Positions 1 through 64,000 of a stretch of 64,000 nt of DNA are shown here, in pieces. Both the position numbers and the translations under genes were made by a program. The notes beneath the pieces are model-generated. The model had not been told where the DNA came from. It saw only the letters and a list, made by a program, of their open reading frames with translations, and searched no databases. The first letter of the stretch is position 1, and each line of letters begins with the position of its first letter. Origin of the DNA: Trypanosoma brucei gambiense DAL972 (lineage: Eukaryota; Euglenozoa; Kinetoplastea; Trypanosomatida; Trypanosomatidae); NCBI RefSeq assembly GCF_000210295.1, contig NC_026743.1, positions 2,604,001-2,668,000 on the forward strand, given 5' to 3'.

Positions 1-693
1 GGCCCGCCGAGGTAGCGCCAAAAACCTTCCCGGCTCTGTTACTATGTACTCGGTGGGAAGAAGGTTTAATTTTTCCTCAAAATGTTCCCTCACATTTTGC
101 AGGCACTGACGCTCAAACTCGCGACTCCAATGTGGTCGACCCTCACCTCCCTCCTTCATATGTTGTTCCCCTTCCGTTGTCTTCCCCCGCGGCAATAAAA
201 GGTGCGAGGTATACTCCAAGCACCTAAGTAGTCCAGCGTACCCGATCGCCTCAAGTTTGTCCGCATCACTAACAATATCACGAACACGCAGCCATTCGGT
301 TGGAAGCACCGAGGTAAACCAACGTTTGCCACGTTGTTTTTCTGCAGAGAAGGACACTGCCTCTATGGTTTGCAGCGCGTAGGCATGTGACTGAGCCGTT
401 TCAATGGTTGCGTTTCGTTCCTCTTTAATAAACGCCTCAACACGGTGCCTTAACGTACCGTCGGAGTCGTATTTGTGATCTGCTACGTCGTGCAGCATAG
501 CCACGAGGATGACCCTGGAGAGAGTTGTATGCATATCTGTTGCTGCTACTTGGTTCTGCATGCACAGTATCAGTATAGCGCTCTCAGTAACCTTTTCCAT
601 GTGCGCCAGGCCGTGTGAGCTGTCACGGCCTGCGCAAGCCACTCTCACAAACTCCCTGCAGCGTTCCCACAGATGATAGTGTTGGGCCTGCAT
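1..693 (-). CDS. HD-domain phosphohydrolase (YpgQ-like), 3' end beyond window
   Basis: Partial gene: 231 codons from an ATG at 693 run without a stop to the left edge, so the C-terminus is missing. Visible HD-superfamily metal ligands are H27 and H31 in SSHGLAH, the HD pair H68-D69 in LVAMLHDVADHKYD, and a later Asp in the string VSDADKLEAIG. This arrangement is typical of the small soluble HD hydrolases related to Bacillus YpgQ, some of which are metal-dependent nucleotide pyrophosphatases; the substrate here cannot be told. No signal peptide or membrane segment is seen, so it is probably cytosolic. It is the last minus-strand gene in the window, downstream of the SET gene. The family call is firm, the biochemical role is inferred. 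Confidence 0.85.
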   Translation of the reverse strand, partial: MQAQHYHLWERCREFVRVACAGRDSSHGLAHMEKVTESAILILCMQNQVAATDMHTTLSRVILVAMLHDVADHKYDSDGTLRHRVEAFIKEERNATIETAQSHAYALQTIEAVSFSAEKQRGKRWFTSVLPTEWLRVRDIVSDADKLEAIGYAGLLRCLEYTSHLLLPRGKTTEGEQHMKEGGEGRPHWSREFERQCLQNVREHFEEKLNLLPTEYIVTEPGRFLALPRRA

Positions 694-1006
694 TTGTTTA
701 TGCTGTGCTAAATTTTCTGTGCGGAACCGCAGCGGCTTTGAAAAATCCGGAACAAGGCAGAAAACTCAGCTGCCCAATATTCGTGGCTGAAGGAAACACC
801 AATTTTAGAAGGAGGTGTATGATCGCGGGAAACCTTGCAGTTTGTAGCCGCCAGGGCCCTCTACAGCCACCAACAAACGGGAATAGAAAAAAAAGTTGAG
901 GCTCCAAAAGTGAAGCAGAACGAGCGAATACGAAGGACAAAACGGGACAATAAAATAAATCGTGCGATATGTCGATTGTCACGCCGAAAAAATTAACGTA
1001 TAGGGC
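694..1006. other. Intergenic spacer between HD and SET genes
   Basis: 313 bases without a supportable gene. It should hold the 3' UTR of the SET gene and the 5' UTR of the HD gene. Purine-rich stretches near 886-955 on the plus strand read as a pyrimidine-rich tract on the transcribed minus strand and are a plausible splice-acceptor zone. Confidence 0.5.
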
Positions 1007-4000
1007 CTACAGCCCCACACTGGCTTCTTGCGACGCATCGTACACGAGCGACAGTAAAGTCATATGGTCTATGCTCTCTATTCCACACATGAGTAACTCC
1101 ACGGCGTACTCCTCAAGGAAGCTACTGAGAAGTTCTCTTTGAGTGCACCCTTCGTGCTTCCAACCAACGGTTGTGTAAAACTCCTGGAAGGAGTGTACAA
1201 TGCATTCACGAATCATGCCGTCTCTCAAAAACGGCAAAGACAGCGTGGCTGCACACTCACGCACACCACCACAGCAGCCATGATCATGTTTTTCAGTGGT
1301 GTGACTGCTATCAGCGCTTTCAGCGAAATGACGACTCCGCGCAAGGGCATACTGGAGCCGAACCCCCGTTAGCAGTGGATGGTTTGGTGGTAGAATCTGC
1401 CGCAAGTCTTCAAGCAGTTCCTCGCAAAGCAGCAGAAGCATATGACTGTCGTGGGTTGTCAACTGGGAGCGAAGAGATAGCGCCAAACACTCCAGCCTTG
1501 TCTGCAGGCGGATATAATGTGTTGTGGGTAGCGCACAGGCAAACGAGTCTAAGTCCATCAGGCGTCGCAAAGCCGTTTGCGCTAGTTGATCTTCTCCTGC
1601 GCCATTATCATCGTCATCACTCCCTTCCTCCATCCCGTCAACCTCAATCCCCTGTACCTCCTCACTCGATCCAACTGTACCGGCTTCAACCTCAACCTCG
1701 CAAGCACTCGCGCCAACGCCCCCAAACGTGCTAGTACTTTCAAATTCTTCACATGCCTTGTCCACTGCGTTTGCATATCCTTGCAGGATACGTCTCGAGA
1801 GCGACTCGTAAGTGTCTGAATCTGCTCGTGAGCAGTCGCTAGCATGCTCGTAGGACCGCTGACCCTTGGGAGGCGAAAGGTCCACCAATACGCAAGGATA
1901 CGTGTGAACCCCCCGTGTGGGTTGCCGACCCGCACTACCTTGATATTTATCACAATTTTTTTGTGCATCCTCGGGGTCATATATTAGCTGCCTGCACTCA
2001 GGACATATAACACCCTCCAAAAGCGCGGTGCTTGACTTGCAGAAAGAGCAGCAGCAACAGAAACCGTTTTGCTCGTCCTTTAGAGTTTTCGGAATTAGTA
2101 CTGAGGAAAGATACGATACAGTAATTTCCTCACCGGGCTCAATGTCGCGGAGGGCAATAACACAGACACCACCCTTCCCCTCTCCGAAGGAGCTGCCGCC
2201 TTGTGATTCTTCGCTGCACAGGGGCAAAATTATGGCATTAGGCTTACAGCTGTGGTTGATCAACGAAACCAACGGAAGGAGGGCGCGGCAGCGGGTAAGC
2301 ACTTCGTCCTTCGGAGTGGCTCTGAAATCTTGTGGTGCTTCAAGCGGAACAGAACACCGTCGCCAGCAGCACATGAGGTCGGCTAGATCACGTGCAATGG
2401 CTGCCTCATAGTCCACATTTTCCCTTCCCGCCCCTTGAGTTGGGTGCATCCCACTTTCACCCGAGAAAGGCATCATTGCAAGCAAGTGTAACGCCGAATG
2501 CATATCAGGTGCCTCAACAGGGTCACCGAGGAGCTTCCCAACTCGCAAAGCTTTGACAATGGAGGAGGTTGCTAACTCATCCTTATGGGCGAAACCCCCG
2601 CGAAGAAACAGTTCTAAGGCCCCGTTCACCACGGCAGCATTTTCACCGTCCGGGGTCTCCACAATGTCAGTGACCCGCTCCTGCTTCCGCTTTTGTGGTG
2701 ACACTTGGCCAACAAGCAGCAGCGACTTGTCCTTCACAACTACTGCGCCCTCCATGATATGGCTTGTAGCAATAAGCCCAACACCGTGTTTGATGCGCCA
2801 CCTGTTGCTGCTCGGTTCAACAGACGGATGCAGAAAGGGTGTACAAGCACTGTGCGGGGTATCACCTTCCCCATCCGACGATAGCCCCACACCAAACATT
2901 GCCAAACGAATTCGGCGAATCAAATCGTCACACGGCGCGTTGAATTGTGCAACCGCTATTTGCGCAGCCGTAAGGGCATCGATAAGGCAGCGCATGGAGG
3001 TTGAGAGACCCTCGCGGCTTATCCACAAAAGCTTGTGGCAACCATTCACACCCCCGCTCACCACAGTTTTGCCATCAGTTGCGTTCTGGTAGCTCCCCGG
3101 TACTCCCTTCACAAAAGACAAATGCGAAAACAGTCGGGCCTGTTGCAGTTGGATGTCAGCCTTGCCAATATAAAGCCTTCGCAGCTCATCGTACCCTGCC
3201 GGAATGCGGCGAGAAAAGAGGTCGACGGTGGAATTAAGTTCATTCAAAAAAGCAGTGACTGTTTCCGCGTCGTGCAACTGGCGTTTGCACTCTGAACTTT
3301 GTGGTGCTGTGGTGGACAAGAAAAGGTCTTCAAAAAACAACCATCCATCATCATTGTCAGAGCACATGGACGATGTAGCCTCCGCCTTTGGTGGGGTCAT
3401 AGCGCTCACGGTTTCGGGCATCCACCACCACTCCGTCATAGGCAGCATGTCGTAGAGGCCGCCACTGCACAAATCAGGTTTGTAATCTGAAGTAAGCGTT
3501 ACGTGAGCCTCGCACCAACGCCACGCGCGGGAAGCGGCGTAGACGCGGCGCCACCGACAGTGTAGAGTGCTCAGCGCACTGCACGTCTTGTCGGTGTTCG
3601 CTGCTCGCATCAGAGTTTCAATGATATCCACCTCTTCCTTTTCTATTCTTACTCTAGTAGCCGCATGAATTTCGTACTGCGTGAAAGACTCAAGAATACT
3701 AATCACTGTCCGCATGAGTAGCTCGCCCGCATGCGTGAAGAGCTGGAAGGCCTGCTCCTCATCCCTACCGCTTCCGCTCTCGACGCCCAGCGTGCCACAT
3801 TCTCCTTTACGGTGCGCCTGCTCTGCTATTTCGTGCAGTTCTCGGCCAACGATGGTGAGGGATTCCGCGTCGTGCCCGCACTCTGTCAGACGTTTCCTCA
3901 ACGATTCAAGGTCTCGTGACTTGTCTTCCAGCCATGACATCCCAGGTGGGTTGGCAACTACCCTGACATCAAACATTACAAGAAGCCCCACGGACGGCGG

Positions 4001-4063
4001 GGCATGTGGAAGAAGATAAAAGAGGGGGAGAAAGTAGAGACTTTGCATGAGATCCGAATACAT
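1007..4063 (-). CDS. SMYD-like SET-domain protein
   Basis: 1018-aa protein of the SMYD-type SET family, probably a protein lysine methyltransferase. The SET fold appears split: an N-terminal piece at about 420-440 (HGVGLIATSHIMEG), then the catalytic core with LINHSCKPN near 600 and GEEITVSY near 645, followed by a post-SET cysteine cluster (FCCCCSFCK then CPEC) at about 660-690 that should bind zinc. An acidic run (SDDDD) near 810 precedes a helical C-terminus with an ILPPNHPLLTG string like the TPR-type C-terminal region of SMYD proteins. I see no clear MYND finger. The ATG at 4063 gives a hydrophobic leader; an ATG at 3976 (MFDVRVV) is a reasonable alternative start. Substrate and localisation are unknown. 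Confidence 0.85.
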   Translation of the reverse strand: MYSDLMQSLYFLPLFYLLPHAPPSVGLLVMFDVRVVANPPGMSWLEDKSRDLESLRKRLTECGHDAESLTIVGRELHEIAEQAHRKGECGTLGVESGSGRDEEQAFQLFTHAGELLMRTVISILESFTQYEIHAATRVRIEKEEVDIIETLMRAANTDKTCSALSTLHCRWRRVYAASRAWRWCEAHVTLTSDYKPDLCSGGLYDMLPMTEWWWMPETVSAMTPPKAEATSSMCSDNDDGWLFFEDLFLSTTAPQSSECKRQLHDAETVTAFLNELNSTVDLFSRRIPAGYDELRRLYIGKADIQLQQARLFSHLSFVKGVPGSYQNATDGKTVVSGGVNGCHKLLWISREGLSTSMRCLIDALTAAQIAVAQFNAPCDDLIRRIRLAMFGVGLSSDGEGDTPHSACTPFLHPSVEPSSNRWRIKHGVGLIATSHIMEGAVVVKDKSLLLVGQVSPQKRKQERVTDIVETPDGENAAVVNGALELFLRGGFAHKDELATSSIVKALRVGKLLGDPVEAPDMHSALHLLAMMPFSGESGMHPTQGAGRENVDYEAAIARDLADLMCCWRRCSVPLEAPQDFRATPKDEVLTRCRALLPLVSLINHSCKPNAIILPLCSEESQGGSSFGEGKGGVCVIALRDIEPGEEITVSYLSSVLIPKTLKDEQNGFCCCCSFCKSSTALLEGVICPECRQLIYDPEDAQKNCDKYQGSAGRQPTRGVHTYPCVLVDLSPPKGQRSYEHASDCSRADSDTYESLSRRILQGYANAVDKACEEFESTSTFGGVGASACEVEVEAGTVGSSEEVQGIEVDGMEEGSDDDDNGAGEDQLAQTALRRLMDLDSFACALPTTHYIRLQTRLECLALSLRSQLTTHDSHMLLLLCEELLEDLRQILPPNHPLLTGVRLQYALARSRHFAESADSSHTTEKHDHGCCGGVRECAATLSLPFLRDGMIRECIVHSFQEFYTTVGWKHEGCTQRELLSSFLEEYAVELLMCGIESIDHMTLLSLVYDASQEASVGL

Positions 4064-4716
4064 TTTACCTTTCGCAGGCAGCGAAGAGCAATAATAGTGA
4101 CAACACTAACAACAACAACCGTTGATCTTATATATATATATATAATGCTCTGTTTAAAATCCTTTCCACCAGTATTTGCCCCTACCTTTGCAACTCCCAG
4201 AAGGTTAACTCCCCTTCAAGGGCGCACAGAACTTGCCCTTGTCAGCACCCTTGATCACTACATTGGGCTAAGGGAAAGTGGAAAAAAAAGGTATCTGCAA
4301 AGAAACATCAAAAAGCAACAGGAGACCATTTAGACAAAAACTAGGATGAAGGTAATTGTGCAAAATACCACGGAGACCTCCCCAAGTCGGTGGTGAATTA
4401 GGTTGAAGAAGGGAGAAGGTTCCCGAGGTAAGAGGAAATGTTATAAACTGAGTGTGAATTCGTGTCTCTTACAATAACAAGCCCTCCGATGGGAGCTCTT
4501 CGGTAGGTGTCCGTCTAATAGTAGAAAACAATTTGGAAATAATGTGATAGCCCCCTTAGAAATTATCCATAAGCACTTTCTCGTCCTGAAAAGCGGCTTC
4601 CAACCCGATCAAAATACTTTTGATATTAACAAGCAGAAATCCCGTTATTCGTGCAAGAGTTAACGGGGCTTCTCGTTTCCTTTCAATGCCATGAAGAAGT
4701 GCAACCCTCTTATATC
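4064..4716. other. Intergenic spacer with (TA)8 repeat
   Basis: 653 bases between the stop of the surface-glycoprotein gene and the start of the SET gene. It holds a (TA)8 microsatellite at 4129-4144 and AT-rich sequence consistent with the 3' UTR of the glycoprotein mRNA. No ORF with coding character was found. Confidence 0.5.
4129..4144. repeat. (TA)8 microsatellite
   Basis: Sixteen bases of perfect TA dinucleotide repeat, just upstream (minus-strand sense) of the SET gene start. Confidence 0.9.
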
Positions 4717-7700
4717 TCACGCCCGCTCCCCCGGGGGAGTGGCGACACCGTCGCGAAATCTGGAAATGGTATCCTCATGGGTGCGCTCCTCCGTCTCTGT
4801 TGATCCCGCATGCCCCATCCCATCATCTTCTACAAGAGCCACGTCGATATCTGAGGACGTTGCGTGCATCCTGGAAAATACAATCGCTGCAATAGCAAAT
4901 ATTACAACCACACCGATAAAAGAACAGACTACGAAAACTTGAGAGTTTTTACCCCAAACTGATCGGTGCACGGGGTCCTCTGTCCATCCCCCAACAAAAG
5001 CACCTCCTCCCACGACGAGGTACCCCGCCTCCTGCCGTTCTCCCCATTCATCTTCCGAGAATCTAGTTTCAATGCCAATCGGATATATTTCCTCCCCTTT
5101 GCTCTGCAGTACCTTAAGTGTGCAGGTGATGGTGCTCGCACTCGCGCTCAGTACATCACACAAGACGGCTGCATCTGATGTATCATCTCCAACAATTACC
5201 CGGTTGTATTCAGCGCCAACTGGGTTGAAGTTATTGCCATGTAGTGTCAACTTGGTGTCATTCACACACCACGCGCTGATAGAGGCGCAGGATCCCGTCA
5301 CGTATTCCACCGACGGTGGAGAAGGGTGAACCTGGAGCGTTGTGAAGGAACCACTGGAAAACGGCACGGCTTTACCCCCGCTTGAAACCACGGCCGTCCA
5401 GTTGCACGCCAGAGGGGTATTCACGTGTACCTCACACGTTAGAAGTTCCTCTGTTATGCTCAGCACGGAACAAAATGGTTTCGTGCAATCCGGTCTGGGT
5501 GTTCCCGAGGACGTAAAGTTAACAGCGTATCCCTTCCGGGGATCAAACCGTCCGTAGAATTGAGCCACGACACCGTCACGCACCATCCGCGGTCGAATGG
5601 CCGCCACAATATCTTCCGCCGGCGCCAGTGGAAGTGTCACTGTGATATTTATAGGAAACCCCACAACCTTTGACGATTCAACACGCACTGTTGCAGCTGT
5701 ATACGGTGGCAGGGAACACGAAAGACAGACACACAGACAACTGATGCTACCGTTGTAGCCGTATAAATCCTGGGTAAAGGGGAAAGACACGTTAGAGTAT
5801 ATGACAGCAACGCCATCGCTGCTGCGGGAAAACTCTTGATGGCATTTGTGTGTGCCACAGTCAGCTGGGGAGTTAGGGTTGCCTGTTGGGATCAAAACGG
5901 CGTCACCGAGTTCCAGTGCACTTCCCTCTGCCTTAAATGCAGATGCTTGCGTTCCCACTACCTCCTTTGGTGTTATCGACAGAGTGCGGTACTCCAAACG
6001 AGTTGCAGCAAGCGTGCCGGTCATGTTAGGGTTGTAGGCTATCATGTAGAATGACCCAATATTGAGGGGAGGGACAACCACCGCGTTCTTCTGAGCAACT
6101 GGGAGCACACCAGAAAAACTCAATGATGGCCTCTGAATCTTGGCGTACTCTCCTTGCAAAAATCTTTCCACCATCGACTCGTCGGTGTCAGTGCGTAAAA
6201 GAGAAAAATACCACCCATCCTCCACACCTTTCACAGAGAGGCTGCATGGGGAATAGGCCAGGCAAGCAACCCGGTTGACCAGTATCTCTGAACTCCCATT
6301 TGGCAAGGCGGTTGCTTTCCCCCTCGTGAGTTGGCTCCAGGACTCTCGTACGAAAGTCAATCCACCAGTACGATACCTAGCGTCGTTTTTAGTGCTGCTT
6401 GCCGGAACACCTCCTTGTAAATCACCTACGATGGGTGTGGACCGTGTGACTCCTTCTGGCATCTTCACGACGACACGGTCGGGGGCCGGGGGGAAGTCGT
6501 ACGTATAACCAACCCTGCCGCGTGCACGGTTGGGCGGGATGACGCTTAGCCACATAGGTGGCGCTGGAGTGCCGCCGCAACATGCCACAGCCAGCTGGCC
6601 TAGGTGGCGATTGTGGTGGTCCTTCGCTGGACTCCACCTTCCATCGTCCTTACGCCACGCATGGCAGAGCAGTGTTTTGTTGCCGCGTTTTACGGTAATG
6701 TGGGCCCACCCATTTTCTGCAGAATTTACAGGAACCCAGAAGGATTTTTGTGGGGTGGATGCTGCCTCTCTCGGGGCGATGCCGAGTGGGCATATCTCGG
6801 ATAGTGAGCAAAGTTGCATACCGTTTTTCTTCCTGCAAGTGTTCTGTGCACCCTCCCACGTTATTTTACCCCGCGCAGCATGAAAGACACGTGATTTACC
6901 CGTCGTGTTCAATTTTAGTATTAATCGATTCCAGCCCCTCGCCAACCTAACCTGGTAAAGATAGTGCCCTACGGAAGACGATGAGGACGAACCAACGAAT
7001 AGACCATCCACCCACAATCCATGATCTGCATGGGAAGCCACACGTATCCCCACTTTCATCTCCTCCGCTGCGTACAGCGCAAGTGCCCTATACTGGTTGA
7101 AGCTTCCACAAATACTCTCGCCCCTCCAGAGACCATTTGTACTTCTCTCCGCCACCCACTCGTACTGGCGCCTCTCACCAAGCACCCAGACACTCTCCGT
7201 AGATAGGATCATGGAGCTAGGGCGTGAATTCAAAGGAAAGTCTGTCAGCGGAGCACTAGGCGACATTTCGGCCTCCAGATCGTGTGGAATTGCTCCTACA
7301 GTCGATTCCTTCTCAACAAGTCTCATCAGAGTCAGCACCGGTGCTTCCGCCTGCACGGGAGTGAGGTAAGGTGGAAGATCGTTACCGAGTGCGTTGACAC
7401 CCTTAACCTCGCAGCTTCCAAGGTGGATTTTAAATGAAAGGAACCAAGAATGACCATTGATAGCAACGGTGCGGAGAATAATTGAATGCCACCCCGGTGA
7501 CAGGTAAGTTGTAACACTCTCTTGCTTTCTTTCCGTACCATTTCCTCGGGAATAAGCAGGCGTGCTGTCCAAAAATAAGTCTGTCTCACCTTCAGTGACA
7601 AAAGTCCAGCAAACCGACGCGAAGCTGTTACGGCCGTTGTGAAGGGAAAAGGCAATGTATGACACAGCCGACCCTTTCCCTTTGTGGAGATTCACTCCAT

Positions 7701-9387
7701 ACACCGGTATTTTCCCGTCGGGGGATGTTAGTGTTGTCCACGTAAGGTTTCCTACCTTTCTCCCAGGCTGGGGAAAAACTCGCAGCACATCAACAACACT
7801 CCCATCGAAACCACCGTAAACGAAGTCTACCCACTCCTTTCCAAGATGGAGAAATTTGGAAACGTGTAAGTCGTCCATCAGCTCATAAGCTGCGCCTTCC
7901 ATACTCGGTACACCCCTGAGAGAGTAGCCAACAGCAGTGCCAACAACACGCATCCAAAACTTGGATGTAGCGAGCAACTCAGTTCGGTTATTGACACTAT
8001 ATTGATCAAAAAACAACTTGATAAACACCTGGTGGAAGCCTTCAGTTAGAGAGACATCAAACGAACTTTCATTCGATGGGTCGGCACTCCGTGGAGTGAA
8101 GCGTTTACCGTCGACATACACCACCGCTGTGGTATCGAAACCATATCGCACAGTGACACGCTGGGTCGCAGCACTATAAAGAGAAAAAGCGTAGAATTGC
8201 AAACTTCTGTGCGGCACCTTCGCTACAAACACACCATCGTCTGCGGCCAACTCCCGCCACACATCCTGCAAGAAGTGCTCGCTGTCAATGCGCACCATAC
8301 TCCTGCTGCCGACCTGCGGTCGAATTTGTGCCTCACCGCCAACGACAGTGGGAGCGAACCAATCCCTTTCGAGGGCAGTTGATCTTTCCACTGCACGTAT
8401 TGCCGTGCCCGCTTCACCAAAATGCAGCAGACGTGGGACAATTGCGTCAGGGTATGCTGACACGTCGGCTGGAAGCCGCCCAACAACATTCAAAACAGCT
8501 TTCAGTATTTTCGTGTTCGCGGTTTCAGGCCCATTCACAACTTCCACGACAATTACATATTCCCTAACACCTTCCGCTGGGGGGCCGGCGTAATGTGTAT
8601 AACGACCTGTTGGGCTCTCCGCGATGGTGGTGTTACCGTTTGCCGTGATACGGAACGTCACATTTCCTTGATACGGCTCGCTGTGTCTGTTCCACACGTT
8701 CACTTCAAATACAACTGGACCATTGACAACCGCAACGGTTGGTTTGAACCTCCAAGCGAGGTACAACGCCGGTTTTGTTGGAACGAACACTAGTCGATAG
8801 GGCCGCCCCCATGCTGCAGGCTCACCAGGCGTCAAAGCGCAGCACCCGCCGGTATGACTCGTATCATCGTTGTTATCTCCCCAGAACGAGAGCGTCCTCC
8901 CACCACTTTCCTCCGTGTATCCTTCACCTGAGCCACCAAGGACACCGGTGTCTAGCGGTTCGGACACCACGCGTGTGTAACCATCCCATGCGGGATCACG
9001 CGGGTCTCGCGGGGCGTACACGTAGTTCCGCGTGGCGTTCATGTTAGTGAGGAGGTTGCACAAGGTGACCCCAGGAAGGGGAATGAGGTGATCCGCAAAT
9101 GAGCCCATCTCGACAATCAAGACGTAGTTGTGTCCATGATAATCATACTCGACACATGGTTTCATGTAGTTCTTACCGCCATCGAATCCGTTTTGAATAT
9201 CATCTGTGGTGATTCTGCGGGTACCGTCCAGGTTACCAACTACAACCCCATTTTCGGCAGCTGAAGCAAGTACGGGCAAAACCGTAAACACAACAATAAT
9301 GGCTAAAACATTTAAAAAAGTGCCTGGGGGGCTTAGTGCCATGAAGAATGCATTTCCCCTCCTCCTTTTTGCGCAAGCACACTTCAT
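4717..9387 (-). CDS. Large type I surface glycoprotein: PA14-like repeats, Cys-rich module, TIG domain
   Basis: 1556-aa predicted type I membrane protein. A basic start is followed by a hydrophobic signal core (about 22-40) with a likely cleavage after ASA before AENG. One transmembrane segment lies at about 1485-1506, leaving a tail of about 50 aa inside. The ectodomain has many N-x-S/T sites and paired cysteines. Three regions (about 386-482, 570-656, 760-836) share a pattern: AFSLY-like strand, VYVDGK/LWVDGL, then SLTEGFHQVFIK / LSPGWHSIIL / LARGWNRLILK. This looks like repeated PA14/jelly-roll modules. A Cys-rich module (about 845-935) carries CSLSEICP...WVPV...CHAW, and an IPT/TIG-like fold (about 1352-1429) carries LTLHGNNFNPVG. 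A second TIG-like stretch may precede it. Ligand binding or adhesion at the cell surface or flagellar pocket is an inference. Confidence 0.8.
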   Translation of the reverse strand: MKCACAKRRRGNAFFMALSPPGTFLNVLAIIVVFTVLPVLASAAENGVVVGNLDGTRRITTDDIQNGFDGGKNYMKPCVEYDYHGHNYVLIVEMGSFADHLIPLPGVTLCNLLTNMNATRNYVYAPRDPRDPAWDGYTRVVSEPLDTGVLGGSGEGYTEESGGRTLSFWGDNNDDTSHTGGCCALTPGEPAAWGRPYRLVFVPTKPALYLAWRFKPTVAVVNGPVVFEVNVWNRHSEPYQGNVTFRITANGNTTIAESPTGRYTHYAGPPAEGVREYVIVVEVVNGPETANTKILKAVLNVVGRLPADVSAYPDAIVPRLLHFGEAGTAIRAVERSTALERDWFAPTVVGGEAQIRPQVGSRSMVRIDSEHFLQDVWRELAADDGVFVAKVPHRSLQFYAFSLYSAATQRVTVRYGFDTTAVVYVDGKRFTPRSADPSNESSFDVSLTEGFHQVFIKLFFDQYSVNNRTELLATSKFWMRVVGTAVGYSLRGVPSMEGAAYELMDDLHVSKFLHLGKEWVDFVYGGFDGSVVDVLRVFPQPGRKVGNLTWTTLTSPDGKIPVYGVNLHKGKGSAVSYIAFSLHNGRNSFASVCWTFVTEGETDLFLDSTPAYSRGNGTERKQESVTTYLSPGWHSIILRTVAINGHSWFLSFKIHLGSCEVKGVNALGNDLPPYLTPVQAEAPVLTLMRLVEKESTVGAIPHDLEAEMSPSAPLTDFPLNSRPSSMILSTESVWVLGERRQYEWVAERSTNGLWRGESICGSFNQYRALALYAAEEMKVGIRVASHADHGLWVDGLFVGSSSSSSVGHYLYQVRLARGWNRLILKLNTTGKSRVFHAARGKITWEGAQNTCRKKNGMQLCSLSEICPLGIAPREAASTPQKSFWVPVNSAENGWAHITVKRGNKTLLCHAWRKDDGRWSPAKDHHNRHLGQLAVACCGGTPAPPMWLSVIPPNRARGRVGYTYDFPPAPDRVVVKMPEGVTRSTPIVGDLQGGVPASSTKNDARYRTGGLTFVRESWSQLTRGKATALPNGSSEILVNRVACLAYSPCSLSVKGVEDGWYFSLLRTDTDESMVERFLQGEYAKIQRPSLSFSGVLPVAQKNAVVVPPLNIGSFYMIAYNPNMTGTLAATRLEYRTLSITPKEVVGTQASAFKAEGSALELGDAVLIPTGNPNSPADCGTHKCHQEFSRSSDGVAVIYSNVSFPFTQDLYGYNGSISCLCVCLSCSLPPYTAATVRVESSKVVGFPINITVTLPLAPAEDIVAAIRPRMVRDGVVAQFYGRFDPRKGYAVNFTSSGTPRPDCTKPFCSVLSITEELLTCEVHVNTPLACNWTAVVSSGGKAVPFSSGSFTTLQVHPSPPSVEYVTGSCASISAWCVNDTKLTLHGNNFNPVGAEYNRVIVGDDTSDAAVLCDVLSASASTITCTLKVLQSKGEEIYPIGIETRFSEDEWGERQEAGYLVVGGGAFVGGWTEDPVHRSVWGKNSQVFVVCSFIGVVVIFAIAAIVFSRMHATSSDIDVALVEDDGMGHAGSTETEERTHEDTISRFRDGVATPPGERA

Positions 9388-11715
9388 ACTCGTGGCGGAG
9401 TACAGGTCTCCCTCCTCACCTTAGTGCGCTTCCCTTTCCACGCACCACCTTCTGCACCGCAGACAACTCACGCCGCGATTCGACAGCTGTGCTGCTCCCT
9501 CGGCGTAGGGAACGAGCGGCAGAGTTTTTTTCAAACCCGATAAATATAAAATATTTATTTCGGTGCCTTCTCTCCCTTTCGAATGGTAAACCCGTCACTT
9601 TATCGACAAAACAAAGGCGCCGTTCCTCTGTCTGTAGCGCCACCTTCTGAGGCGCCTGTACCTTTAGTTCCCGATACGTGAAAGGGTCTCCCTTAAAAAA
9701 AAAAAATACAGTCGAAGCGGCTAACTGACTTCCAGTTAAAACAAACTGGATACGACAAACTCGAGTGAGTTTGTTGTGCGCACATACGTGTGTGTTGTGA
9801 GGATAAAAGGGGGTTAAAAGCAAGCAAAGATCGGGGGAAAGAGGAAAGAAATGGCTCTGGTGCAAGGAGAACTAAGTGTTTCGCGCGATGTTAGGGAAAC
9901 ATCTCAGTGAAGAAATGGAAAAAAAAACAAAACGTTTCCGTGTGCGGAGCGCAGGTCCCATGTAACGCCTGCCTTACCCCACATCATGTATCTCGACTAA
10001 CCTTTTTCCAATGGAAGATATAAGCAAGACGTTATCCGAATGATCGTGTCCTGACACCGGCCACCGGGTGTTGCTTTAGGGAGGCAGTGGCCACCGGCAA
10101 TTCTTTTCACGCAACACGAAGGGTGAAGTTCTTCCAGTTACTCTGGCAGAAGGAGCTAACACCGCGTGCAACTTTATCTCCATTTCCGTCCCCTTCCAGT
10201 TACGATCCCCAGGAGCCACCAATCAAGGAATACTTCGGTCCCCACAGGGAAGTCGTTGAATGATGTTATCGTGAACGGTGCCACCTACTTGTCTTTTACC
10301 AAAAGACGAGACCGCCGAGGTATAGGGGGAAAGGTTCTAGTTTCCTTACTTGCATTCCTAGTTCCTTCTATCCTTATCAGTATGCAGTAAAGGCAAACCC
10401 CCTAAAATGGGAAAAGAAAGCAAGAGCTCACAGCGGAATTGTGATGTAGACCTGCCAGAACACACACACACATACATCGTGCACTATGCAGTAGAGTACT
10501 AAGTTGGTGTGTCCCCACCCTATGTTCCGCCTTACCGCTCAGTAAATACTGTGTTAATATATATGTTCTGTACGTTGATAGAACGTCGTTGTCAGGGGAG
10601 CGAGAAATAACGGACCACACCTCCGACTACCACCATCTACCTTACTTAGCACGGATGTTGCTTCAGTCTCATCTACCCTCCTCCCTTTCACCACTCAAAC
10701 ATTCGTACCCTATGGGCCCCTCACTGTTAATATCAGTATGCCACTAGTAAAAGCTCATCCCCTTCATCCCTCAACCTCGCACACTGCCGTTACCGAGCTA
10801 TCGGAGCGGGAGACGGATCGTTGTCGCACGCAGTTGAATAACCCTCCACGGGGGATTAGCTTGGTGGATACAGCTGTAAGAAGATCGGGGGAGAAGCCTT
10901 CCACAAAGACCAAACAAACGATTCGAGGTAGCAACAGCCACACAGGGAACTCCAAAATGATCTCCGCTCGGATCTCGTATTATTTTCTCTTTAGCTTTCC
11001 TTCCTTTTACCCTGCATGTCCCATTCCACTCCATTTGCTTCCCTTCCTCCTTTATTTTATATTTTTTTTCATTTTCCCGTTCGATTGTTTCCCTCGCCCA
11101 TTTTCGTCGGCATCAGCCTATTTAGACATGCAACTGCTGGAACGAAGGAGTAAAAAGAAAACCGAAAAAGACTGAAACGAAACAAGAAACAAAATAAAGG
11201 GGAAGGCACTGACTATCATCCCCCTTCTACCACACGCGCCAGCTTACTTACTGGCGAGAGTAAATCCCACACGCTGTGTAGCGTGCAGTCGATACTGCAA
11301 ACAAGCTGTATTTTTGCTGGACGACCGAGGAAGGGGGGGATGAAGTGAGTGACTCTAAGAGAGTGATAGGGGGAAAAGAGTAAAAAAAAAAAAAAAACAA
11401 CACCACAACCATCATCGCCGAGAGAAAAGAGGGGGCTGGAGAAAGAGTCATAGAGATAGCTCAGAATATGGGGCACAGGTTCAGAGAGCTCAACATGCGG
11501 TGGGAATGCGTTCTCAGCCCTTACGGAATGTCACGAAAGCGAAATTCTCATATGTTTCGTTCCAAGTGGAGCCCGTATTGGTAAGGATTCCCCTCCCGTT
11601 TCACCTTGCTCCCTTGCCCCCAAACTTCGACGTGCCACGCTTCCCCTTTCCTTCCTTCAATTACATGGCCTCTATGTACGAGAACGTCCTTCACTCCACT
11701 GCGATTCATATCTCC
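9388..11715. other. Long intergenic region, no supported gene
   Basis: 2.3 kb without a convincing gene on either strand. Open frames of up to 149 codons occur, but they are low-complexity (poly-Phe/Pro/Ser from pyrimidine tracts) and have no family resemblance. The interval should carry the long 3' UTR of the 226-aa gene and the 5' UTR of the glycoprotein gene. A plus-strand purine stretch at 9831-9850 is a polypyrimidine tract in the transcribed sense, suitable for trans-splicing of the glycoprotein mRNA. A perfect 8-bp inverted repeat with a 4-nt loop sits at 9755-9774. Confidence 0.5.
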
Positions 11716-12396
11716 TCAACGAATCAGCCTATACATCTGCGCGATGTCATCCTCGTCAGAGTCTTCCTCATGTTCTTCACCATCCTTCACATTAAAGAAG
11801 TGATGATTGAGCCATTCTGGTATCAGTGACGAGTACTGTTCTCCGAAGAAGGTAACACTTCCAGGCCCTACCACCTCCAATTGCACAAAACCATCCACAT
11901 CAAATCGTATGTCCACATTGCTGCACAAGTCACTCATGCGGGGAAGCACCACGGTGTACACTCCACCAAGCCGCACCTGCTCAAGCTGGAAAAGATTGTC
12001 AGCGCCGATTGTTCTCTTGCTGCTGCCCTCACTTTCGAGATTGAGGGGCCCCGCAACTGTGCCACAGTTTCCGGGAAAACCCCACGGAAAGCACGCAACC
12101 GTGTGGCTCTCCATCTTCCCTGAAGCACAAAGTGTCGTGAGGTTTGCAAGGGTTATCTGACGCAACGCGGCATCACCGTATGTCTTAACTCTTGAGGAGA
12201 GCTTCTGCTTCCTTGTTTGTTGTTGCCTTTTCACGTACGATTCAACTTCCTCCACAGTAGGTGGTGTGAAGGCGATGTGGGTCACCCGCACAGAGCTCCG
12301 AACCTGCTGTGCTGCGCACTCTTCAAAAGAGTACGGCCTTTCCTCAAGGACCACAACGCGAAATGACGTCGCCGTTATTTCATCACGCTCTTCCAT
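11716..12396 (-). CDS. Unknown protein with acidic C-terminal tail
   Basis: 226 aa from the first in-frame ATG at 12396 (the open frame extends a further 26 codons upstream only through a GTG). I do not recognise the family. The N-terminal third is charged with a probable helix (VEEVESYVKRQQQTRKQK). The middle contains KMESHTVACFPWGFPGNCG and a beta-rich stretch (RLGGVYTVVLPRM...IRFDVDGFVQLEVVG). The end is acidic (GEEHEEDSDEDD). There is no signal peptide or membrane segment. The beta-rich body with an acidic tail would suit a chaperone or nuclear factor, but that is only an impression. It lies between the NFU and glycoprotein genes on the same polycistron. Confidence 0.65.
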   Translation of the reverse strand: MEERDEITATSFRVVVLEERPYSFEECAAQQVRSSVRVTHIAFTPPTVEEVESYVKRQQQTRKQKLSSRVKTYGDAALRQITLANLTTLCASGKMESHTVACFPWGFPGNCGTVAGPLNLESEGSSKRTIGADNLFQLEQVRLGGVYTVVLPRMSDLCSNVDIRFDVDGFVQLEVVGPGSVTFFGEQYSSLIPEWLNHHFFNVKDGEEHEEDSDEDDIAQMYRLIR

Positions 12397-13008
12397 TCGT
12401 ATAGTTAACTTCTCCCCTCCTTTGTTGATACGCCCTCGCTTGCCCACAGCCGAAGTGTACCTGGTTATACGCACCTTATCGTTGGTTTTTTCCCAACTGG
12501 GTATTTCGTGTCCTTCGGCTCGTCCCCTTCAGTATCTATTGCGTATATTGGTTGTTCAGTTGCTCCCCTACTACACCGCCGTAATGGGAGCAATAACTTC
12601 TTAGCGCAAAACAAGAATGACACGATGCGAACCGAATGCCGAAACCGTAAAGATGTTGTGAGGACGAAAAGCACTACTGTGGAAGCCTGGTCCTTTGAAA
12701 TCAGCACGCGAGCAAAAGGAATGACAAGTGGAGAAAGAGATAAGAAATAACACAACGAAAAAAAATAGGGTGCTAAACAAACTGACGGAGGTGGCCAATA
12801 GTACGCAGTGCACTCAAACCACATTTCCACCCTTTTTCCTTTCACACGATGAAAGTGTCCGCATTACAAAATAAACACCATAAACTTAGTAGGTGGAGGC
12901 GAGCTGGCATCCCATACCACGGCAACAAACGTGCATGAGATTGTGTGCAACAACCCTTTTCAACAACATTTGCCTCGATGTTGTTAAATCAATAGGCAAC
13001 GAAATTAG
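12397..13008. other. Intergenic spacer
   Basis: 612 bases between the NFU gene stop and the ATG of the 226-aa gene. It contains plus-strand purine tracts (for example around 12730-12765, gaaagagataagaaataac) that read as polypyrimidine in the transcribed sense and are candidate trans-splicing signals. A 126-codon minus-strand frame here is hydrophobic low-complexity sequence and was not accepted. Confidence 0.45.
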
Positions 13009-14022
13009 TTAGTCCTTGCCTTGCCGTTGCCTTTCATGCGAGCCCCCGCGCTCCACCTCCTCAACTTTCTGCACTTCTGGTACCCAGTGCCGTGTCGTCC
13101 GCTCAATCATATCCCTCAGAGTTGTCTTGCTGCTCCTACACTTACGGCACGCTCCCAGCATCTCAACCAGCATCACTGAATCCGCAAGCCCAACAAAGCG
13201 AATGTCACCACCGTCAGCTTGAAGCTGTGGTCTAATCGTGGTAGAGATAAGTTCTTTCAACACCACCACTACCTCAGAATCGCCATCCTGTGGGATGGTA
13301 TCTGGATGCGGGTGAGGAGCATCTGCGTCGATATGAGCCCGACCACTGTACAGGTGATCCGTGAGAAGGGCGCTAACATGAAGCTTTAGCTCACTCCAAT
13401 GTGTGCTGCGCACCAGATCACGCAGAGCGGCCTCATCCACTGAGTCTAGTGCAACCCCGCCCTGCGAACCTAGATTATCCTCGGTGTTTTCGCCGCCACC
13501 GTCCACACTTTCGTTAGGGTCATTGCGACCAGAAAGTGTTTTTACCTGCTCGCAGTTTTCTTCCATGGCGTCCATAACCTTCCGCTGGAGCGCCGCTGAC
13601 CGTTCGGCCGTTTCTTCCGGTGTCGCGGTGGGATTACCGCCGAGTCTAACAGCGTACTGTCGCACTGCAGCCGCCGTGTCGTCATCGTCCACACGGCGCA
13701 CCGTCACAAAATCCCTCCCAATGGTAACTTCCTCCACCATAGGGAGATTGTGGAGAATGTGCTTGGCAAGGGGCGATTGATGGCAGTTGTCAAAATCGAA
13801 ACGAAGTGTATTTCCACTTTGTGGGAGAAATTCGACGCCTTTGACAAAAAACTTATAGCACGCTTCATTTGGCGTTTCGCGGAAGGAAACGAAGAAGCTC
13901 CTCTTGGAATCCACGTGTGCTTTGGGGGTTAGACATCCTCGAGTCAGCTCCTGCGCTATATGCGGGCAGCGGGCAACGTAGAAAGGACCAGCGCGGTAAA
14001 ACAACCAGGAACCGACCCGCAT
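13009..14022 (-). CDS. NFU-type iron-sulfur cluster scaffold protein, mitochondrial
   Basis: 337 aa from the ATG at 14022. The N-terminal part (about 30-125) matches the Nfu N-domain (SFRETPNEACYKFF ... VEEVTIGRDFVTV). The C-terminal NifU domain (about 245-312) has LQADGGDIRFVGL and the cluster-binding CRKC at 292-295 followed by RSSKTTLRDMI. NFU proteins bind and deliver [4Fe-4S] clusters to mitochondrial client enzymes. A basic, aromatic N-terminus (MRVGSWLFYRAGPFYVAR) fits a mitochondrial presequence. The linker between the domains is long and acidic, so the protein is larger than human NFU1 (about 250 aa). Trypanosomes have several NFU paralogues; which one this is cannot be decided from sequence alone. 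Confidence 0.93.
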   Translation of the reverse strand: MRVGSWLFYRAGPFYVARCPHIAQELTRGCLTPKAHVDSKRSFFVSFRETPNEACYKFFVKGVEFLPQSGNTLRFDFDNCHQSPLAKHILHNLPMVEEVTIGRDFVTVRRVDDDDTAAAVRQYAVRLGGNPTATPEETAERSAALQRKVMDAMEENCEQVKTLSGRNDPNESVDGGGENTEDNLGSQGGVALDSVDEAALRDLVRSTHWSELKLHVSALLTDHLYSGRAHIDADAPHPHPDTIPQDGDSEVVVVLKELISTTIRPQLQADGGDIRFVGLADSVMLVEMLGACRKCRSSKTTLRDMIERTTRHWVPEVQKVEEVERGGSHERQRQGKD

Positions 14023-14385
14023 CAATTATCACCCGCGCCCACACCCCTGAGAAAGAGCGAAGGGTAGGAAAAAGAATATGAAGAAGCGAACCTACAAATT
14101 TTAAAAGCACACAACTGTCCAGAGGTGAACCGCTCTTTCTCACGTAAAACAAAATGCGCATCGGCTTAAGGGCGAGTTATTCAGGGTGTCAGAGAGTAAA
14201 CCGTATATGCACCTATTTGTAGCCATTAATCGCACGGTGCACGGCACATCATAGGAAGGCAGTAACACAAGGGTCGCCATTCCAGTAGAGACCAGACCCC
14301 CCTACCGCTGCACCCATGTCAAAACACATGTTCCGCTTTGTGTCGCCTAGTGGGCTGCAATCGTCCAAAAGCATTCTTCAAGGCA
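14023..14385. other. Intergenic spacer
   Basis: 363 bases between the helicase-like gene stop and the NFU start. No coding frame with family resemblance; it should hold the 3' UTR of the helicase-like gene and the 5' UTR of the NFU gene. Confidence 0.45.
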
Positions 14386-17300
14386 CTACACGAAGTTGTA
14401 CTGCTGCTGCCTTTCTTCCTCAGCGATGGCCTCGCTTAGCATCGATGGCACCTCCGTTTCAATTTCCTCGTTTGTTGCAAGCTGTGCTTCATACTTTTGC
14501 TTCAATTTCTTTTCCCAAAGTTGAATGTTTTCTTGGGCGCGGTCACGGTGACTTCGCAGTTCCGCTTCCTGTTGGCTTAGTTGTGCGTTAAATATTTGTT
14601 GCTGCCTGTGGAACTCTGATGCCTCCCCTCCTTGCATGGTCTCTAACGCCTCTTTCTGAAGCATTAATTGACCCTTTTTCACCGCGATCATAAAGAGCTT
14701 CTGTAACCTTTCCTGGGCCTCAGCGGGTAGCTGTTGCACAGGAAGGCTCAGATCAGCATTGACCTCGCCAGCAGTGCGCTTTTGCATCGCTTCAATTTCC
14801 CGCAAGCCAAACTCCTTTGCAACGCGGTTATACAGCGCAACGCAACCTTCGCACTCAAGTTCGCCGATAGAAAAGTTTTCAAACCCCCCACGGGCAACCA
14901 AGTCACTGCAGCGCATCGTCAGCCTGGTCTTGCATTGGGGGCAGCGAACCGTCACTTTCTCCTCGCAAGGTTTCGGCTCTTCCCCACATCGAACCCGTTG
15001 GAAGTGGTATACAACAGTCATCGTTGGCCCATTGTCATTTACGCCCGTAACCACACTTTGACCGCACAGCAGTCGTTTTAGACCGACGAATTCGCACGGA
15101 GAACACGGTTCATAGCAGCTGCGCAAGCACGCGTGGCCACACCGCTGATCCCTTGCGCAGGGGAAGGGGCACCTGTCGTGAAGCAAGTTCGAGTCACCTT
15201 TTACACCACAAGTACAAGATTGTGAAAAACCGGAGGGGACGTGGCATGCGTGAAGACAAGCATGCGCTGTGCTTGTGCAATTGGTATAGGGGGCGAGGCA
15301 AAATGATCGACATTCCCGGACACCGATTACGCGGACCTTGCAACCACAGTAGTCTGCGTATGTTAGAATGGCTAACTGCCGACTGCTCGCGTGTTCCGGG
15401 CAGCGTAGCGCCAGCGCTGCCCACTTGGCTTCGGTAGGCAGCCAATACTCACCGCGATCGCGTTGCTGTTGAGCAAATCCTTCTATTCGTTGCAACGGGT
15501 CAAGGAAGCGAAACAATTCCTTGCTCCCAATCAATAGCACACCACGGCGCGCACGTGATGCAGCTTTCCACAGCCATCGTTCCACACACCCAACAAATGT
15601 TTTCTCCGCCACCGTCTGTTCCCACCGTTTCTGCCGCTGCAAACCACTAACGTGGCCTATCGACCGCGCCAAACCTGAAAGGCAGAGCACCGCAACATCG
15701 CACTCTTCATCGTGCTCCACAAATGCGTCAGGAAGGAGCGGCAGCGTATAAACAACCTTGGTGAGATCCGCCTGATCCCCCTCGGCACAGAGCGACATTC
15801 CCTCTATGATGACGTCCCGATCGACAGAGGAACTGCAGTAAACAATGACCTCGTACGAGGGAGTAACCTGCTTGATGCGGGCGCGCGCAAATGCAGCTCC
15901 CAGGCCGTCACATGTAACGCCTACATTAATAGGCACAGCGTGCGTCCACAGTTCTACACAAGAGGAAGAGGAAAATCCCGGGATTTGGACGGGTTGGTGG
16001 GTACCCTCCCCCGAGAAGCCGTGATCACCGCTGGCCTCCGCTGTACTGGAGCCCACAACAGGTGCTTCACCTCGTGACGCTGCATACTTAACGAGAGGAC
16101 TATTACGGCACAGCAGGAGACCTTTGTGGAGCTCAGGTGCGCTAAAACGGAGGGCTTCACCCAAAACGGCAGTGGAGAAGAATGAAGTTCCTTGAAGCTC
16201 CTTCTGGGTAGCCTTGAGGACTGCCAGGGCAATCTGTTGCTCTGATTGCAGCGGGGCGTCCATCTGCCGAGAAAGAACAACCACAGACGCCGGTGAAAGC
16301 ACAAGGTAGAGTGCATCCTCTACTTGATCATAGTCATCAATCACAAGGTAGCGAGGCTGCCACATCCGGATGAAAAGTATTTCTCGCAGCAGCGAAACCC
16401 TCGTGGCAGTTAGCACAGTCACCTTTGATACCTGTGACGTTGCCGCCACCATATGGACCAGATCAAGAAAGAAGGAGAAGATGTATTGCACCTCATCCAT
16501 GATTCTTTTTTGCAAAAAATTGAGGAACTCGGTCTGCTTTTCGCCGTATACGGCCAGCCACCCAGCGGCCTCAGATTTGCCATAATCGCAGAGGCCACGA
16601 GCGGCGTTTGGAAGGGTTACCGGTTTGAACGTTCCTCCCATCAAGGGCTTCATACTTCGCCACTCCGGCGCGTCGCGTGCCCCACTACCCCCGTCTGCTG
16701 AAAGGAAAGCAGCAGCATCCACCACTGTTGCGGATTCCCACAGATCCGTACCAAGGAAAGTCATCCACGACTCGCCCCGAAGCTTCGCCTCAGTGAAAGT
16801 GTCGTTTCTCTCTTTTTGTGTCATGATCCAAGATAGGAATTCGGTAAACAATTTCCATTCACCTTCGCCTGCAGCATCCAATGACTCTTGCACGACACTA
16901 ATGAGATTTCCCAAACGCCTGAGGGAACGTAACCACACGTTCAGAACACCTGTCAGGGGCGCCCTCATGGAACGGTCGTAGCTCTGCTGCAGGGCATCAC
17001 TCAATGAGTGAAACTTATCCTTAACGTTGGCCTCGTGGAGCACTCGGTCGGTATACTTCGGAGGGTCGTGTTTCAATGCCCTCGGTCGCAATAGCAACGG
17101 CGCGTGGCAGCATTTCAATTTCTCACTCAACTGCACGTGCTCGTTGATGTTTAAAATCGCTTCGCTGGTGAGTTCCTCCAGTAAGTCACGCCCAGAAGAA
17201 GTATCTGCCTCATAAAAAAGATCATCCATATCTTCTACCATCGCAAGCTTGGCCACATAACCCGAAACCGCATGCCCGCTTTGCTTGATCAACGAGTGCC

Positions 17301-19809
17301 ACAACGGCGCATGCTCTTTCCGAAGTTCCTCGTGTACTCTTCCACGAGCCAGGCTCGCCGCGTGCATTATTACAGTCTTGCCGCTTCCAACAGCACCAAC
17401 GAGTGTACGGACGCCACGGCCCGACGCTGTCAACGTGTGGATACACTCTACCTGCGAAGGAGTTAGCGTCGTGGCCTCCGTAAGGTCGTCAAGACAACGC
17501 CGTAGGTGCTCTCCGTCGGAGGGAAGTAACGTGGAGGTTACGAACATGTCTTCTACGCTTTCACTGCTGCCAAATGAAGCAGGTAGGTTAGTGCCTGCTA
17601 CGTTGCCACTAATGCTGTCGTTTGCATTGTTTCCCCACCAAAGAATACGTCCCTGTAAAGCGCTACCCTTTTCTTGAAGACTCTTCAGACGCCCTGGAGC
17701 ATAAACATCCTTCCGCTCCTCATGCTGCAGGCGTCTGCGCAATGACTGAAGGTGCCGAATGTACAATATATACGAAATTGCCGAAGTTCCTTTTGGGAAA
17801 AACTGTGGAGGCTCCTGTCCGAGCTGCGGGCGCTGTGCATCGCCCAACTTTTCACCGTCACCGTGCGCGTCTTCGTAAACAAACCAAGCTTCCGGAAAAT
17901 TTTCACCTGTGTCTGAAGAAACCGACGCCGCCGCGCTTGCTCCTAAAAGTGAGGGCAGCATGTCTCCGTCACGGAGAACATAGGCGTCGACTGTGCAAAT
18001 GGTCCAACCCACCTCTCCATCAGTGCAGTTTTTGCTGGAGCAGTCGGACACATTGCATACGATAACGGGGAAAACAAAAACATTTCCGTTCAGTCTTACA
18101 ATTAGATAACCAAAGGTAGAACCCCGTTCACCCAGCCTAGTGAAATCTTTCTTTTCCTTTGCCGCACGCAACGTGGCCGTTAGCGGCATGCCAAACAAAG
18201 CATGTAGCTGAATCTCATCCAAGGAGTAACTGGTCAGAGACGAGCGGACCGCCGCTTGATTGACTCTTGTCACTGAGATATGTGGCCACCACCGTTCCAT
18301 TCTGTCCCCAGTACCCTCGCTCAGCGGAGGTTCGCTAACGAAATGGTTTACTGCACGAGCAGCTGGGCCGTACAGTTCCGCATACGCTGCCAGTATGGAA
18401 CTCTCAACAAAACGCGGCGCCTCCTGACGAAGATAGGGCGTGTAAGCACTTGCCATGGCCGCCATCATTTCCCTGACGGTGCCCCTCTGGAGCCCCCTAA
18501 GCTCTCTGATCTCCTGCATGGTTGGTGGGCAGTGAGCATTACCAACAATATTGGAAGACTCAACCATCTGCTCTTTGTGCCGCACCCAATGTACAAAGTG
18601 GCGGAACAGACCGGTGCGTGCCAACTCTTCGACAAGCTGTGCAACTGGCTGGTTGCTATCTGCCTTCCCACCGTCGACACCTCTGCTATCTATCCATATG
18701 GATGTAAGGCGATGCAGTACAGCGTGGACACCGCGCTCCGCCTCTGTATGCAACTTTTGCTGCAGTGAATCACAATCCGTTTTGCCTCCGCAGTTGGTAG
18801 GTGCCCGCTCTCCGCACGTATAGCGAAGACCCAGCCATATGGCGTCCAACACCGACTGCTGGGCAGCAACCCACGATGACTGCGACACTGAGTCCGCCAT
18901 TTCACTCAACACCAGCGTGAGACCGTCAACAAAAAGGGGTGAGGCGACGAACTGACGTATCGCTTCCCCTAGTATATGTGGAAGTGGAGCGACAGTCTCT
19001 GCGTTGCTTAATATAGCAACGTAAAGGCGGACCACAGAAAAAATCACCTTCTTCAGTTGAAGCACTGTCCGAGCGGAGACACCCGTCACCCTCTTGAGTT
19101 GTCGAAGTAGAAGGGGCAGCTGCAGGGAGCGGGACCAACCCGTCGAATTAACGCGGCGACTCGAGGAGGTGCAGTCCGCTCCGAGCCCTGCAAGGGGTTG
19201 AACAATGCACGTTACCTGAGCCAAGCCAGGGGGATGTGATAAGATTTCTTGCACCCATTTCGCCGTAGTTACTGCATTCCATGAGGCCGCGTGACACCAA
19301 TCACCGGCATCCGTTAGTGAAGACGGATCGAAGGTTAAAAACTCCAGTAGGTGCTTACTCTCGTGTCCCTCATCACCGGGTTTACACGACGGACGTGCTC
19401 GTTGTAGTATCACGACGTCTCCCATACAGACGCTCTGCCCCACTTCGGAAGGGACGTTTACGGGATCGATACTATCTGATGTAAAGAGGAGTGTTGTGTC
19501 GTTATTGGCTACAAGCCGAATAACACCCAGTTCCATGGGACCATCAAACACTGCTGAGACAGGTGGAACCAGGAAACTCCGCACCACATGACGAAAGGCA
19601 GGTGAACTAAGCAATACATCAACGTCGGAAATCGAGCTAACGAGGCCACTGCACTCTAGATAGTCGGCCACGGCCTTTCTTGTGGTTCCGTTCGTAATCT
19701 CTATAGCTGCCGAGTAGGGTGAATGACTTGCGGCCCTCTCGACGATGCCCCCGCCATCACCGTCTCGCTGGCGTTTCGCACCTTTGTTTGACACGGATGC
19801 TACTGGCAT
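14386..19809 (-). CDS. SF1 helicase-like protein with NFX1-type zinc fingers (ZNFX1-like)
   Basis: 1807 aa from the first ATG at 19809. The order is: long helical N-terminal region (1-800); P-loop with GAVGSGKTVIMHA near 803-815; a helical insertion; motif II as YLVIDDYDQVED near 1155; RecA2 with a motif VI-like string ASRARRGVLLIG (about 1425); a Cys/His-rich block (about 1480-1583) of NFX1-type knuckles such as CLHACH, CPFPCARDQRCGHAC and CLRSCYEPCSPC; a further CPQCKTRLTMRC pair; and a C-terminal coiled coil (about 1697-1800). This matches the UPF1-like helicase plus NFX1-finger layout of ZNFX1-type proteins, which act in RNA silencing and antiviral RNA sensing elsewhere. Motif II is DDYDQ rather than DEA(A/C)Q and no clear GDxxQ motif III follows, so unwinding activity is doubtful while ATP binding seems kept. 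Confidence 0.8.
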   Translation of the reverse strand: MPVASVSNKGAKRQRDGDGGGIVERAASHSPYSAAIEITNGTTRKAVADYLECSGLVSSISDVDVLLSSPAFRHVVRSFLVPPVSAVFDGPMELGVIRLVANNDTTLLFTSDSIDPVNVPSEVGQSVCMGDVVILQRARPSCKPGDEGHESKHLLEFLTFDPSSLTDAGDWCHAASWNAVTTAKWVQEILSHPPGLAQVTCIVQPLAGLGADCTSSSRRVNSTGWSRSLQLPLLLRQLKRVTGVSARTVLQLKKVIFSVVRLYVAILSNAETVAPLPHILGEAIRQFVASPLFVDGLTLVLSEMADSVSQSSWVAAQQSVLDAIWLGLRYTCGERAPTNCGGKTDCDSLQQKLHTEAERGVHAVLHRLTSIWIDSRGVDGGKADSNQPVAQLVEELARTGLFRHFVHWVRHKEQMVESSNIVGNAHCPPTMQEIRELRGLQRGTVREMMAAMASAYTPYLRQEAPRFVESSILAAYAELYGPAARAVNHFVSEPPLSEGTGDRMERWWPHISVTRVNQAAVRSSLTSYSLDEIQLHALFGMPLTATLRAAKEKKDFTRLGERGSTFGYLIVRLNGNVFVFPVIVCNVSDCSSKNCTDGEVGWTICTVDAYVLRDGDMLPSLLGASAAASVSSDTGENFPEAWFVYEDAHGDGEKLGDAQRPQLGQEPPQFFPKGTSAISYILYIRHLQSLRRRLQHEERKDVYAPGRLKSLQEKGSALQGRILWWGNNANDSISGNVAGTNLPASFGSSESVEDMFVTSTLLPSDGEHLRRCLDDLTEATTLTPSQVECIHTLTASGRGVRTLVGAVGSGKTVIMHAASLARGRVHEELRKEHAPLWHSLIKQSGHAVSGYVAKLAMVEDMDDLFYEADTSSGRDLLEELTSEAILNINEHVQLSEKLKCCHAPLLLRPRALKHDPPKYTDRVLHEANVKDKFHSLSDALQQSYDRSMRAPLTGVLNVWLRSLRRLGNLISVVQESLDAAGEGEWKLFTEFLSWIMTQKERNDTFTEAKLRGESWMTFLGTDLWESATVVDAAAFLSADGGSGARDAPEWRSMKPLMGGTFKPVTLPNAARGLCDYGKSEAAGWLAVYGEKQTEFLNFLQKRIMDEVQYIFSFFLDLVHMVAATSQVSKVTVLTATRVSLLREILFIRMWQPRYLVIDDYDQVEDALYLVLSPASVVVLSRQMDAPLQSEQQIALAVLKATQKELQGTSFFSTAVLGEALRFSAPELHKGLLLCRNSPLVKYAASRGEAPVVGSSTAEASGDHGFSGEGTHQPVQIPGFSSSSCVELWTHAVPINVGVTCDGLGAAFARARIKQVTPSYEVIVYCSSSVDRDVIIEGMSLCAEGDQADLTKVVYTLPLLPDAFVEHDEECDVAVLCLSGLARSIGHVSGLQRQKRWEQTVAEKTFVGCVERWLWKAASRARRGVLLIGSKELFRFLDPLQRIEGFAQQQRDRGEYWLPTEAKWAALALRCPEHASSRQLAILTYADYCGCKVRVIGVRECRSFCLAPYTNCTSTAHACLHACHVPSGFSQSCTCGVKGDSNLLHDRCPFPCARDQRCGHACLRSCYEPCSPCEFVGLKRLLCGQSVVTGVNDNGPTMTVVYHFQRVRCGEEPKPCEEKVTVRCPQCKTRLTMRCSDLVARGGFENFSIGELECEGCVALYNRVAKEFGLREIEAMQKRTAGEVNADLSLPVQQLPAEAQERLQKLFMIAVKKGQLMLQKEALETMQGGEASEFHRQQQIFNAQLSQQEAELRSHRDRAQENIQLWEKKLKQKYEAQLATNEEIETEVPSMLSEAIAEEERQQQYNFV

Positions 19810-20167
19810 TAGGCGGCAACCCGGTTCAGCTTTCTGTACTTGATCTTTTTCTTCGTGGCGTGTCGGGCGACACAAACACACACAACAAATTCCTTTACTT
19901 AGTTGAGTACACGAACAACGATTAAAGACACACGGGGGAAATGGGAGGTGTACGTTGAGACGAGACCAACTTGTTTCCCAGAATTTACGAGCATTGAGGC
20001 CGAATTATTAACATGCATTGGAATGTAGAAACGCTATAACACCACCTGAGATAGGCACAAAATCTTGTTTTTCCGGGCCTCAGCAGACGGTTGCCCGCCA
20101 ACGAAAAAATGTCTCCCCCTCCCCCAAAAAAAAAAAAAAACCACGATGTAACACTCACGCCCTCCTC
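19810..20167. other. Intergenic spacer with long A tract
   Basis: 358 bases between the ATG7 stop and the helicase-like start. A 15-base A run near 20126-20140 is a poly-T (polypyrimidine) tract on the transcribed strand and may serve as trans-splicing signal for the helicase-like gene and thus position polyadenylation of ATG7. Confidence 0.5.
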
Positions 20168-22432
20168 CTACTGATTGTCCACATCATCATCCCAGCCGTC
20201 GCAACTATCAAGAGCACAACTTTCTTTAAATGCTTTCACCCCACTTACTTCTTCAATGTACATAGGGTCGTTGATACATCGTAGCACAAAAGCTGACCCC
20301 TCGTCCTTGTATGAGCGTACGATAGGATCGGAGCATGCGGTGCACTGCTCGTAACGGCAACCATGGAGTGTGTAAACGTTGTGGTGGGCGACGCTACCAC
20401 GTATTTGCTGTGGGATCGTGCCCAAAGGGCAAACAGCGCCACCTGCAACGGAATCGGAGACCCCCGGTGTCGCGTCCCTCTCACTCTGGACGTAAGGAGG
20501 ACAGGCAAATCCCAGAGGGTGGTTGTAAAGTTGGGCAAGCAACTCCACTGCAATAGCAGATGCAATCGCTGAGAGACCAGGCCGAGTGACAGTGCACTGC
20601 TGGTCAAGCGTGCGAGCGGTAATACTGTCCCGAGGGGCGACGGAATCACTGCAGAAGTAGCAACCCAGACGAACGTACTTCACCCCTTTGTCACTGCCTT
20701 CCGGTGGGTCCAATCCATGGCGCATAACAACATATGTGTCAAATGCAAGTGCAACATTAACGGTTGGTTTACAGTGTGCAGTGGCCATTAGTGTAGGTAA
20801 CCAGCGCGCTTCTCGGCTGTCAGTCAACAAGAACACCACATCGTGTGAGCGTATGAGTTCATCCAGAGCCTCTATTTCTGCCTTTACTTCTTCCTCACGG
20901 GCCTTGTCCACGCGGTGACCGGGCATGTGTATTGTCAATGGCACACCACGTGCGTTTACACCAGGAAGGATACGTTTCAGTGCCTTAGCTGCGGCAATGG
21001 CTTTATTTCGTTCTTCTTCCCGTGGGTTGTTGACGTCAGACAACTCAAAGAGTGTTTGTCGAACCGGGTTTGAAAATGACACTTTACCGCGATCCACAAG
21101 TGTGATATGCCTCACACCCCACATGAGCAACTGCCGTGCCACGTTGCAACCGAGCGTTCCTGTCCCTAACAGTAGAGCTTTGCACTGCGCCAGCCTATCG
21201 AGGTTAAGTTCAGGCAGCGCGCGCCACTTCATCAAAGTTAAGTTAAGCCCAGCGCTCGCGTCGGCCAGTTTATCCGGAGACATCAGGGGGCCCAGATCAA
21301 TAGTGTGAACGCTCGGGGCCCCACCGTCGCTTTCCGGATCCACCCAGCCAACTACTTTGGCTGGACTAACACCTTCTACAACCTCCTCTAAGGTATAGGA
21401 AAGTGGCTCGCACATACAGTGAAAGAGGACGCTCTCTGACACATCGTTGTTCCGCACGCAGTATAAAGCAAACGAAGTAATGAGTGGCTGCGCCAATCGA
21501 AGAGCACTAACAATGTTGCGCACAGCCCATCCGGGCGAGCCTTCAGAAGAATAGTCCAGGAAAGCAATCAACGGCATTGAATGATTCGACGCTGCTTCCA
21601 TAGACTTGGGCGAGAATGGTAGAAATATAACACACCCATCATCATTGTTTCCTTTACCCTTCACATCAGCAGCGGAAGATCGCACGACAATAAAGGGATT
21701 GGGTCCATTCTCGGGTCTCTTCTGCAGTTTCTCCAACAAATGCGCATGAACGCGGTCAACAGCAAATTGATTCGGAAAGTAAACACCTTTAAATTCAGAC
21801 CCAGCAGCAGTATAACCACCTTTTACGCGCCGTTGAACAAAGACAGGAGAGCCAAGATCAAAAACAGGAAAGGCAACCGAATAAAGGAAACGGTGGCTTT
21901 TAAGGTCCGCGTACGTGTAAAGCGCCATAATTGAGAAGTTTACGTCTTCCCACGCTAGTTCCTCCGCAGAAGGACATTCAGTTACGTTTTCCTCGCACTT
22001 ATTTTTGCAACAAGTATACAGAGGAAGAAGAAGTGACTTTTTCAAAATATCCCACAATGCGCTACGACGAGGAAGTTGGTAAAGTTGCTTAGCCGTATTA
22101 AAGTTTTGAATAAAGCCATCGTGTAGTGTGTGCACACACCGCAAACTCGTGCCGGTACCACCAGAATGGTCGTCGATTGGGTCTCCTTCACTCACCGATG
22201 TTTCGTCCCTAAGACGCCTCGTGACATTCACACGGCTCGCGGACAAGCTTTCCGCCCTCAGCGATACTAATGACCGATAGATACCTGAAGATGAGGAACT
22301 CGTAACACCAAATACTGGCGAGCGAATGATGGGCTCGGACAGCCTCCATTCATGTAGTTTCCTCTTTTCCAGTTCATACCAAAAACTGATCTCAATGCGA
22401 AAATCATGCATCAAATACTTCAAGCGCTCCAT
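20168..22432 (-). CDS. ATG7: Autophagy E1-like enzyme ATG7
   Basis: 754 aa from the ATG at 22432. ATG7 is the E1 that activates ATG8 and ATG12 and passes them to the E2s ATG3 and ATG10. The N-terminal ATG7 domain is visible (FWYELEKRKLHEWRLSEPII near the start, later VVGWVDPES and LNLTLMKWRALPEL). The ThiF/E1 nucleotide-binding fold has GTGTLGCNVARQLLMWGV at about 423-440 followed by ITLVDRGKVSFSNPVRQ. CYFCSD supplies half of the zinc site, and the catalytic cysteine is in TLDQQCTVTRPG near 612. It is somewhat longer than yeast (630) and human (703) ATG7. A polypyrimidine tract ends about 14 nt from the start codon, giving a very short predicted 5' UTR and supporting this start. Confidence 0.95.
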   Translation of the reverse strand: MERLKYLMHDFRIEISFWYELEKRKLHEWRLSEPIIRSPVFGVTSSSSSGIYRSLVSLRAESLSASRVNVTRRLRDETSVSEGDPIDDHSGGTGTSLRCVHTLHDGFIQNFNTAKQLYQLPRRSALWDILKKSLLLPLYTCCKNKCEENVTECPSAEELAWEDVNFSIMALYTYADLKSHRFLYSVAFPVFDLGSPVFVQRRVKGGYTAAGSEFKGVYFPNQFAVDRVHAHLLEKLQKRPENGPNPFIVVRSSAADVKGKGNNDDGCVIFLPFSPKSMEAASNHSMPLIAFLDYSSEGSPGWAVRNIVSALRLAQPLITSFALYCVRNNDVSESVLFHCMCEPLSYTLEEVVEGVSPAKVVGWVDPESDGGAPSVHTIDLGPLMSPDKLADASAGLNLTLMKWRALPELNLDRLAQCKALLLGTGTLGCNVARQLLMWGVRHITLVDRGKVSFSNPVRQTLFELSDVNNPREEERNKAIAAAKALKRILPGVNARGVPLTIHMPGHRVDKAREEEVKAEIEALDELIRSHDVVFLLTDSREARWLPTLMATAHCKPTVNVALAFDTYVVMRHGLDPPEGSDKGVKYVRLGCYFCSDSVAPRDSITARTLDQQCTVTRPGLSAIASAIAVELLAQLYNHPLGFACPPYVQSERDATPGVSDSVAGGAVCPLGTIPQQIRGSVAHHNVYTLHGCRYEQCTACSDPIVRSYKDEGSAFVLRCINDPMYIEEVSGVKAFKESCALDSCDGWDDDVDNQ

Positions 22433-22786
22433 GGCTACCTTTTCTAACACAGCCGAAGGCAAAAATAAAAAAAAGAAAAAAAGCTAATAACACACAACGC
22501 TAACTGAAGGGGGAACCCCCACGGTCCCTACAAGAAGCCACTGCAGTATTCCCCACGCATGCTGTGACCTCACAGCCATCGGTAAACACTGTGCCTGGTG
22601 GAAAGCAGGCGACAACTAGCAAAAAAAAAAAAAAGAGGTTCCTCAAGGAAACACCGTGCAACTGGCTCACCACCGAAAGTAGTAACTGTCAAATAACAAC
22701 AGATATTAAGCACGAAGACCGCAAACCACCCCACATATTTGAATTCAACCGCAAAGTGCAATGCCCCAGCTACAGTGCCCCTCGCC
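22433..22786. other. Intergenic spacer between RtcB and ATG7
   Basis: 354 bases holding two plus-strand A-rich tracts (about 22461-22483 and 22621-22634) that are polypyrimidine in the transcribed sense. The distal one may direct polyadenylation of the RtcB mRNA, the proximal one trans-splicing of ATG7. Confidence 0.5.
22444..22483 (-). promoter_or_regulatory. Polypyrimidine tract and spliced-leader acceptor for ATG7
   Basis: In the transcribed sense a T-rich tract (from 22483 to about 22461) is followed by the first AG at 22445-22444. This would leave only 11 nt of gene-encoded 5' UTR before the ATG at 22432. Site inferred from sequence, not mapped. Confidence 0.5.
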
Positions 22787-24247
22787 TTACCCCTTAACGC
22801 ACAACAACTGTCTGAGCACGCATACAACCTCCACAAGATCATCCTGAGCACGCATAACGTCGTCAATGTCCTTGTACGCCATGGGTGTCTCGTCTAGAAC
22901 GTCAGCGTCTTTTCGGCACTCTATGCCCTTTGTTGCCGTCTTATGCTGCTCCAAGGTGAAACGCCGTTTCGCCTCACCACGGCTGTAACGCCTGCCAGCT
23001 CCGTGGGAGCAGGATGAGTAACTTTTTGGATTACCTTTCCCACGTACAATGTAGCTTTTCGTTCCCATGCTTCCAGGAATGACCGCAAGCTCGCCTGCAC
23101 GTGCGGATGTAGCCCCCTTCCTTGTTAACCACACGTGCACTCCAGCACTCAACTCCATACGCTGAACGTAATTGTGATGGCAATTTATCGCAAGTGCATC
23201 AACGGAAAACCCCCTACCTATTGTTTTGCGCACCGCGCGAAGCACGTTGTCCAGCATAATCTCACGGTTCAGCTTTGCGTAGAGTTGCGCCCAATAAACA
23301 GCTTCCACATACTGTTCGAAGTGCTCAGAACCCTCACGCAGATAGGCCAGGTCGGCACTCGGAAGATTTGCTAGGTGGGCCCCCATGTCCTTCTTGGCGA
23401 GCTCGAAAAATATTGTTCCGATGCGGTTTCCAACCCCCCGCGAACCGCTGTGCAACATCACCCAGATGTTAGGTTGCCGGGAAACGCCTTTGGACGTTTC
23501 ATATGTGGCACTGCTGCTCCCTGAATTCCCAGTTTCAACGTAACTTTCACCCACGTCCACCTTCCTTCCATCATCAGCACATAGTTCAATGAAGTGATTT
23601 CCACCGCCCAGAGTGCCCAAGTGTTCAATGTGGTTGCTAGTTTCAATGTGTTTTTGCATGCAACAGATCTCCTCAAAGCCTTTCTGCAACTGCGTCCGCC
23701 ACACAGCAGCGACGCTCTCTGGGATGTTGTTTCGCCAGCTTCCCGCATCTAACCCACTTCTACCATTGTGCGTTCGCCCGTGTGGGACGGCAACTTCGAT
23801 AGCCAGTCGGAGGGCAGCCAGTGACGACGGTAAATCTTCTTGTGTCAGGCTCGTACGCACCGCGATCATCCCGCAACCGATATCCACCCCAACACTCGCT
23901 GGTATGATTGCCCGTGTTGTTGGGATGACCGTCCCTACAGTGGCACCGTTGCTGGTATGTACATCTGGCATGGCTACAACGGGGTGCTGAATAATATCAC
24001 CCAACCGTGACAACTGCAGGAGCTGTTCAACTGCAGAGCGCTCCACCTCAACGCCACTCACCCAAGCATGCACATCCACACTACTTCCTTCCTCCCGAAT
24101 TACGGTATACGGTTCTACGTCCGACCCATGATCAGTCTCACCTACGGCGCAACACTTCCGTCCCGGAAACACAGCACTGTCGGTGCGTCCACCTCCACCT
24201 GCACCAGCGGTAGCGCGAATGCATAATTTTGTGACAGCGTGACGCAT
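22787..24247 (-). CDS. rtcB: RtcB-family RNA ligase, bacterial type
   Basis: 486 aa. RtcB is a Mn/GTP-dependent ligase that joins 3'-phosphate or 2',3'-cyclic phosphate to 5'-OH RNA ends. Hallmarks are present in order: MPDVHTSNGATVGTVIPT, GVDIGCGM (metal Cys near 124), GTLGGGNHFIELC, LHSGSRGVGN, NCHHNYVQ and SCSHGAGRRYSR with the expected guanylylated histidine at H415. The last residues (PMAYKDIDDVMRAQDDLVEV...CVKG) and the whole core follow the E. coli RtcB protein rather than the animal/archaeal HSPC117 form. About 75 extra N-terminal residues begin MRHAVTKLCIRATAG, which could be a mitochondrial presequence. Possible roles are tRNA or other RNA repair/splicing; the compartment is unproven. 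The ATG at 24247 is the first in frame. Confidence 0.95.
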   Translation of the reverse strand: MRHAVTKLCIRATAGAGGGGRTDSAVFPGRKCCAVGETDHGSDVEPYTVIREEGSSVDVHAWVSGVEVERSAVEQLLQLSRLGDIIQHPVVAMPDVHTSNGATVGTVIPTTRAIIPASVGVDIGCGMIAVRTSLTQEDLPSSLAALRLAIEVAVPHGRTHNGRSGLDAGSWRNNIPESVAAVWRTQLQKGFEEICCMQKHIETSNHIEHLGTLGGGNHFIELCADDGRKVDVGESYVETGNSGSSSATYETSKGVSRQPNIWVMLHSGSRGVGNRIGTIFFELAKKDMGAHLANLPSADLAYLREGSEHFEQYVEAVYWAQLYAKLNREIMLDNVLRAVRKTIGRGFSVDALAINCHHNYVQRMELSAGVHVWLTRKGATSARAGELAVIPGSMGTKSYIVRGKGNPKSYSSCSHGAGRRYSRGEAKRRFTLEQHKTATKGIECRKDADVLDETPMAYKDIDDVMRAQDDLVEVVCVLRQLLCVKG

Positions 24248-24734
24248 AGATGCTTTAGGGGTAAAGGGTCTTCCTTTGGTCTGAAGTTGTACTATTTCGC
24301 GCCGCTACCTCGTTTCGCTCCACATACGAGAAAAAGTGGCGGAGAGTTTTTTCCCACCAGTGAAATTACAAACGGTAAGCGATCAGCTACGGGGTGACTA
24401 ACATTTATTTACGGGTGGCTGCCGTGGAGATGCTTATGCATCCTTATTCTCTGGGTGTTCACCTTCCTTTCGGCCCATTTTATGTGGGCGTGAGCCCTGT
24501 GCACCTGCCTGCAGTGGCACCAGCGTCGATTGCGCAAACCATCATCCAACTTACCAGTGAGTTACACTTGGGATGCCACGGCTGGGAAGAGGTATCAACC
24601 CGCAATCATACCTGTGCAAAACGCGAAAGTCAAGTGGTTTTCCTTTTTTTTCTTAAAAAAAAAAAATGAAAGTCGCAGTAAGCAGGGGGGAGGGTTTAAA
24701 CAGCCACTGCGGCTGCATCTTTTGGACGGAACGG
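24248..24734. other. Intergenic spacer with near-palindromic T7-C-TTA-A12 element
   Basis: 487 bases between the FYVE-like gene stop and the RtcB start. A T run directly followed by an A run (about 24644-24666) could fold back on itself; on the transcribed strand the A run gives a poly-T tract. No gene seen. Confidence 0.45.
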
Positions 24735-25091
24735 CTAATTGGCAACATGGACCTCTGCGGACCGAGTGCTCGACATCATCGACAAGTGCTCTTTGAGCAG
24801 CTGAGAACGCTTAATGGTATACGCTCTTTTCGTACAATCCGGACAACAAGGGTTTCCCCTCAGCAGGTACCGCTCGGGACAACAATGGGTACAAAATTGG
24901 CGACCGCACCAATCACAATTAGTGCTGGGAGTGAAGTAAAAACAGAATGGTTCTTCACACGACGAGCAGAAGCGGCCATCCCTGGGCCGAGCACTTTCCG
25001 GAGCGGGTACGTATGTTATTGGTTCTACTTTATCCTTCACTTCAGGAGGAACCTCTTCGTGTGTGCGAACGTTGCTAAAAATCGTGCCCAT
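24735..25091 (-). CDS. Small FYVE-like zinc-finger protein with N-myristoylation motif
   Basis: 118 aa. Eight cysteines in four CxxC pairs (42/45, 59/62, 67/70, 83/86) have the spacing of a FYVE cross-brace zinc finger: CSSC, CDWCGRQFCTHC, CPDC. The basic phosphoinositide-binding signature R(R/K)HHCR of true FYVE domains is absent (here STNCDWCGRQF), so phosphatidylinositol 3-phosphate binding is uncertain. The N-terminus MGTIFS fits an N-myristoylation site (Gly2, Ser6), suggesting membrane attachment. There is no other domain and the protein is unusually small for the family. It lies upstream of RtcB on the same polycistron. Confidence 0.75.
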   Translation of the reverse strand: MGTIFSNVRTHEEVPPEVKDKVEPITYVPAPESARPRDGRFCSSCEEPFCFYFTPSTNCDWCGRQFCTHCCPERYLLRGNPCCPDCTKRAYTIKRSQLLKEHLSMMSSTRSAEVHVAN

Positions 25092-25224
25092 GACAACAAC
25101 CTAGAGCAGTACACCTACGGCCGCCGGGTCACAACGCCGGCGCAACAAGGGAAAGGCGATAGGAGGAACAAATGGCTCGTTTAGTCTGGTATAATTAGAA
25201 GCAATAAAAAAGCTATGTGGACCT

Positions 25225-25635
25225 TTAACTCTCACATATTAAATCATCGTCTCGATAAACGTCGTGCCTCCTCGCTTCGTTACATTGTCTGTACTCCAGT
25301 ATAGTTGCATTAACGCCATCAGATTCTGTACACCTGGCCGCATTCATTTGGGGTACAAACATTCTCAAAGATGGGCTGCACACTAACCCATGGGGAAGAC
25401 GAACCCACGTAAGGTCATATCGTTCCGTGGACACATAGGCAGGGCGGTGCATAGTCGGGTTAAAAACAACTGAAGAACTGAACTGACACGAAGTGCCATT
25501 GTAATGGATCCAATCAAACTTGGTAGTTGTTTGTGACTGACATCGTTGACATCCATTGAAATGTACGAAGATTATTTCCCTTTCGTGTGAACGTGTAGCA
25601 CCATCGGGGAATGAAAACCTCAAAAAAAAAGGCAT
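25225..25635 (-). CDS. Doubtful 136-aa ORF, no recognised family
   Basis: An uninterrupted frame in the direction of transcription between the FYVE-like and WDR4 genes. The composition is not low-complexity and includes several cysteines and N-x-S/T sites (for example NGTS, NATI), but I recognise no domain. Against it, the start codon is followed at once by a T9 run, so a splice acceptor could fall inside the frame. It may be a lineage-specific gene or chance. Confidence 0.3.
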   Translation of the reverse strand: MPFFLRFSFPDGATRSHEREIIFVHFNGCQRCQSQTTTKFDWIHYNGTSCQFSSSVVFNPTMHRPAYVSTERYDLTWVRLPHGLVCSPSLRMFVPQMNAARCTESDGVNATILEYRQCNEARRHDVYRDDDLICES

Positions 25636-26001
25636 GTTTCCACACTCCTCAACCCATCGGGTACGGTACTGTAACTACCAACGCAGGCTCAGTCACTAAT
25701 ACACAAACGGGCACGCTCGCGCAATCACAAAGCGACTACGGAATTACACATAACCACAAACCACACCAATACTGTTGAAGGATTCATGATGAAACGAGCA
25801 TGCAGGAGGGCTTTTGGAACAAAACATGCTAAACGATACACCCCAACAGAGAAAGAACCAAAAGTAAAGGAAAAGAGCGAAGCTTCCGCGCCGATTCTTC
25901 CCAGCAGGTACCGCGTCGGTGAAGGCAACATCAATATTACGAACACCCATCAAATGACGCGGCGAAGCGCTGGTATTGTTAAAATTAACACCATCACCAA
26001 C
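25636..26001. other. Intergenic spacer
   Basis: 366 bases with no supported coding frame; probable 3' UTR of the WDR4-like mRNA and 5' flank of the doubtful 136-aa ORF. Confidence 0.4.
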
Positions 26002-26181
26002 TCAATGACCGCAAAAGTTTAAAAGGTCATACTCGACCACCCCCGCAACCCACAACAGCAAATGTATCTCCGGTTGGTAGACCAAAAATGATGACAGCAC
26101 CGCCACCGTATGACACACAGCACAAGACACCATAGCGGCAAATGCGTCGGCAAAGGGTATGGGTTCGCCGCCGCGCACCAT
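26002..26181 (-). CDS. Possible small membrane protein (59 aa)
   Basis: A short frame from an ATG at 26181, just after the stop of the WDR4-like gene and in the same direction. The product (starting MVRGGEPIPFADAF) has two hydrophobic stretches, one around VSCAVCHTVAVLSSFLV and one around IHLLLWVAGVV, separated by YQPE. That two-helix hairpin form is common for small organellar membrane subunits, but there is no family match I can name. The frame also extends upstream into the end of the WDR4-like CDS (to 26241). Coding status is unproven. Confidence 0.3.
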   Translation of the reverse strand: MVRGGEPIPFADAFAAMVSCAVCHTVAVLSSFLVYQPEIHLLLWVAGVVEYDLLNFCGH

Positions 26182-26204
26182 CACTGGTCCATAACACAGG
26201 CAGT

Positions 26205-27620
26205 TCAAGTGCGTGTTTTTTTCATGGCATCGACGGGGCAATCCACCGCGTCACCATCCTCCGTATCCACGTCACCGCCTTCGGAAAAATCACTTCTCCC
26301 CCGCCTGCGCGTCCGCGGGTCAACAGTGTCATAGTTCCACTGGGAGAAGGGATCGGTGGAACCCAACAGAGCCCCTAACTGGCGCTGGGTAAGGTTGGAC
26401 AACCCCCGCAACCACGACTCCTCGCATACACGAGCCGAGACACAAGACTCCGCATACGCCAACCTCACCACCTGCACCCGGCCGCTCCGCTGGAGCACCA
26501 TTGCTCTGTCGCCACCGAGGCCCACCATCGCAAGGGGAGGAGACTCTAAGCCTACACGTAAGGCACAGCAACCGGACAGTGACAGTTTGCCACCAGTACC
26601 ATCTTCCTCAAGAGGAACAAACAGCACGTCGCGTACCCCCTCGTAGGCAACAAGGATGCCCTGGGATAGTGCGACTTCTCCGCGACCGTGCACCTCCCCG
26701 GCATGTACCGACGCATGCACAACGGATAGCACAGCACCTGCACCGCTGGTTCGTGCATCTTCTTCGATGAAGGAACCGGAAGGGACGAAGGGTGTCGTAC
26801 TGGCGTCCCCCACCGCCCCGGTAGCGTTGTCTGCAGTCCACAGGTGCACCCACCCATTCCGGTTACCCACGGCGAAGTGCGAGTACCTTCTTTCTTCCAC
26901 CTGGCATTGGATCTCCGCTATGGCGGTTACCACTGATTGTGGTGCTCCAGTCCACAAATACTGTTCGATTCGAAACGTTTCAGGATAGAGACTGACTCGT
27001 GCGTGACAATCCCTGTCACAAGTGAACAGGCGACGCCTCGGGAACGGATCGGGTGTTGGCCCCTTATTCCCACAACCAATCCACGGAATGGCCGACGATA
27101 CAAAGAAGGTAGTCAGCACACTGAAATGCTGAAGTAGGAAGGCATGAACCACTTCATCGGATGCCAACGCCAGCCCAGTACCTGTTGTCCATACAAGCTG
27201 CAGTCGGAACACTTCACCAAACTTGTCTGCAAACAACACAGTTGCACCATCGCAAACGGCTACGTGTGTTATGCGCTTTGTGTGAGGCCGCGAGCGGAAC
27301 AGCAGCGTAGCATTGTCAACGGTAGCATTCCCCAGTTGCAAGGAATGAGCATTTGCCCGCCTTGCGGACGATACGTCCTGCACCGCTATAAACTTACCGT
27401 CGCCACCGGAAACAAGGCACAGACGCTCGTCAGGGGCACGAAGGAACGACATACCACGAACTATCTGGCCACCGCAGAGGACAACTACTGCTTCCTCTTC
27501 AGCACCGTCGCGGATGGCGACGAGAATTTCCGTCTCGACGCAGAGGGCAACAGCGGAACCATCACACAGAGAACAGACTGAAAGTGACCCTGCCCCACGA
27601 CCAGCAACACACGAGATCAT
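26205..27620 (-). CDS. WDR4/Trm82-like non-catalytic subunit of tRNA m7G46 methyltransferase
   Basis: 471 aa from the first ATG at 27620. It is a WD-repeat protein with the features of WDR4/Trm82, which binds and stabilises the catalytic subunit METTL1/Trm8 for 7-methylguanosine at position 46 of tRNAs. Diagnostic strings are ITHVAVCDGATVLFADKFGEV (about 125-142), LLQHFSVLTTFFVS, and RRLFTCDRDCHARVSLYP (about 195-212), matching the family's ADKFGDV, LLGHxSML and TADRDEKIRVSxYP blocks. The C-terminus is charged (TRRRGRSDF then an acidic stretch). The partner methyltransferase is not in this window. No targeting signal is seen; nuclear location is expected from the family. Confidence 0.85.
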   Translation of the reverse strand: MISCVAGRGAGSLSVCSLCDGSAVALCVETEILVAIRDGAEEEAVVVLCGGQIVRGMSFLRAPDERLCLVSGGDGKFIAVQDVSSARRANAHSLQLGNATVDNATLLFRSRPHTKRITHVAVCDGATVLFADKFGEVFRLQLVWTTGTGLALASDEVVHAFLLQHFSVLTTFFVSSAIPWIGCGNKGPTPDPFPRRRLFTCDRDCHARVSLYPETFRIEQYLWTGAPQSVVTAIAEIQCQVEERRYSHFAVGNRNGWVHLWTADNATGAVGDASTTPFVPSGSFIEEDARTSGAGAVLSVVHASVHAGEVHGRGEVALSQGILVAYEGVRDVLFVPLEEDGTGGKLSLSGCCALRVGLESPPLAMVGLGGDRAMVLQRSGRVQVVRLAYAESCVSARVCEESWLRGLSNLTQRQLGALLGSTDPFSQWNYDTVDPRTRRRGRSDFSEGGDVDTEDGDAVDCPVDAMKKTRT

Positions 27621-28066
27621 GTCCTTTACCTTGTCAACAGCAGAAAAGAGCCAACCACAACGAAAGGGGACCAAAAGCAGTGGAACACGGTGGGCAGACA
27701 AAAGTAATGGAAAACCCTCCCAAATCCGATGTAGATGGCATGATACTGGTAGGGTTTTAGTTCACAATCTGTAGTGGTAGAGCTGTGCGTGAGTCGCGAA
27801 ATATTTACCTTCTTGCCATCAACGTGACGAAATTCATCCACCACGGATACCAACACACATTCGCTAAACAAAAAAAAACTACGACCGCGTACACCATCCA
27901 CTACAATCGACTCAACTAAATAGAGTCATACAATACCCGAAAGTTAAACAACAAAGAGTAAAATAAAAAAAAAATATCGCTCATCTAAAAAAAAGAAAAC
28001 ACATTGTCACGCATGGTTCTTGACCACGCTTTGACAATGACAAAAGAACTGTCCTAACCGCGTTAA
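27621..28066. other. Intergenic spacer
   Basis: 446 bases between the repeat-tail membrane protein stop and the WDR4-like start. It has several plus-strand A runs (27868-27876, 27963-27974, 27988-27997) that are poly-T tracts in the transcribed sense and are candidate trans-splicing/polyadenylation signals. No gene seen. Confidence 0.45.
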
Positions 28067-29341
28067 CTACACTGTAGGATTTGGTTGGGGGCAGGGCGCT
28101 TGCCCATAAGAGTGACCCTGTTGTGGCGGTGGTGGCGGTTGGCCGTAAGTATAGCCTCCTTGTGGTGGTGGCGGTTGGCCATACGTGTACCCTTGTTGCG
28201 GTGGTGGCTTCCCATAAGTATACCCTCCTTGTTGCGGCGGTGGTGGTTGGCCATACGTGTGCCCTTGTTGCGGTGGTGGTGGTTGCCCATAGGGATAACC
28301 TTGTTGCGGCGGTGGTGGTTGCCCATACGTGTAGCCCTGCTGCGGCAGTGGTTGGCCGTAGGCATAACCTGGTGGTGGTGGTGGTTGTGATTGTCCGTAT
28401 GTATAAGGAGAGCCATCCCCCTGAGGTGTATCAGGATCACCCGTATCATTGGATGAAGAGCCCTTACGCTTCAGACAGAAGCAAACTACACACACACACA
28501 CGGCAATTTCCAGAAGAAGGAGCAGCGATCCGGCCACGATACAAGCGATTCCCATTGTCCGATTCGGAACGCCGAATTCACCCTCGCCCATCGTTTCACG
28601 CTCGAGTGCGATGAAAGGATCTCCCTCACTGTATAACTGCACCTGAACCTTATCCTGGGGTACCGCCTCGTATCCCTGGGACAGATGTCCAAAACTGTAC
28701 AACGCGCTCTGATATTGGGTACTTTCCCTGTACTCCCCTTTTCCATCGCTTGCAGCGACAAGATAGAGCTTGGACAAATACACTTCCTGCTTGCAGTAGC
28801 CGCACTTTTCACCCAACCGACATTTCGAGGTTTGAGTAGTGTATTGGCCACCTTGTGAATAGCACTTGTTCCTAAATTGCTCGTGCTTCTCTTGACAGTC
28901 ACATTTTCTGGAATATCCAGAACATTGAGAAGAACTGCAGGAGAACCATCTCTCCCTTGTTGCATGAAGAGGTGACCTCCGCGTGAACGGTGCGACGGTG
29001 TTAATGTTCACCTTCACTACCAGTTGGCTGCCATCGGTGTTACCGCTAACCGGGACGGTGGCTTCAGTGTAAACGGACGGTATCGGACCAAAACCCGCGA
29101 CGGACAGTGACTGCCGTCTGACGGTGGCCTTCACATCACTGAATGTTCCAGTCCAACTCTCCAGGGGCTTTGGGTCGAATGCACTCACCGCCTTCTTGAA
29201 ATTGTCACGAGGGTCGTCGCTGGAGAGGAAAAGTACGCCAACACCGATGAGGACAGGGCCTCCAATGAGGAGACAACATAGGCACGCAACCGCGGTCTTG
29301 AAGAATTCACCGACAGAGTGCACGAGCTGTTCGATGCACAT
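28067..29341 (-). CDS. Two-TM Cys-rich membrane protein with YGQPPPPQQG-repeat tail
   Basis: 424 aa from the ATG at 29341 (upstream frame opens only with TTG). A first transmembrane segment lies at about 17-39 (VACLCCLLIGGPVLIGVGV), then a large loop of about 220 aa with a cluster of cysteines near 130-195 (CSSSQCSGYSRKCDCQE, CRLGEKCGYCKQ). A second transmembrane segment lies at about 262-290 (IACIVAGSLLLLLEIAVCVC) followed by CLKRKG. The C-terminal 125 residues are nine imperfect copies of a Y-x-YGQPPPPQQG unit. With both termini inside, the Cys-rich loop would face the lumen or exterior and the Pro/Tyr/Gln-rich tail the cytosol. Such tails can bind SH3/WW/profilin-like partners or drive condensation; no function is known to me. 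Confidence 0.8.
   Translation of the reverse strand: MCIEQLVHSVGEFFKTAVACLCCLLIGGPVLIGVGVLFLSSDDPRDNFKKAVSAFDPKPLESWTGTFSDVKATVRRQSLSVAGFGPIPSVYTEATVPVSGNTDGSQLVVKVNINTVAPFTRRSPLHATRERWFSCSSSQCSGYSRKCDCQEKHEQFRNKCYSQGGQYTTQTSKCRLGEKCGYCKQEVYLSKLYLVAASDGKGEYRESTQYQSALYSFGHLSQGYEAVPQDKVQVQLYSEGDPFIALERETMGEGEFGVPNRTMGIACIVAGSLLLLLEIAVCVCVVCFCLKRKGSSSNDTGDPDTPQGDGSPYTYGQSQPPPPPGYAYGQPLPQQGYTYGQPPPPQQGYPYGQPPPPQQGHTYGQPPPPQQGGYTYGKPPPQQGYTYGQPPPPQGGYTYGQPPPPPQQGHSYGQAPCPQPNPTV
28085..28405 (-). repeat. Coding tandem repeat, YGQPPPPQQG units
   Basis: About nine units of 33-39 bases encode variants of Y(T/A/P)YGQPPPPQQG, with edge copies degenerate (GQSQPPPPPG at one end, YGQAPCPQPN at the other). 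On the plus strand the units appear as ttgcggtggtgg-rich blocks. Unit number is likely to vary between strains. Confidence 0.9.
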
Positions 29342-29542
29342 GAAGCTTTTCCTTGCGACGGCGTTAGCTCTGCACAACGAGTAAGGAAGAAAGGTGAGAC
29401 TAGGGTTTGGCGGTGGAAGCACGCGCGCACACGCATAATCGAAACTTACAACTGAGCACACGAAAAAGCGAGTTACAACCACAAATTTGTCAACCAACCG
29501 CCGAGATATTAGAACCAGCGGGCAGTAGCAGTAGCGGATCCT

Positions 29543-30547
29543 TCACAACTTCTTTACTTCACCCACAGTCCTCTGCCGCATCAGCGTTAGGAGTGTCTCG
29601 ACAGTGGCGCTGTCATTTCGCTCGTCCTCCACCTTTCGGAACTGTAAGCGAAGCTTCCGCGCCTCTTTTTCGTGTAGTTTTTGTTGGATGCTGTCAACAT
29701 AATGCTGTTTCTCCCGGTTGCGAGAGCCGCTCATAACGTAGCCGAGGGACTCCGCAGCAGCAACGCTCTCCGCATCGTATCCAATCTCCCCACGACGCGG
29801 TGCTCGCTTATACTGTGCAAGGAACTCCTCGCGGGTCATTTGCAGTGGATGCTTTGAAGCAGCGACGCACCCTCGTGGCTCCTCGGTTTTGCTATAGTCC
29901 GGTTCGTTGCCTTGTTGCAACGACACACCAAACTCGTCACCCCCATCATCCCCCGTCTGTGCACCTACCCGTAGCCCACGGCACTCACCGTCGGCGGTGG
30001 CGCCGCCGCTACGTGGTGGCGCCGGGCACATTACATGACAGACGCCACTGTCGGTCTTGATAGGCCCTACACCTTCTACAGTTTCCCTCGCACGCGCTGC
30101 CTCGATGAGGGCTGCGAGCGCGCTGGGGGTTGGGGACACCCCTGCCGCGTCAACACGCCTAACCTCATGCGCGGTGCTGGTCGCCACCTCTGGTTCGTGG
30201 TGGTCATCACATGGTGCCGGAGACGCTGCCGACACTTCCCCTGCGCTAGGACTCTCTCCCTCTGCGTCGTAGCCTACACCTGAGGAGCGCACGAGGAACG
30301 CAACAGTTTCGCTCAACGGGCTCTCCCCCGTCCTCGTTCCGTCACCCCGTCCGTTCACCGTACAAGTTCGCTGGGGACGCGACTGTCCCGGTAGACTCCC
30401 TCTCTTTCCAAGCGCGGATAGTTCGTGCACAGCCAACGTGTGATGCGTGCAAAATATGTTTTGCGCAATGACGGAATGCACAACTTTCTCTAGCTCCCTA
30501 CCGCGAGGTTCCATTGCAGGGCACCAAAAGGCACCAGTCCCTGCCAT
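29543..30547 (-). CDS. NKAP-like protein
   Basis: 334 aa. The C-terminal region (about 240-330) has PRRGEIGYDAESV and ESLGYVMSGSRNREK, the signature of the NKAP/SynMuv C-terminal domain (metazoan form PRRGEIGLTSEEI ... GYVMSGSRHRR), followed by a charged helix (KLHEKEARKLRLQFRKVEDE). NKAP proteins are nuclear and linked to pre-mRNA splicing and transcriptional repression. The N-terminal 235 residues are low-complexity and lack the RS/K-rich tract typical of animals. In a trypanosome, where nearly all splicing is trans, a spliceosomal role is a natural inference but not shown by the sequence. The start at 30547 is the first ATG. Confidence 0.8.
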   Translation of the reverse strand: MAGTGAFWCPAMEPRGRELEKVVHSVIAQNIFCTHHTLAVHELSALGKRGSLPGQSRPQRTCTVNGRGDGTRTGESPLSETVAFLVRSSGVGYDAEGESPSAGEVSAASPAPCDDHHEPEVATSTAHEVRRVDAAGVSPTPSALAALIEAARARETVEGVGPIKTDSGVCHVMCPAPPRSGGATADGECRGLRVGAQTGDDGGDEFGVSLQQGNEPDYSKTEEPRGCVAASKHPLQMTREEFLAQYKRAPRRGEIGYDAESVAAAESLGYVMSGSRNREKQHYVDSIQQKLHEKEARKLRLQFRKVEDERNDSATVETLLTLMRQRTVGEVKKL

Positions 30548-30797
30548 TAACGGACCCCTCGAAGCCTAACTTCCTTTATTGACAGAGCTGCAAGAGCAGA
30601 TTAGATGAGTGTTAAGTACGTTGGAGGCACAAAGCACTGCGGCCCAATGGACGTCAGCTTCACATTCACCCGGGAACAAGCAAGTGCAAAGCAACTCCGA
30701 TAAAAAGAATAGTCAGGTGTGAAAACACACTGTGTCCGGCGGGTGCGGCGAAAAGGAATACCTTTTAAAAAAAAAAAATGTGGTGCGCGGTTTTTCT

Positions 30798-32084
30798 TTA
30801 CTTATCCTCCCTTTTGGCCAGTCCAATCCAGAATGTTTGCCTTAATCTAGACGACACATCAAGAGCTTCCACCATCTCTATAAGTTCTTCCCTCGATTTC
30901 AGTGGTATACTCTGTTGTGGATGGCGATTGTGTTTTATTTTCGGTGACGCGTTGTGTTTCCGATCCTTTCGCACGTTTTTATCGGTTATTCTGTTTGATT
31001 TCTTTGTACTATCTTTTTTCTTCTTCGATTGATCTTCCCGTGTTTTCATTGTTTCAATTTCCGACGCTTCGATGGGGATGTCGTTTTTATTGTCACTGTC
31101 ATCCAACTTCTCTTCGAAGTACACTATTTTCCCGTTGACTACCCTAAGGTCACCATCTTTTACCCATGTTGCATTTGGTATCGGTTCTTGTGGAACAGAA
31201 GAGGGCTTGCTGTGTAGTGGCTCTGATTGGTCGGTGGTACACCGGGGGTCTGGGGTTGGTGGCGCATCTGGTGCCGACGTTTCTCTTCGTATTAACTGCG
31301 GTGCTGGCCGACTTAGCGACGAAGGGACAGCCTTCTTTTCCAACCGTCTTTTTCTCGCTAACTTCTCGTTAAGTGTGTCACGAGAATGAACTCGGAGAGC
31401 TGGGCCAGCCGTATCTAGTTTTCTCAATAAACCCCTTTGTTCTGCTGGTCGTATGTCTTGGGCCACACAATGCAACGCAGTCATGCATGCGGGTAGGTTG
31501 TACCTTCGTGAAAATGGTAGCGGATGGCGAGAAAGCCGCGGTTCTCGTTTCGCTGGCAGCAGCGAGAAAGTTCGTCGTACTGCTGTGGGTGCAACACGAG
31601 CGCAGCCCTCGTTTTTGCACAACTTATGGAAGTACTCAGTTGCTTCCTGCGTTCGACTGGCTAGAATTGTCAGATGATGTGGCCGCTGTGTGCCACTGAA
31701 CGGCAAGAAGGCTGTACTCAGATCCAATACCGACGTATTGATGAAGCTGCCCACTATTTGAGCGGCGAACGTTACCTCATCAACTGCAGTCACCACCTTT
31801 CCTTCCTTTTCACAATTACCAGATTCTCCACGAATTTCAGCGTCGTAGCGCCGTTGTTGAGCGATTGCGAGTCTGCACATGGATGAGAGGATGTGCAGGG
31901 CAGAGGAGCGTTCCGTCTGCTGTATCAGTCGCCGTGAAAACAACGGACACAAAATGGTACGCGAGGCGACATCGGGAAGACGATCCGCCATCGCGAGTAG
32001 TTTGTTCCGGTAATCCGCATCGGATTCGATATTTTTAAATATGTAAGAAACTGACCATGGTACAAGTGCATCCTCAGCACTCAT
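30798..32084 (-). CDS. Unknown protein, helical N-terminus and basic C-terminus
   Basis: 428 aa; family not recognised. Residues 1-160 appear globular and helical (SYIFKNIESDADYRNKLL, LHILSSMCRLAIAQQRRYD, VDEVTFAAQIVGSFI). The middle (170-310) is Pro/Ser/Arg-rich and probably disordered. A short conserved-looking string, VVNGKIVYFEEKLDD, precedes a long Lys/Arg-rich stretch (MKTREDQSKKKKDSTKK and on) that resembles a nuclear localisation signal. The last 30 residues (SREELIEMVEALD) form another predicted helix. A nuclear protein is the most likely guess. It lies between CCDC40 and the NKAP-like gene. Confidence 0.75.
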   Translation of the reverse strand: MSAEDALVPWSVSYIFKNIESDADYRNKLLAMADRLPDVASRTILCPLFSRRLIQQTERSSALHILSSMCRLAIAQQRRYDAEIRGESGNCEKEGKVVTAVDEVTFAAQIVGSFINTSVLDLSTAFLPFSGTQRPHHLTILASRTQEATEYFHKLCKNEGCARVAPTAVRRTFSLLPAKREPRLSRHPLPFSRRYNLPACMTALHCVAQDIRPAEQRGLLRKLDTAGPALRVHSRDTLNEKLARKRRLEKKAVPSSLSRPAPQLIRRETSAPDAPPTPDPRCTTDQSEPLHSKPSSVPQEPIPNATWVKDGDLRVVNGKIVYFEEKLDDSDNKNDIPIEASEIETMKTREDQSKKKKDSTKKSNRITDKNVRKDRKHNASPKIKHNRHPQQSIPLKSREELIEMVEALDVSSRLRQTFWIGLAKREDK

Positions 32085-32397
32085 CCGGCAAGAATCAAGT
32101 CACTCCTTACTATATCCTCCTAAGACCGGGGTGCTCGGACAGGTTAATATCACAAGTTTCGGTATGTGGGTAATGAAAATTCAACAGGTGATCTAACAAA
32201 GGGTAGAACTACCGTGCACTATTTTTGGTTGCGGCCACAGTGCCAGACGAGTTGAAATATTATGTTTTTGCCTTAGAGAAATGTAAAAGAAAAAAATACT
32301 GAGACATCATAGCTGGTTGGATCCTCTGGAGATCACTTCAATATACATCACGCACCCATAGTTGCCCATGTGTTACCCACAACTCTAAAACTGATAA
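32085..32397. other. Intergenic spacer
   Basis: 313 AT-rich bases between the CCDC40 stop and the 428-aa gene start. Plus-strand purine tract at about 32281-32300 (atgtaaaagaaaaaaatac) is a pyrimidine tract in the transcribed sense. No gene seen. Confidence 0.45.
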
Positions 32398-35016
32398 TCA
32401 GTGCAGAGATGATGCTATATCAGAAAGATCCTCCGCAAGTTCAGGGTATTTGTCGGTTAGCTCTCCTAGTATTTCGGCGAATGCCCTCCGTTTTTCGTTC
32501 AGTCTCGATGCCTCAGCTGCCGTATGCTTTAACTCTAGAGCGGACTTGTACGTTCCCTTCTCTGCGTCACGAATGCGCTGGAGACTCGAGTTCTTCGCGC
32601 GTCGCTCGTCCTCTAAACGGTCGTGTTCCTTTTGAGCGACAACAAGTTGTGAGCGAAGCTCGGAAATCTGTTCGTCAAGAGTGTCTATTTCCCGCTGAAC
32701 AGATTCTGCCTCGGCCGTTGTCTTCTCAATGGAAGCAAGACGTTCCTTGATCTGACGCTCTTTTAGCTGCGCCTCTTGTCTTTTTTCATTTAACTCCTTA
32801 AACATCCTGGAACTTTCTTTTTCAATATCCATTCTCGTCACTCCCCGCTTGTTCACTTTGGCAGCCTCTTGGATCGCCTGGCCTTTTGCCCTGATGATCT
32901 CCCGATGATCAATTGACTTCTGCATTTCTTCAATTAAAAACCGCTGTTCACGCTGCAGGTGACTGACTCGCTGTTCCATGATCCCAATCTCTTTTCTCAT
33001 TTTCTCTACTTCTGCTTTACCAACCGAAGGATCTAACGCCATCTCAGTTTCTTTAGCAACTTGCATTTTCCTCTCCCAAAACAATATATCACTTTCATGA
33101 TTCATAATTTGTTCAAGGAGTTCGGTTTTCGCCTGTCTAGCTTCCTCCACCTTTTGCTCAAGCACGATCGCCTCACGCTTTTTTTCCTGGAGTCTACGAA
33201 TGAGATCATTCTCGAGAAGAAACGCTTCGTTGGCAACGTTCTTCTGATCATCGGAATTTTTGCAAAGTTGAGTGTTTACCCGTTTCATCTCTAGGTGCAT
33301 GGCATTCGCCTTGTTTTCGAGGTTTGCAATGTCCTTTTTCTCGTTTGATATATTTACCAGAAGTCGATCCCTTTTTTGTGTTAGTACAGTGCTCTGGGCC
33401 TGGAGCTCAAGAATCGCTTCGTTCACTTCATTTGAATTGTTTTTACAGTTAACCAACTCTGTTTGCAGTTTTATCCATTCCTGTTGGAGAGCCTCATTTT
33501 CATTGACTTTTTCCGCAATTGCTTTTGAAAGACTGTTAATGGTGGCCTCCAGGGGCCCTACGTGTTCCCCCTTGTCGGCGCCATAAGCAGCGACAAGTTG
33601 TTCATACTGGTGGTTGAGTTGGTCTAGTTGTTTTTGCTTCCTGTCGATCTCGTCGTGTCGACGGTGAATGTCCATTTGCATGCGTTCGACCATCAGGCCA
33701 CGAGCTTGTAGCTCCTTTTCGAGATCGCCCAATGTGGTTTTCAGGGTCTCATTATGTGACTGAGCCTGCAGTGTGTCCACACGAATGCGAGCAAGTTCGT
33801 TCTCCATTTGTGCCACTTGAAGCTCCTTGGATCTAATGGAGCCTTTCATTTTTTCGATATCACTCAATGTACCGTGGCACTCTTGTTTCAGTGAGGACTG
33901 CTTACCAAGTGACTCGAGTATGTCATTTTCCATCAGGACCACCTCCTTAGAAACCTTCAACATCTTCTTCTCGATATCGGCAGCTTCGGTAGAGTATGTT
34001 CTTGCCTCGTATTCCAGCTTTTTGGCTTCTGCATCTGTTTGTTCAATATTATCCTTCAGCATCACGTATTCACGTGCGCCTTTCTCCTTTCTTTCCACAA
34101 GGACATCGATCTGCTTCCCTAGAACGGTAACTTCGTTGTCAACTCGAGACATGAATTCAGCCAATTTGGCAGTCTCTGCTTGAACGCCTTTAATGTCTTT
34201 CCTAGTCCCAATTATCTCGTTCTCGAGCACTTGTAGCTCATCTTTCTGCTGTTGCAGTGCCTCTTCTGTCTTTTTCATGGCTTCGTGACGCCGTTGCATC
34301 CCAATGAGCGTACCCTTCCACTGTTGAACTAATTGTTTTTTTTCAAAATTAATTGCCTCCATTTCTGCCAAAGCTTCAGCTAATATTTCCCGAGCCTTCT
34401 GGGTTTCCCTTTGCTGGTTCTCGACCTGGGAGTTAACCGTGGATATTTCTTCTTCTAGCAGAACAACACGTTTCTCCAAAGAGTCTATAAGGTTGTCTTG
34501 CTTCAACTTTTCCTTCTCCAAGTTGGTTATATCTTCCTCTGTTTTGAAAGCAGCACGGCGCTCCACTTGAACTTCGTTTTTGAGTTGTTCATTAAACTGT
34601 TGGACTTTCACTAATGTTTCAGTAAGCTTTAAAAGATCCGCCTGCTGACGTTCGTATTGTCGTTGCTGGTCCTCAATGTTTTTCCGAAGTGTGTCTGCCT
34701 GCGCAGCAAGTTCCTCTCGTTCTTGAAGCTTTTCCTCGTGTTTTTGCTTTGTTGCGAGGTGCTTTTCATGGCATTTCTCAAGAGTTTCCTGCAACTTGGC
34801 AAGGTGTTGCTGGGAATTGTAAAGCTCAACACCGCATTGCTCCCTTTCTTTCTGAGCCTTAGATAATTCATTCTTTACTTCATAGATCTGCTGCATGACC
34901 TCTTCCAGATGCTGTCGAAGTTGCGCTTCAATGCGCTTCTGGACCGGTGCGAGCACCGCAGATTCCGGGTCCAGATCGGAAACATCGCTTGCAACATCGT
35001 ATGGTACGTCAGACAT
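32398..35016 (-). CDS. CCDC40: CCDC40/FAP172-like axonemal ruler protein
   Basis: 872 aa, coiled coil almost throughout (heptads of Leu/Ile/Val with Glu/Lys/Gln). The C-terminal third shows the family pattern: DPSVGKAEVEKMRKEIGIM near 657-675, then QRVSHLQREQRFLIEEM and IDHREIIRAKGQ, comparable with animal CCDC40 strings of the type GEIxxMKxEIHRMxxR...LxxxQExxIRxMExAVxRRE. CCDC40 forms with CCDC39 the 96-nm molecular ruler that sets dynein arm, radial spoke and N-DRC positions on doublet microtubules. The CCDC39 partner is not in this window. A clean polypyrimidine tract and AG lie 19 nt before the ATG, supporting the start. Confidence 0.82.
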   Translation of the reverse strand: MSDVPYDVASDVSDLDPESAVLAPVQKRIEAQLRQHLEEVMQQIYEVKNELSKAQKEREQCGVELYNSQQHLAKLQETLEKCHEKHLATKQKHEEKLQEREELAAQADTLRKNIEDQQRQYERQQADLLKLTETLVKVQQFNEQLKNEVQVERRAAFKTEEDITNLEKEKLKQDNLIDSLEKRVVLLEEEISTVNSQVENQQRETQKAREILAEALAEMEAINFEKKQLVQQWKGTLIGMQRRHEAMKKTEEALQQQKDELQVLENEIIGTRKDIKGVQAETAKLAEFMSRVDNEVTVLGKQIDVLVERKEKGAREYVMLKDNIEQTDAEAKKLEYEARTYSTEAADIEKKMLKVSKEVVLMENDILESLGKQSSLKQECHGTLSDIEKMKGSIRSKELQVAQMENELARIRVDTLQAQSHNETLKTTLGDLEKELQARGLMVERMQMDIHRRHDEIDRKQKQLDQLNHQYEQLVAAYGADKGEHVGPLEATINSLSKAIAEKVNENEALQQEWIKLQTELVNCKNNSNEVNEAILELQAQSTVLTQKRDRLLVNISNEKKDIANLENKANAMHLEMKRVNTQLCKNSDDQKNVANEAFLLENDLIRRLQEKKREAIVLEQKVEEARQAKTELLEQIMNHESDILFWERKMQVAKETEMALDPSVGKAEVEKMRKEIGIMEQRVSHLQREQRFLIEEMQKSIDHREIIRAKGQAIQEAAKVNKRGVTRMDIEKESSRMFKELNEKRQEAQLKERQIKERLASIEKTTAEAESVQREIDTLDEQISELRSQLVVAQKEHDRLEDERRAKNSSLQRIRDAEKGTYKSALELKHTAAEASRLNEKRRAFAEILGELTDKYPELAEDLSDIASSLH

Positions 35017-35035
35017 AGATTATCCTGCGGAATAA

Positions 35036-35117
35036 CTGTAGTGAGCAAGATCAGTTGTGAAAAAAGCACAAATAAAGGTACACGCACAAAAAAAAGGAAA
35101 GCAAAAAAAAAAAGAGC
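35036..35117 (-). promoter_or_regulatory. Polypyrimidine tract and spliced-leader acceptor for CCDC40
   Basis: On the transcribed strand two T-rich runs (about 35117-35083) are followed, with no earlier AG, by an AG at 35037-35036. The predicted gene-encoded 5' UTR is 19 nt. Inferred from sequence. Confidence 0.5.
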
Positions 35118-35208
35118 ATAGTCGATACATAAAGCACCAGTCTCGGACACCGTTTGCACGACCTAGCGAAGGAAAGTGGTCAGAGGGGAACCCCAAAGCC
35201 CATATTGC

Positions 35209-35772
35209 TCACACTGTCTTTTTACTCTGTCGTCGCTCTTCGCACTCTGCCCACTGAGGCATCTTGTTAATCTCCCGATAATCGGGCAACGGTGCCTGGT
35301 CAATACCACTCTGATGTGGTCGATACTTCTCAGGAAGCTCCGGTATAACGCGATAACTGTAATCAACTGTTTTGAATTGCTTATAGTATAGCCACTCTTC
35401 TTTCGTATCAAATCTCTCAGGTGGATTTCCATTCTGAAACGCCTGAACAGCCGTTCGAATAGCGTCTCGAGACATCCGTGGGATTCCCCTTACACGTAGT
35501 TGTCGTTTGTCGCAAGTAAATAAATCATTCCAGTCCTTAAACGATGCCTTGAAGTCACTCGTGGGCCTCAAACGGTGTATATCAGCTCTTTCTAGAAATG
35601 TCTCGTGGTTTGGTACATAAGATGTAGGAGGACGTATGGACTGTGGAACAATTTCCGATCGCTGTGTGGTTTCTATTGGTGCCAACTTGCGTGGATCCGG
35701 CATGTACGTATACTTGTACGACTTGTGTGGCCCATATGTTTGATCTAAAACAGTTAACGTTCTTTTCAGCAT
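35209..35772 (-). CDS. mS41-like mitochondrial ribosomal protein (IGR motif)
   Basis: 187 aa from the first true ATG at 35772 (MLKRTLTVLD), a typical short kinetoplastid mitochondrial presequence. A block at about 80-116, DWNDLFTCDKRQLRVRGIP followed by MSRDAIRTAVQAFQNG, resembles the IGR motif of the small-subunit mitoribosomal protein mS41, where the pattern is FESWEELF...LKELGIPxRxRRYIL...EKFRxG. The remainder is rich in Tyr, Pro and Arg, as in many kinetoplastid mitoribosomal proteins. The family link rests on this one block. Confidence 0.65.
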   Translation of the reverse strand: MLKRTLTVLDQTYGPHKSYKYTYMPDPRKLAPIETTQRSEIVPQSIRPPTSYVPNHETFLERADIHRLRPTSDFKASFKDWNDLFTCDKRQLRVRGIPRMSRDAIRTAVQAFQNGNPPERFDTKEEWLYYKQFKTVDYSYRVIPELPEKYRPHQSGIDQAPLPDYREINKMPQWAECEERRQSKKTV

Positions 35773-36026
35773 CCTTAGGCCACCCTTTCTCAACAGGCTC
35801 AAAAAAAGTGAGAGTTTTTAGGGGGCATGCGTAGCTTCTGACAACTTATCTGCTTAAAGCGAGATCTAGGGAAACTTACCATAACACACAACACATTACC
35901 CACTCCCCTTACCCGACGTTTCACAAGTTCATATTAGAGAGTTGGAAGCAAACAGGTCAAAGGATCATGACGACTTCTCTGGTACCGTGCTTCGCTTTTT
36001 ATTCGACTACTTAATTTATCTAGCTT

Positions 36027-36755
36027 TCAGTTGTGGACTTGCACCCCCACCACTGCTGCTAATAGTCCCGGGATTGTTATTGCCCCACTGCTAACGGTGA
36101 TAATTTTCCCCTTCACAGTCTTTCCGTTTAGTTGTTGAATACACTTTAGAACAGAATCAGGCGACCTGTAGAACACCATTGCCATGGTCTCATAACGGCT
36201 CAGATCGATTAACTCTCCAAACGGCGAAAATAATCGGGCTACCTGATCGTTAGTCATGTTAAAAGGAACGTTGTCTACCAATGCTACGCTGGCCCGCACG
36301 GGTGGCGTAAATGGATGGTGTCGAATTGCATTATTCCCTTTGGTACTTGTTCGCTCGCTGCCGCTACCTGGGCCTATCACGCTTGGGTGGCGTCGCCGGT
36401 TCCCTTCGCGTTTTCTTTCATTGAATGTGACGTCCCATTTATCAGTCGCCCCGAAGGAAAAAATTTCCATTGCAGGATCAATTAACATATTCTTTCCCAT
36501 TTTGCGCATCCTTTGCTTAGCCTTTGGTTCTTCAATCTTTCGTACTAGCCCCGGAACGGCATCTATCCGCGAAGTGGCATTCCTAGCAGCCTCCTTGTCG
36601 CTAAAATTAATGAAAACGCTCGTCGTATTATCTTTACCTTCTTTGGTTCGTAGAGAACCCACCGCCTCCACGCCAGGCCACTCGCGGACAACGGCTTCAA
36701 TACGTTGAAAATCGTGCGTGGGGCAATATGCCAGCAGCACAGAAGGATCCACCAT
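36027..36755 (-). CDS. Tandem RRM RNA-binding protein
   Basis: 242 aa. The C-terminal RRM (about 152-225) has RNP2-like VALVDNVPF, GELIDLSRYE, and RNP1-like TMAMVFYRS followed by LNGKTVKGKIITV. The N-terminal 75 residues look like a weaker RRM (VLLAYCPTHDFQRIE, TSVFINFSDKEAARNA). A basic linker (KQRMRKMGKN, ERKREGNRRRHP) joins them. Trypanosomes regulate mRNAs largely after transcription through such proteins; target RNAs are unknown. It is the first minus-strand gene after the strand-switch region. The start codon sits inside a TATATATA stretch (36754-36765). Confidence 0.85.
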   Translation of the reverse strand: MVDPSVLLAYCPTHDFQRIEAVVREWPGVEAVGSLRTKEGKDNTTSVFINFSDKEAARNATSRIDAVPGLVRKIEEPKAKQRMRKMGKNMLIDPAMEIFSFGATDKWDVTFNERKREGNRRRHPSVIGPGSGSERTSTKGNNAIRHHPFTPPVRASVALVDNVPFNMTNDQVARLFSPFGELIDLSRYETMAMVFYRSPDSVLKCIQQLNGKTVKGKIITVSSGAITIPGLLAAVVGVQVHN

Positions 36756-39710
36756 ATATATATATGCGGCACTCCCTTAAGATGCGCAGTACGTGCGTTC
36801 GCGGGAAATAATAGGCTAGAATGCTGGTGGATTGTGTGTGCTACTGTTGTGTGTAATTTAAAAAAAAAAAGTATTAGTTATATTACAAGGGGCATAATAA
36901 CTTTAAAAGTGCCAGCGAGGACCTGCTGCGGCTCCAAAAGGGGCAAATACAGACGCAGCACGAAATCAACGGGGCCTCAAAACCGAACATGGTCGCGCCA
37001 AGACACACTCATTCAACTGTATATCGCGGTTTGCGGTATCCATAGCGATGCGGCAAGAGCCCCCGCGCATATGAGAAATGTCAACTGGACAGAGCTCCGT
37101 CCACATAAAAGTTGGAGGGGATCACTGAGAAGCAAAATTGGAAGACAATCAAAAACATACTTAGCAATGGCAAGGACTTTCAACCGAGTCAGCATCAGTG
37201 CATATGGCACAAATGACGTTACGGTGTAAAAATCGATACGCTACACCCATTTTTTTTTTTGAGCACGAAACAACGATGCGGCAGTAGACGTGTCGACAGC
37301 CCCCTCAGCGCAGACGCATCGGCTTTACCACGGCCCTCCGCCGTCACGAGTCGCCGGCAACAACACCAGTGGAAACCGCATTAACAACACGAATTGGATA
37401 AGGGAGACAAAAAGATCGGGGTCTGAGGAGGCGGCAGGAAGCATTTGATGTCCTCCAGCGACCCTGAGAAGCTCCCGACGCTACAGGGAAAGGAGAATCG
37501 CAGTGGCCAGCCACACCGTTTACCAAACGTGAAAGCAGATGCCGGGGCTTTCAGCGCCGAGTTGCGTCAACGCCATCCACAAGCACCAATCCACTAGGCC
37601 TTGAAAGAAGTTTCCACTCATGTCGGGGTCACAGTACCCGAAGCACACCAAGAATAAAGCACCAAAGCGGGAGGCGAACGTAGGAAGTGATAGACTAGGT
37701 GAAGTAAACGATCGAAGGCATGTAACGGAAACGCCCACAAAAGCAAACTGCCGGCCTGCGAGGGGATCTGCGCCACACACGTGCCTACAGACCAGCGCAG
37801 TGTCAGATCAGAGACCGGCTTGGGGGCAGTAGAACCCGACCCCTCCACAAGGAAGGAGCTACCGCACATCCGCCGCCACGTCTTCGGCAACGAGAGGGCT
37901 TCGTCCAGGAACTATGGGACGGGTTGCTGTGGCAGAAACGCTAAGGCGGAACAGACGGCTTCTATTGGATGTGAGTGAAAACGAAGGGTCCTCAATTGTC
38001 TGCTCCACAACCCCTCAGCTGTATGTTATGCTTCGGTCGATGAGAAAGAGACGGGGTGGGCGCGATCCTACTTCAGAGCCACCCGCTTCTCAAGGGCAAC
38101 TGCAGCCCTTTAGGGGGGGGGCCCAACACTCTACGCCACAGTTCCGACCCATTTTTCTGGTAACAAAGTAAGAGCACTAGGATCATTGATGTCGAAGGTC
38201 AGTATCAGGTTTCGTTCCCGAACAGCCCAATCGCCAGTGCAGGGGCTGACTTACCTTCAAAGATACGACCGTAGGAGAGATGTAGTCTGACGCTGCGTTC
38301 CAAATCATTCTCCATCAATGACCTAACGGCCGATATATGTCGAAGGCACGGGGTGTCCCCACTTTTAATTCTATCACAAGACGATGTGTCGTCAATAGAA
38401 AAGGGCCATGTGTTCCGCGTTTAGGTCAACCAAGCGTTGGGGAGGGCTGACCGAGCCGGCGAAGCCCCAGTTTCCATGAGTAGGTGAAGGATTTTCTCTT
38501 ATCACCTACACTGACTCCTCAGACACACTGCACTAGCCACCAGACGACCGGAAAAGACACATTCCGCTAAGCTGGTAACCAAAACTTCCTGATTTAGGCT
38601 TTTTCGGACTAGCGCGACCATTTTTTTTTTTTCTAAAGGTGCTTCCTGTGAGCCTTTTAGATTTTCCAACTCTCGAAATCGACTAATACCAGCCAGTAAA
38701 CAAGTCCAGAACAAACCTAGATTTGCTGAAGCTCTGCGCGGCACTGTTGTAAGTAAAAAAATGCAGGGAGGGACGCACACCCACAACTAAGGGAACGCGG
38801 TATATTCGGTGTCTTGGTAGTCTCACATTATGCACTATCCAACTTCCTGGCAGCGCCACGTCGCGAGGACGCCACAGCCATCTCTCAGCAAGTTGTCAGG
38901 GTTGGCCGTTGGAGTTCAAACCCAGGCACATAGGCGGCTCCTCCCGTAAGGGACCGGTTGACAATCCCCACTTTTCGTAATGAAGTTAGAGGTGCTTCGG
39001 GTTCTAGTAGATTTATATAAGAAAATTCTTTGTTTTCATTGAGCTCCACAATTCTAAAGTAAAAACTATATCTGAGAAGAAAAGGTTTATCCTAAAAGTT
39101 TTTAAAAGAATATTTTCCCTTCATACCCATGAAAACCTCCTGCCACACGGGAAGGCATCAGTAAATGCATAAAACTTTTGCCATAGTTGTACGACATTCG
39201 GTGCTACCGGTAACTTGGTCGCATATCCCCAGAAGCTTCAGCGGAATTAGCATACCACAGCACTGCAACAAGGTACTGCTCACGTTTGCCTAATGCAGTT
39301 GAATTTCCACACCAGAAACCATAGAAGAGAGGGAACAGTAATTGCTTTCGTCCATCACCCGGAGCTGATACTGAACCTGCGTTGCTCCTCATAAGGAGCC
39401 AGAACGAACCGCGTGGGAAACCTTCGAATTCTCACAGGAGACGAACCCAACAAACCGAAGGCACAAACCTATAGTGTGGGACGTGCCGTGACGCCACAAG
39501 ACAGACCATTCTAGGGATTATTTATGTTGTCTACGTGAACTCAGGAGGGGTCTCGGATTCCAGCCATTTCAGGAGAGTTGCAGGTACAGGCTTCGCCGTT
39601 ATCCGCGCCACCCGTGAAATTTCAGTTCATCAACGTGTGTCCGAACACTATGGAAGTCCCCATCCACCACGACTTAGTTTGAGTGTGGGGGCAAAAGCGG
39701 TGACAGAGGA

Positions 39711-40454
39711 ATGACATGCTACACCCAAAGCAACGGTTTTACTCCCCGAGTAGCAAAAGTGTGTTTGAGGGGGTGGTTCAACCTCTGGGTCATTCTTGTG
39801 TTTTTTCTTATTTGGTCTCATGGTGAAGTTTTGGTGTTTTTGTGGTTCCTTGATCATGTGCGACTACCGCTTATAATCAATCAGACATTGTATCGGAAAA
39901 ATATCACATTTCCCGTACTCTTCCAAAGATTTACTTTCCCTGCCGACGATCCTTGCATTTCATGGAGCCGGCCAGCACAATATATCTCAAATGTCTTGGA
40001 ACGCACGCCAACACCATTCTCTATTTTTTTCCCACCAAAACGCGGCCTCGCAAGGCCGCTATTTTCCCCAGCCGGCTTTATTTACCCTACTCAACTGCGT
40101 AGATGGTTGTGTTCTTTCCACGGTAAAAAGCGAGATCGAGTGGGAGAATGCTTTTTGCGCGTGTATACAGGCACGCATTTGTTTATTTTCTTAATGTTCG
40201 GACATATTTTAAATTCAGTGCTAATTAAATATACAACGCTTTCCCCTGTTCATTTTCCCGCTACCCAATGTTCTTGTTTCGTCTACCCTCGAGGAAAAGG
40301 ATGTTTCCCCCCTCTAGTCCACACACGTCAAGACCAGGTTCTCCAGCGGGGGGATGTCACCCACGTTCTACCAAGTTCCTTCAACAATCAAATCAGGATT
40401 CTGCTTAACATTTCCGCTGTACACTCGGAGGGGGTGGAACACATCGTTCCGTAG
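39711..40454 (+). CDS. Doubtful 247-codon ORF in the strand-switch region
   Basis: Open frame from an ATG at 39711. The product is rich in Phe, Pro, Leu and Arg (for example FFLIWSHGEVLVFLWF, PFSIFFPPKRG), partly because of T-rich DNA, and shows no domain I recognise. It contains a hydrophobic segment near the N-terminus. Being 1.4 kb upstream of the first plausible plus-strand gene it could be transcribed, but coding potential is not supported by anything beyond its length. Confidence 0.2.
   Translation: MTCYTQSNGFTPRVAKVCLRGWFNLWVILVFFLIWSHGEVLVFLWFLDHVRLPLIINQTLYRKNITFPVLFQRFTFPADDPCISWSRPAQYISNVLERTPTPFSIFFPPKRGLARPLFSPAGFIYPTQLRRWLCSFHGKKRDRVGECFLRVYTGTHLFIFLMFGHILNSVLIKYTTLSPVHFPATQCSCFVYPRGKGCFPPLVHTRQDQVLQRGDVTHVLPSSFNNQIRILLNISAVHSEGVEHIVP
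40042..40059. repeat. Short perfect inverted repeat
   Basis: GCGGCCT and AGGCCGC separated by CGCA form a 7-bp GC-only stem with a 4-nt loop inside the strand-switch region. Possible cruciform or chance. Confidence 0.6.
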
Positions 40455-41814
40455 TGCACAGCGCAGGGCTTGGCACAGTCGGGAGTATTTTTCATCGAAG
40501 GTATGGAAAGGCTTCGTGCCTCTGACGTGGTCCCTGAAAGACCATCGCTAACACCACCTCGGTATCAGAGGGGATGTGCTGAGGTTTAGTTCTTCATCCG
40601 TGCAGTGCCGAAAGGCCCCTATGGTCGCAGGGTGATTCTCTTCGAAGTAGCGCTCACTACTAGTCGGAGTGTCCCCGAACTTCTAGATGTCACCACGGGC
40701 CATTCCCCACTTTGTCAGGGTATTGGGGGTCAGCATATTAATACGAAACGTATTAGCGCCCGTTGCAAGAACACTCCGCTCGCGAAAGAGGTGGAGGAAT
40801 AATGGGTTTTGCACTCCGTCCATCCGCAGACCCCTGTTGGGTTTAATGCGCCGCACGCGTCTTGATCAAACGCTTCAGAGCCCCGAGTGTTTACATCGCA
40901 ACCTGTTCGTTTTCGGGCGTTTGTGGTGATGGCAAAAATTGAGGTCGTTGCAACCAAGTGCTTCGAAAGGGTTCTGAACTTTAGAGTCGCTGCTGGCTGT
41001 TGGCGGCGTTCCCAGCGGGTTGGCCGTCGGAAACTCTTTCGCTACTGGCGGGAAAGGTGTAAAAAGAGAAGTTAGAGAGGAAGTGCGTGGTGCTCGTCCC
41101 ACGGTCGCTGGCAACCCTGTAAGTTTTGTGAGCTGAGTGCTACTTGTTGGTTGCCCGTTTCCTCTGGACCTTTCCTTACGCCTCCGTAAAGCATCCGCAC
41201 ATCGGTTGCGTCTCGGTCGTTTTCCCCAGAAGTGGGACGGACCCTCGGGTGTCGTTCGTCTTCGGGAGGCATGCGGGGGGTGAGCCGCTGGGCGGCTGGT
41301 GGAGGGTGTCGGGGTTCGCGGCCGGTGCCTCTCCTCCCGGGCGTGAGGTTCTTGAGTTTTCGACTACGGTTTCGACTTACCTCGTTTGTTTGTGCAGCGT
41401 CCGGGGTCTGGGGGATCGGGCGTATTTCCGGTTCCGGTGGGTTTCATATCCTTGTAAAGGGAAACGGTATTGGCCTTCCGTGGGCAGCCCGTGGCCTGAA
41501 GCACCGCTTTCCACTATCTGGAGCTGTTGCGCCCCCACCGTGCCACGTCCCTTGACACCTGTTGTGCATGATCGCCAGCTGCTTTGTTAGGCATTCGTTC
41601 TTCTGGCTTGCGGTCCGTTGATCGCCCCCTCTTCACCAGCGTCATGCGTGTCCGCATTTATTTATACGTATATACATATGCTTGTGTGTATGGGCTCCTC
41701 TTTTCCCCCTCCCCTTTGTGATATGCATGTGTTCGTATGCGTGTGTATGCACCCCTGATGGTATTTCTTTGAGTCTCTCACGCACAATTTGAAGCCCAAA
41801 GACAGTTATGGTAG

Positions 41815-43116
41815 ATGCAACGGTATGGTTCCCTGAAGCCGTCTTTACCGCTGCTGTGCCAGGCCACTTGCGCATGGCACGCGGCTCTTCAACACTACTG
41901 GCGGGCACTGGTTGAATGTGGATCCTCCCTCACACTGGAGCATTCTCAAAGGATAGGATTGTTATATTTAAAGCATGGTAAACAAAGCCAACTCTACTAC
42001 TGGACGAAGCTTTTTAGCTCGGAAGGTGTGCCTGCTTGCGCTCTTTTGTTGAAAGCCCTTGTTAGACAAGATATGTGGCGGTGCGCTATTGGCCTTTGGG
42101 TGTGGAATCCAAGTGGGACTCTCTGTGACTCTCTGGTAGGTGAGTTGATGGCGGAATCAATGTGGAAACAGTCTCTGCAAGTGGTAAATCACCTTTTGAA
42201 CATTAGGAAGCTGAGTTGTGGGGATGCGATATGTATCGACGACCACGTTGGAGAACCTGATGGAACCACTGGAAGGTTCGTAGTCGGTCCTAGCGACACT
42301 ATGCGGGTGGCATACGACCCAACTTTTGTGCCGGTGGAGGAATGTGGGATGTCCAGTGGATTATGCCACCTCATTACCAGTTTGTACCCTACTAGGTCTC
42401 AGTGGCATCAGGCTGTTTGCCTCCTGGTGCAGCTTAGTGAAAGCGGAACTTCGGCAGACACAGCAAAAGAATTATTGGAACTCGCTGCTGCCAGGTCGGC
42501 CTATCAAGGGCGACGATTTGAAGATGTATTTAAATGGTCTTTAAGATGTCGATATGTTCATACTTCCTGTTCGCTGCAGCGCACCCTTTTGCGTGCGGCG
42601 ATCGCTGTGTCCTGTTGGGAGGAAGCATTTGCAACGTTGGACAAACTGGTTATGCGTCGGGTGGAGGAAGTTCCTGTGATTACCCTGTGTGAGCTTTGCA
42701 GGGGTTTTATGAAAGAGTACGGGCAGGGAAAACATGTAAACCTATTGGATAAATTTTCTACTATCATAATGAAGTGTTGGGAGCTTTTCCGTACCGAAAT
42801 GAAGTTGGAGATTAAGAGTTTTTTTGAGTTTAACGCCGTTGACACAGGTGCGTTGGAGGTTGATTCGTTTAGTAATGAGTTCGTTGTTTCTGGGGCGGAT
42901 GGGAAATCACTTTGTGGGAGCCGATACCCCATAAGTGTGACTGACATGGATAAGCTAACTAGTTTGTTGTTAAATAAGGGACATTGGAAGGCGGCGCTGC
43001 ACCTGTTAAGTAAGTTTAGTGAATCTGAATGGTCAAACGAGAGAGAAAAAGTGATCGTCAATGCCGCACGAGCCTCGATGAGGTGTTGGGAGACTGCACT
43101 GTTATTTGTTAGCTAG
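41815..43116 (+). CDS. W-rich helical-repeat protein, PPR-like
   Basis: 433 aa, first plus-strand gene after the switch. The sequence is a succession of helical pairs with a recurrent W-x-x-A pattern: WHAALQHYW, MWRCAIGLW, MWKQSLQVV, WHQAVCLLVQL, CWEEAFATL, HWKAALHLL, CWETALLF. Such W-anchored repeats are typical of kinetoplastid PPR and PPR-like proteins, many of which act on mitochondrial RNA or in the mitoribosome. No obvious presequence is seen (MQRYGSLKPSLPLL). A TAG lies directly upstream in frame, so 41815 is the first possible ATG; an out-of-frame ATG at 41808 opens an overlapping 35-codon ORF. Function beyond RNA-binding repeat architecture is inference. Confidence 0.7.
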   Translation: MQRYGSLKPSLPLLCQATCAWHAALQHYWRALVECGSSLTLEHSQRIGLLYLKHGKQSQLYYWTKLFSSEGVPACALLLKALVRQDMWRCAIGLWVWNPSGTLCDSLVGELMAESMWKQSLQVVNHLLNIRKLSCGDAICIDDHVGEPDGTTGRFVVGPSDTMRVAYDPTFVPVEECGMSSGLCHLITSLYPTRSQWHQAVCLLVQLSESGTSADTAKELLELAAARSAYQGRRFEDVFKWSLRCRYVHTSCSLQRTLLRAAIAVSCWEEAFATLDKLVMRRVEEVPVITLCELCRGFMKEYGQGKHVNLLDKFSTIIMKCWELFRTEMKLEIKSFFEFNAVDTGALEVDSFSNEFVVSGADGKSLCGSRYPISVTDMDKLTSLLLNKGHWKAALHLLSKFSESEWSNEREKVIVNAARASMRCWETALLFVS

Positions 43117-43510
43117 GTTTGCTGTTATCGTAATTAATGTTACTAATAATATTACACTTAGTGTTACAGCTATCACATGCACGTATGTACTCGACAGCAT
43201 CGCTGCACCTATTACATCATATATATATATATATATACATGCATACATATTTTCAAATTCGCTCCCTTTCGATACGACATCATGAATATTTCCGCGGCGT
43301 TTCATCCAGATGTTGAAGACATTTTCAAAAATTTTACCATTTTCCTTCGTGTACTTCTATCAATGCGATCTAATTTAACTTTGTCTATTGGTTTTCCCTC
43401 TATGCTAGCATACCGAGGAAGGCATCCGGTGAGTGAAGCAGCTAAATAATTCTAAGACAACAAGTGTTATATTCTTTAAGGGGGTGGAGAACGTTACTCA
43501 AGCAAATTTA
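43117..43510. other. Intergenic spacer with (AT)9 repeat
   Basis: 394 bases with an (AT)9 microsatellite at 43219-43236 and pyrimidine-rich stretches (about 43336-43362, 43378-43405) that could serve as splice signals for the next gene. No gene seen. Confidence 0.5.
43219..43236. repeat. (AT)9 microsatellite
   Basis: Perfect AT dinucleotide repeat of 18 bases in the spacer after the PPR-like gene. Confidence 0.9.
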
Positions 43511-43891
43511 ATGTCTCACTACCTTTTGGTCACTTTCACGTTCAACTGTCCTGAGATACGTATTTTGGGCCCCATCAAGGAACAAACAATTGAAAAGCTG
43601 AATGATGTGATCCCCAACGCTACCACGACGTCGAGGAGCAACAGAACTGCATTGCCCAAGTTTGAGTACCTTCCCAACCCCAACCACTGGTACATTAAGC
43701 TTGACAGACAGTTTTGCGACGAGGATGGAAAGTCCCACCTGATGGTCCTTTTGTTGGATGCACTTTCAGAGGAAGGGTCGTGGCGATTGGTTTCGTCATT
43801 TGTTACGAAGGAACCCAGTGGAACTGGTTCTAAGGAAGGCACAGAAACGCATACGCTGTTTCTAAATAAACTTCTTGCTGAGGATAGCTGA
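43511..43891 (+). CDS. Unknown small protein (126 aa)
   Basis: From the first in-frame ATG at 43511 (the frame opens upstream only with GTG). The product is soluble and looks like a compact alpha/beta domain: SHYLLVTFTFNCPEIRILG, a helix around EQTIEKLNDV, then LDRQFCDEDGKSHLMVLLL, LSEEGSWRLVSSF and HTLFLNKLL. I do not recognise the family. Its sense orientation, balanced composition and position between two real genes support it being coding. Confidence 0.65.
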   Translation: MSHYLLVTFTFNCPEIRILGPIKEQTIEKLNDVIPNATTTSRSNRTALPKFEYLPNPNHWYIKLDRQFCDEDGKSHLMVLLLDALSEEGSWRLVSSFVTKEPSGTGSKEGTETHTLFLNKLLAEDS

Positions 43892-44332
43892 TATTTTGCT
43901 CCTTTCGCTCCCCTATTTTTTACTCAAAGAAAATACGAGTCAAAAATGATGAAAGGGGAAAGGAAAAGCAACAAAGAGATTGAAGAAAAGTCAATGTATT
44001 TATACATGTTATGTGGGATATTATATGGTAGGGAAGTGATGTATTGAGGACGCTTTTTTTTTTCTTTGTTTTAATGAGGAGCTAAAAAGATAGAGAGAAA
44101 AGAAAAAAAGGAGGAATTGCCTTCGTTAGCTCAATTGGGCATGATTTATGTTCCCATTTAGTTGACATAAATTTGCACCTTATTTCTTACCACCGGGAGG
44201 GGAGTGAGGATGCGAGGGACATGAATGGTTTTCTTCTTTTTCTTTTTCTTAACTGCGCCTTTTCTTGCTTTTCGTCTTATTGGCGTGCGTCAGTCTGAAA
44301 ATAGTTAGGTGGGTAAAAACATTAATAAAAAA
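43892..44332. other. Intergenic spacer
   Basis: 441 bases with a T9-rich tract at about 44054-44063 and a T-rich stretch at 44229-44250 (tggttttcttctttttctttttctt) that is a strong polypyrimidine tract upstream of IFT57. The first AG after it is at 44293 or beyond, so the 5' UTR should be under about 40 nt. Confidence 0.5.
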
Positions 44333-45574
44333 ATGAGCGAAGAGACACAACCGCAATCTACAGAACCTAAAGGTTCTGGAAGTGGTGTCATCATTGATGA
44401 TGGTACAATGGATGATCTGATCGATAAACTCAGGATTTTACGATATGAAACCGAATTTTGTCCCCGTGTCAAGCCCCCATTCAAACCCTTGAGCAAGTAT
44501 TACTTTTCGGGACCCTCTACCATTGATAACCCTAACGCCCAGTTCTACTATTTCACGTCTCTGTGCTCCTGGTTAATGGGTTTATCCGGTCGTAATTTTG
44601 AACCTCCGGGGCAGTTTGACGATCCGAATGCTACGGCTACCAATATATTAATGGAGTTACGTGGGATGAACATAACAGCACCTAACCTTGCGCCTAATCG
44701 GTTGCGCCAAGCAAGTGGTGAAGCAGTTCTGACTGTGCTTTCGCTTCTCGCTGATCACGCTATCCTCAGTAAAGGTTTAAACATTCGTGCTATTGACTAC
44801 AGTAATATTGAAAAGTTCGATGAGTTGGAAGGGGCCACGGATGGTGACGAGAATTATGGAATTGGTGATGAGGTGGAGGATAATGTGATGATTGATAGCG
44901 ACGATGACGATGAGTTATACGTTCGTGCTGTTGGGGGGAAGTCAGGGAAAGAAGACACAGGGATACCTGTGGAGTCAGAAATTAATGCAGATGAATGGAA
45001 TCTGGAAGTGGAGCGCGTTGGACCTTTGCTTCATGTAAAGTCAGAGGCGATACAAGATTGGCGCTCTCGCATTGAAAACGCCGCAATTCTTTTGAAAGCT
45101 GTTGAGAAAATGTATCCAGAGGTAAGGCAAATGCTTCAGAGGATGAGTGATGATTTGGAGAAATCCAAAGACCGCATTCAGAAACGTGAGCAGACGCTCG
45201 CTCAGCAGTTTTCCGATCAAGTTGAGGATTACCGTGTGAAGCTGCGGGAGCTGAACTCTTCTCAAGATGCCGCAAATATAGCAAGTCAGAGCGTTCAACA
45301 ACTTTCAGCTGAGTTAAATCAAGTAAGTGGATTGCTGGACCAGGTTAAGCGAGATATCGAAGAAAGAGAGGCGAAACTATCAGATACATCTCCATTGATG
45401 CAAGTAAAGGATGCTGCTGTGAAGGTAAGGGCCGAAATCAAGCAAATGTCTTTAAGAATTGGTATTTTGCAACACACAGTCCTCCACTACGTAATGAAAC
45501 AAACGAAGGCAAAACGAGAGGGTACAGCCAATACCTCTGGTGGTGATGAGTGGGAAGAAACGGATTATATGTAA
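44333..45574 (+). CDS. IFT57: Intraflagellar transport protein IFT57
   Basis: 413 aa from the ATG at 44333 (eight upstream codons open with GTG and are not used). The N-terminal calponin-homology-like domain carries the family signature: FKPLSKYYF, NPNAQFYYFTSLCSWLMG, FDDPNATATNILMELRGM (about 50-120). An acidic linker (163-208, ending in a run of Asp such as DSDDDDE) leads to a C-terminal coiled coil (about 245-400) by which IFT57 pairs with IFT20 in the IFT-B peripheral complex. This complex carries tubulin and axonemal cargo to the growing flagellum. Length agrees with human IFT57 (429 aa). Confidence 0.93.
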   Translation: MSEETQPQSTEPKGSGSGVIIDDGTMDDLIDKLRILRYETEFCPRVKPPFKPLSKYYFSGPSTIDNPNAQFYYFTSLCSWLMGLSGRNFEPPGQFDDPNATATNILMELRGMNITAPNLAPNRLRQASGEAVLTVLSLLADHAILSKGLNIRAIDYSNIEKFDELEGATDGDENYGIGDEVEDNVMIDSDDDDELYVRAVGGKSGKEDTGIPVESEINADEWNLEVERVGPLLHVKSEAIQDWRSRIENAAILLKAVEKMYPEVRQMLQRMSDDLEKSKDRIQKREQTLAQQFSDQVEDYRVKLRELNSSQDAANIASQSVQQLSAELNQVSGLLDQVKRDIEEREAKLSDTSPLMQVKDAAVKVRAEIKQMSLRIGILQHTVLHYVMKQTKAKREGTANTSGGDEWEETDYM

Positions 45575-47816
45575 TATACATACATATTATTGCTACCTGC
45601 TTCGAGCGGTGACGAACTGACATCAAGTTTATATGATTGGTCGTCTTGGTTGGATAGAACCGTTCCCATTTGTGGGCAAGACATTGCTTCTGCGGGGGGG
45701 GGGGGGTGGTGGTGGTGGCGGTCAACAAACCTGGGAGGCTATTAGAGATTTGAACAAAGACACAAGGAATAATCTGAAACGTGAGAATATGTCCGTCATA
45801 ATCATTTGTCGCTCGGGGACGCCTACCCTTTTTATGTTATTTCTTTTTCTCTGTAGCTTTTGCTTTGGTGGAAACAAAAACGCTAACACACGATTAAGTA
45901 TAAGTGTACTTTTTTATCAGCTTGTAGACGTCGAATATTTCCTTGTTTTTGCTAATTTCTGTTATGGGTGCCACTATGCATCAACAACTGAGAAGGAGAG
46001 GATGCTGGACATAGTGCTGGCGGAGGAGGGCAAATACGGCAGCGACGAAAGACAGCCATATTATCGTTGTTGGGCATTTTCATTCTCCCTTGAAGCGTGG
46101 ATGAGATGGTTGACGTGGCGTGTGCCGACGGTTGAAGGGAAAGTACGCTTTGACGCATCATAAGCGACCACAATTTGTAGGGGATGGGTCCACTTGCGTG
46201 GTGCCCCGATGAGCTTTTGCTTTATGCGTGTGAGTTTGGTGGTGCGCTTGTTGCTTGTAGATATAGCGTTTCTGTATCGGTCGAGTATTTGTGTTTGTGC
46301 GTGTAGGGGATGTGGAGGGTGTCAGCTCCTGGCTGAAGCCAATGCTCTAAGCAACCGAACGCATGCGCACACGCATATACACACTCAGGGATCCCTTAAA
46401 AAAAAGGTATGCAGTCCGAAGGCATTGACATAGTAGACGGTGGACAGGGGGTTGGTAAACTGCAGTTCACAAAGAAAACAACGGGGAAAATGCTTTTTAT
46501 CTTGCGTATGATTCTAGAACGTGTTATTTTTCAGCGGACAAGCTGACGTAGGATCTCGGGCAGCATGTTAACGCCCGCGGGTAAAGGCAATGGACAAGCG
46601 AGGAAAGTGACGATTCAAGAATGCAAGGGGATTCTGCTTAATACCCAACGGTGTCCGCGCCGGAGACTACTTGTTTCTGACAGAGGTGCTGCTCCTTTCC
46701 TACTACAACACCAAACATCCTTAAACTCTTCAGGAAAATGCACTATTTTTGCGTGAGGCACTTATAGCCACTTTCATAGTACATCGGTGAATGAGTGACT
46801 ACATATATCTTTCGATAGTGGTGGGAAGGATTTTCTAAGCCTGTTTTTTTATTTTCGGAACTTTCATAGTTTTTCTGTTCGATCGCGACCTTTCAAGCTG
46901 GGACAAAAACTTTACGAGTTTTTTTTCTTTTTCGTAAGAGTGACCTGTTTTTAGCGAGGAGTAAAAACGGTCATTGCGATCGTGGTTTGTGTGATATAGG
47001 AAACCCAAGACCACTGCGATATTTTAGTCACCTTTGCCGTGTTAGCGCTTCGACGGTGTGGTGCATCACTGCCGTTGCGGCAGGTGTGAGGGTATGATTT
47101 TTTTACCTTTCAAACGATGTATGTGCGTCCTTGGTATTATGCCGCCCTTCCTACCATTTTGGTTTGGTTTCCCATCCGTTACCGAGTAGGCGCCGGTAGT
47201 AAGTTAATGTGGTGGCAGGGAAAGACTACCCGTTACAAAAGTGTGAGTTGGTGAAGGGTAATAACACCCTGTTAAATCCATCGGTGCACTCATTTCCATT
47301 AGGTGTGGTCTTTTAGAGAGGTAGGGAGAGCCTTTAAATGTTTTATTTGCTTATTTTTGTTCGTGCTCCGGCAGCCAGTTTTCCGCATGTTCCTTCTGGA
47401 GGTGTTTACACGGGCCGGTAATCATGTAGCCTCTTGCGTCTGGAAAACATTTGCATGTTTGGGATTGGTTCCTGTTTTGTTTTGTTTTGAGCTTCTTGGT
47501 CGTCCGCATTGTTGTTTGGGGTACCCGGGTGCTGTAAGTGGAGGAGTTTTGGTATTCCTTCCGTGTATGATGGGTTATATTTACCTGGGTTTTTGTGGTT
47601 GTACAGCAGTATCCCATGTCGGTGCACTGGGTATCACTGCGGTTATGCACGCCAGGGAAAGCCTTTTTCTTCTTCAGCTGGATATTTTCATAATGTGTTG
47701 CTGCGCATAAGGACTGAGCTTGGAGGAAACAAATGTTGGGTATCTGTGTATTGTGAACTTTTTTGTCTTCTGCTGTGTTCATACATCACCTGTGGTGTTC
47801 CATTAGGAGGGGTGTG
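45575..47816. other. Long intergenic region with G tract, no supported gene
   Basis: 2.2 kb between IFT57 and the DRC8-like gene. Frames of up to 176 codons occur on the plus strand, but they are Phe/Cys/Gly-rich translations of T- and G-rich DNA without any domain. It holds a G13 run followed by TGG repeats (45694-45720). It probably includes a long IFT57 3' UTR. Confidence 0.5.
45694..45720 (+). repeat. G13 run followed by (TGG)n
   Basis: Thirteen consecutive G then TGGTGGTGGTGG; a strong potential G-quadruplex on the transcribed-sense strand (so possibly in RNA) just downstream of IFT57. Confidence 0.85.
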
Positions 47817-48503
47817 ATGTCCAAAAAGGAAGCAATATCGACACCTCGAAAAAGCAAGAAGGCTGAAGTTGTCATTGAGGGGTGTGTGACAATCGGGTCG
47901 AAGCAATTGCTACCGTCGGCTCTGGATGAATCAAGACGTGAACAACTTTCTAAGCAGTTTGACGATATCATCGAGGCCCATGTGGCCATAGATGGTGGGA
48001 TTGCTGATCCGGTCGCTGCTAAGATAAAGGAGCTTCCTACGTTATCCGTTGGGTTCATCGCTCGAGCCATGGGGCTCAACCTGTCAAACGATCAGGTGCT
48101 TAGCTTGGTTGAGATGGTGGAGGAGAGAGACACTGTTTCCAGGGGCTGTGTGCCTGTGGGTCCATTGAAGGAGATAATTGTGGGAGCGCTCATGAGCGGC
48201 GTAATCACCCGTCAGGATTCTGTAGCACCAACAAGTAACCGGAAGAAGCGCCACAGTGTCTCGGAAAACCGTCCCCTGATGCACGTTTCGCGCGACAGCG
48301 AAGAGCTCATATATGCAGCTTTCCGAACTCTGGACGTCGGTAATCGTGGCTACATGGAAGCTGAGGAGTTGCGCCACCTCTTTCGCAGCGGCTTGGAGCC
48401 ATTCACTGATGAGGAAATGGAAAATATGATCGCGGCAGCCGCCGATCCACAGAATGGTCTTATCTTCTACGAGGATTTCGTCGACGTCCTAGCCAATGAA
48501 TAG
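47817..48503 (+). CDS. DRC8/EFCAB2-like EF-hand protein of the dynein regulatory complex
   Basis: 228 aa from the ATG at 47817. The C-terminal pair of EF-hands (about 161-226) closely follows animal EFCAB2/DRC8: AFRTLDVGNRGYMEAEELRH, then EPFTDEEMENMIAAAADP and YEDFVDVLA, against AFEVLDSAKRGFLTKDELxK, EPFSQEEMEEMLSAA and YKDYITMM. The loops lack canonical calcium ligands (DVGNRGYMEAEE has Gly and Arg at positions 3 and 5), so calcium binding is doubtful. The first half forms a second, divergent EF-like pair. DRC8 is a subunit of the nexin-dynein regulatory complex of motile axonemes. The protein is longer than human EFCAB2 because of a basic N-terminus (KKEAISTPRKSKK). Confidence 0.8.
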   Translation: MSKKEAISTPRKSKKAEVVIEGCVTIGSKQLLPSALDESRREQLSKQFDDIIEAHVAIDGGIADPVAAKIKELPTLSVGFIARAMGLNLSNDQVLSLVEMVEERDTVSRGCVPVGPLKEIIVGALMSGVITRQDSVAPTSNRKKRHSVSENRPLMHVSRDSEELIYAAFRTLDVGNRGYMEAEELRHLFRSGLEPFTDEEMENMIAAAADPQNGLIFYEDFVDVLANE

Positions 48504-48914
48504 TTTTGTGCGTGTGCAATTCATCAACCACAATACCTGCCTCGCGTACATGTTTCTGAACGTATCAAGTGGCTGCCTTGCTATTTTTTTTTGTTAGAGG
48601 AGTATCCTTTTGGTGCAACCAAGGGACCAAATAGGTTGCGGCACATGCCCTCGTAAACATTTTTTTTTCTGGTCGACTGTATGTCACGAGACCCATTTGC
48701 ATCACCGGTTCACTGGGCTTTTTGTGTGCCCAGTTATCTTTTTTCACATTTAGTCTTTCCCTCCTCTATTTTGTGACCTAAATAAGAAGTTACTGATTAT
48801 AGGGATCTGGTAAGGGAGAGCCGTGTGAGTGTTTTGCCGTACAAAACCACTCCGCACAGTATAGAAGCGGCAGCTGCCACTCGACCATCGTACCGACAGG
48901 ACGAACTCGGCAGG
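48504..48914. other. Intergenic spacer
   Basis: 411 bases with T-rich tracts at 48579-48593 and 48660-48669, plus a long pyrimidine stretch near 48737-48775 (ttttttcacatttagtctttccctcc) suitable for trans-splicing of the next gene. The frame of that gene extends into this spacer only via a GTG. Confidence 0.5.
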
Positions 48915-51900
48915 ATGATGCGTCGTATGACTGCAACTGCCGTGGTTCCGCTCATACCGAGAGCGCAGAGTCGTGCCACAAGCTGTTTCACTGGGAATGG
49001 CGATAATCGGAACGGCAATAAGGCCGGAAGAAATGACGTTTCCAAGGGGCCGTACGGGGGACGACCGTATGATGATATCGTGTCCGGTGTTGATGTGGAT
49101 GGGGAGCGGCTCCGAGGGTCAGCGAGTTGCACCTTGAAGAAGGCGCAAACTGGGCCGTCCAGGTCGAAGTATGTACTCTCAGATGCGCGAGGAGGGGTGC
49201 TACGCGAGTGTGGGACAAAAACTGAGGCTAGTAATGAACTGGGCCGCGAAAACCTAAGGGAAGAAAATAAGAAGGAGGAGCGGATGCTTTCGAAAATAAA
49301 GAAAAAGTGCGACGTCATCAGTCAGCCTAAACGGAAAACCTTTATCCTTACGAGCAATTTTTCTAACCGATATGCCATAGAAAACGATAACAAGAACCAT
49401 TCTGATAACGATGAAGATGTTACTCGCATTTACAGCTATAACGAGGTGGAGCAGGCGGGTAACAAGTGCCGTCCGAGGCAGGGGGATGCGACATTCTCCA
49501 AATCATCTCCTTCACCCACTGTGGGTGTAAACTCTGTCGTCAAGGGCGAGATGATGAGGGAAAGAAGAGGGAAGGAAAAACATTGTGGCGATTCGGCAGT
49601 GCTCTCCGATGCTGGCGCGGTTGCGGACCGGGGTCCCGGATGGGGGAATGCAACATCATCTGAGAACGACAAGATCACCGAGATGCAAAGGTACGAAGGA
49701 TATGTTGGCAAGAGAAGCTCTGGTAGCATTGTAAAAGACGCTGATGAATCGCACTTAAAAGACAACGGCTACGAAGAAGACGATGATGAATTTGCGGCCA
49801 GCTCTGCCGTTTCTGTCGACAAGTTCAGAAGGGTAAAGAACCACCCCTTTTTCGATGACTTGCTGCGCCGCATCGAAAAAAATGCTGCACGGCAGCGGCA
49901 ACAGATTAGGGCAGCGGGTCATTACAACTTAGATGCCGTTAATCTGTGCGTACGACCTCTATTACAGCTCACTGACTATCCGTTCACCCTCGCAGAGTTG
50001 CATCAAATGGCCCCGTTCATATATCCCAATCTTCTCAAGGGCTCTCTGTCGGATTTAAAGGCGTGTCGCCGCCTTCACCTGTTTCACTCAGCCGATACCG
50101 ACGTTATCCTAGATTGGTCCGTGGAGGATTTTCTCCGCCGACGATATGAAAGTATTCACCTTTCGTGGGAACCTGTAAAGATAGTCATGATGAGATTTGG
50201 GTGGGACCATGAGATCATGTCAGACCGTGATTGTCTTCTTTATCTTTCCAAGTTTATGGAATACATCGAGCTTGCACAGCTAGAGCTAAGCGCAGGAGAC
50301 GAAAAGCCTAGCGCCGTCGCTATCGAGGATCCTGTGCGGACGGCGGAGCAGCGCCCCATCCCCGTGTCACGACTTTTGGTGCGACGTAAACCGTCCGAAG
50401 AAACGGAGCCATCCGTAACTGAAGCGATTAGGCTTATGGGTACCCCCGCGCTTTGGAGCCCTTCAAGATCAAAGAAGGCGAGGACAGTCGACAAAGAAAG
50501 CGTTGAGGGCGTATTTGAGTGTATCCAACGAGAGGCTGCAGACGTTGACGGAGACGAGGGGTCACGACTACGCCACGGTGTGGAGGTGGTTGCACCCTTG
50601 CAACAGGCAAGGAACCCGTCGGGGCGCAGCATCAGGGATTTCTCACTTGGCAAAAGAAGAGCCACAATGATTAATGATGATGTCCCGAAAAGTTTTGGTA
50701 TCGCGGGAGGGAAGCCATTTGATGGCGACAACCACATCTACACTCCGGAATCGTACGAGGCACTCAGCAATGCTTATCACAAAAAAAAAGTGGAGGCATC
50801 TTTGCTGCGTCGTCGCCTCCTTGCAACGAGCAGCATTGACTGCGCTAGTGAGTTGCAGGAGAAATTGTTTCAAGTGCAAAAAGATCTCTCTCGCCTGAAG
50901 GACCGCCTGGAAAAGATGCGGCAGCTGCGCCGAATGGAAGGGGGAGATGTTGAGCGTCACGCTTCTGTGGAGATTGAGGGTGATGATCATGGTGCAAACG
51001 CTCGCTGGATGGAAAGAAAGAACTGTCCGATCCCAAAGGTTGCAGCAGCCGGAGTGGGGGTGGGGGATGAAATCAGTGCCGGTGATGAACCTGTTTCGGT
51101 TTTTACCGGTGAGTTCGAAGCAAATCAACTAAACACAAGCCAGCAGAGGGGAAAAAACTGTAATGTCGCTGGAGATAACTTCGAGGAAGAGGGTTTCACA
51201 ACGCTACCGGTGTGTGTGGCTGAAAAGGGTACCAAACGTGTGGTGCAAGCCAGATTGTCGGATGGGCGTGAAATCCAATCGTTATCTTCAGCGGCGATCC
51301 AACTGAAGCGAGAAATAGAATTAGCCCGTGAAAAGCACCGGCGGGAGGAGGAGAGTCTCATGAAAAAAATGGATGAGGCTTTGTCGACACTAGTCAAAAT
51401 AGAGATGACCATGAAAAACCTTGCTGAGCGTGAAAAGGAGGAAGCATTGATGGAGGAGGAGCGATGCCGAGTGGAAAAAGAGCGAAAGGATGAAGCAATC
51501 AAAAGGATGAGACGAGAAGAAGCTGAAGCGCGTGCTCGAGCCATGGAGCACGAACTTCTTCGTAAGCACGAAGAACGCTTGAAACTCCTAAACATGCGGC
51601 GCGAGAAGGCACAACAAGCGCAGCGTGATGCAGAACTCGAACTGGAGCGTCAAAAAAAGGAAGAACAGGAGGCCTTGGAGGCTGAGGCTGAACTTCAGCG
51701 GAAACTGGATGAGGCTAAATCCATGATATGGAATGACAAAGCAGCAGGCGAGATGCCCGTTAAGGACCAAGTCGTACATGCTGTTGAGAGGGAGTGTACC
51801 CCCGTTTTCTCCGGCGACACAGACGGTGAGGGCTGCTGTCGTGTTGCATCAGAGGAGGTGAAACATGAATCGGCGTCGCTATCTTCGGCAGAACAAGGAT

Positions 51901-53075
51901 CACCGTCTGAATTATCCTGCACTCCTGAGCAGTACGACGGTTTACACCTGGCATCCAAGCGGTTGCGGAAGGAAATTGCCGAGCTTGAGCGTCAAATGGA
52001 CGTTGAGGGAGATGAGGATGACATGACGCTTATGGCGGTTCTCGCGGTTTCGAGGGCCGAACTGGAGGAGTTAGATGAATTTATCCGCATGGTACAACTT
52101 AAGGAACCGTGGGCCACAGCGCGTGACAGAGCTCGAAGGGAAGAGGAGATGAAGGAGGCGAAAAGCAGGGGTGACTCACCCTGCGATATACAGGAAAAAA
52201 TAAGTGACATCCGCTTCCAGATTACCTTGATGGAGAAGCGGCTTCAGCATGCCACGGAGCGTCGGGTGATAACGAAACTCGAACAGGGAATCATCAACGG
52301 GAGACGAGAAATTAATCGTCTGCGGGTGGAACAGGACCGGCTGCGCCGTTCGGGGAGGCCGGCGGATGCTGGTGGCATTCAGGTTCCCCCCTTCGTAAGT
52401 GTTGCAGAAGCATTGGCTGAGGCCGAGGCCGAAGATATCGAAGCTTCCGCCGTTGCCGACGACGATCTCTATCGTGAGGCACTGGAGGCTCCCGTTGGGG
52501 CGCATGGATCTGATAATGTTGCTTCTGTTGGTGGAATGAACCGCCCGCAACCGGGTAATGTTTTGGACCCCCTTGTCCCCACCGATCATGTTACGGACTC
52601 TGCTAATGACAACTCTGCTGAGTGTGCGGAAAGCACGCCACAAGAGGATGAGAGGGAGCTGCAGCAGCTAATGGTTCGGTTGAAGGCAGTGTTGGCAGAT
52701 ATCAAGCAACTGGAAGGACGCCTTGACGAGCAGGAAGATGGGGATGATGCCGAAGCCATCGCCAAATCTCTCATTCAGTTACAAGGGAAGTTGCAGCAGC
52801 TCCTCGAAATGCGCGAAACGCTTAGGAAGCGCACGGAACGGGTGTCTTCGAGAGGGAAATCAGATTTTCGGGGGCCTGCTTTTGACGAATCTGAGGAGGC
52901 GACTACGACGCCAACGCCAGCTGTTTTGACCCCGTTGTCCGGTCGGCCAATTTCAGGTTATGCATTATATAAAGACGTCGGAGCCGTGCGTTCAGGTTCA
53001 GAAGAGTTTAAGCAAAGCGGTGCCGCGGGAGGGAAGAAGCAACAGAGGGTGAAGTCAAGAAAGGTCCGCAACTAA
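48915..53075 (+). CDS. Large coiled-coil protein with one helical domain, unknown function
   Basis: 1386 aa from the first in-frame ATG at 48915. The N-terminal 300 residues are charged and disordered. A helical, probably globular domain follows at about 305-456 (NHPFFDDLLRRIEKNAAR, VRPLLQLTDYPFTLAELHQ, WEPVKIVMMRFGWDHE). After a second disordered stretch come coiled coils at about 646-675, 786-939 (Glu/Arg/Lys-rich, REKHRREEESLMKKMDE), 1012-1139 and 1239-1316. The last three segments each begin with a similar phrase (LASKRLRKEIAELERQM, IQEKISDIRFQITLMEKRL, ELQQLMVRLKAVLADIKQLE), suggesting an internal repeat. A cytoskeletal or flagellum-attachment role would fit, but nothing in the sequence proves it. 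Confidence 0.8.
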   Translation: MMRRMTATAVVPLIPRAQSRATSCFTGNGDNRNGNKAGRNDVSKGPYGGRPYDDIVSGVDVDGERLRGSASCTLKKAQTGPSRSKYVLSDARGGVLRECGTKTEASNELGRENLREENKKEERMLSKIKKKCDVISQPKRKTFILTSNFSNRYAIENDNKNHSDNDEDVTRIYSYNEVEQAGNKCRPRQGDATFSKSSPSPTVGVNSVVKGEMMRERRGKEKHCGDSAVLSDAGAVADRGPGWGNATSSENDKITEMQRYEGYVGKRSSGSIVKDADESHLKDNGYEEDDDEFAASSAVSVDKFRRVKNHPFFDDLLRRIEKNAARQRQQIRAAGHYNLDAVNLCVRPLLQLTDYPFTLAELHQMAPFIYPNLLKGSLSDLKACRRLHLFHSADTDVILDWSVEDFLRRRYESIHLSWEPVKIVMMRFGWDHEIMSDRDCLLYLSKFMEYIELAQLELSAGDEKPSAVAIEDPVRTAEQRPIPVSRLLVRRKPSEETEPSVTEAIRLMGTPALWSPSRSKKARTVDKESVEGVFECIQREAADVDGDEGSRLRHGVEVVAPLQQARNPSGRSIRDFSLGKRRATMINDDVPKSFGIAGGKPFDGDNHIYTPESYEALSNAYHKKKVEASLLRRRLLATSSIDCASELQEKLFQVQKDLSRLKDRLEKMRQLRRMEGGDVERHASVEIEGDDHGANARWMERKNCPIPKVAAAGVGVGDEISAGDEPVSVFTGEFEANQLNTSQQRGKNCNVAGDNFEEEGFTTLPVCVAEKGTKRVVQARLSDGREIQSLSSAAIQLKREIELAREKHRREEESLMKKMDEALSTLVKIEMTMKNLAEREKEEALMEEERCRVEKERKDEAIKRMRREEAEARARAMEHELLRKHEERLKLLNMRREKAQQAQRDAELELERQKKEEQEALEAEAELQRKLDEAKSMIWNDKAAGEMPVKDQVVHAVERECTPVFSGDTDGEGCCRVASEEVKHESASLSSAEQGSPSELSCTPEQYDGLHLASKRLRKEIAELERQMDVEGDEDDMTLMAVLAVSRAELEELDEFIRMVQLKEPWATARDRARREEEMKEAKSRGDSPCDIQEKISDIRFQITLMEKRLQHATERRVITKLEQGIINGRREINRLRVEQDRLRRSGRPADAGGIQVPPFVSVAEALAEAEAEDIEASAVADDDLYREALEAPVGAHGSDNVASVGGMNRPQPGNVLDPLVPTDHVTDSANDNSAECAESTPQEDERELQQLMVRLKAVLADIKQLEGRLDEQEDGDDAEAIAKSLIQLQGKLQQLLEMRETLRKRTERVSSRGKSDFRGPAFDESEEATTTPTPAVLTPLSGRPISGYALYKDVGAVRSGSEEFKQSGAAGGKKQQRVKSRKVRN

Positions 53076-54456
53076 TATGATTGTGCCAGCCGAGGAAGAA
53101 TGGTCTCCCTGTCACACGAGGGTCAATGTTACATAATAGTGACCAAAAGGTAGATCCTCCGTTGGGTTCGCGCGCGCCTGCGCCCGTATTACGGTCACTG
53201 TGTGTGTGTGCGCTGCCAACGCTAAGAGAGAATTGAGGACACAAGTAACGTTAACGTTAGAGACAGAGCAGGTGCGTGTAGGTATAAGGTCCAAATAGTT
53301 GCAGGTGACAACGTGCGTGCTTTGGTAAGTATACTGCCTTCTTTCCCCCTCACTTTGTTTCTTTCTCCAGCACTGCTTTGAGAGGGGGGGGGGGCGAAGG
53401 CACGTGGGATCTGCTGGCCACGACAGTGGGGCCAGTGATGAAGTTGGAGATGGAGGCAAAATTTGAGTGATTTTACCTAGTGGGCGTTGAGCATAGACAA
53501 ATGAGCAGTTAAATGCTGTCGTTAATTTCATACTGCTTAGAATAGAACAATTGTATTGGCACCCCCCTCTAATGTGAACAATCGCGGCGTTGTGGAAGTG
53601 ACGACGTATGGGAGTCGTGCCTATCCCCAAGGCAGCTTTCCCCCGCTCCTTTGCTCAACTGGGGGTCACAAGCACTGTCGGTGCTGTTTGAGGGTAGCAA
53701 TTATCCGTTTACTTGAGCATTTTTTCCCCTCTCCGCTGTGCACGGGTAAATAGGGGATGGGAGGTGGTGTAAAAGAAAAGAAAGTGCGTGCGTCCCGATG
53801 CATCTACAATGAACACGGAGGTATAGGAGGCAGTGACTGTGTTTTGGAAGGTACAGTAACAAAGAGCCAAAACATAAGCAATCAATTGAAAAAGGATGCG
53901 TTGCCCTGGGGAAAACGGGTCGTGTGTCGGTTCGTCATAGAGTACACACTTTATCCTTCTTTTAATCGTTATCTTCTGTAGTGCAGTCGTAGGGTGTGAG
54001 GTTGGAAGGGAGGAGGGATGAAAGCTAGGTAAAGTTCCCGGAACTACCGACGTGTGAGCACAGAGAGAGCGTTCTACGAGACATGGAACGAGCTGAAAGC
54101 ACGATAAGTTTTGTTTGAGATTTTGTTAGTGCTCGCTAACGCTTCCGAACCGCGAGTAGTGTGGGTTCATCACGTTTGCCTGAGCTTTCCCCGTTCTCAG
54201 GGCTGTGGAGGGGCATCTTCCGTGTCGTTTACATTTTTTTCTTTCGTGAGTGCGTGTGTCTGCACTTTTTTTTAACCGACTTCTGCTCCGTTTACTCCAT
54301 TCGTGAAAAAGTCCTTGCCTGGTGCTCCGGGGCGTTTTCCCCTCCTATATCACCTTCCGGCCTCGAATTGGCTACCGGTGGTGCACGCTGAAGGATTTGT
54401 CGTTATTGCCGATCCATGCCCTTTTTTTTTTCGTGAGGTCAAAAAAATAGTACGTT
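53076..54456. other. Intergenic region with G tract, no supported gene
   Basis: 1.4 kb between the coiled-coil gene and the small mitochondrial-type gene. It has a GT-rich patch (53200-53212), a G11 run (about 53384-53394) and a T-rich pyrimidine tract immediately before the next gene (54419-54432). The open frames are short and low in complexity. Confidence 0.5.
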
Positions 54457-54918
54457 ATGTTTCGAGTGACTGGCTTGCAACTTAAGAACCCTGTGGTGTT
54501 CAAGCAGGGCCAGGGCATGTTTTCCCATCAGCTCAAGCGGCTGCTGCAGAAGAAGTCGATACACCGTTACAATTGGGATCCTTTACCGATGTACGATCCT
54601 CGCAAGCTCGTGCATGCTAGTCGTCATATGGATGTTGAAACGTGGCGCGAGGTACCCGACCCACATTGGGATGAACGGTCTTATTTGGTACCGGATCAGA
54701 TGTTTTACAACATTCCCGTGCCTCCAGAGTATAAAGATGCGTATTGGTGGAGGGAACTGCAGGCGCGGCGCGTGCAGTGCCCAGTGGAGTGGGTGAGTCA
54801 TCGCATGTACAACAAGGGGGACAGACAACGATACGACTTCCAGGATTTGGCGTTCCGCAAGAAGTTCGAGTTTTCATATGAAGAGGTAGTGAAGAACGCA
54901 AAGGATATGCGAAGTTAG
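54457..54918 (+). CDS. Small putative mitochondrial protein (153 aa)
   Basis: Soluble, aromatic- and Arg-rich protein starting MFRVTGLQLKNPVVF, which resembles a short mitochondrial presequence. It contains SIHRYNWDPLPMYDPRKL, DPHWDERSYLVPDQM, YKDAYWWRELQARR and a C-terminal FRKKFEFSYEEVVK. Trp/Tyr/Arg-rich small proteins of this kind in kinetoplastids are often subunits of mitochondrial complexes (ATP synthase, respiratory chain, mitoribosome), but I cannot assign the complex. A strong T10 tract lies just upstream (54422-54431), and the ATG is the first after the likely splice site. Confidence 0.75.
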   Translation: MFRVTGLQLKNPVVFKQGQGMFSHQLKRLLQKKSIHRYNWDPLPMYDPRKLVHASRHMDVETWREVPDPHWDERSYLVPDQMFYNIPVPPEYKDAYWWRELQARRVQCPVEWVSHRMYNKGDRQRYDFQDLAFRKKFEFSYEEVVKNAKDMRS

Positions 54919-55583
54919 TGCTGAGCAATTGGTGTGTACTAGTTCACTTCGCGCCGGTCCGGCGAGTCTCTCCCTTTACTTTTGCTTGCCGTCGCAAAGG
55001 ATGGGGAGGGATGGTGGTGGTGCGGTGTAGGAGTGGTAAACGTTCTTTTGTTACGTATCGCTGCGAGTGCACGTGCCTTTGCTTACGTGATACTATTGGG
55101 TCTCTTTTGTTTTGTTGTGCTGAGTGTTTTCGATCTGTTGGCGTCCTCTGTGTGTGCATTTACTCCCCATATTGTCTGTGCCTGCTCACCTTCACATGTT
55201 AATGTGCGTGTTTGAGTGTAATATTCTTATCTGACAATGTTATCGCGCTGTTGTGCACATAACCAGTGACCTCATACGAAAAACAAATCCTCTTACTGGC
55301 GCTCTTCCACCATGCCTTTGCTTCTCCCTCGCACCTCATCGTCTCTCAGAGCCACTTCCACTACGATATCACCCCACGTCGTTGTTCTGATCCGGCAACC
55401 GGTGCAGGAGGACGGTAGAAGGGGAACAGGGAGAAAAGGGGCCAGAAACGAGGCAGAAGTGGGTGCGGGGTGTTCTGCTCTAGAGGAGGTGCTGTATATT
55501 ACGTCTAATAGGTTGAAGCACAGAGTTGTTCCGCAGGTGGGGGGAAAAAACGGCGTTGGCAACAGGACGGGACAGAGTACACT
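54919..55583. other. Intergenic spacer
   Basis: 665 bases. It should hold the 3' UTR of the 153-aa gene and the 5' UTR of the B55-like gene. A 95-codon frame at 55312-55599 overlaps the B55-like start but its ATG lies upstream of the best splice acceptor, so it was not accepted. Confidence 0.5.
55316..55349 (+). promoter_or_regulatory. Polypyrimidine tract and spliced-leader acceptor for B55-like gene
   Basis: Pyrimidine-rich run tttgcttctccctcgcacc...tctctc ending in AG at 55348-55349. Predicted gene-encoded 5' UTR is 234 nt. Inferred from sequence. Confidence 0.4.
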
Positions 55584-57617
55584 ATGTCCTCCAAATTAGG
55601 GACCGCTTCGGAAAGTACTGGGCGTGGTGGAAGCACTCAAAGATCCTCTGGAACTGCTGTGCCGGGGTGCTTCTCGCCCCGGCCAACTCACTCACGGAAC
55701 TTGAGCACGGAAAGCAGCACGTTCCTTAGGGAGACACCATCAAAGGGTGTGGCCGAAACTCCCACTGGCAAGCAGCAAGTTTCCTCAGTTTCGAAAGAAG
55801 CTGGTGAGAAGTTCAGAAGTACGCGGTCCAAATCACAGACGCTTGATTCCTCCCCCCCATCGCACACACGAGTCTCCTCCACAGGTGGGCTTTCCCCCAG
55901 TCGGGGGTCGTCCTCTGCGATGTCCAGGGGCAAGGCAGTACGGCGTAGGGAGCGCGCGCTGCGCCATTCCTCTCCTCTAGAAACGTTGCTCGAGCACCAG
56001 CGTTTTAGGTGCTCTTCCTCTGTGAAGGCACTCGAAGGTGCCAGCGCTTCCTCACCCGATGAAAAGACGCGGGGAGCGGCAACATCTTCACGGGGTTCGT
56101 TGGCCGGCTCTCAGATGGGACGCGGAAGGTTTACACTGCTTGAGTCGTATGCGTCCGGGAAACCGTGGTCTGTGGTTGCCGAGCCACATGGAGACATATG
56201 TAGGAATTCGTCACGGAACGTATCGTCTCTCGCGGTGAGTAGTTCGGGGGAGCATGTGGCTTTCGGTGACCGTTCTGGCCGAGTTTTCGTCATGCAGCAA
56301 AGGCGACTGGACGAGGAAAGCGGTGACGTGGAAGGTGGGAGGGAGGACCCCGCAGGTGCCTCTACTACTTCTCGTGCCCACCGTCCTTACGAATTTGCCG
56401 TGGGTCGTCAAGCCTATACTTCAATTATTGACCCCCTGAACAATGTTGAGGTGACACCCAACATTCAAGCCGTATGCTTTCTACCCCAGATAGGAGCTTC
56501 GACGTATCTGCTCACTGCAAACGAAAAACTCCCAAAGTTGTATAAGATCGTGAGGGTACGGGAGTCGCCCTCCTCCTTTTCAGCGGTGGACTGCTTAGGA
56601 GGCAACCAAACTTCATCTCTAACGTTGAACCCTCCCCATGGAACTATGGTAAATGCAATGAAGCAGGTCACTCGATACGCATTGAACCACGAGTACAACA
56701 TCAATTCACTGTGTCCACAAGCGGATGGGACACAGTTCTTCTCTGCCGATGATTTAACTGTCAAGTTGTGGTGCGTAGAGTATCCTGAAGCCTCAATTGA
56801 GACGTACAGCGTTAAGCCCCCTTGTGATGAAGAGGCACAAGAAATGATTTGTTCCGTTCAAAGCTTTCCCCACGAACCATTTTTGCTATTTGTGGTAAGT
56901 ATATCTGGTACAGTTCGTGTTGTGGACACAAGGCAAACAATCAAGTTGCTTCACCGATCTCCGCTCACTTTCAGAAGCACCTTGCGTGAAAATGACATGA
57001 CGTACAACAGCATGCTTTTGGATTGCACACTCAGCCCATGTGGGCGTTATGTGGCCGGGCGCGATACCACGGGCGTTTGCCTTTGGGACGTCAGGCGTCC
57101 TGGAGCATCTGCGGGCGGCTTCCAAGGAGGTTTGGTGTCGTCAAAATTAGCACACAGTGAGGAGCACGACGTGGTGCAGCGGTGGGAGGTTCATCCGCAT
57201 CTGCGGCGCGAACTTGACCAGTTCTTCCAGAGCAGTGCTGTTGAGCGGTTCCACCTCCGTTTTTTGAATTGTCGCGAGATATGCACTGGAGGGTTCGCTA
57301 ACACACTTCATCTCATTGACATCTTAGACAGTGATGGCGCAGTCATTGACAAAACTTTCACCGCGCAGCGGTACGGAAATGTAAAGTCGCTTAGGCTTCC
57401 CAAATTACAAGACTCAAGTGATAGAGGACGTGGCTCGTTGCAGGTGTCTTCAGCCAACTCGGTATCACTCCCGACAGCTGGTGAGGGAGAAGGGTTATTC
57501 AGCACCGCTGTGACACATCTATCGTCCCCTCTTACTTCCCACAATGGTGACTGCTCGATACTGGCATCTTGTGGTTCAGCTCTATTTCAGATTGGCTATC
57601 CCAGCCTCCGCCTGTAA
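55584..57617 (+). CDS. Divergent PP2A B55-like regulatory subunit (WD-repeat)
   Basis: 677 aa. The C-terminal 480 residues form a WD propeller with B55/PPP2R2 signatures: NHEYNINSLCPQADGTQFFSADD then LTVKLWCVEYPEASIETY (about 370-405, compare NEYNINSISVN...LSADDLRINLW), SGTVRVVDTR near 445, and SPCGRYVAGRDTTGVCLWDVR (compare [20 protein letters not shown]). An early blade reads SSSGEHVAFGDRSGRVFVM. B55 subunits recruit substrates to protein phosphatase 2A. The first 200 residues are a Ser/Arg-rich disordered extension absent from animal B55, and the conserved RDY is RDT here. It may be a lineage-specific B-type subunit. Confidence 0.8.
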   Translation: MSSKLGTASESTGRGGSTQRSSGTAVPGCFSPRPTHSRNLSTESSTFLRETPSKGVAETPTGKQQVSSVSKEAGEKFRSTRSKSQTLDSSPPSHTRVSSTGGLSPSRGSSSAMSRGKAVRRRERALRHSSPLETLLEHQRFRCSSSVKALEGASASSPDEKTRGAATSSRGSLAGSQMGRGRFTLLESYASGKPWSVVAEPHGDICRNSSRNVSSLAVSSSGEHVAFGDRSGRVFVMQQRRLDEESGDVEGGREDPAGASTTSRAHRPYEFAVGRQAYTSIIDPLNNVEVTPNIQAVCFLPQIGASTYLLTANEKLPKLYKIVRVRESPSSFSAVDCLGGNQTSSLTLNPPHGTMVNAMKQVTRYALNHEYNINSLCPQADGTQFFSADDLTVKLWCVEYPEASIETYSVKPPCDEEAQEMICSVQSFPHEPFLLFVVSISGTVRVVDTRQTIKLLHRSPLTFRSTLRENDMTYNSMLLDCTLSPCGRYVAGRDTTGVCLWDVRRPGASAGGFQGGLVSSKLAHSEEHDVVQRWEVHPHLRRELDQFFQSSAVERFHLRFLNCREICTGGFANTLHLIDILDSDGAVIDKTFTAQRYGNVKSLRLPKLQDSSDRGRGSLQVSSANSVSLPTAGEGEGLFSTAVTHLSSPLTSHNGDCSILASCGSALFQIGYPSLRL

Positions 57618-58019
57618 CCTACGTTCGCGGTAGTTGTTTCCTGTCTCTGACCACGGATGTCACAGAACCACGCCGTCTTTTTTTCGTTTGCTTAGTATTT
57701 TGTTGCTTCCTTTTTGATCTGTTTGGCGCCCTTTGGGGGAACGACACCGACAACATCGGTTCCTTTATGGCTTTCCTCTTTTTCCCTTTCTTTTGCTTTG
57801 AACGGCTGAGCGCGCATCATTTACCGTGCTTGGTTTTACTTGCAATTCTGTATAATACAGGCGACCGCAGTATAGAGTTTATCGTTAGGTCTTTCGCAGG
57901 AACTTGTTGCAACTGCGTGTTTATTGTTTATCGGCTTGTGTCCCCTGAAGTTTGATTACCCTGTTAACAGCACGTGTGTGTGTGTGTGTGACTAGTTTAT
58001 TAGGCAGGAGTCGGGGCGA
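57618..58019. other. Intergenic spacer with (GT)n
   Basis: 402 T-rich bases, with a (GT)8 repeat at 57974-57990 shortly before the next start codon. Several pyrimidine tracts (57668-57720, 57772-57800) are candidate splice signals. No gene accepted. Confidence 0.5.
57974..57990. repeat. (GT)8 microsatellite
   Basis: Perfect GT dinucleotide repeat about 30 bases upstream of the ATG at 58020. Confidence 0.9.
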
Positions 58020-58460
58020 ATGTTTCGTCCCACCACCGCCATCGCTGACAGCTTCAAAGAACACTACCACCGCGTGCACCTTCCGAGGCGCTTGGCATTG
58101 CAGCGTTACGCACGACAACAGAGCCTCCGAAATGCTGCAAAGGGGAATGTAAAAGCGGAAGAGGTACCTTACAAGTACAACCGCTGGTGGGTTAATGAGG
58201 AGCACGAGTTTGTACACCAGTACGCGTTCGTAGAGGACCCTGAGGTGACGAAGGCAAAACGGGAGACGCTGCCCCCTGTGACAAGGGAGAACATCTGGAA
58301 GGAACCACAGCAAACTTTCTTCTTGCCATTCGCGCCGTATGTCCGTGTAGTTGACTACCCGAAAGATCCCGATGCAAAGTTCTTAAAGCCAGTTAACATT
58401 CCCCGCTGGAAGGATTATATGCAAAGGACCAAACCAGTGATACCGCGGACGTGGTACTAG
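58020..58460 (+). CDS. Second small putative mitochondrial protein (146 aa)
   Basis: Begins MFRPTTAIADSFKEHYHRV, a plausible mitochondrial targeting sequence. The body is rich in Trp, Tyr, Arg and Pro: YKYNRWWVNEEHEFVHQYAF, VTRENIWKEPQQTFFLPF, YVRVVDYPKDPDAKF, and ends VIPRTWY. No transmembrane segment. Like the 153-aa protein 3 kb upstream, it has the look of a kinetoplastid-specific subunit of a mitochondrial complex, but I cannot name it. Intact frame, first ATG used. Confidence 0.75.
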   Translation: MFRPTTAIADSFKEHYHRVHLPRRLALQRYARQQSLRNAAKGNVKAEEVPYKYNRWWVNEEHEFVHQYAFVEDPEVTKAKRETLPPVTRENIWKEPQQTFFLPFAPYVRVVDYPKDPDAKFLKPVNIPRWKDYMQRTKPVIPRTWY

Positions 58461-58801
58461 TGAGAACTTTGGTTCTGCTGTCGTTTTTTTTTTTTTGCGT
58501 CGTTGTGTTGCTGTGTGGTTGCGGTCTGCATGTGTTGCTCAACTTACTGCCTTCGCACGCAGCTTATCCAAGTGCCTCTTTGCCCTGTGTCGAGCACCCA
58601 AGAGGAGAGAGGTTCAGTCTTTTCTCTGAATTGTGTTGTTTACTGGGGACGACGCTGGTAGAACTGGGTGTTGGATGGATGAGGCAACCCCGACTGTGTG
58701 CACACCTTTGCATTTGTGCACGCGTTACACCCTTCTTTCGATCTGTAATTAATCTTCCCACCGTGCCTTGTTTTGGCTCTCAGTGGTGCATAGAATCAGT
58801 A
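58461..58801. other. Intergenic spacer with two candidate splice acceptors
   Basis: 341 bases with a T13 tract near 58484-58496 and a second pyrimidine stretch ending in ctctcAG at 58782-58783. Use of the second acceptor would give an 18-nt 5' UTR for the TTC4-like gene and remove upstream ATGs near 58677-58681. The open frame that reads through this spacer begins with a GTG and is not the protein start. Confidence 0.45.
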
Positions 58802-59974
58802 ATGGATTTGTCCGGCCTAGTGCCCACCAGTAAAGAACTGACGGAGGGGCAAAGGGAACACATCAGGGACCTACAATATGAGATTGACGAGATATGGAAT
58901 CGCCGTGGTGACTACAAAATTGATTCCTCTGCGTGGGAGCAGATGCCATTATTCATGGAGAATATTACAGAAGAGGATTTACAGCGTAACGCAGATTGCG
59001 CCGCTCTGGCCAGCATCGCGTATGATGACGTCCCACCCGAGGAGGTCGCCGAGAGTAGGAAACAACACGGCAACAGAGCAATTCAGTTGGCTCTCGACCC
59101 GAAGCAAGTGAACAAGGAGAATCTCGCTCGCGCCGCTGTTCACTGCTACACAGAAGGATTAGCTGCCAAGTGTAAAGACCCCGTTCTGAATTCGCAGCTG
59201 TATGCGAACAGGAGTTTGGCACAATACATAATCCATAACTATGGGCATGGCTTGGAGGATGCTCAGCGTGCCATCATTCTGGATCCAGATTATTACAAGG
59301 CATACTATCGTGCCGCTCGATGCGCGGAGCGCATCGGGAAATACGATCTCGCACTGGACCTCCTTGCCAAAGGTCGTCGAACGAACCCCGCACCGGTTGG
59401 GCGCGCGTTGGAAGACTTCGTTGACATCGAGCGTGTTTGTCGTGAGGGAAAGGAGAGGGCTGAGTCCAAAAAGAAGAAAGAAAACCTCAGCACGCGTGTG
59501 AAAGCGGCGCAGACCTCGAGCACACTTCGCTGTGTTACTTCCAGTGGTGTTCGCTGTTCGCCCAGAGCCGAGGTATCAAGTGAACAGATGGGGGTGTACG
59601 GGCACCACGAGCCCTACTTCGATTCTGAGGGTCTGTTACATGTGCCCATACTTTTCATGTATGATGAGTATCAACAGACCGACTTTATGCAAGATGTGAG
59701 TTGTGATGTGTGCGTAGGGGAGCTGCTGGACGAGTTGATGCCCTTTCCATGGGACGACAGGGGACGTTACCAGCGCATTGACGATATTCTCGTCGTTTAC
59801 AAAATTGATGGTGGTGTAAAGGACCCTAAGTATTACGAAGTGGACCTTTCGCTGCCGCTTATGGAAGTGTTCCGCTCGGAATCATATCAAATGCCTGCGC
59901 TTTTGCCTGTGCTGCACATTATTTGCAAACACTCCGATATGTTGACGGAGTGGGATGTTCAGATGTTAAGGTAG
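58802..59974 (+). CDS. TTC4/Cns1-like TPR co-chaperone
   Basis: 390 aa from the ATG at 58802. Three TPR motifs at about 85-200 (KQHGNRAIQLAL, SQLYANRSLAQYIIHNYGHG, YYKAYYRAARCAERIGKYD) form an Hsp90/Hsp70 EEVD-binding clamp of the TTC4/Cns1 type, followed by a charged helix. The C-terminal 'wheel' domain (about 263-385) has LHVPILFMYDEYQQTDFMQ and LLDELMPFPWDDRGRY, as in TTC4 (WPVLFLYPEYAQSDF). Cns1/TTC4 links Hsp90 and Hsp70 and supports client folding including translation factors; in yeast it is essential. Cytosolic location is expected. The protein matches the family length (385-390 aa). Confidence 0.88.
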   Translation: MDLSGLVPTSKELTEGQREHIRDLQYEIDEIWNRRGDYKIDSSAWEQMPLFMENITEEDLQRNADCAALASIAYDDVPPEEVAESRKQHGNRAIQLALDPKQVNKENLARAAVHCYTEGLAAKCKDPVLNSQLYANRSLAQYIIHNYGHGLEDAQRAIILDPDYYKAYYRAARCAERIGKYDLALDLLAKGRRTNPAPVGRALEDFVDIERVCREGKERAESKKKKENLSTRVKAAQTSSTLRCVTSSGVRCSPRAEVSSEQMGVYGHHEPYFDSEGLLHVPILFMYDEYQQTDFMQDVSCDVCVGELLDELMPFPWDDRGRYQRIDDILVVYKIDGGVKDPKYYEVDLSLPLMEVFRSESYQMPALLPVLHIICKHSDMLTEWDVQMLR

Positions 59975-60379
59975 GTGTGGCGGTGGTGGAGTCGTGTTGT
60001 GCGAATACACTGCGTTCACGTTTGTGTCCTTTAACTTTCACCCTAAAAAATTGTTTTGGAACTTCATTCGAGCGTGGGTGGGCCACGGTGGAGAGGGAAG
60101 AACGCAAAGGAGAACAACGGCTGTGTGTAGATGATATTGTCCCAGCCTTTCCTGCTCGCGTATACGATCTAATAACGCCCATACTTTCGTGTAAATGTGA
60201 GTGGTTATATTTTCACTTTTCCATTTTTTCCTATGTTCTTGTGAGGCAATGATTTTGTTCTTTACTGGTTCTTCTTTGTGGTATGACTTATTCTTCTTTC
60301 CTTCCAACCTCATTCCTACCGTTGCGTTTAATTTATGCCTCTCACGTGAAAGATCTAAAGCTCTTCACGTATCACTAAA
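59975..60379. other. Intergenic spacer
   Basis: 405 bases dominated in its second half by T-rich sequence (60206-60345) that serves as splice signal for RPL6. No gene accepted. Confidence 0.5.
60262..60352 (+). promoter_or_regulatory. Polypyrimidine tract and spliced-leader acceptor for RPL6
   Basis: T/C-rich sequence (ttcttctttgtgg...ttcttctttccttccaacc) followed by the first AG at 60351-60352. Predicted gene-encoded 5' UTR of 27 nt, as expected for a ribosomal protein mRNA. Inferred from sequence. Confidence 0.55.
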
Positions 60380-60958
60380 ATGCCCGCTGCCACAAAGAAG
60401 GCTGTCGAGAAGAAGGCGAAGAAGGTGAGCCGCAAGAGCCCCGAATACTCGACGGTGCGCAAGAGTTGCAAGCCCGGGACCATTGCCATCATTCTTGCTG
60501 GTCGTTTCCGTGGCCGCCGTGCTGTCATTCTGAAGCAGCTGCCCAAGAATGGGCCACTGGTGATCTCTGGGCCGATGAAGTACAGCGGTGTTCCTATTCG
60601 TCGCATTGACTCGCGCTACATTATTGCGACGTCGACGAGGGTGGACCTCACGGGTGTCGACACGAGCGCCATCACCCCTGAAATCTTCAAGCGTGAGAAG
60701 AAGGAGAAGCGAGTGAAGTCTGAGGGCGAGTTCATGGGTGACAAGGACAAGAAGAAGGCGGAGAGCAAGGCGAAGAAGACTTCCAAGGCCGCACCGAAGG
60801 GAACCGTCAGCGATGAGCGTGCCCAGCTGCAGAATGCGATCGACACTGCGCTTATTCAGGCGATCAAGAAGGATCCACTGGGTAAGGAGATGGCCGGGTA
60901 CTTGCACTCCGTCTTCACTATCAAGCCGGGTGATGCTCCGCACCGCCTGAAGTGGTAA
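60380..60958 (+). CDS. RPL6: 60S ribosomal protein L6 (eL6)
   Basis: 192 aa, highly basic. The eL6 core is clear: GTIAIILAGRFRGRRAVILK (about 32-51), PLVISGPMKYSGVPIRRI, RYIIATSTRVDL. A Lys-rich segment (FKREKKEKRVKSEGEF and KKKAESKAKKTSK) is followed by a conserved end, AGYLHSVFTIKPGDAPHRLKW. It is a structural component of the cytosolic large ribosomal subunit. Codon use is visibly biased towards G/C-ending codons (AAG, GTG, CGC), as in highly expressed trypanosome genes and unlike its neighbours. Length agrees with other kinetoplastid L6 proteins. Confidence 0.97.
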   Translation: MPAATKKAVEKKAKKVSRKSPEYSTVRKSCKPGTIAIILAGRFRGRRAVILKQLPKNGPLVISGPMKYSGVPIRRIDSRYIIATSTRVDLTGVDTSAITPEIFKREKKEKRVKSEGEFMGDKDKKKAESKAKKTSKAAPKGTVSDERAQLQNAIDTALIQAIKKDPLGKEMAGYLHSVFTIKPGDAPHRLKW

Positions 60959-61319
60959 TGTGATGGGGAGTTGAGCTTTTCGATCAGCACTACGGTGCAC
61001 TCATTTTTGTTTTTGTTTAATTTTTTTTTTAAAAAAAACTGTACTCTTAAACAAGGGGAAAGAATTGTGGTAAAAGCTGTGTGTGCCCCAGGTTCTTTCG
61101 TGTGGCACGTTACTCTTTTGGGTGCGCCTTGACACGTTCAAAATTTGTACCTGTGCCGAAAGGTAGCTTATACTTCTGTCTTCTCTTCCCTTACCATCTT
61201 TTTTTTCCCGTTCGCTTTCGTTACACCCTGCGATGGCAACGGGAGGAGGTACATAGACTCCCCCAACGGCGCTGCGGTTTTTTTTTGGTAGTATTTGCGG
61301 TGTGTTTTGCGCATGAGCC
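60959..61319. other. Intergenic spacer
   Basis: 361 bases with T/A runs (61020-61037) after the RPL6 stop and a pyrimidine tract (61173-61225) before the WDR70-like gene. No gene accepted. Confidence 0.5.
61173..61245 (+). promoter_or_regulatory. Polypyrimidine tract and spliced-leader acceptor for WDR70-like gene
   Basis: Tract cttctgtcttctcttccc...ttttttttcccg followed by the first AG at 61244-61245, giving a predicted 5' UTR of 74 nt. That UTR contains a 4-codon upstream ORF (61313-61327) overlapping the main ATG. A later T9 tract with AG at about 61290-61291 is an alternative. Inferred. Confidence 0.4.
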
Positions 61320-62837
61320 ATGAGTGACAGTGACACTGATTCGTACGACCCGTCAGAGAACGCTGTTGTGGAAACCATCTGTGTCCCCGAGGCTCCGCGG
61401 CGGGGATGTGCTTCTGCCGCTATTGAAGCTTCGCGTTCTTCCCATGTTGTTGGTCAGACGGCATTCCCTTCGTTGTCAGTGTTAGCTGATGCAGCGTCAG
61501 GCGCGACCGGTTCTAAGATAGGTGCAATCTCTCCTCTGGATGAAACTTTTCTGCTTCGTGGTATTGGTGGACGTGTACGCTCCGTGTGCATTAATCCCAT
61601 GGGGTCTATTTTGTGCGCTGGTGGTGAGTGCGGCTCTCTCTGTTTTTGGGATTTTGCTTCTCCCTTGAAGAGTCGCTCGGTGAACCCCACGCGCATTCTC
61701 ACCCCCTTTCCCAACAGGATTTCAGGATTTCAAGCTGTCATTTCTGTGCACTCAGCGTGTGATGGGTCATATTTTGTCGCCTGTCAGGACGGAGATTCCC
61801 CTGTTCTCGTTGCCGCCAATGGAAAGCAGTTGGGATACTGCTCCATGGGTGAACGGGGTATGGTGGATGTTGTCAAATGCAAGGGTCATCGGGGCCCTGT
61901 TACGTCCTCCGCACCATCTCCAACGCTGGCCTCACGTTTTTTCACTGGTTCGCAGGACAGCACTGCCCGTGTGTGGGACGCTGCTTCGTTTGAGACTAAT
62001 TCCGTGTATGCTGTGAAGCACGGGTCTGGCCAGCTCCTGGAGAATGTCGTTGTGGAGAGCGTCCTACCTCTTCTCAGTGTTGGCAGTGACAAAACATGTG
62101 TGTTTGCCTCCGGTGGGGAGGACGGACTTGTACAATTATGGGATTCACGACTGAAGTACCGACCTGGCGGTGTATTTGGCGTACTCGACATGTATGGCAG
62201 CGGAGGTTTGAGCAGCTCGTCGTGTGGATCTTCACATGGAAGGCGAACAGCGCATGATACGTTCAGTGAAGAAAGGCACGTTGGTGGTATGGCAGAACCT
62301 GACCCCACGTACCCCACATTATGTGTGCGCTGTGGGCCACTGGTGCGCATTGTGGACTTGCGCAATCCGGCCAAGAGTGGCACTGTAGTGGACGTGTGCC
62401 CTCCCCTTACCGGCCTGCCCTCTTCTACAGATACAGGACCGCTAGTGACGTGCACGAGTGAGTCCTTCTCTAAGGGGAAGCCGTCGTTCATCGCGTGCAC
62501 GAGCCGTAGTGGTTACCAACATATAGCCGGAGGCCATATTGTGCAGTTCACCTGCACAAGCGGGAACTATGAGCCGTCCATGGTCTGGCGTCCGGCCTCT
62601 GCGGATGCTGACGTAGTGGCCGTAGCTGTCGATGCCACACAGCAGCAGCTGTTTGCAGGAACACAAAATGGCACCGTTGTTGCGAGAACCAAGTGTACGG
62701 GGACGGATGTTGCCGTCGCTGGACCGAACGTACAGACGTGGTTTGGGTCGCGACCAATGTCGGAGCCCGGTATGGTGCGGCAGAAACGTGGGAGGGCTGA
62801 GGGTAATTGTGACGACGGAGATGAGCTGAGATTGTAG
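61320..62837 (+). CDS. WDR70-like WD-repeat protein
   Basis: 505 aa. After an acidic Ser-rich N-terminus (SDSDTDSYDPSE), WD blades run from about 80 to 470: VRSVCINPMGSILCAGGECG, DGSYFVACQDGDSPVLVAAN, MVDVVKCKGHRGPVTSSAP, SRFFTGSQDSTARVWDAAS, CVFASGGEDGLVQLWDSRLK. The order 'VxVAxxxGxxLGYC...GxxxxxDxxxxKGH...F.T.S.D.T.R.W' is that of WDR70/gastrulation-defective-1 proteins, which are nuclear and linked to chromatin and the DNA damage response. Animal WDR70 is longer (about 650 aa) through its N-terminus. The C-terminus is basic then acidic (RQKRGRAEGNCDDGDE). Confidence 0.75.
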   Translation: MSDSDTDSYDPSENAVVETICVPEAPRRGCASAAIEASRSSHVVGQTAFPSLSVLADAASGATGSKIGAISPLDETFLLRGIGGRVRSVCINPMGSILCAGGECGSLCFWDFASPLKSRSVNPTRILTPFPNRISGFQAVISVHSACDGSYFVACQDGDSPVLVAANGKQLGYCSMGERGMVDVVKCKGHRGPVTSSAPSPTLASRFFTGSQDSTARVWDAASFETNSVYAVKHGSGQLLENVVVESVLPLLSVGSDKTCVFASGGEDGLVQLWDSRLKYRPGGVFGVLDMYGSGGLSSSSCGSSHGRRTAHDTFSEERHVGGMAEPDPTYPTLCVRCGPLVRIVDLRNPAKSGTVVDVCPPLTGLPSSTDTGPLVTCTSESFSKGKPSFIACTSRSGYQHIAGGHIVQFTCTSGNYEPSMVWRPASADADVVAVAVDATQQQLFAGTQNGTVVARTKCTGTDVAVAGPNVQTWFGSRPMSEPGMVRQKRGRAEGNCDDGDELRL

Positions 62838-63130
62838 AGATTTGGATTGTTGGTGAAAGTGTCACTCCAGTTGGGATGTCTGTTGGTTTGCTGTCACTTC
62901 GCCTCTTTAATCTTCGTTGCTCTGGCGCCGACGGTGAATCGGTCGTGATTCGTAATCTCCCACTTCTCACTTGGGATTGCGTGTTTGGTGTAAAGTTATC
63001 TCTCCAATTCTTCTTTTTTACTGCTTACAGTTGCGACATTTTTTCCTTGTAGAACCAGCGGGTTCTTCCTGTTCGTAGATTTTCCCCTCGGGGACTTTTC
63101 TTTCTACCCGCTTGCTTCCGTTTCTTGGAG

Positions 63131-64000
63131 ATGTTGCAGGGGGAAATGGCTTGCCACAGCAAGACCAACAACGTGAGAGGCAGCGACGATTCTAGTGGCA
63201 CCAACAAGTTGGACACTAGTCGTTCCCCTGAGGTGGATTTTGGCCCACCGCCGAAGTATGACGATATATTTCAGTTTATCGCTGAGCATGCTGGGCGGCT
63301 TCCACGAAATGCTTACACAGGCACATCCCCGTACGAATACACTGGATGTGACTATGCTCTCGTTCTATACGCCATAATGCCCAGCAAATGCATTGACCTT
63401 TCCCGTCTCTGCTGGTCCACAGCACCACTTTCTTCCCAGTTGGAGGGGAACCTTGTTGCTTTTTGTGAGGGTGCTCTTGGCTTGCAGCTGAGTGACGCTC
63501 CGGTCAGTTCTCTAACGCCACACAGTTTACGTACGTCTCCGTCTTGCATTATGCACCACATGAAGGTACAGCACTGGCTCTATAACTTATCACTGAGGTT
63601 CCCCCCTGACGAAGGCTTTGATGCGGCGACAATTCGCATGAAATATCGCCATGCGCAACTTGGTGAGCCACATCTAACGGCAAAGCAGTCAATGATTCCT
63701 GCGACTGCGTCATCTTCGCCCCTTCCCACTCCTGAGATGCACCTACTGCGGCCAAATGTGTCGGGGCAGCGGAACCCTCCTTATGCACACTGCCAGTCTT
63801 TATGGGAGTCGCCGTTACTCGAGGTTGAGGGTTTCGCGTCCACCCGTGGGGAGGTAGCGGCGCTGGCAGCTTCTTGTGTAGAAGATATTAAGTCTCAGGA
63901 GAGACCACCAAAAGGTTATGAAAGGCGCTGGAGGTCAGGCGTTCCGGATGCCGGAGGCCCCGTAGGTGCGGGAGGCAGAGCGAGAAACGTACGGCAAGAA
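63131..64000 (+). CDS. Unknown protein, cut by right window edge
   Basis: Open from an ATG at 63131 for 290 codons to the end of the window without a stop, in the direction of the polycistron. Family not recognised. A compact region at about 40-185 includes PPPKYDDIFQFIAEHAGR, YTGCDYALVLYAIMPSK, MKVQHWLYNLSLRFPPDEG and FDAATIRMKYRHAQL; the rest is Pro/Ser/Gly-rich and probably disordered. No signal peptide. A shorter start at residue 6 (MACHS) is possible. The upstream spacer (62838-63130, 293 bases) has a T-rich tract at 63010-63020 and a pyrimidine-rich stretch at about 63040-63110. Confidence 0.7.
   Translation, partial: MLQGEMACHSKTNNVRGSDDSSGTNKLDTSRSPEVDFGPPPKYDDIFQFIAEHAGRLPRNAYTGTSPYEYTGCDYALVLYAIMPSKCIDLSRLCWSTAPLSSQLEGNLVAFCEGALGLQLSDAPVSSLTPHSLRTSPSCIMHHMKVQHWLYNLSLRFPPDEGFDAATIRMKYRHAQLGEPHLTAKQSMIPATASSSPLPTPEMHLLRPNVSGQRNPPYAHCQSLWESPLLEVEGFASTRGEVAALAASCVEDIKSQERPPKGYERRWRSGVPDAGGPVGAGGRARNVRQE

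What the first reader, a model, noticed from the sequence alone, without database searches (positions are those of the whole stretch)
22787..24247. Bacterial-type RtcB RNA ligase in a trypanosome, possibly mitochondrial
The core and C-terminal residues track E. coli RtcB almost motif for motif (GVDIGCGM, GTLGGGNHF, LHSGSRG, SCSHGAGR, then AYKDIDDVM and a CVKG end), whereas the usual eukaryotic tRNA-splicing RtcB is the longer HSPC117 form. About 75 extra N-terminal residues start with a basic, Ser/Ala/Arg-rich segment like a mitochondrial presequence. A horizontally acquired RNA-repair ligase in an organism whose mitochondrion relies on RNA cutting and ligation (uridine editing) would be notable. 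Horizontal origin and mitochondrial location are inferences.
Basis: partly seen in the sequence, partly recalled or inferred. Interest (0 to 1): 0.8.

Follow-up and report, generated by a model that had tools for sequence, protein, structure and literature searches.

The report
Trypanosome mitochondrial RNA ligase from bacteria
This trypanosome gene encodes a bacterial-style RNA-joining enzyme that probably works in the mitochondrion; it is real and intriguing, but its bacterial ancestry and mitochondrial location have already been published, and only what it joins is still unknown.

Summary
Minus-strand ORF 22787-24247 encodes a 486-aa RtcB (E=2.9e-117), the only RtcB match in its genome, with 12 of 12 checked active-site positions kept. 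It is E. coli/RtcB1-type: 50-58% identical to nine bacterial enzymes, 25-26% to four HSPC117 proteins. A kinetoplastid-HSPC117 clade is rejected once archaeal and Thermus RtcBs are included (p-AU 3.7e-6). Rooted trees place it inside bacterial RtcB1 with diplonemid proteins; the donor is unresolved, and one versus two acquisitions is unsettled. The N-terminal extension is about 45 residues, not 75, and presequence-like. No archease or RtcA match was found; Trl1-type and Rnl2-type ligase genes are present.

The main claims are in print: PMC12699882 (2025) puts kinetoplastid RtcB in a mostly bacterial clade and cites a 2023 map for a mitochondrial-matrix location, function unclear. Most likely it is a GTP-dependent 3'-phosphate/5'-OH ligase repairing cleaved mitochondrial RNA. 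A role in U-indel editing is unlikely: the RNA ends do not match.

The parts
22787..24247 (-). RtcB1-type RNA ligase gene, 486 aa
   Evidence: ORF; Pfam RtcB E=2.9e-117; only PF01139 match in the genome
24113..24247 (-). About 45 extra N-terminal residues, presequence-like (net charge +3 and one acidic residue in the first 25); residues 1-40 have pLDDT below 50 in the model
   Evidence: the exact end of the extension is approximate
23867..23890 (-). GVDIGCGM motif, residues 120-127; Asp122 and Cys125 match P. horikoshii Asp95 and Cys98
23585..23617 (-). GTLGGGNHFIE, residues 211-221; Asn217, His218, Glu221 match P. horikoshii Asn202, His203, Glu206
23471..23572 (-). Approximate lineage-variable insert, residues about 226-259, core 234-248 with pLDDT below 50
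23435..23455 (-). LHSGSRG motif, residues 265-271; His266 and Arg270 match P. horikoshii His234 and Arg238
23168..23185 (-). NCHHNY motif, residues 355-360; His358 and Asn359 match P. horikoshii His329 and Asn330
22991..23014 (-). SCSHGAGR motif, residues 412-419; His415 matches P. horikoshii His404, the guanylylated histidine (role recalled)

Best explanation
The gene is the single RtcB found in this trypanosome genome, a bacterial (E. coli/RtcB1) type 3'-phosphate/5'-hydroxyl RNA ligase acquired from bacteria by an ancestor of kinetoplastids, possibly shared with diplonemids. It is made with a presequence-like extension and imported into the mitochondrion. There it most likely works as E. 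coli RtcB does: Mn2+ held by Asp122, Cys125 and histidines, GMP attached to His415, the GMP passed to an RNA 3'-phosphate, and the 5'-OH attacking to seal the break, without archease. Its likely job is to reseal mitochondrial RNA cut by nucleases that leave 2',3'-cyclic phosphate and 5'-OH ends (mitochondrial rRNA or imported tRNA), separate from U-indel editing (KREL ligases) and from tRNA-Tyr splicing (Trl1). Shown here: family, type, active-site conservation, single copy, gene content. Supported but not proven: bacterial origin and mitochondrial import. Inferred: activity and substrate.
Against: No activity or location was measured here. The window's own presequence is not textbook: one acidic residue, maximal hydrophobic moment 0.42, and one eukaryotic-type row (P0035) has no extension at all. 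PMC12699882 flags a 'but see' reference (TrypTag) on location; a term search of that paper's main text (PMC9981465) did not find the gene. Nodes nesting the clade within bacteria are weak in part and the bootstrap had not settled. With HSPC117 as the only outgroup, forcing kinetoplastids next to HSPC117 fitted 16 log units better (p-AU 0.724), which I read as long-branch rooting noise. The tree carries the program's warnings of long branches meeting and of odd composition in two outgroup rows. PMC9136415 lists the transcript among genes with positive scores in irradiated T. evansi, a species that lacks kDNA (recalled), which fits poorly with a function confined to kDNA transcripts.
Confidence: 0.72

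Rival explanations
1. It is a cytosolic or nuclear ligase acting in tRNA-Tyr splicing or a stress-response splicing step, as HSPC117 does in animals; the N-terminal extension is not a working presequence.
For: Databases call it tRNA-splicing ligase RtcB; PMC10598085 raises RtcB as one of two possible routes for tRNA-Tyr; the location is flagged with 'but see' in PMC12699882.
Against: Trl1-type ligase present and reported to do tRNA-Tyr splicing (Lopes 2016, cited in PMC10598085; the paper itself is not held). No archease match. Presequence-like N-termini in most of the 27 eukaryotic-type rows examined.
Confidence: 0.13
2. It takes part in mitochondrial U-indel editing or guide-RNA processing, sealing ends that the KREL ligases cannot.
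For: Mitochondrial location is reported and the mitochondrion cuts and joins RNA extensively (recalled).
Against: Editing cleavage leaves 5'-phosphate and 3'-OH ends (recalled), sealed by Rnl2-type ligases (stated in PMC3400036, passage). Two Rnl2-type matches over the cut-off are present. Bacteria, which have no such editing, carry the same enzyme type.
Confidence: 0.06
3. Kinetoplastids and diplonemids acquired RtcB1 from bacteria in two separate events, against the single acquisition proposed in PMC12699882.
For: T. brucei is 54% identical to Diplonema but 53-58% to 8 bacteria other than E. coli; Diplonema is 60-65% identical to those bacteria and only 54% to T. brucei. Among the best 120 hits of the Diplonema protein no kinetoplastid is listed. 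AU tests do not reject two arrangements that separate them (p 0.126 and 0.368; groups chosen after seeing the tree).
Against: The RtcB1-type eukaryotic rows fall on one side of a branch in four ML trees (SH-aLRT 94; 99/92; 96/92; SH-aLRT 95) and in FastTree (0.949).
Confidence: 0.25
4. The gene in the window is bacterial contamination or a pseudogene.
For: Only its resemblance to bacterial proteins.
Against: It lies on a 22.1-Mb, 11-contig assembly next to an ATG7-like gene; relatives are listed for 19 named trypanosomatids; no stops and all 12 checked active-site residues kept.
Confidence: 0.005

Closest known systems
E. coli RtcB (RtcB1 type)
   Same: Same clade, 50% BLAST identity, same active-site residues, no archease match in either genome (E. 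coli is among the 14 controls)
   Different: About 45-residue N-terminal extension and a lineage-variable insert before LHSGSRG; E. coli rtcB lies beside rtcA and rtcR, while no RtcA was found in the trypanosome genome
Diplonema papillatum RTCB1 (P0040; equation with DIPPA_22497 is inferred)
   Same: Same eukaryotic RtcB1 clade; predicted mitochondrial, proposed to join mitochondrial gene-module transcripts (PMC12699882)
   Different: Only 54% identical; the 12 kinetoplastid-like rows have TRKGATSA where diplonemids and bacteria have TRKGAV; T. brucei mitochondria have no known module joining (recalled)
HSPC117/RTCB (animal tRNA ligase)
   Different: 25-26% identity; different clade; works with archease and a complex (as stated in PMC12313893, passage), archease not found here
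Kinetoplastid RNA editing ligases KREL1/2 (Rnl2 family)
   Same: RNA ligases of the same organelle (recalled)
   Different: Unrelated family with 5'-phosphate/3'-OH chemistry (recalled); separate matches at C9:519098 and C1:441822 (KREL naming recalled)

Membership tests
RtcB (PF01139) | Full-length RtcB domain above the curated cut-off | tested here: met
   392.9 bits, cut-off 27, profile 1-426 of 426
RtcB (PF01139) | Mn2+/GMP active site: Asp, Cys, His set and guanylylated His | tested here: met
   12 of 12 compared positions identical to P. horikoshii RtcB; functional roles recalled
RtcB (PF01139) | RtcB fold | tested here: met
RtcB (PF01139) | 3'-phosphate/5'-OH RNA ligase activity | not testable with these tools
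   Needs purified protein
Bacterial RtcB1 type (E. coli clade) | Groups with E. coli RtcB apart from HSPC117/archaeal/Thermus RtcB | tested here: met
   52 of 61 rows in one clade, SH-aLRT 98, quick tree with long-branch warnings; kinetoplastid plus HSPC117 rejected, p-AU 3.7e-6
Bacterial RtcB1 type (E. coli clade) | Nested inside bacteria (horizontal origin) | tested here: inconclusive
   Nested; nodes partly weak; root on the kinetoplastid stem disfavoured, p-AU 0.022, but not excluded in a set without intermediate outgroups (p-AU 0.724)
HSPC117/RTCB tRNA ligase | Clade with archaeal/eukaryotic RTCB | tested here: not met
   alone did not reject it
HSPC117/RTCB tRNA ligase | Archease partner in the genome | tested here: not met
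   0 matches to PF01951 in the own genome; the control search found it in 6 of 14 control genomes
Mitochondrial protein | N-terminal presequence-like extension | tested here: met
   Simple charge and length criteria only, on 50 hand-picked rows; no trained predictor available
Mitochondrial protein | Measured mitochondrial location | not testable with these tools
   Reported as matrix via Pyrih 2023 cited in PMC12699882; that paper was not read

The most novel reading that the evidence does not exclude
A bacterial RtcB1 entered the common ancestor of kinetoplastids and diplonemids and was targeted to mitochondria before either group's odd mitochondrial RNA processing arose. Kinetoplastids keep it as the repair enzyme for a class of mitochondrial RNA breaks (2',3'-cyclic phosphate/5'-OH) that has not been looked for in the papers I saw, while its prior presence allowed diplonemid mitochondrial genes to fall into pieces that are joined at the RNA level. 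The T. brucei enzyme would then be the ancestral-function reference for the diplonemid joining ligase.
Probability: 0.22. Interest if true: 0.65.

Novelty: already known. Interest (0 to 1): 0.28.

Why it matters
A bacterial RNA-repair enzyme in the mitochondrion of a tractable model parasite would be an easy place to ask what RtcB1 does in an organelle, and whether it came before the fragmented mitochondrial genes of diplonemids. It also points to a mitochondrion with two unrelated RNA ligation chemistries: 5'-phosphate (KREL) and, predicted, 3'-phosphate (RtcB). The open part is the substrate, not the origin.

Tried and rejected
Contamination or pseudogene: rejected. Second RtcB or HSPC117-type RtcB in the genome: none found with the family or with the protein itself. 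Archease: no match. RtcA: the one RTC-family match scores over the cut-off of the RCL1 model and under that of the RtcA-type models. Link to PrfH: four RF-1 superfamily matches were not typed further. Rooting with HSPC117 alone: uninformative, the test even favoured kinetoplastid plus HSPC117 by 16 log units; repeated with Pyrococcus, Thermus and distant bacterial RtcBs, where it was rejected. Single acquisition: favoured by trees, but two separate arrangements are not rejected. NCBIfam: no model reached its cut-off, for the window protein or for E. coli RtcB. Of the 13 other window ORFs scanned with Pfam (3, 10) none suggested a functional link to RtcB; other ORFs were not scanned.

Limits of sampling: the search for homologous proteins lists the best 120 of 8000 scored, so Bodo, Euglena and Naegleria, if present, were not seen by name; several unnamed metagenomic rows lie between trypanosomatids and diplonemids, and 'kinetoplastid-like' is my label for them. 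The viral contigs rows used as outgroup were not checked for host DNA. Tree rows dropped: 6 of 160 loci for which my script found no ORF; 113 of 120 HSPC117 hits and 117 of 120; 3 of the 7 distant loci meant for (L197, L198, L200; no ORF found by the script); L192-L195, extracted but not used; others thinned by hand before to fit run time. Bootstraps had not settled. Supplementary files could not be read. Lopes 2016 is not held; Pyrih 2023 (Cell Reports) was not looked up. For TrypTag (PMC9981465) a term search of the main text found nothing on this gene.

Full report
What is there. The minus-strand ORF at 22787-24247 is intact, 486 aa, ATG-started. Reading further upstream gives 19 more open codons with no other ATG. 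It matches Pfam RtcB over the whole profile (E=2.9e-117). The assembly has 22.1 Mb in 11 contigs and holds one RtcB match, this one. The nearest listed protein is a T. equiperdum RtcB at 99%, so I infer that the window is from the T. brucei group. PMC9136415 names Tb927.10.11190 'tRNA-splicing ligase RtcB, putative'. That this is the window's gene is my inference from its being the only RtcB match and lying on contig 10.

Type. BLAST identity is 50% to E. coli RtcB, 53-58% to 8 other bacterial proteins and 25-26% to 4 HSPC117 proteins. In a 61-row quick tree with HSPC117, Pyrococcus, Thermus and distant bacterial RtcBs, the window protein sits in a 52-row RtcB1 clade (SH-aLRT 98) with E. coli, far from HSPC117. 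The program warns there of long branches meeting and of odd composition in two outgroup rows. Forcing kinetoplastids and HSPC117 together costs 205 log units, p-AU 3.7e-6. In an earlier 78-row set with HSPC117 as the only outgroup the same forcing was not rejected (it scored 16 log units better, p-AU 0.724). There the outgroup hangs on a branch of about 10 changes per column, so I read that test as saying only that HSPC117 alone cannot root the tree.

Origin. One search lists relatives from 19 named trypanosomatids (8 Trypanosoma species and 11 others) among its best 120 hits. The kinetoplastid-like rows (23, 18; several unnamed, the label is mine) form one clade, support 100/100. With diplonemids and one unnamed eukaryote (P0128) they form a clade inside bacterial RtcB1: 48 of 398 rows, 0.949; SH-aLRT 94; 96/92 rooted on two viral-contig homologs; SH-aLRT 95. 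Without outgroup, all 46 bacterial rows are on the other side of a 99/92 branch. The nodes that place the clade inside bacteria are modest (88/80 and 92/65), no donor group is supported, and rooting on the kinetoplastid stem is disfavoured only at p-AU 0.022. Horizontal acquisition from bacteria is therefore the best reading, but the donor is unknown.

One or two acquisitions. PMC12699882 proposes one shared acquisition, with Naegleria. My trees agree as far as they go, but two arrangements that separate diplonemids from kinetoplastids are not rejected (p-AU 0.126 and 0.368; the groups were chosen after seeing the tree). T. brucei and Diplonema are no more alike (54%) than either is to bacteria (53-58% and 60-65% over 8 bacteria), and no kinetoplastid is listed among Diplonema's best 120 hits. 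This should be called open. Naegleria was not tested.

Location. The window protein has 61 residues before invariant Trp62, against a median of 17 in 23 bacterial rows and 52 in 27 eukaryotic-type rows (50 hand-picked rows). The first 25 residues have median net charge +4 in the eukaryotic-type rows and -1 in the bacterial ones. Eleven of 27 eukaryotic-type rows have no acidic residue and net charge of at least +2, against 0 of 23 bacterial rows. The window's own N-terminus is moderate (+3, one acidic residue), and one row, P0035, has no extension. PMC12699882 says T. [quoted passage not shown] A 2026 review repeats that trypanosomes contain RTCB in mitochondria (PMC13247085, passages).

Gene content. 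Archease: 0 matches. RTC family: one match, which NCBIfam types as RCL1, not RtcA. Trl1-type RNA ligase (RNA_lig_T4_1): one match, which fits the report that Trl1 does tRNA-Tyr splicing (Lopes 2016 as cited in PMC10598085). Rnl2-type ligase: two matches over the cut-off, presumably KREL1 and KREL2, and one below it.

How it likely works. The residues predict the RtcB reaction: His415-GMP, transfer to an RNA 3'-phosphate, attack by a 5'-OH (mechanism recalled). The simplest role is resealing of RNA broken by cyclic-phosphate-leaving nucleases in the mitochondrion, as E. coli RtcB is reported to do for ribotoxin damage (as stated in PMC12699882). Activity, import and substrate are inferred.

What is already known. 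Bacterial placement: PMC12699882 (2025; passages). Inclusion in a lateral-transfer study's gene list: PMC4711719 (2016); I saw only the ID in the list. Matrix location: cited as above. Presence beside Trl1 and Clp1: PMC10598085 (passages). My literature searches were made, in an open-licence library only; their listings showed no functional study of the T. brucei protein, and most listed papers were not opened. What I add is the AU rejection of the HSPC117 placement, the corrected extension length, the lack of archease and RtcA matches in this genome, and the caution on single acquisition. Whether any of these is also in print was not searched.

Noticed in passing
window 36756-39710: Of the 21 ORFs of 220 aa or more, those left of about 36.8 kb are on the minus strand and those right of about 39.7 kb on the plus strand; GC skew changes sign near 40-42 kb. 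Looks like a divergent strand-switch region between two transcription units.
   Followed up: no
window 20168-22462: ATG7-like E1 enzyme (ThiF plus ATG7_N) directly downstream of RtcB on the same strand.
   Followed up: partly
window 24735-25091: 118-aa Cys-rich ORF with several CxxC pairs and no Pfam match at E 0.001, just upstream of RtcB.
   Followed up: no
window 4717-9387: 1556-aa protein carrying four numbered domains of unknown function, DUF7495 to DUF7498.
   Followed up: no
window 44309-45574: IFT57, intraflagellar transport protein; also SET domain at 1007-4063, Nkap_C at 29543-30547 and BRE1 at 32398-35016.
   Followed up: no
P0128: Unnamed eukaryotic transcriptome RtcB1, 66% identical to a Blastocatellia protein and 62% to Diplonema, with a presequence-like N-terminus; it groups with diplonemids at 95/78 and 96/77. 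Organism unknown.
   Followed up: partly
Tb927.10.11190 in PMC9136415: Listed with FC 6 vs 1 h and 20 vs 1 h of 1.89 and 1.82 after 100 Gy in T. evansi, a species without kDNA (recalled); a hint that the enzyme may matter beyond kDNA transcripts.
   Followed up: partly
RtcB motif at window residues 375-382: In the alignment the 12 kinetoplastid-like rows read TRKGATSA where diplonemids and bacteria read TRKGAV; two further kinetoplastid-like rows read TRKGATAA and TRKGASAA. The zebrafish and Pyrococcus enzymes read RKGST and RKGAT. A possible convergent change.
   Followed up: no
Host contamination was not excluded.
   Followed up: partly
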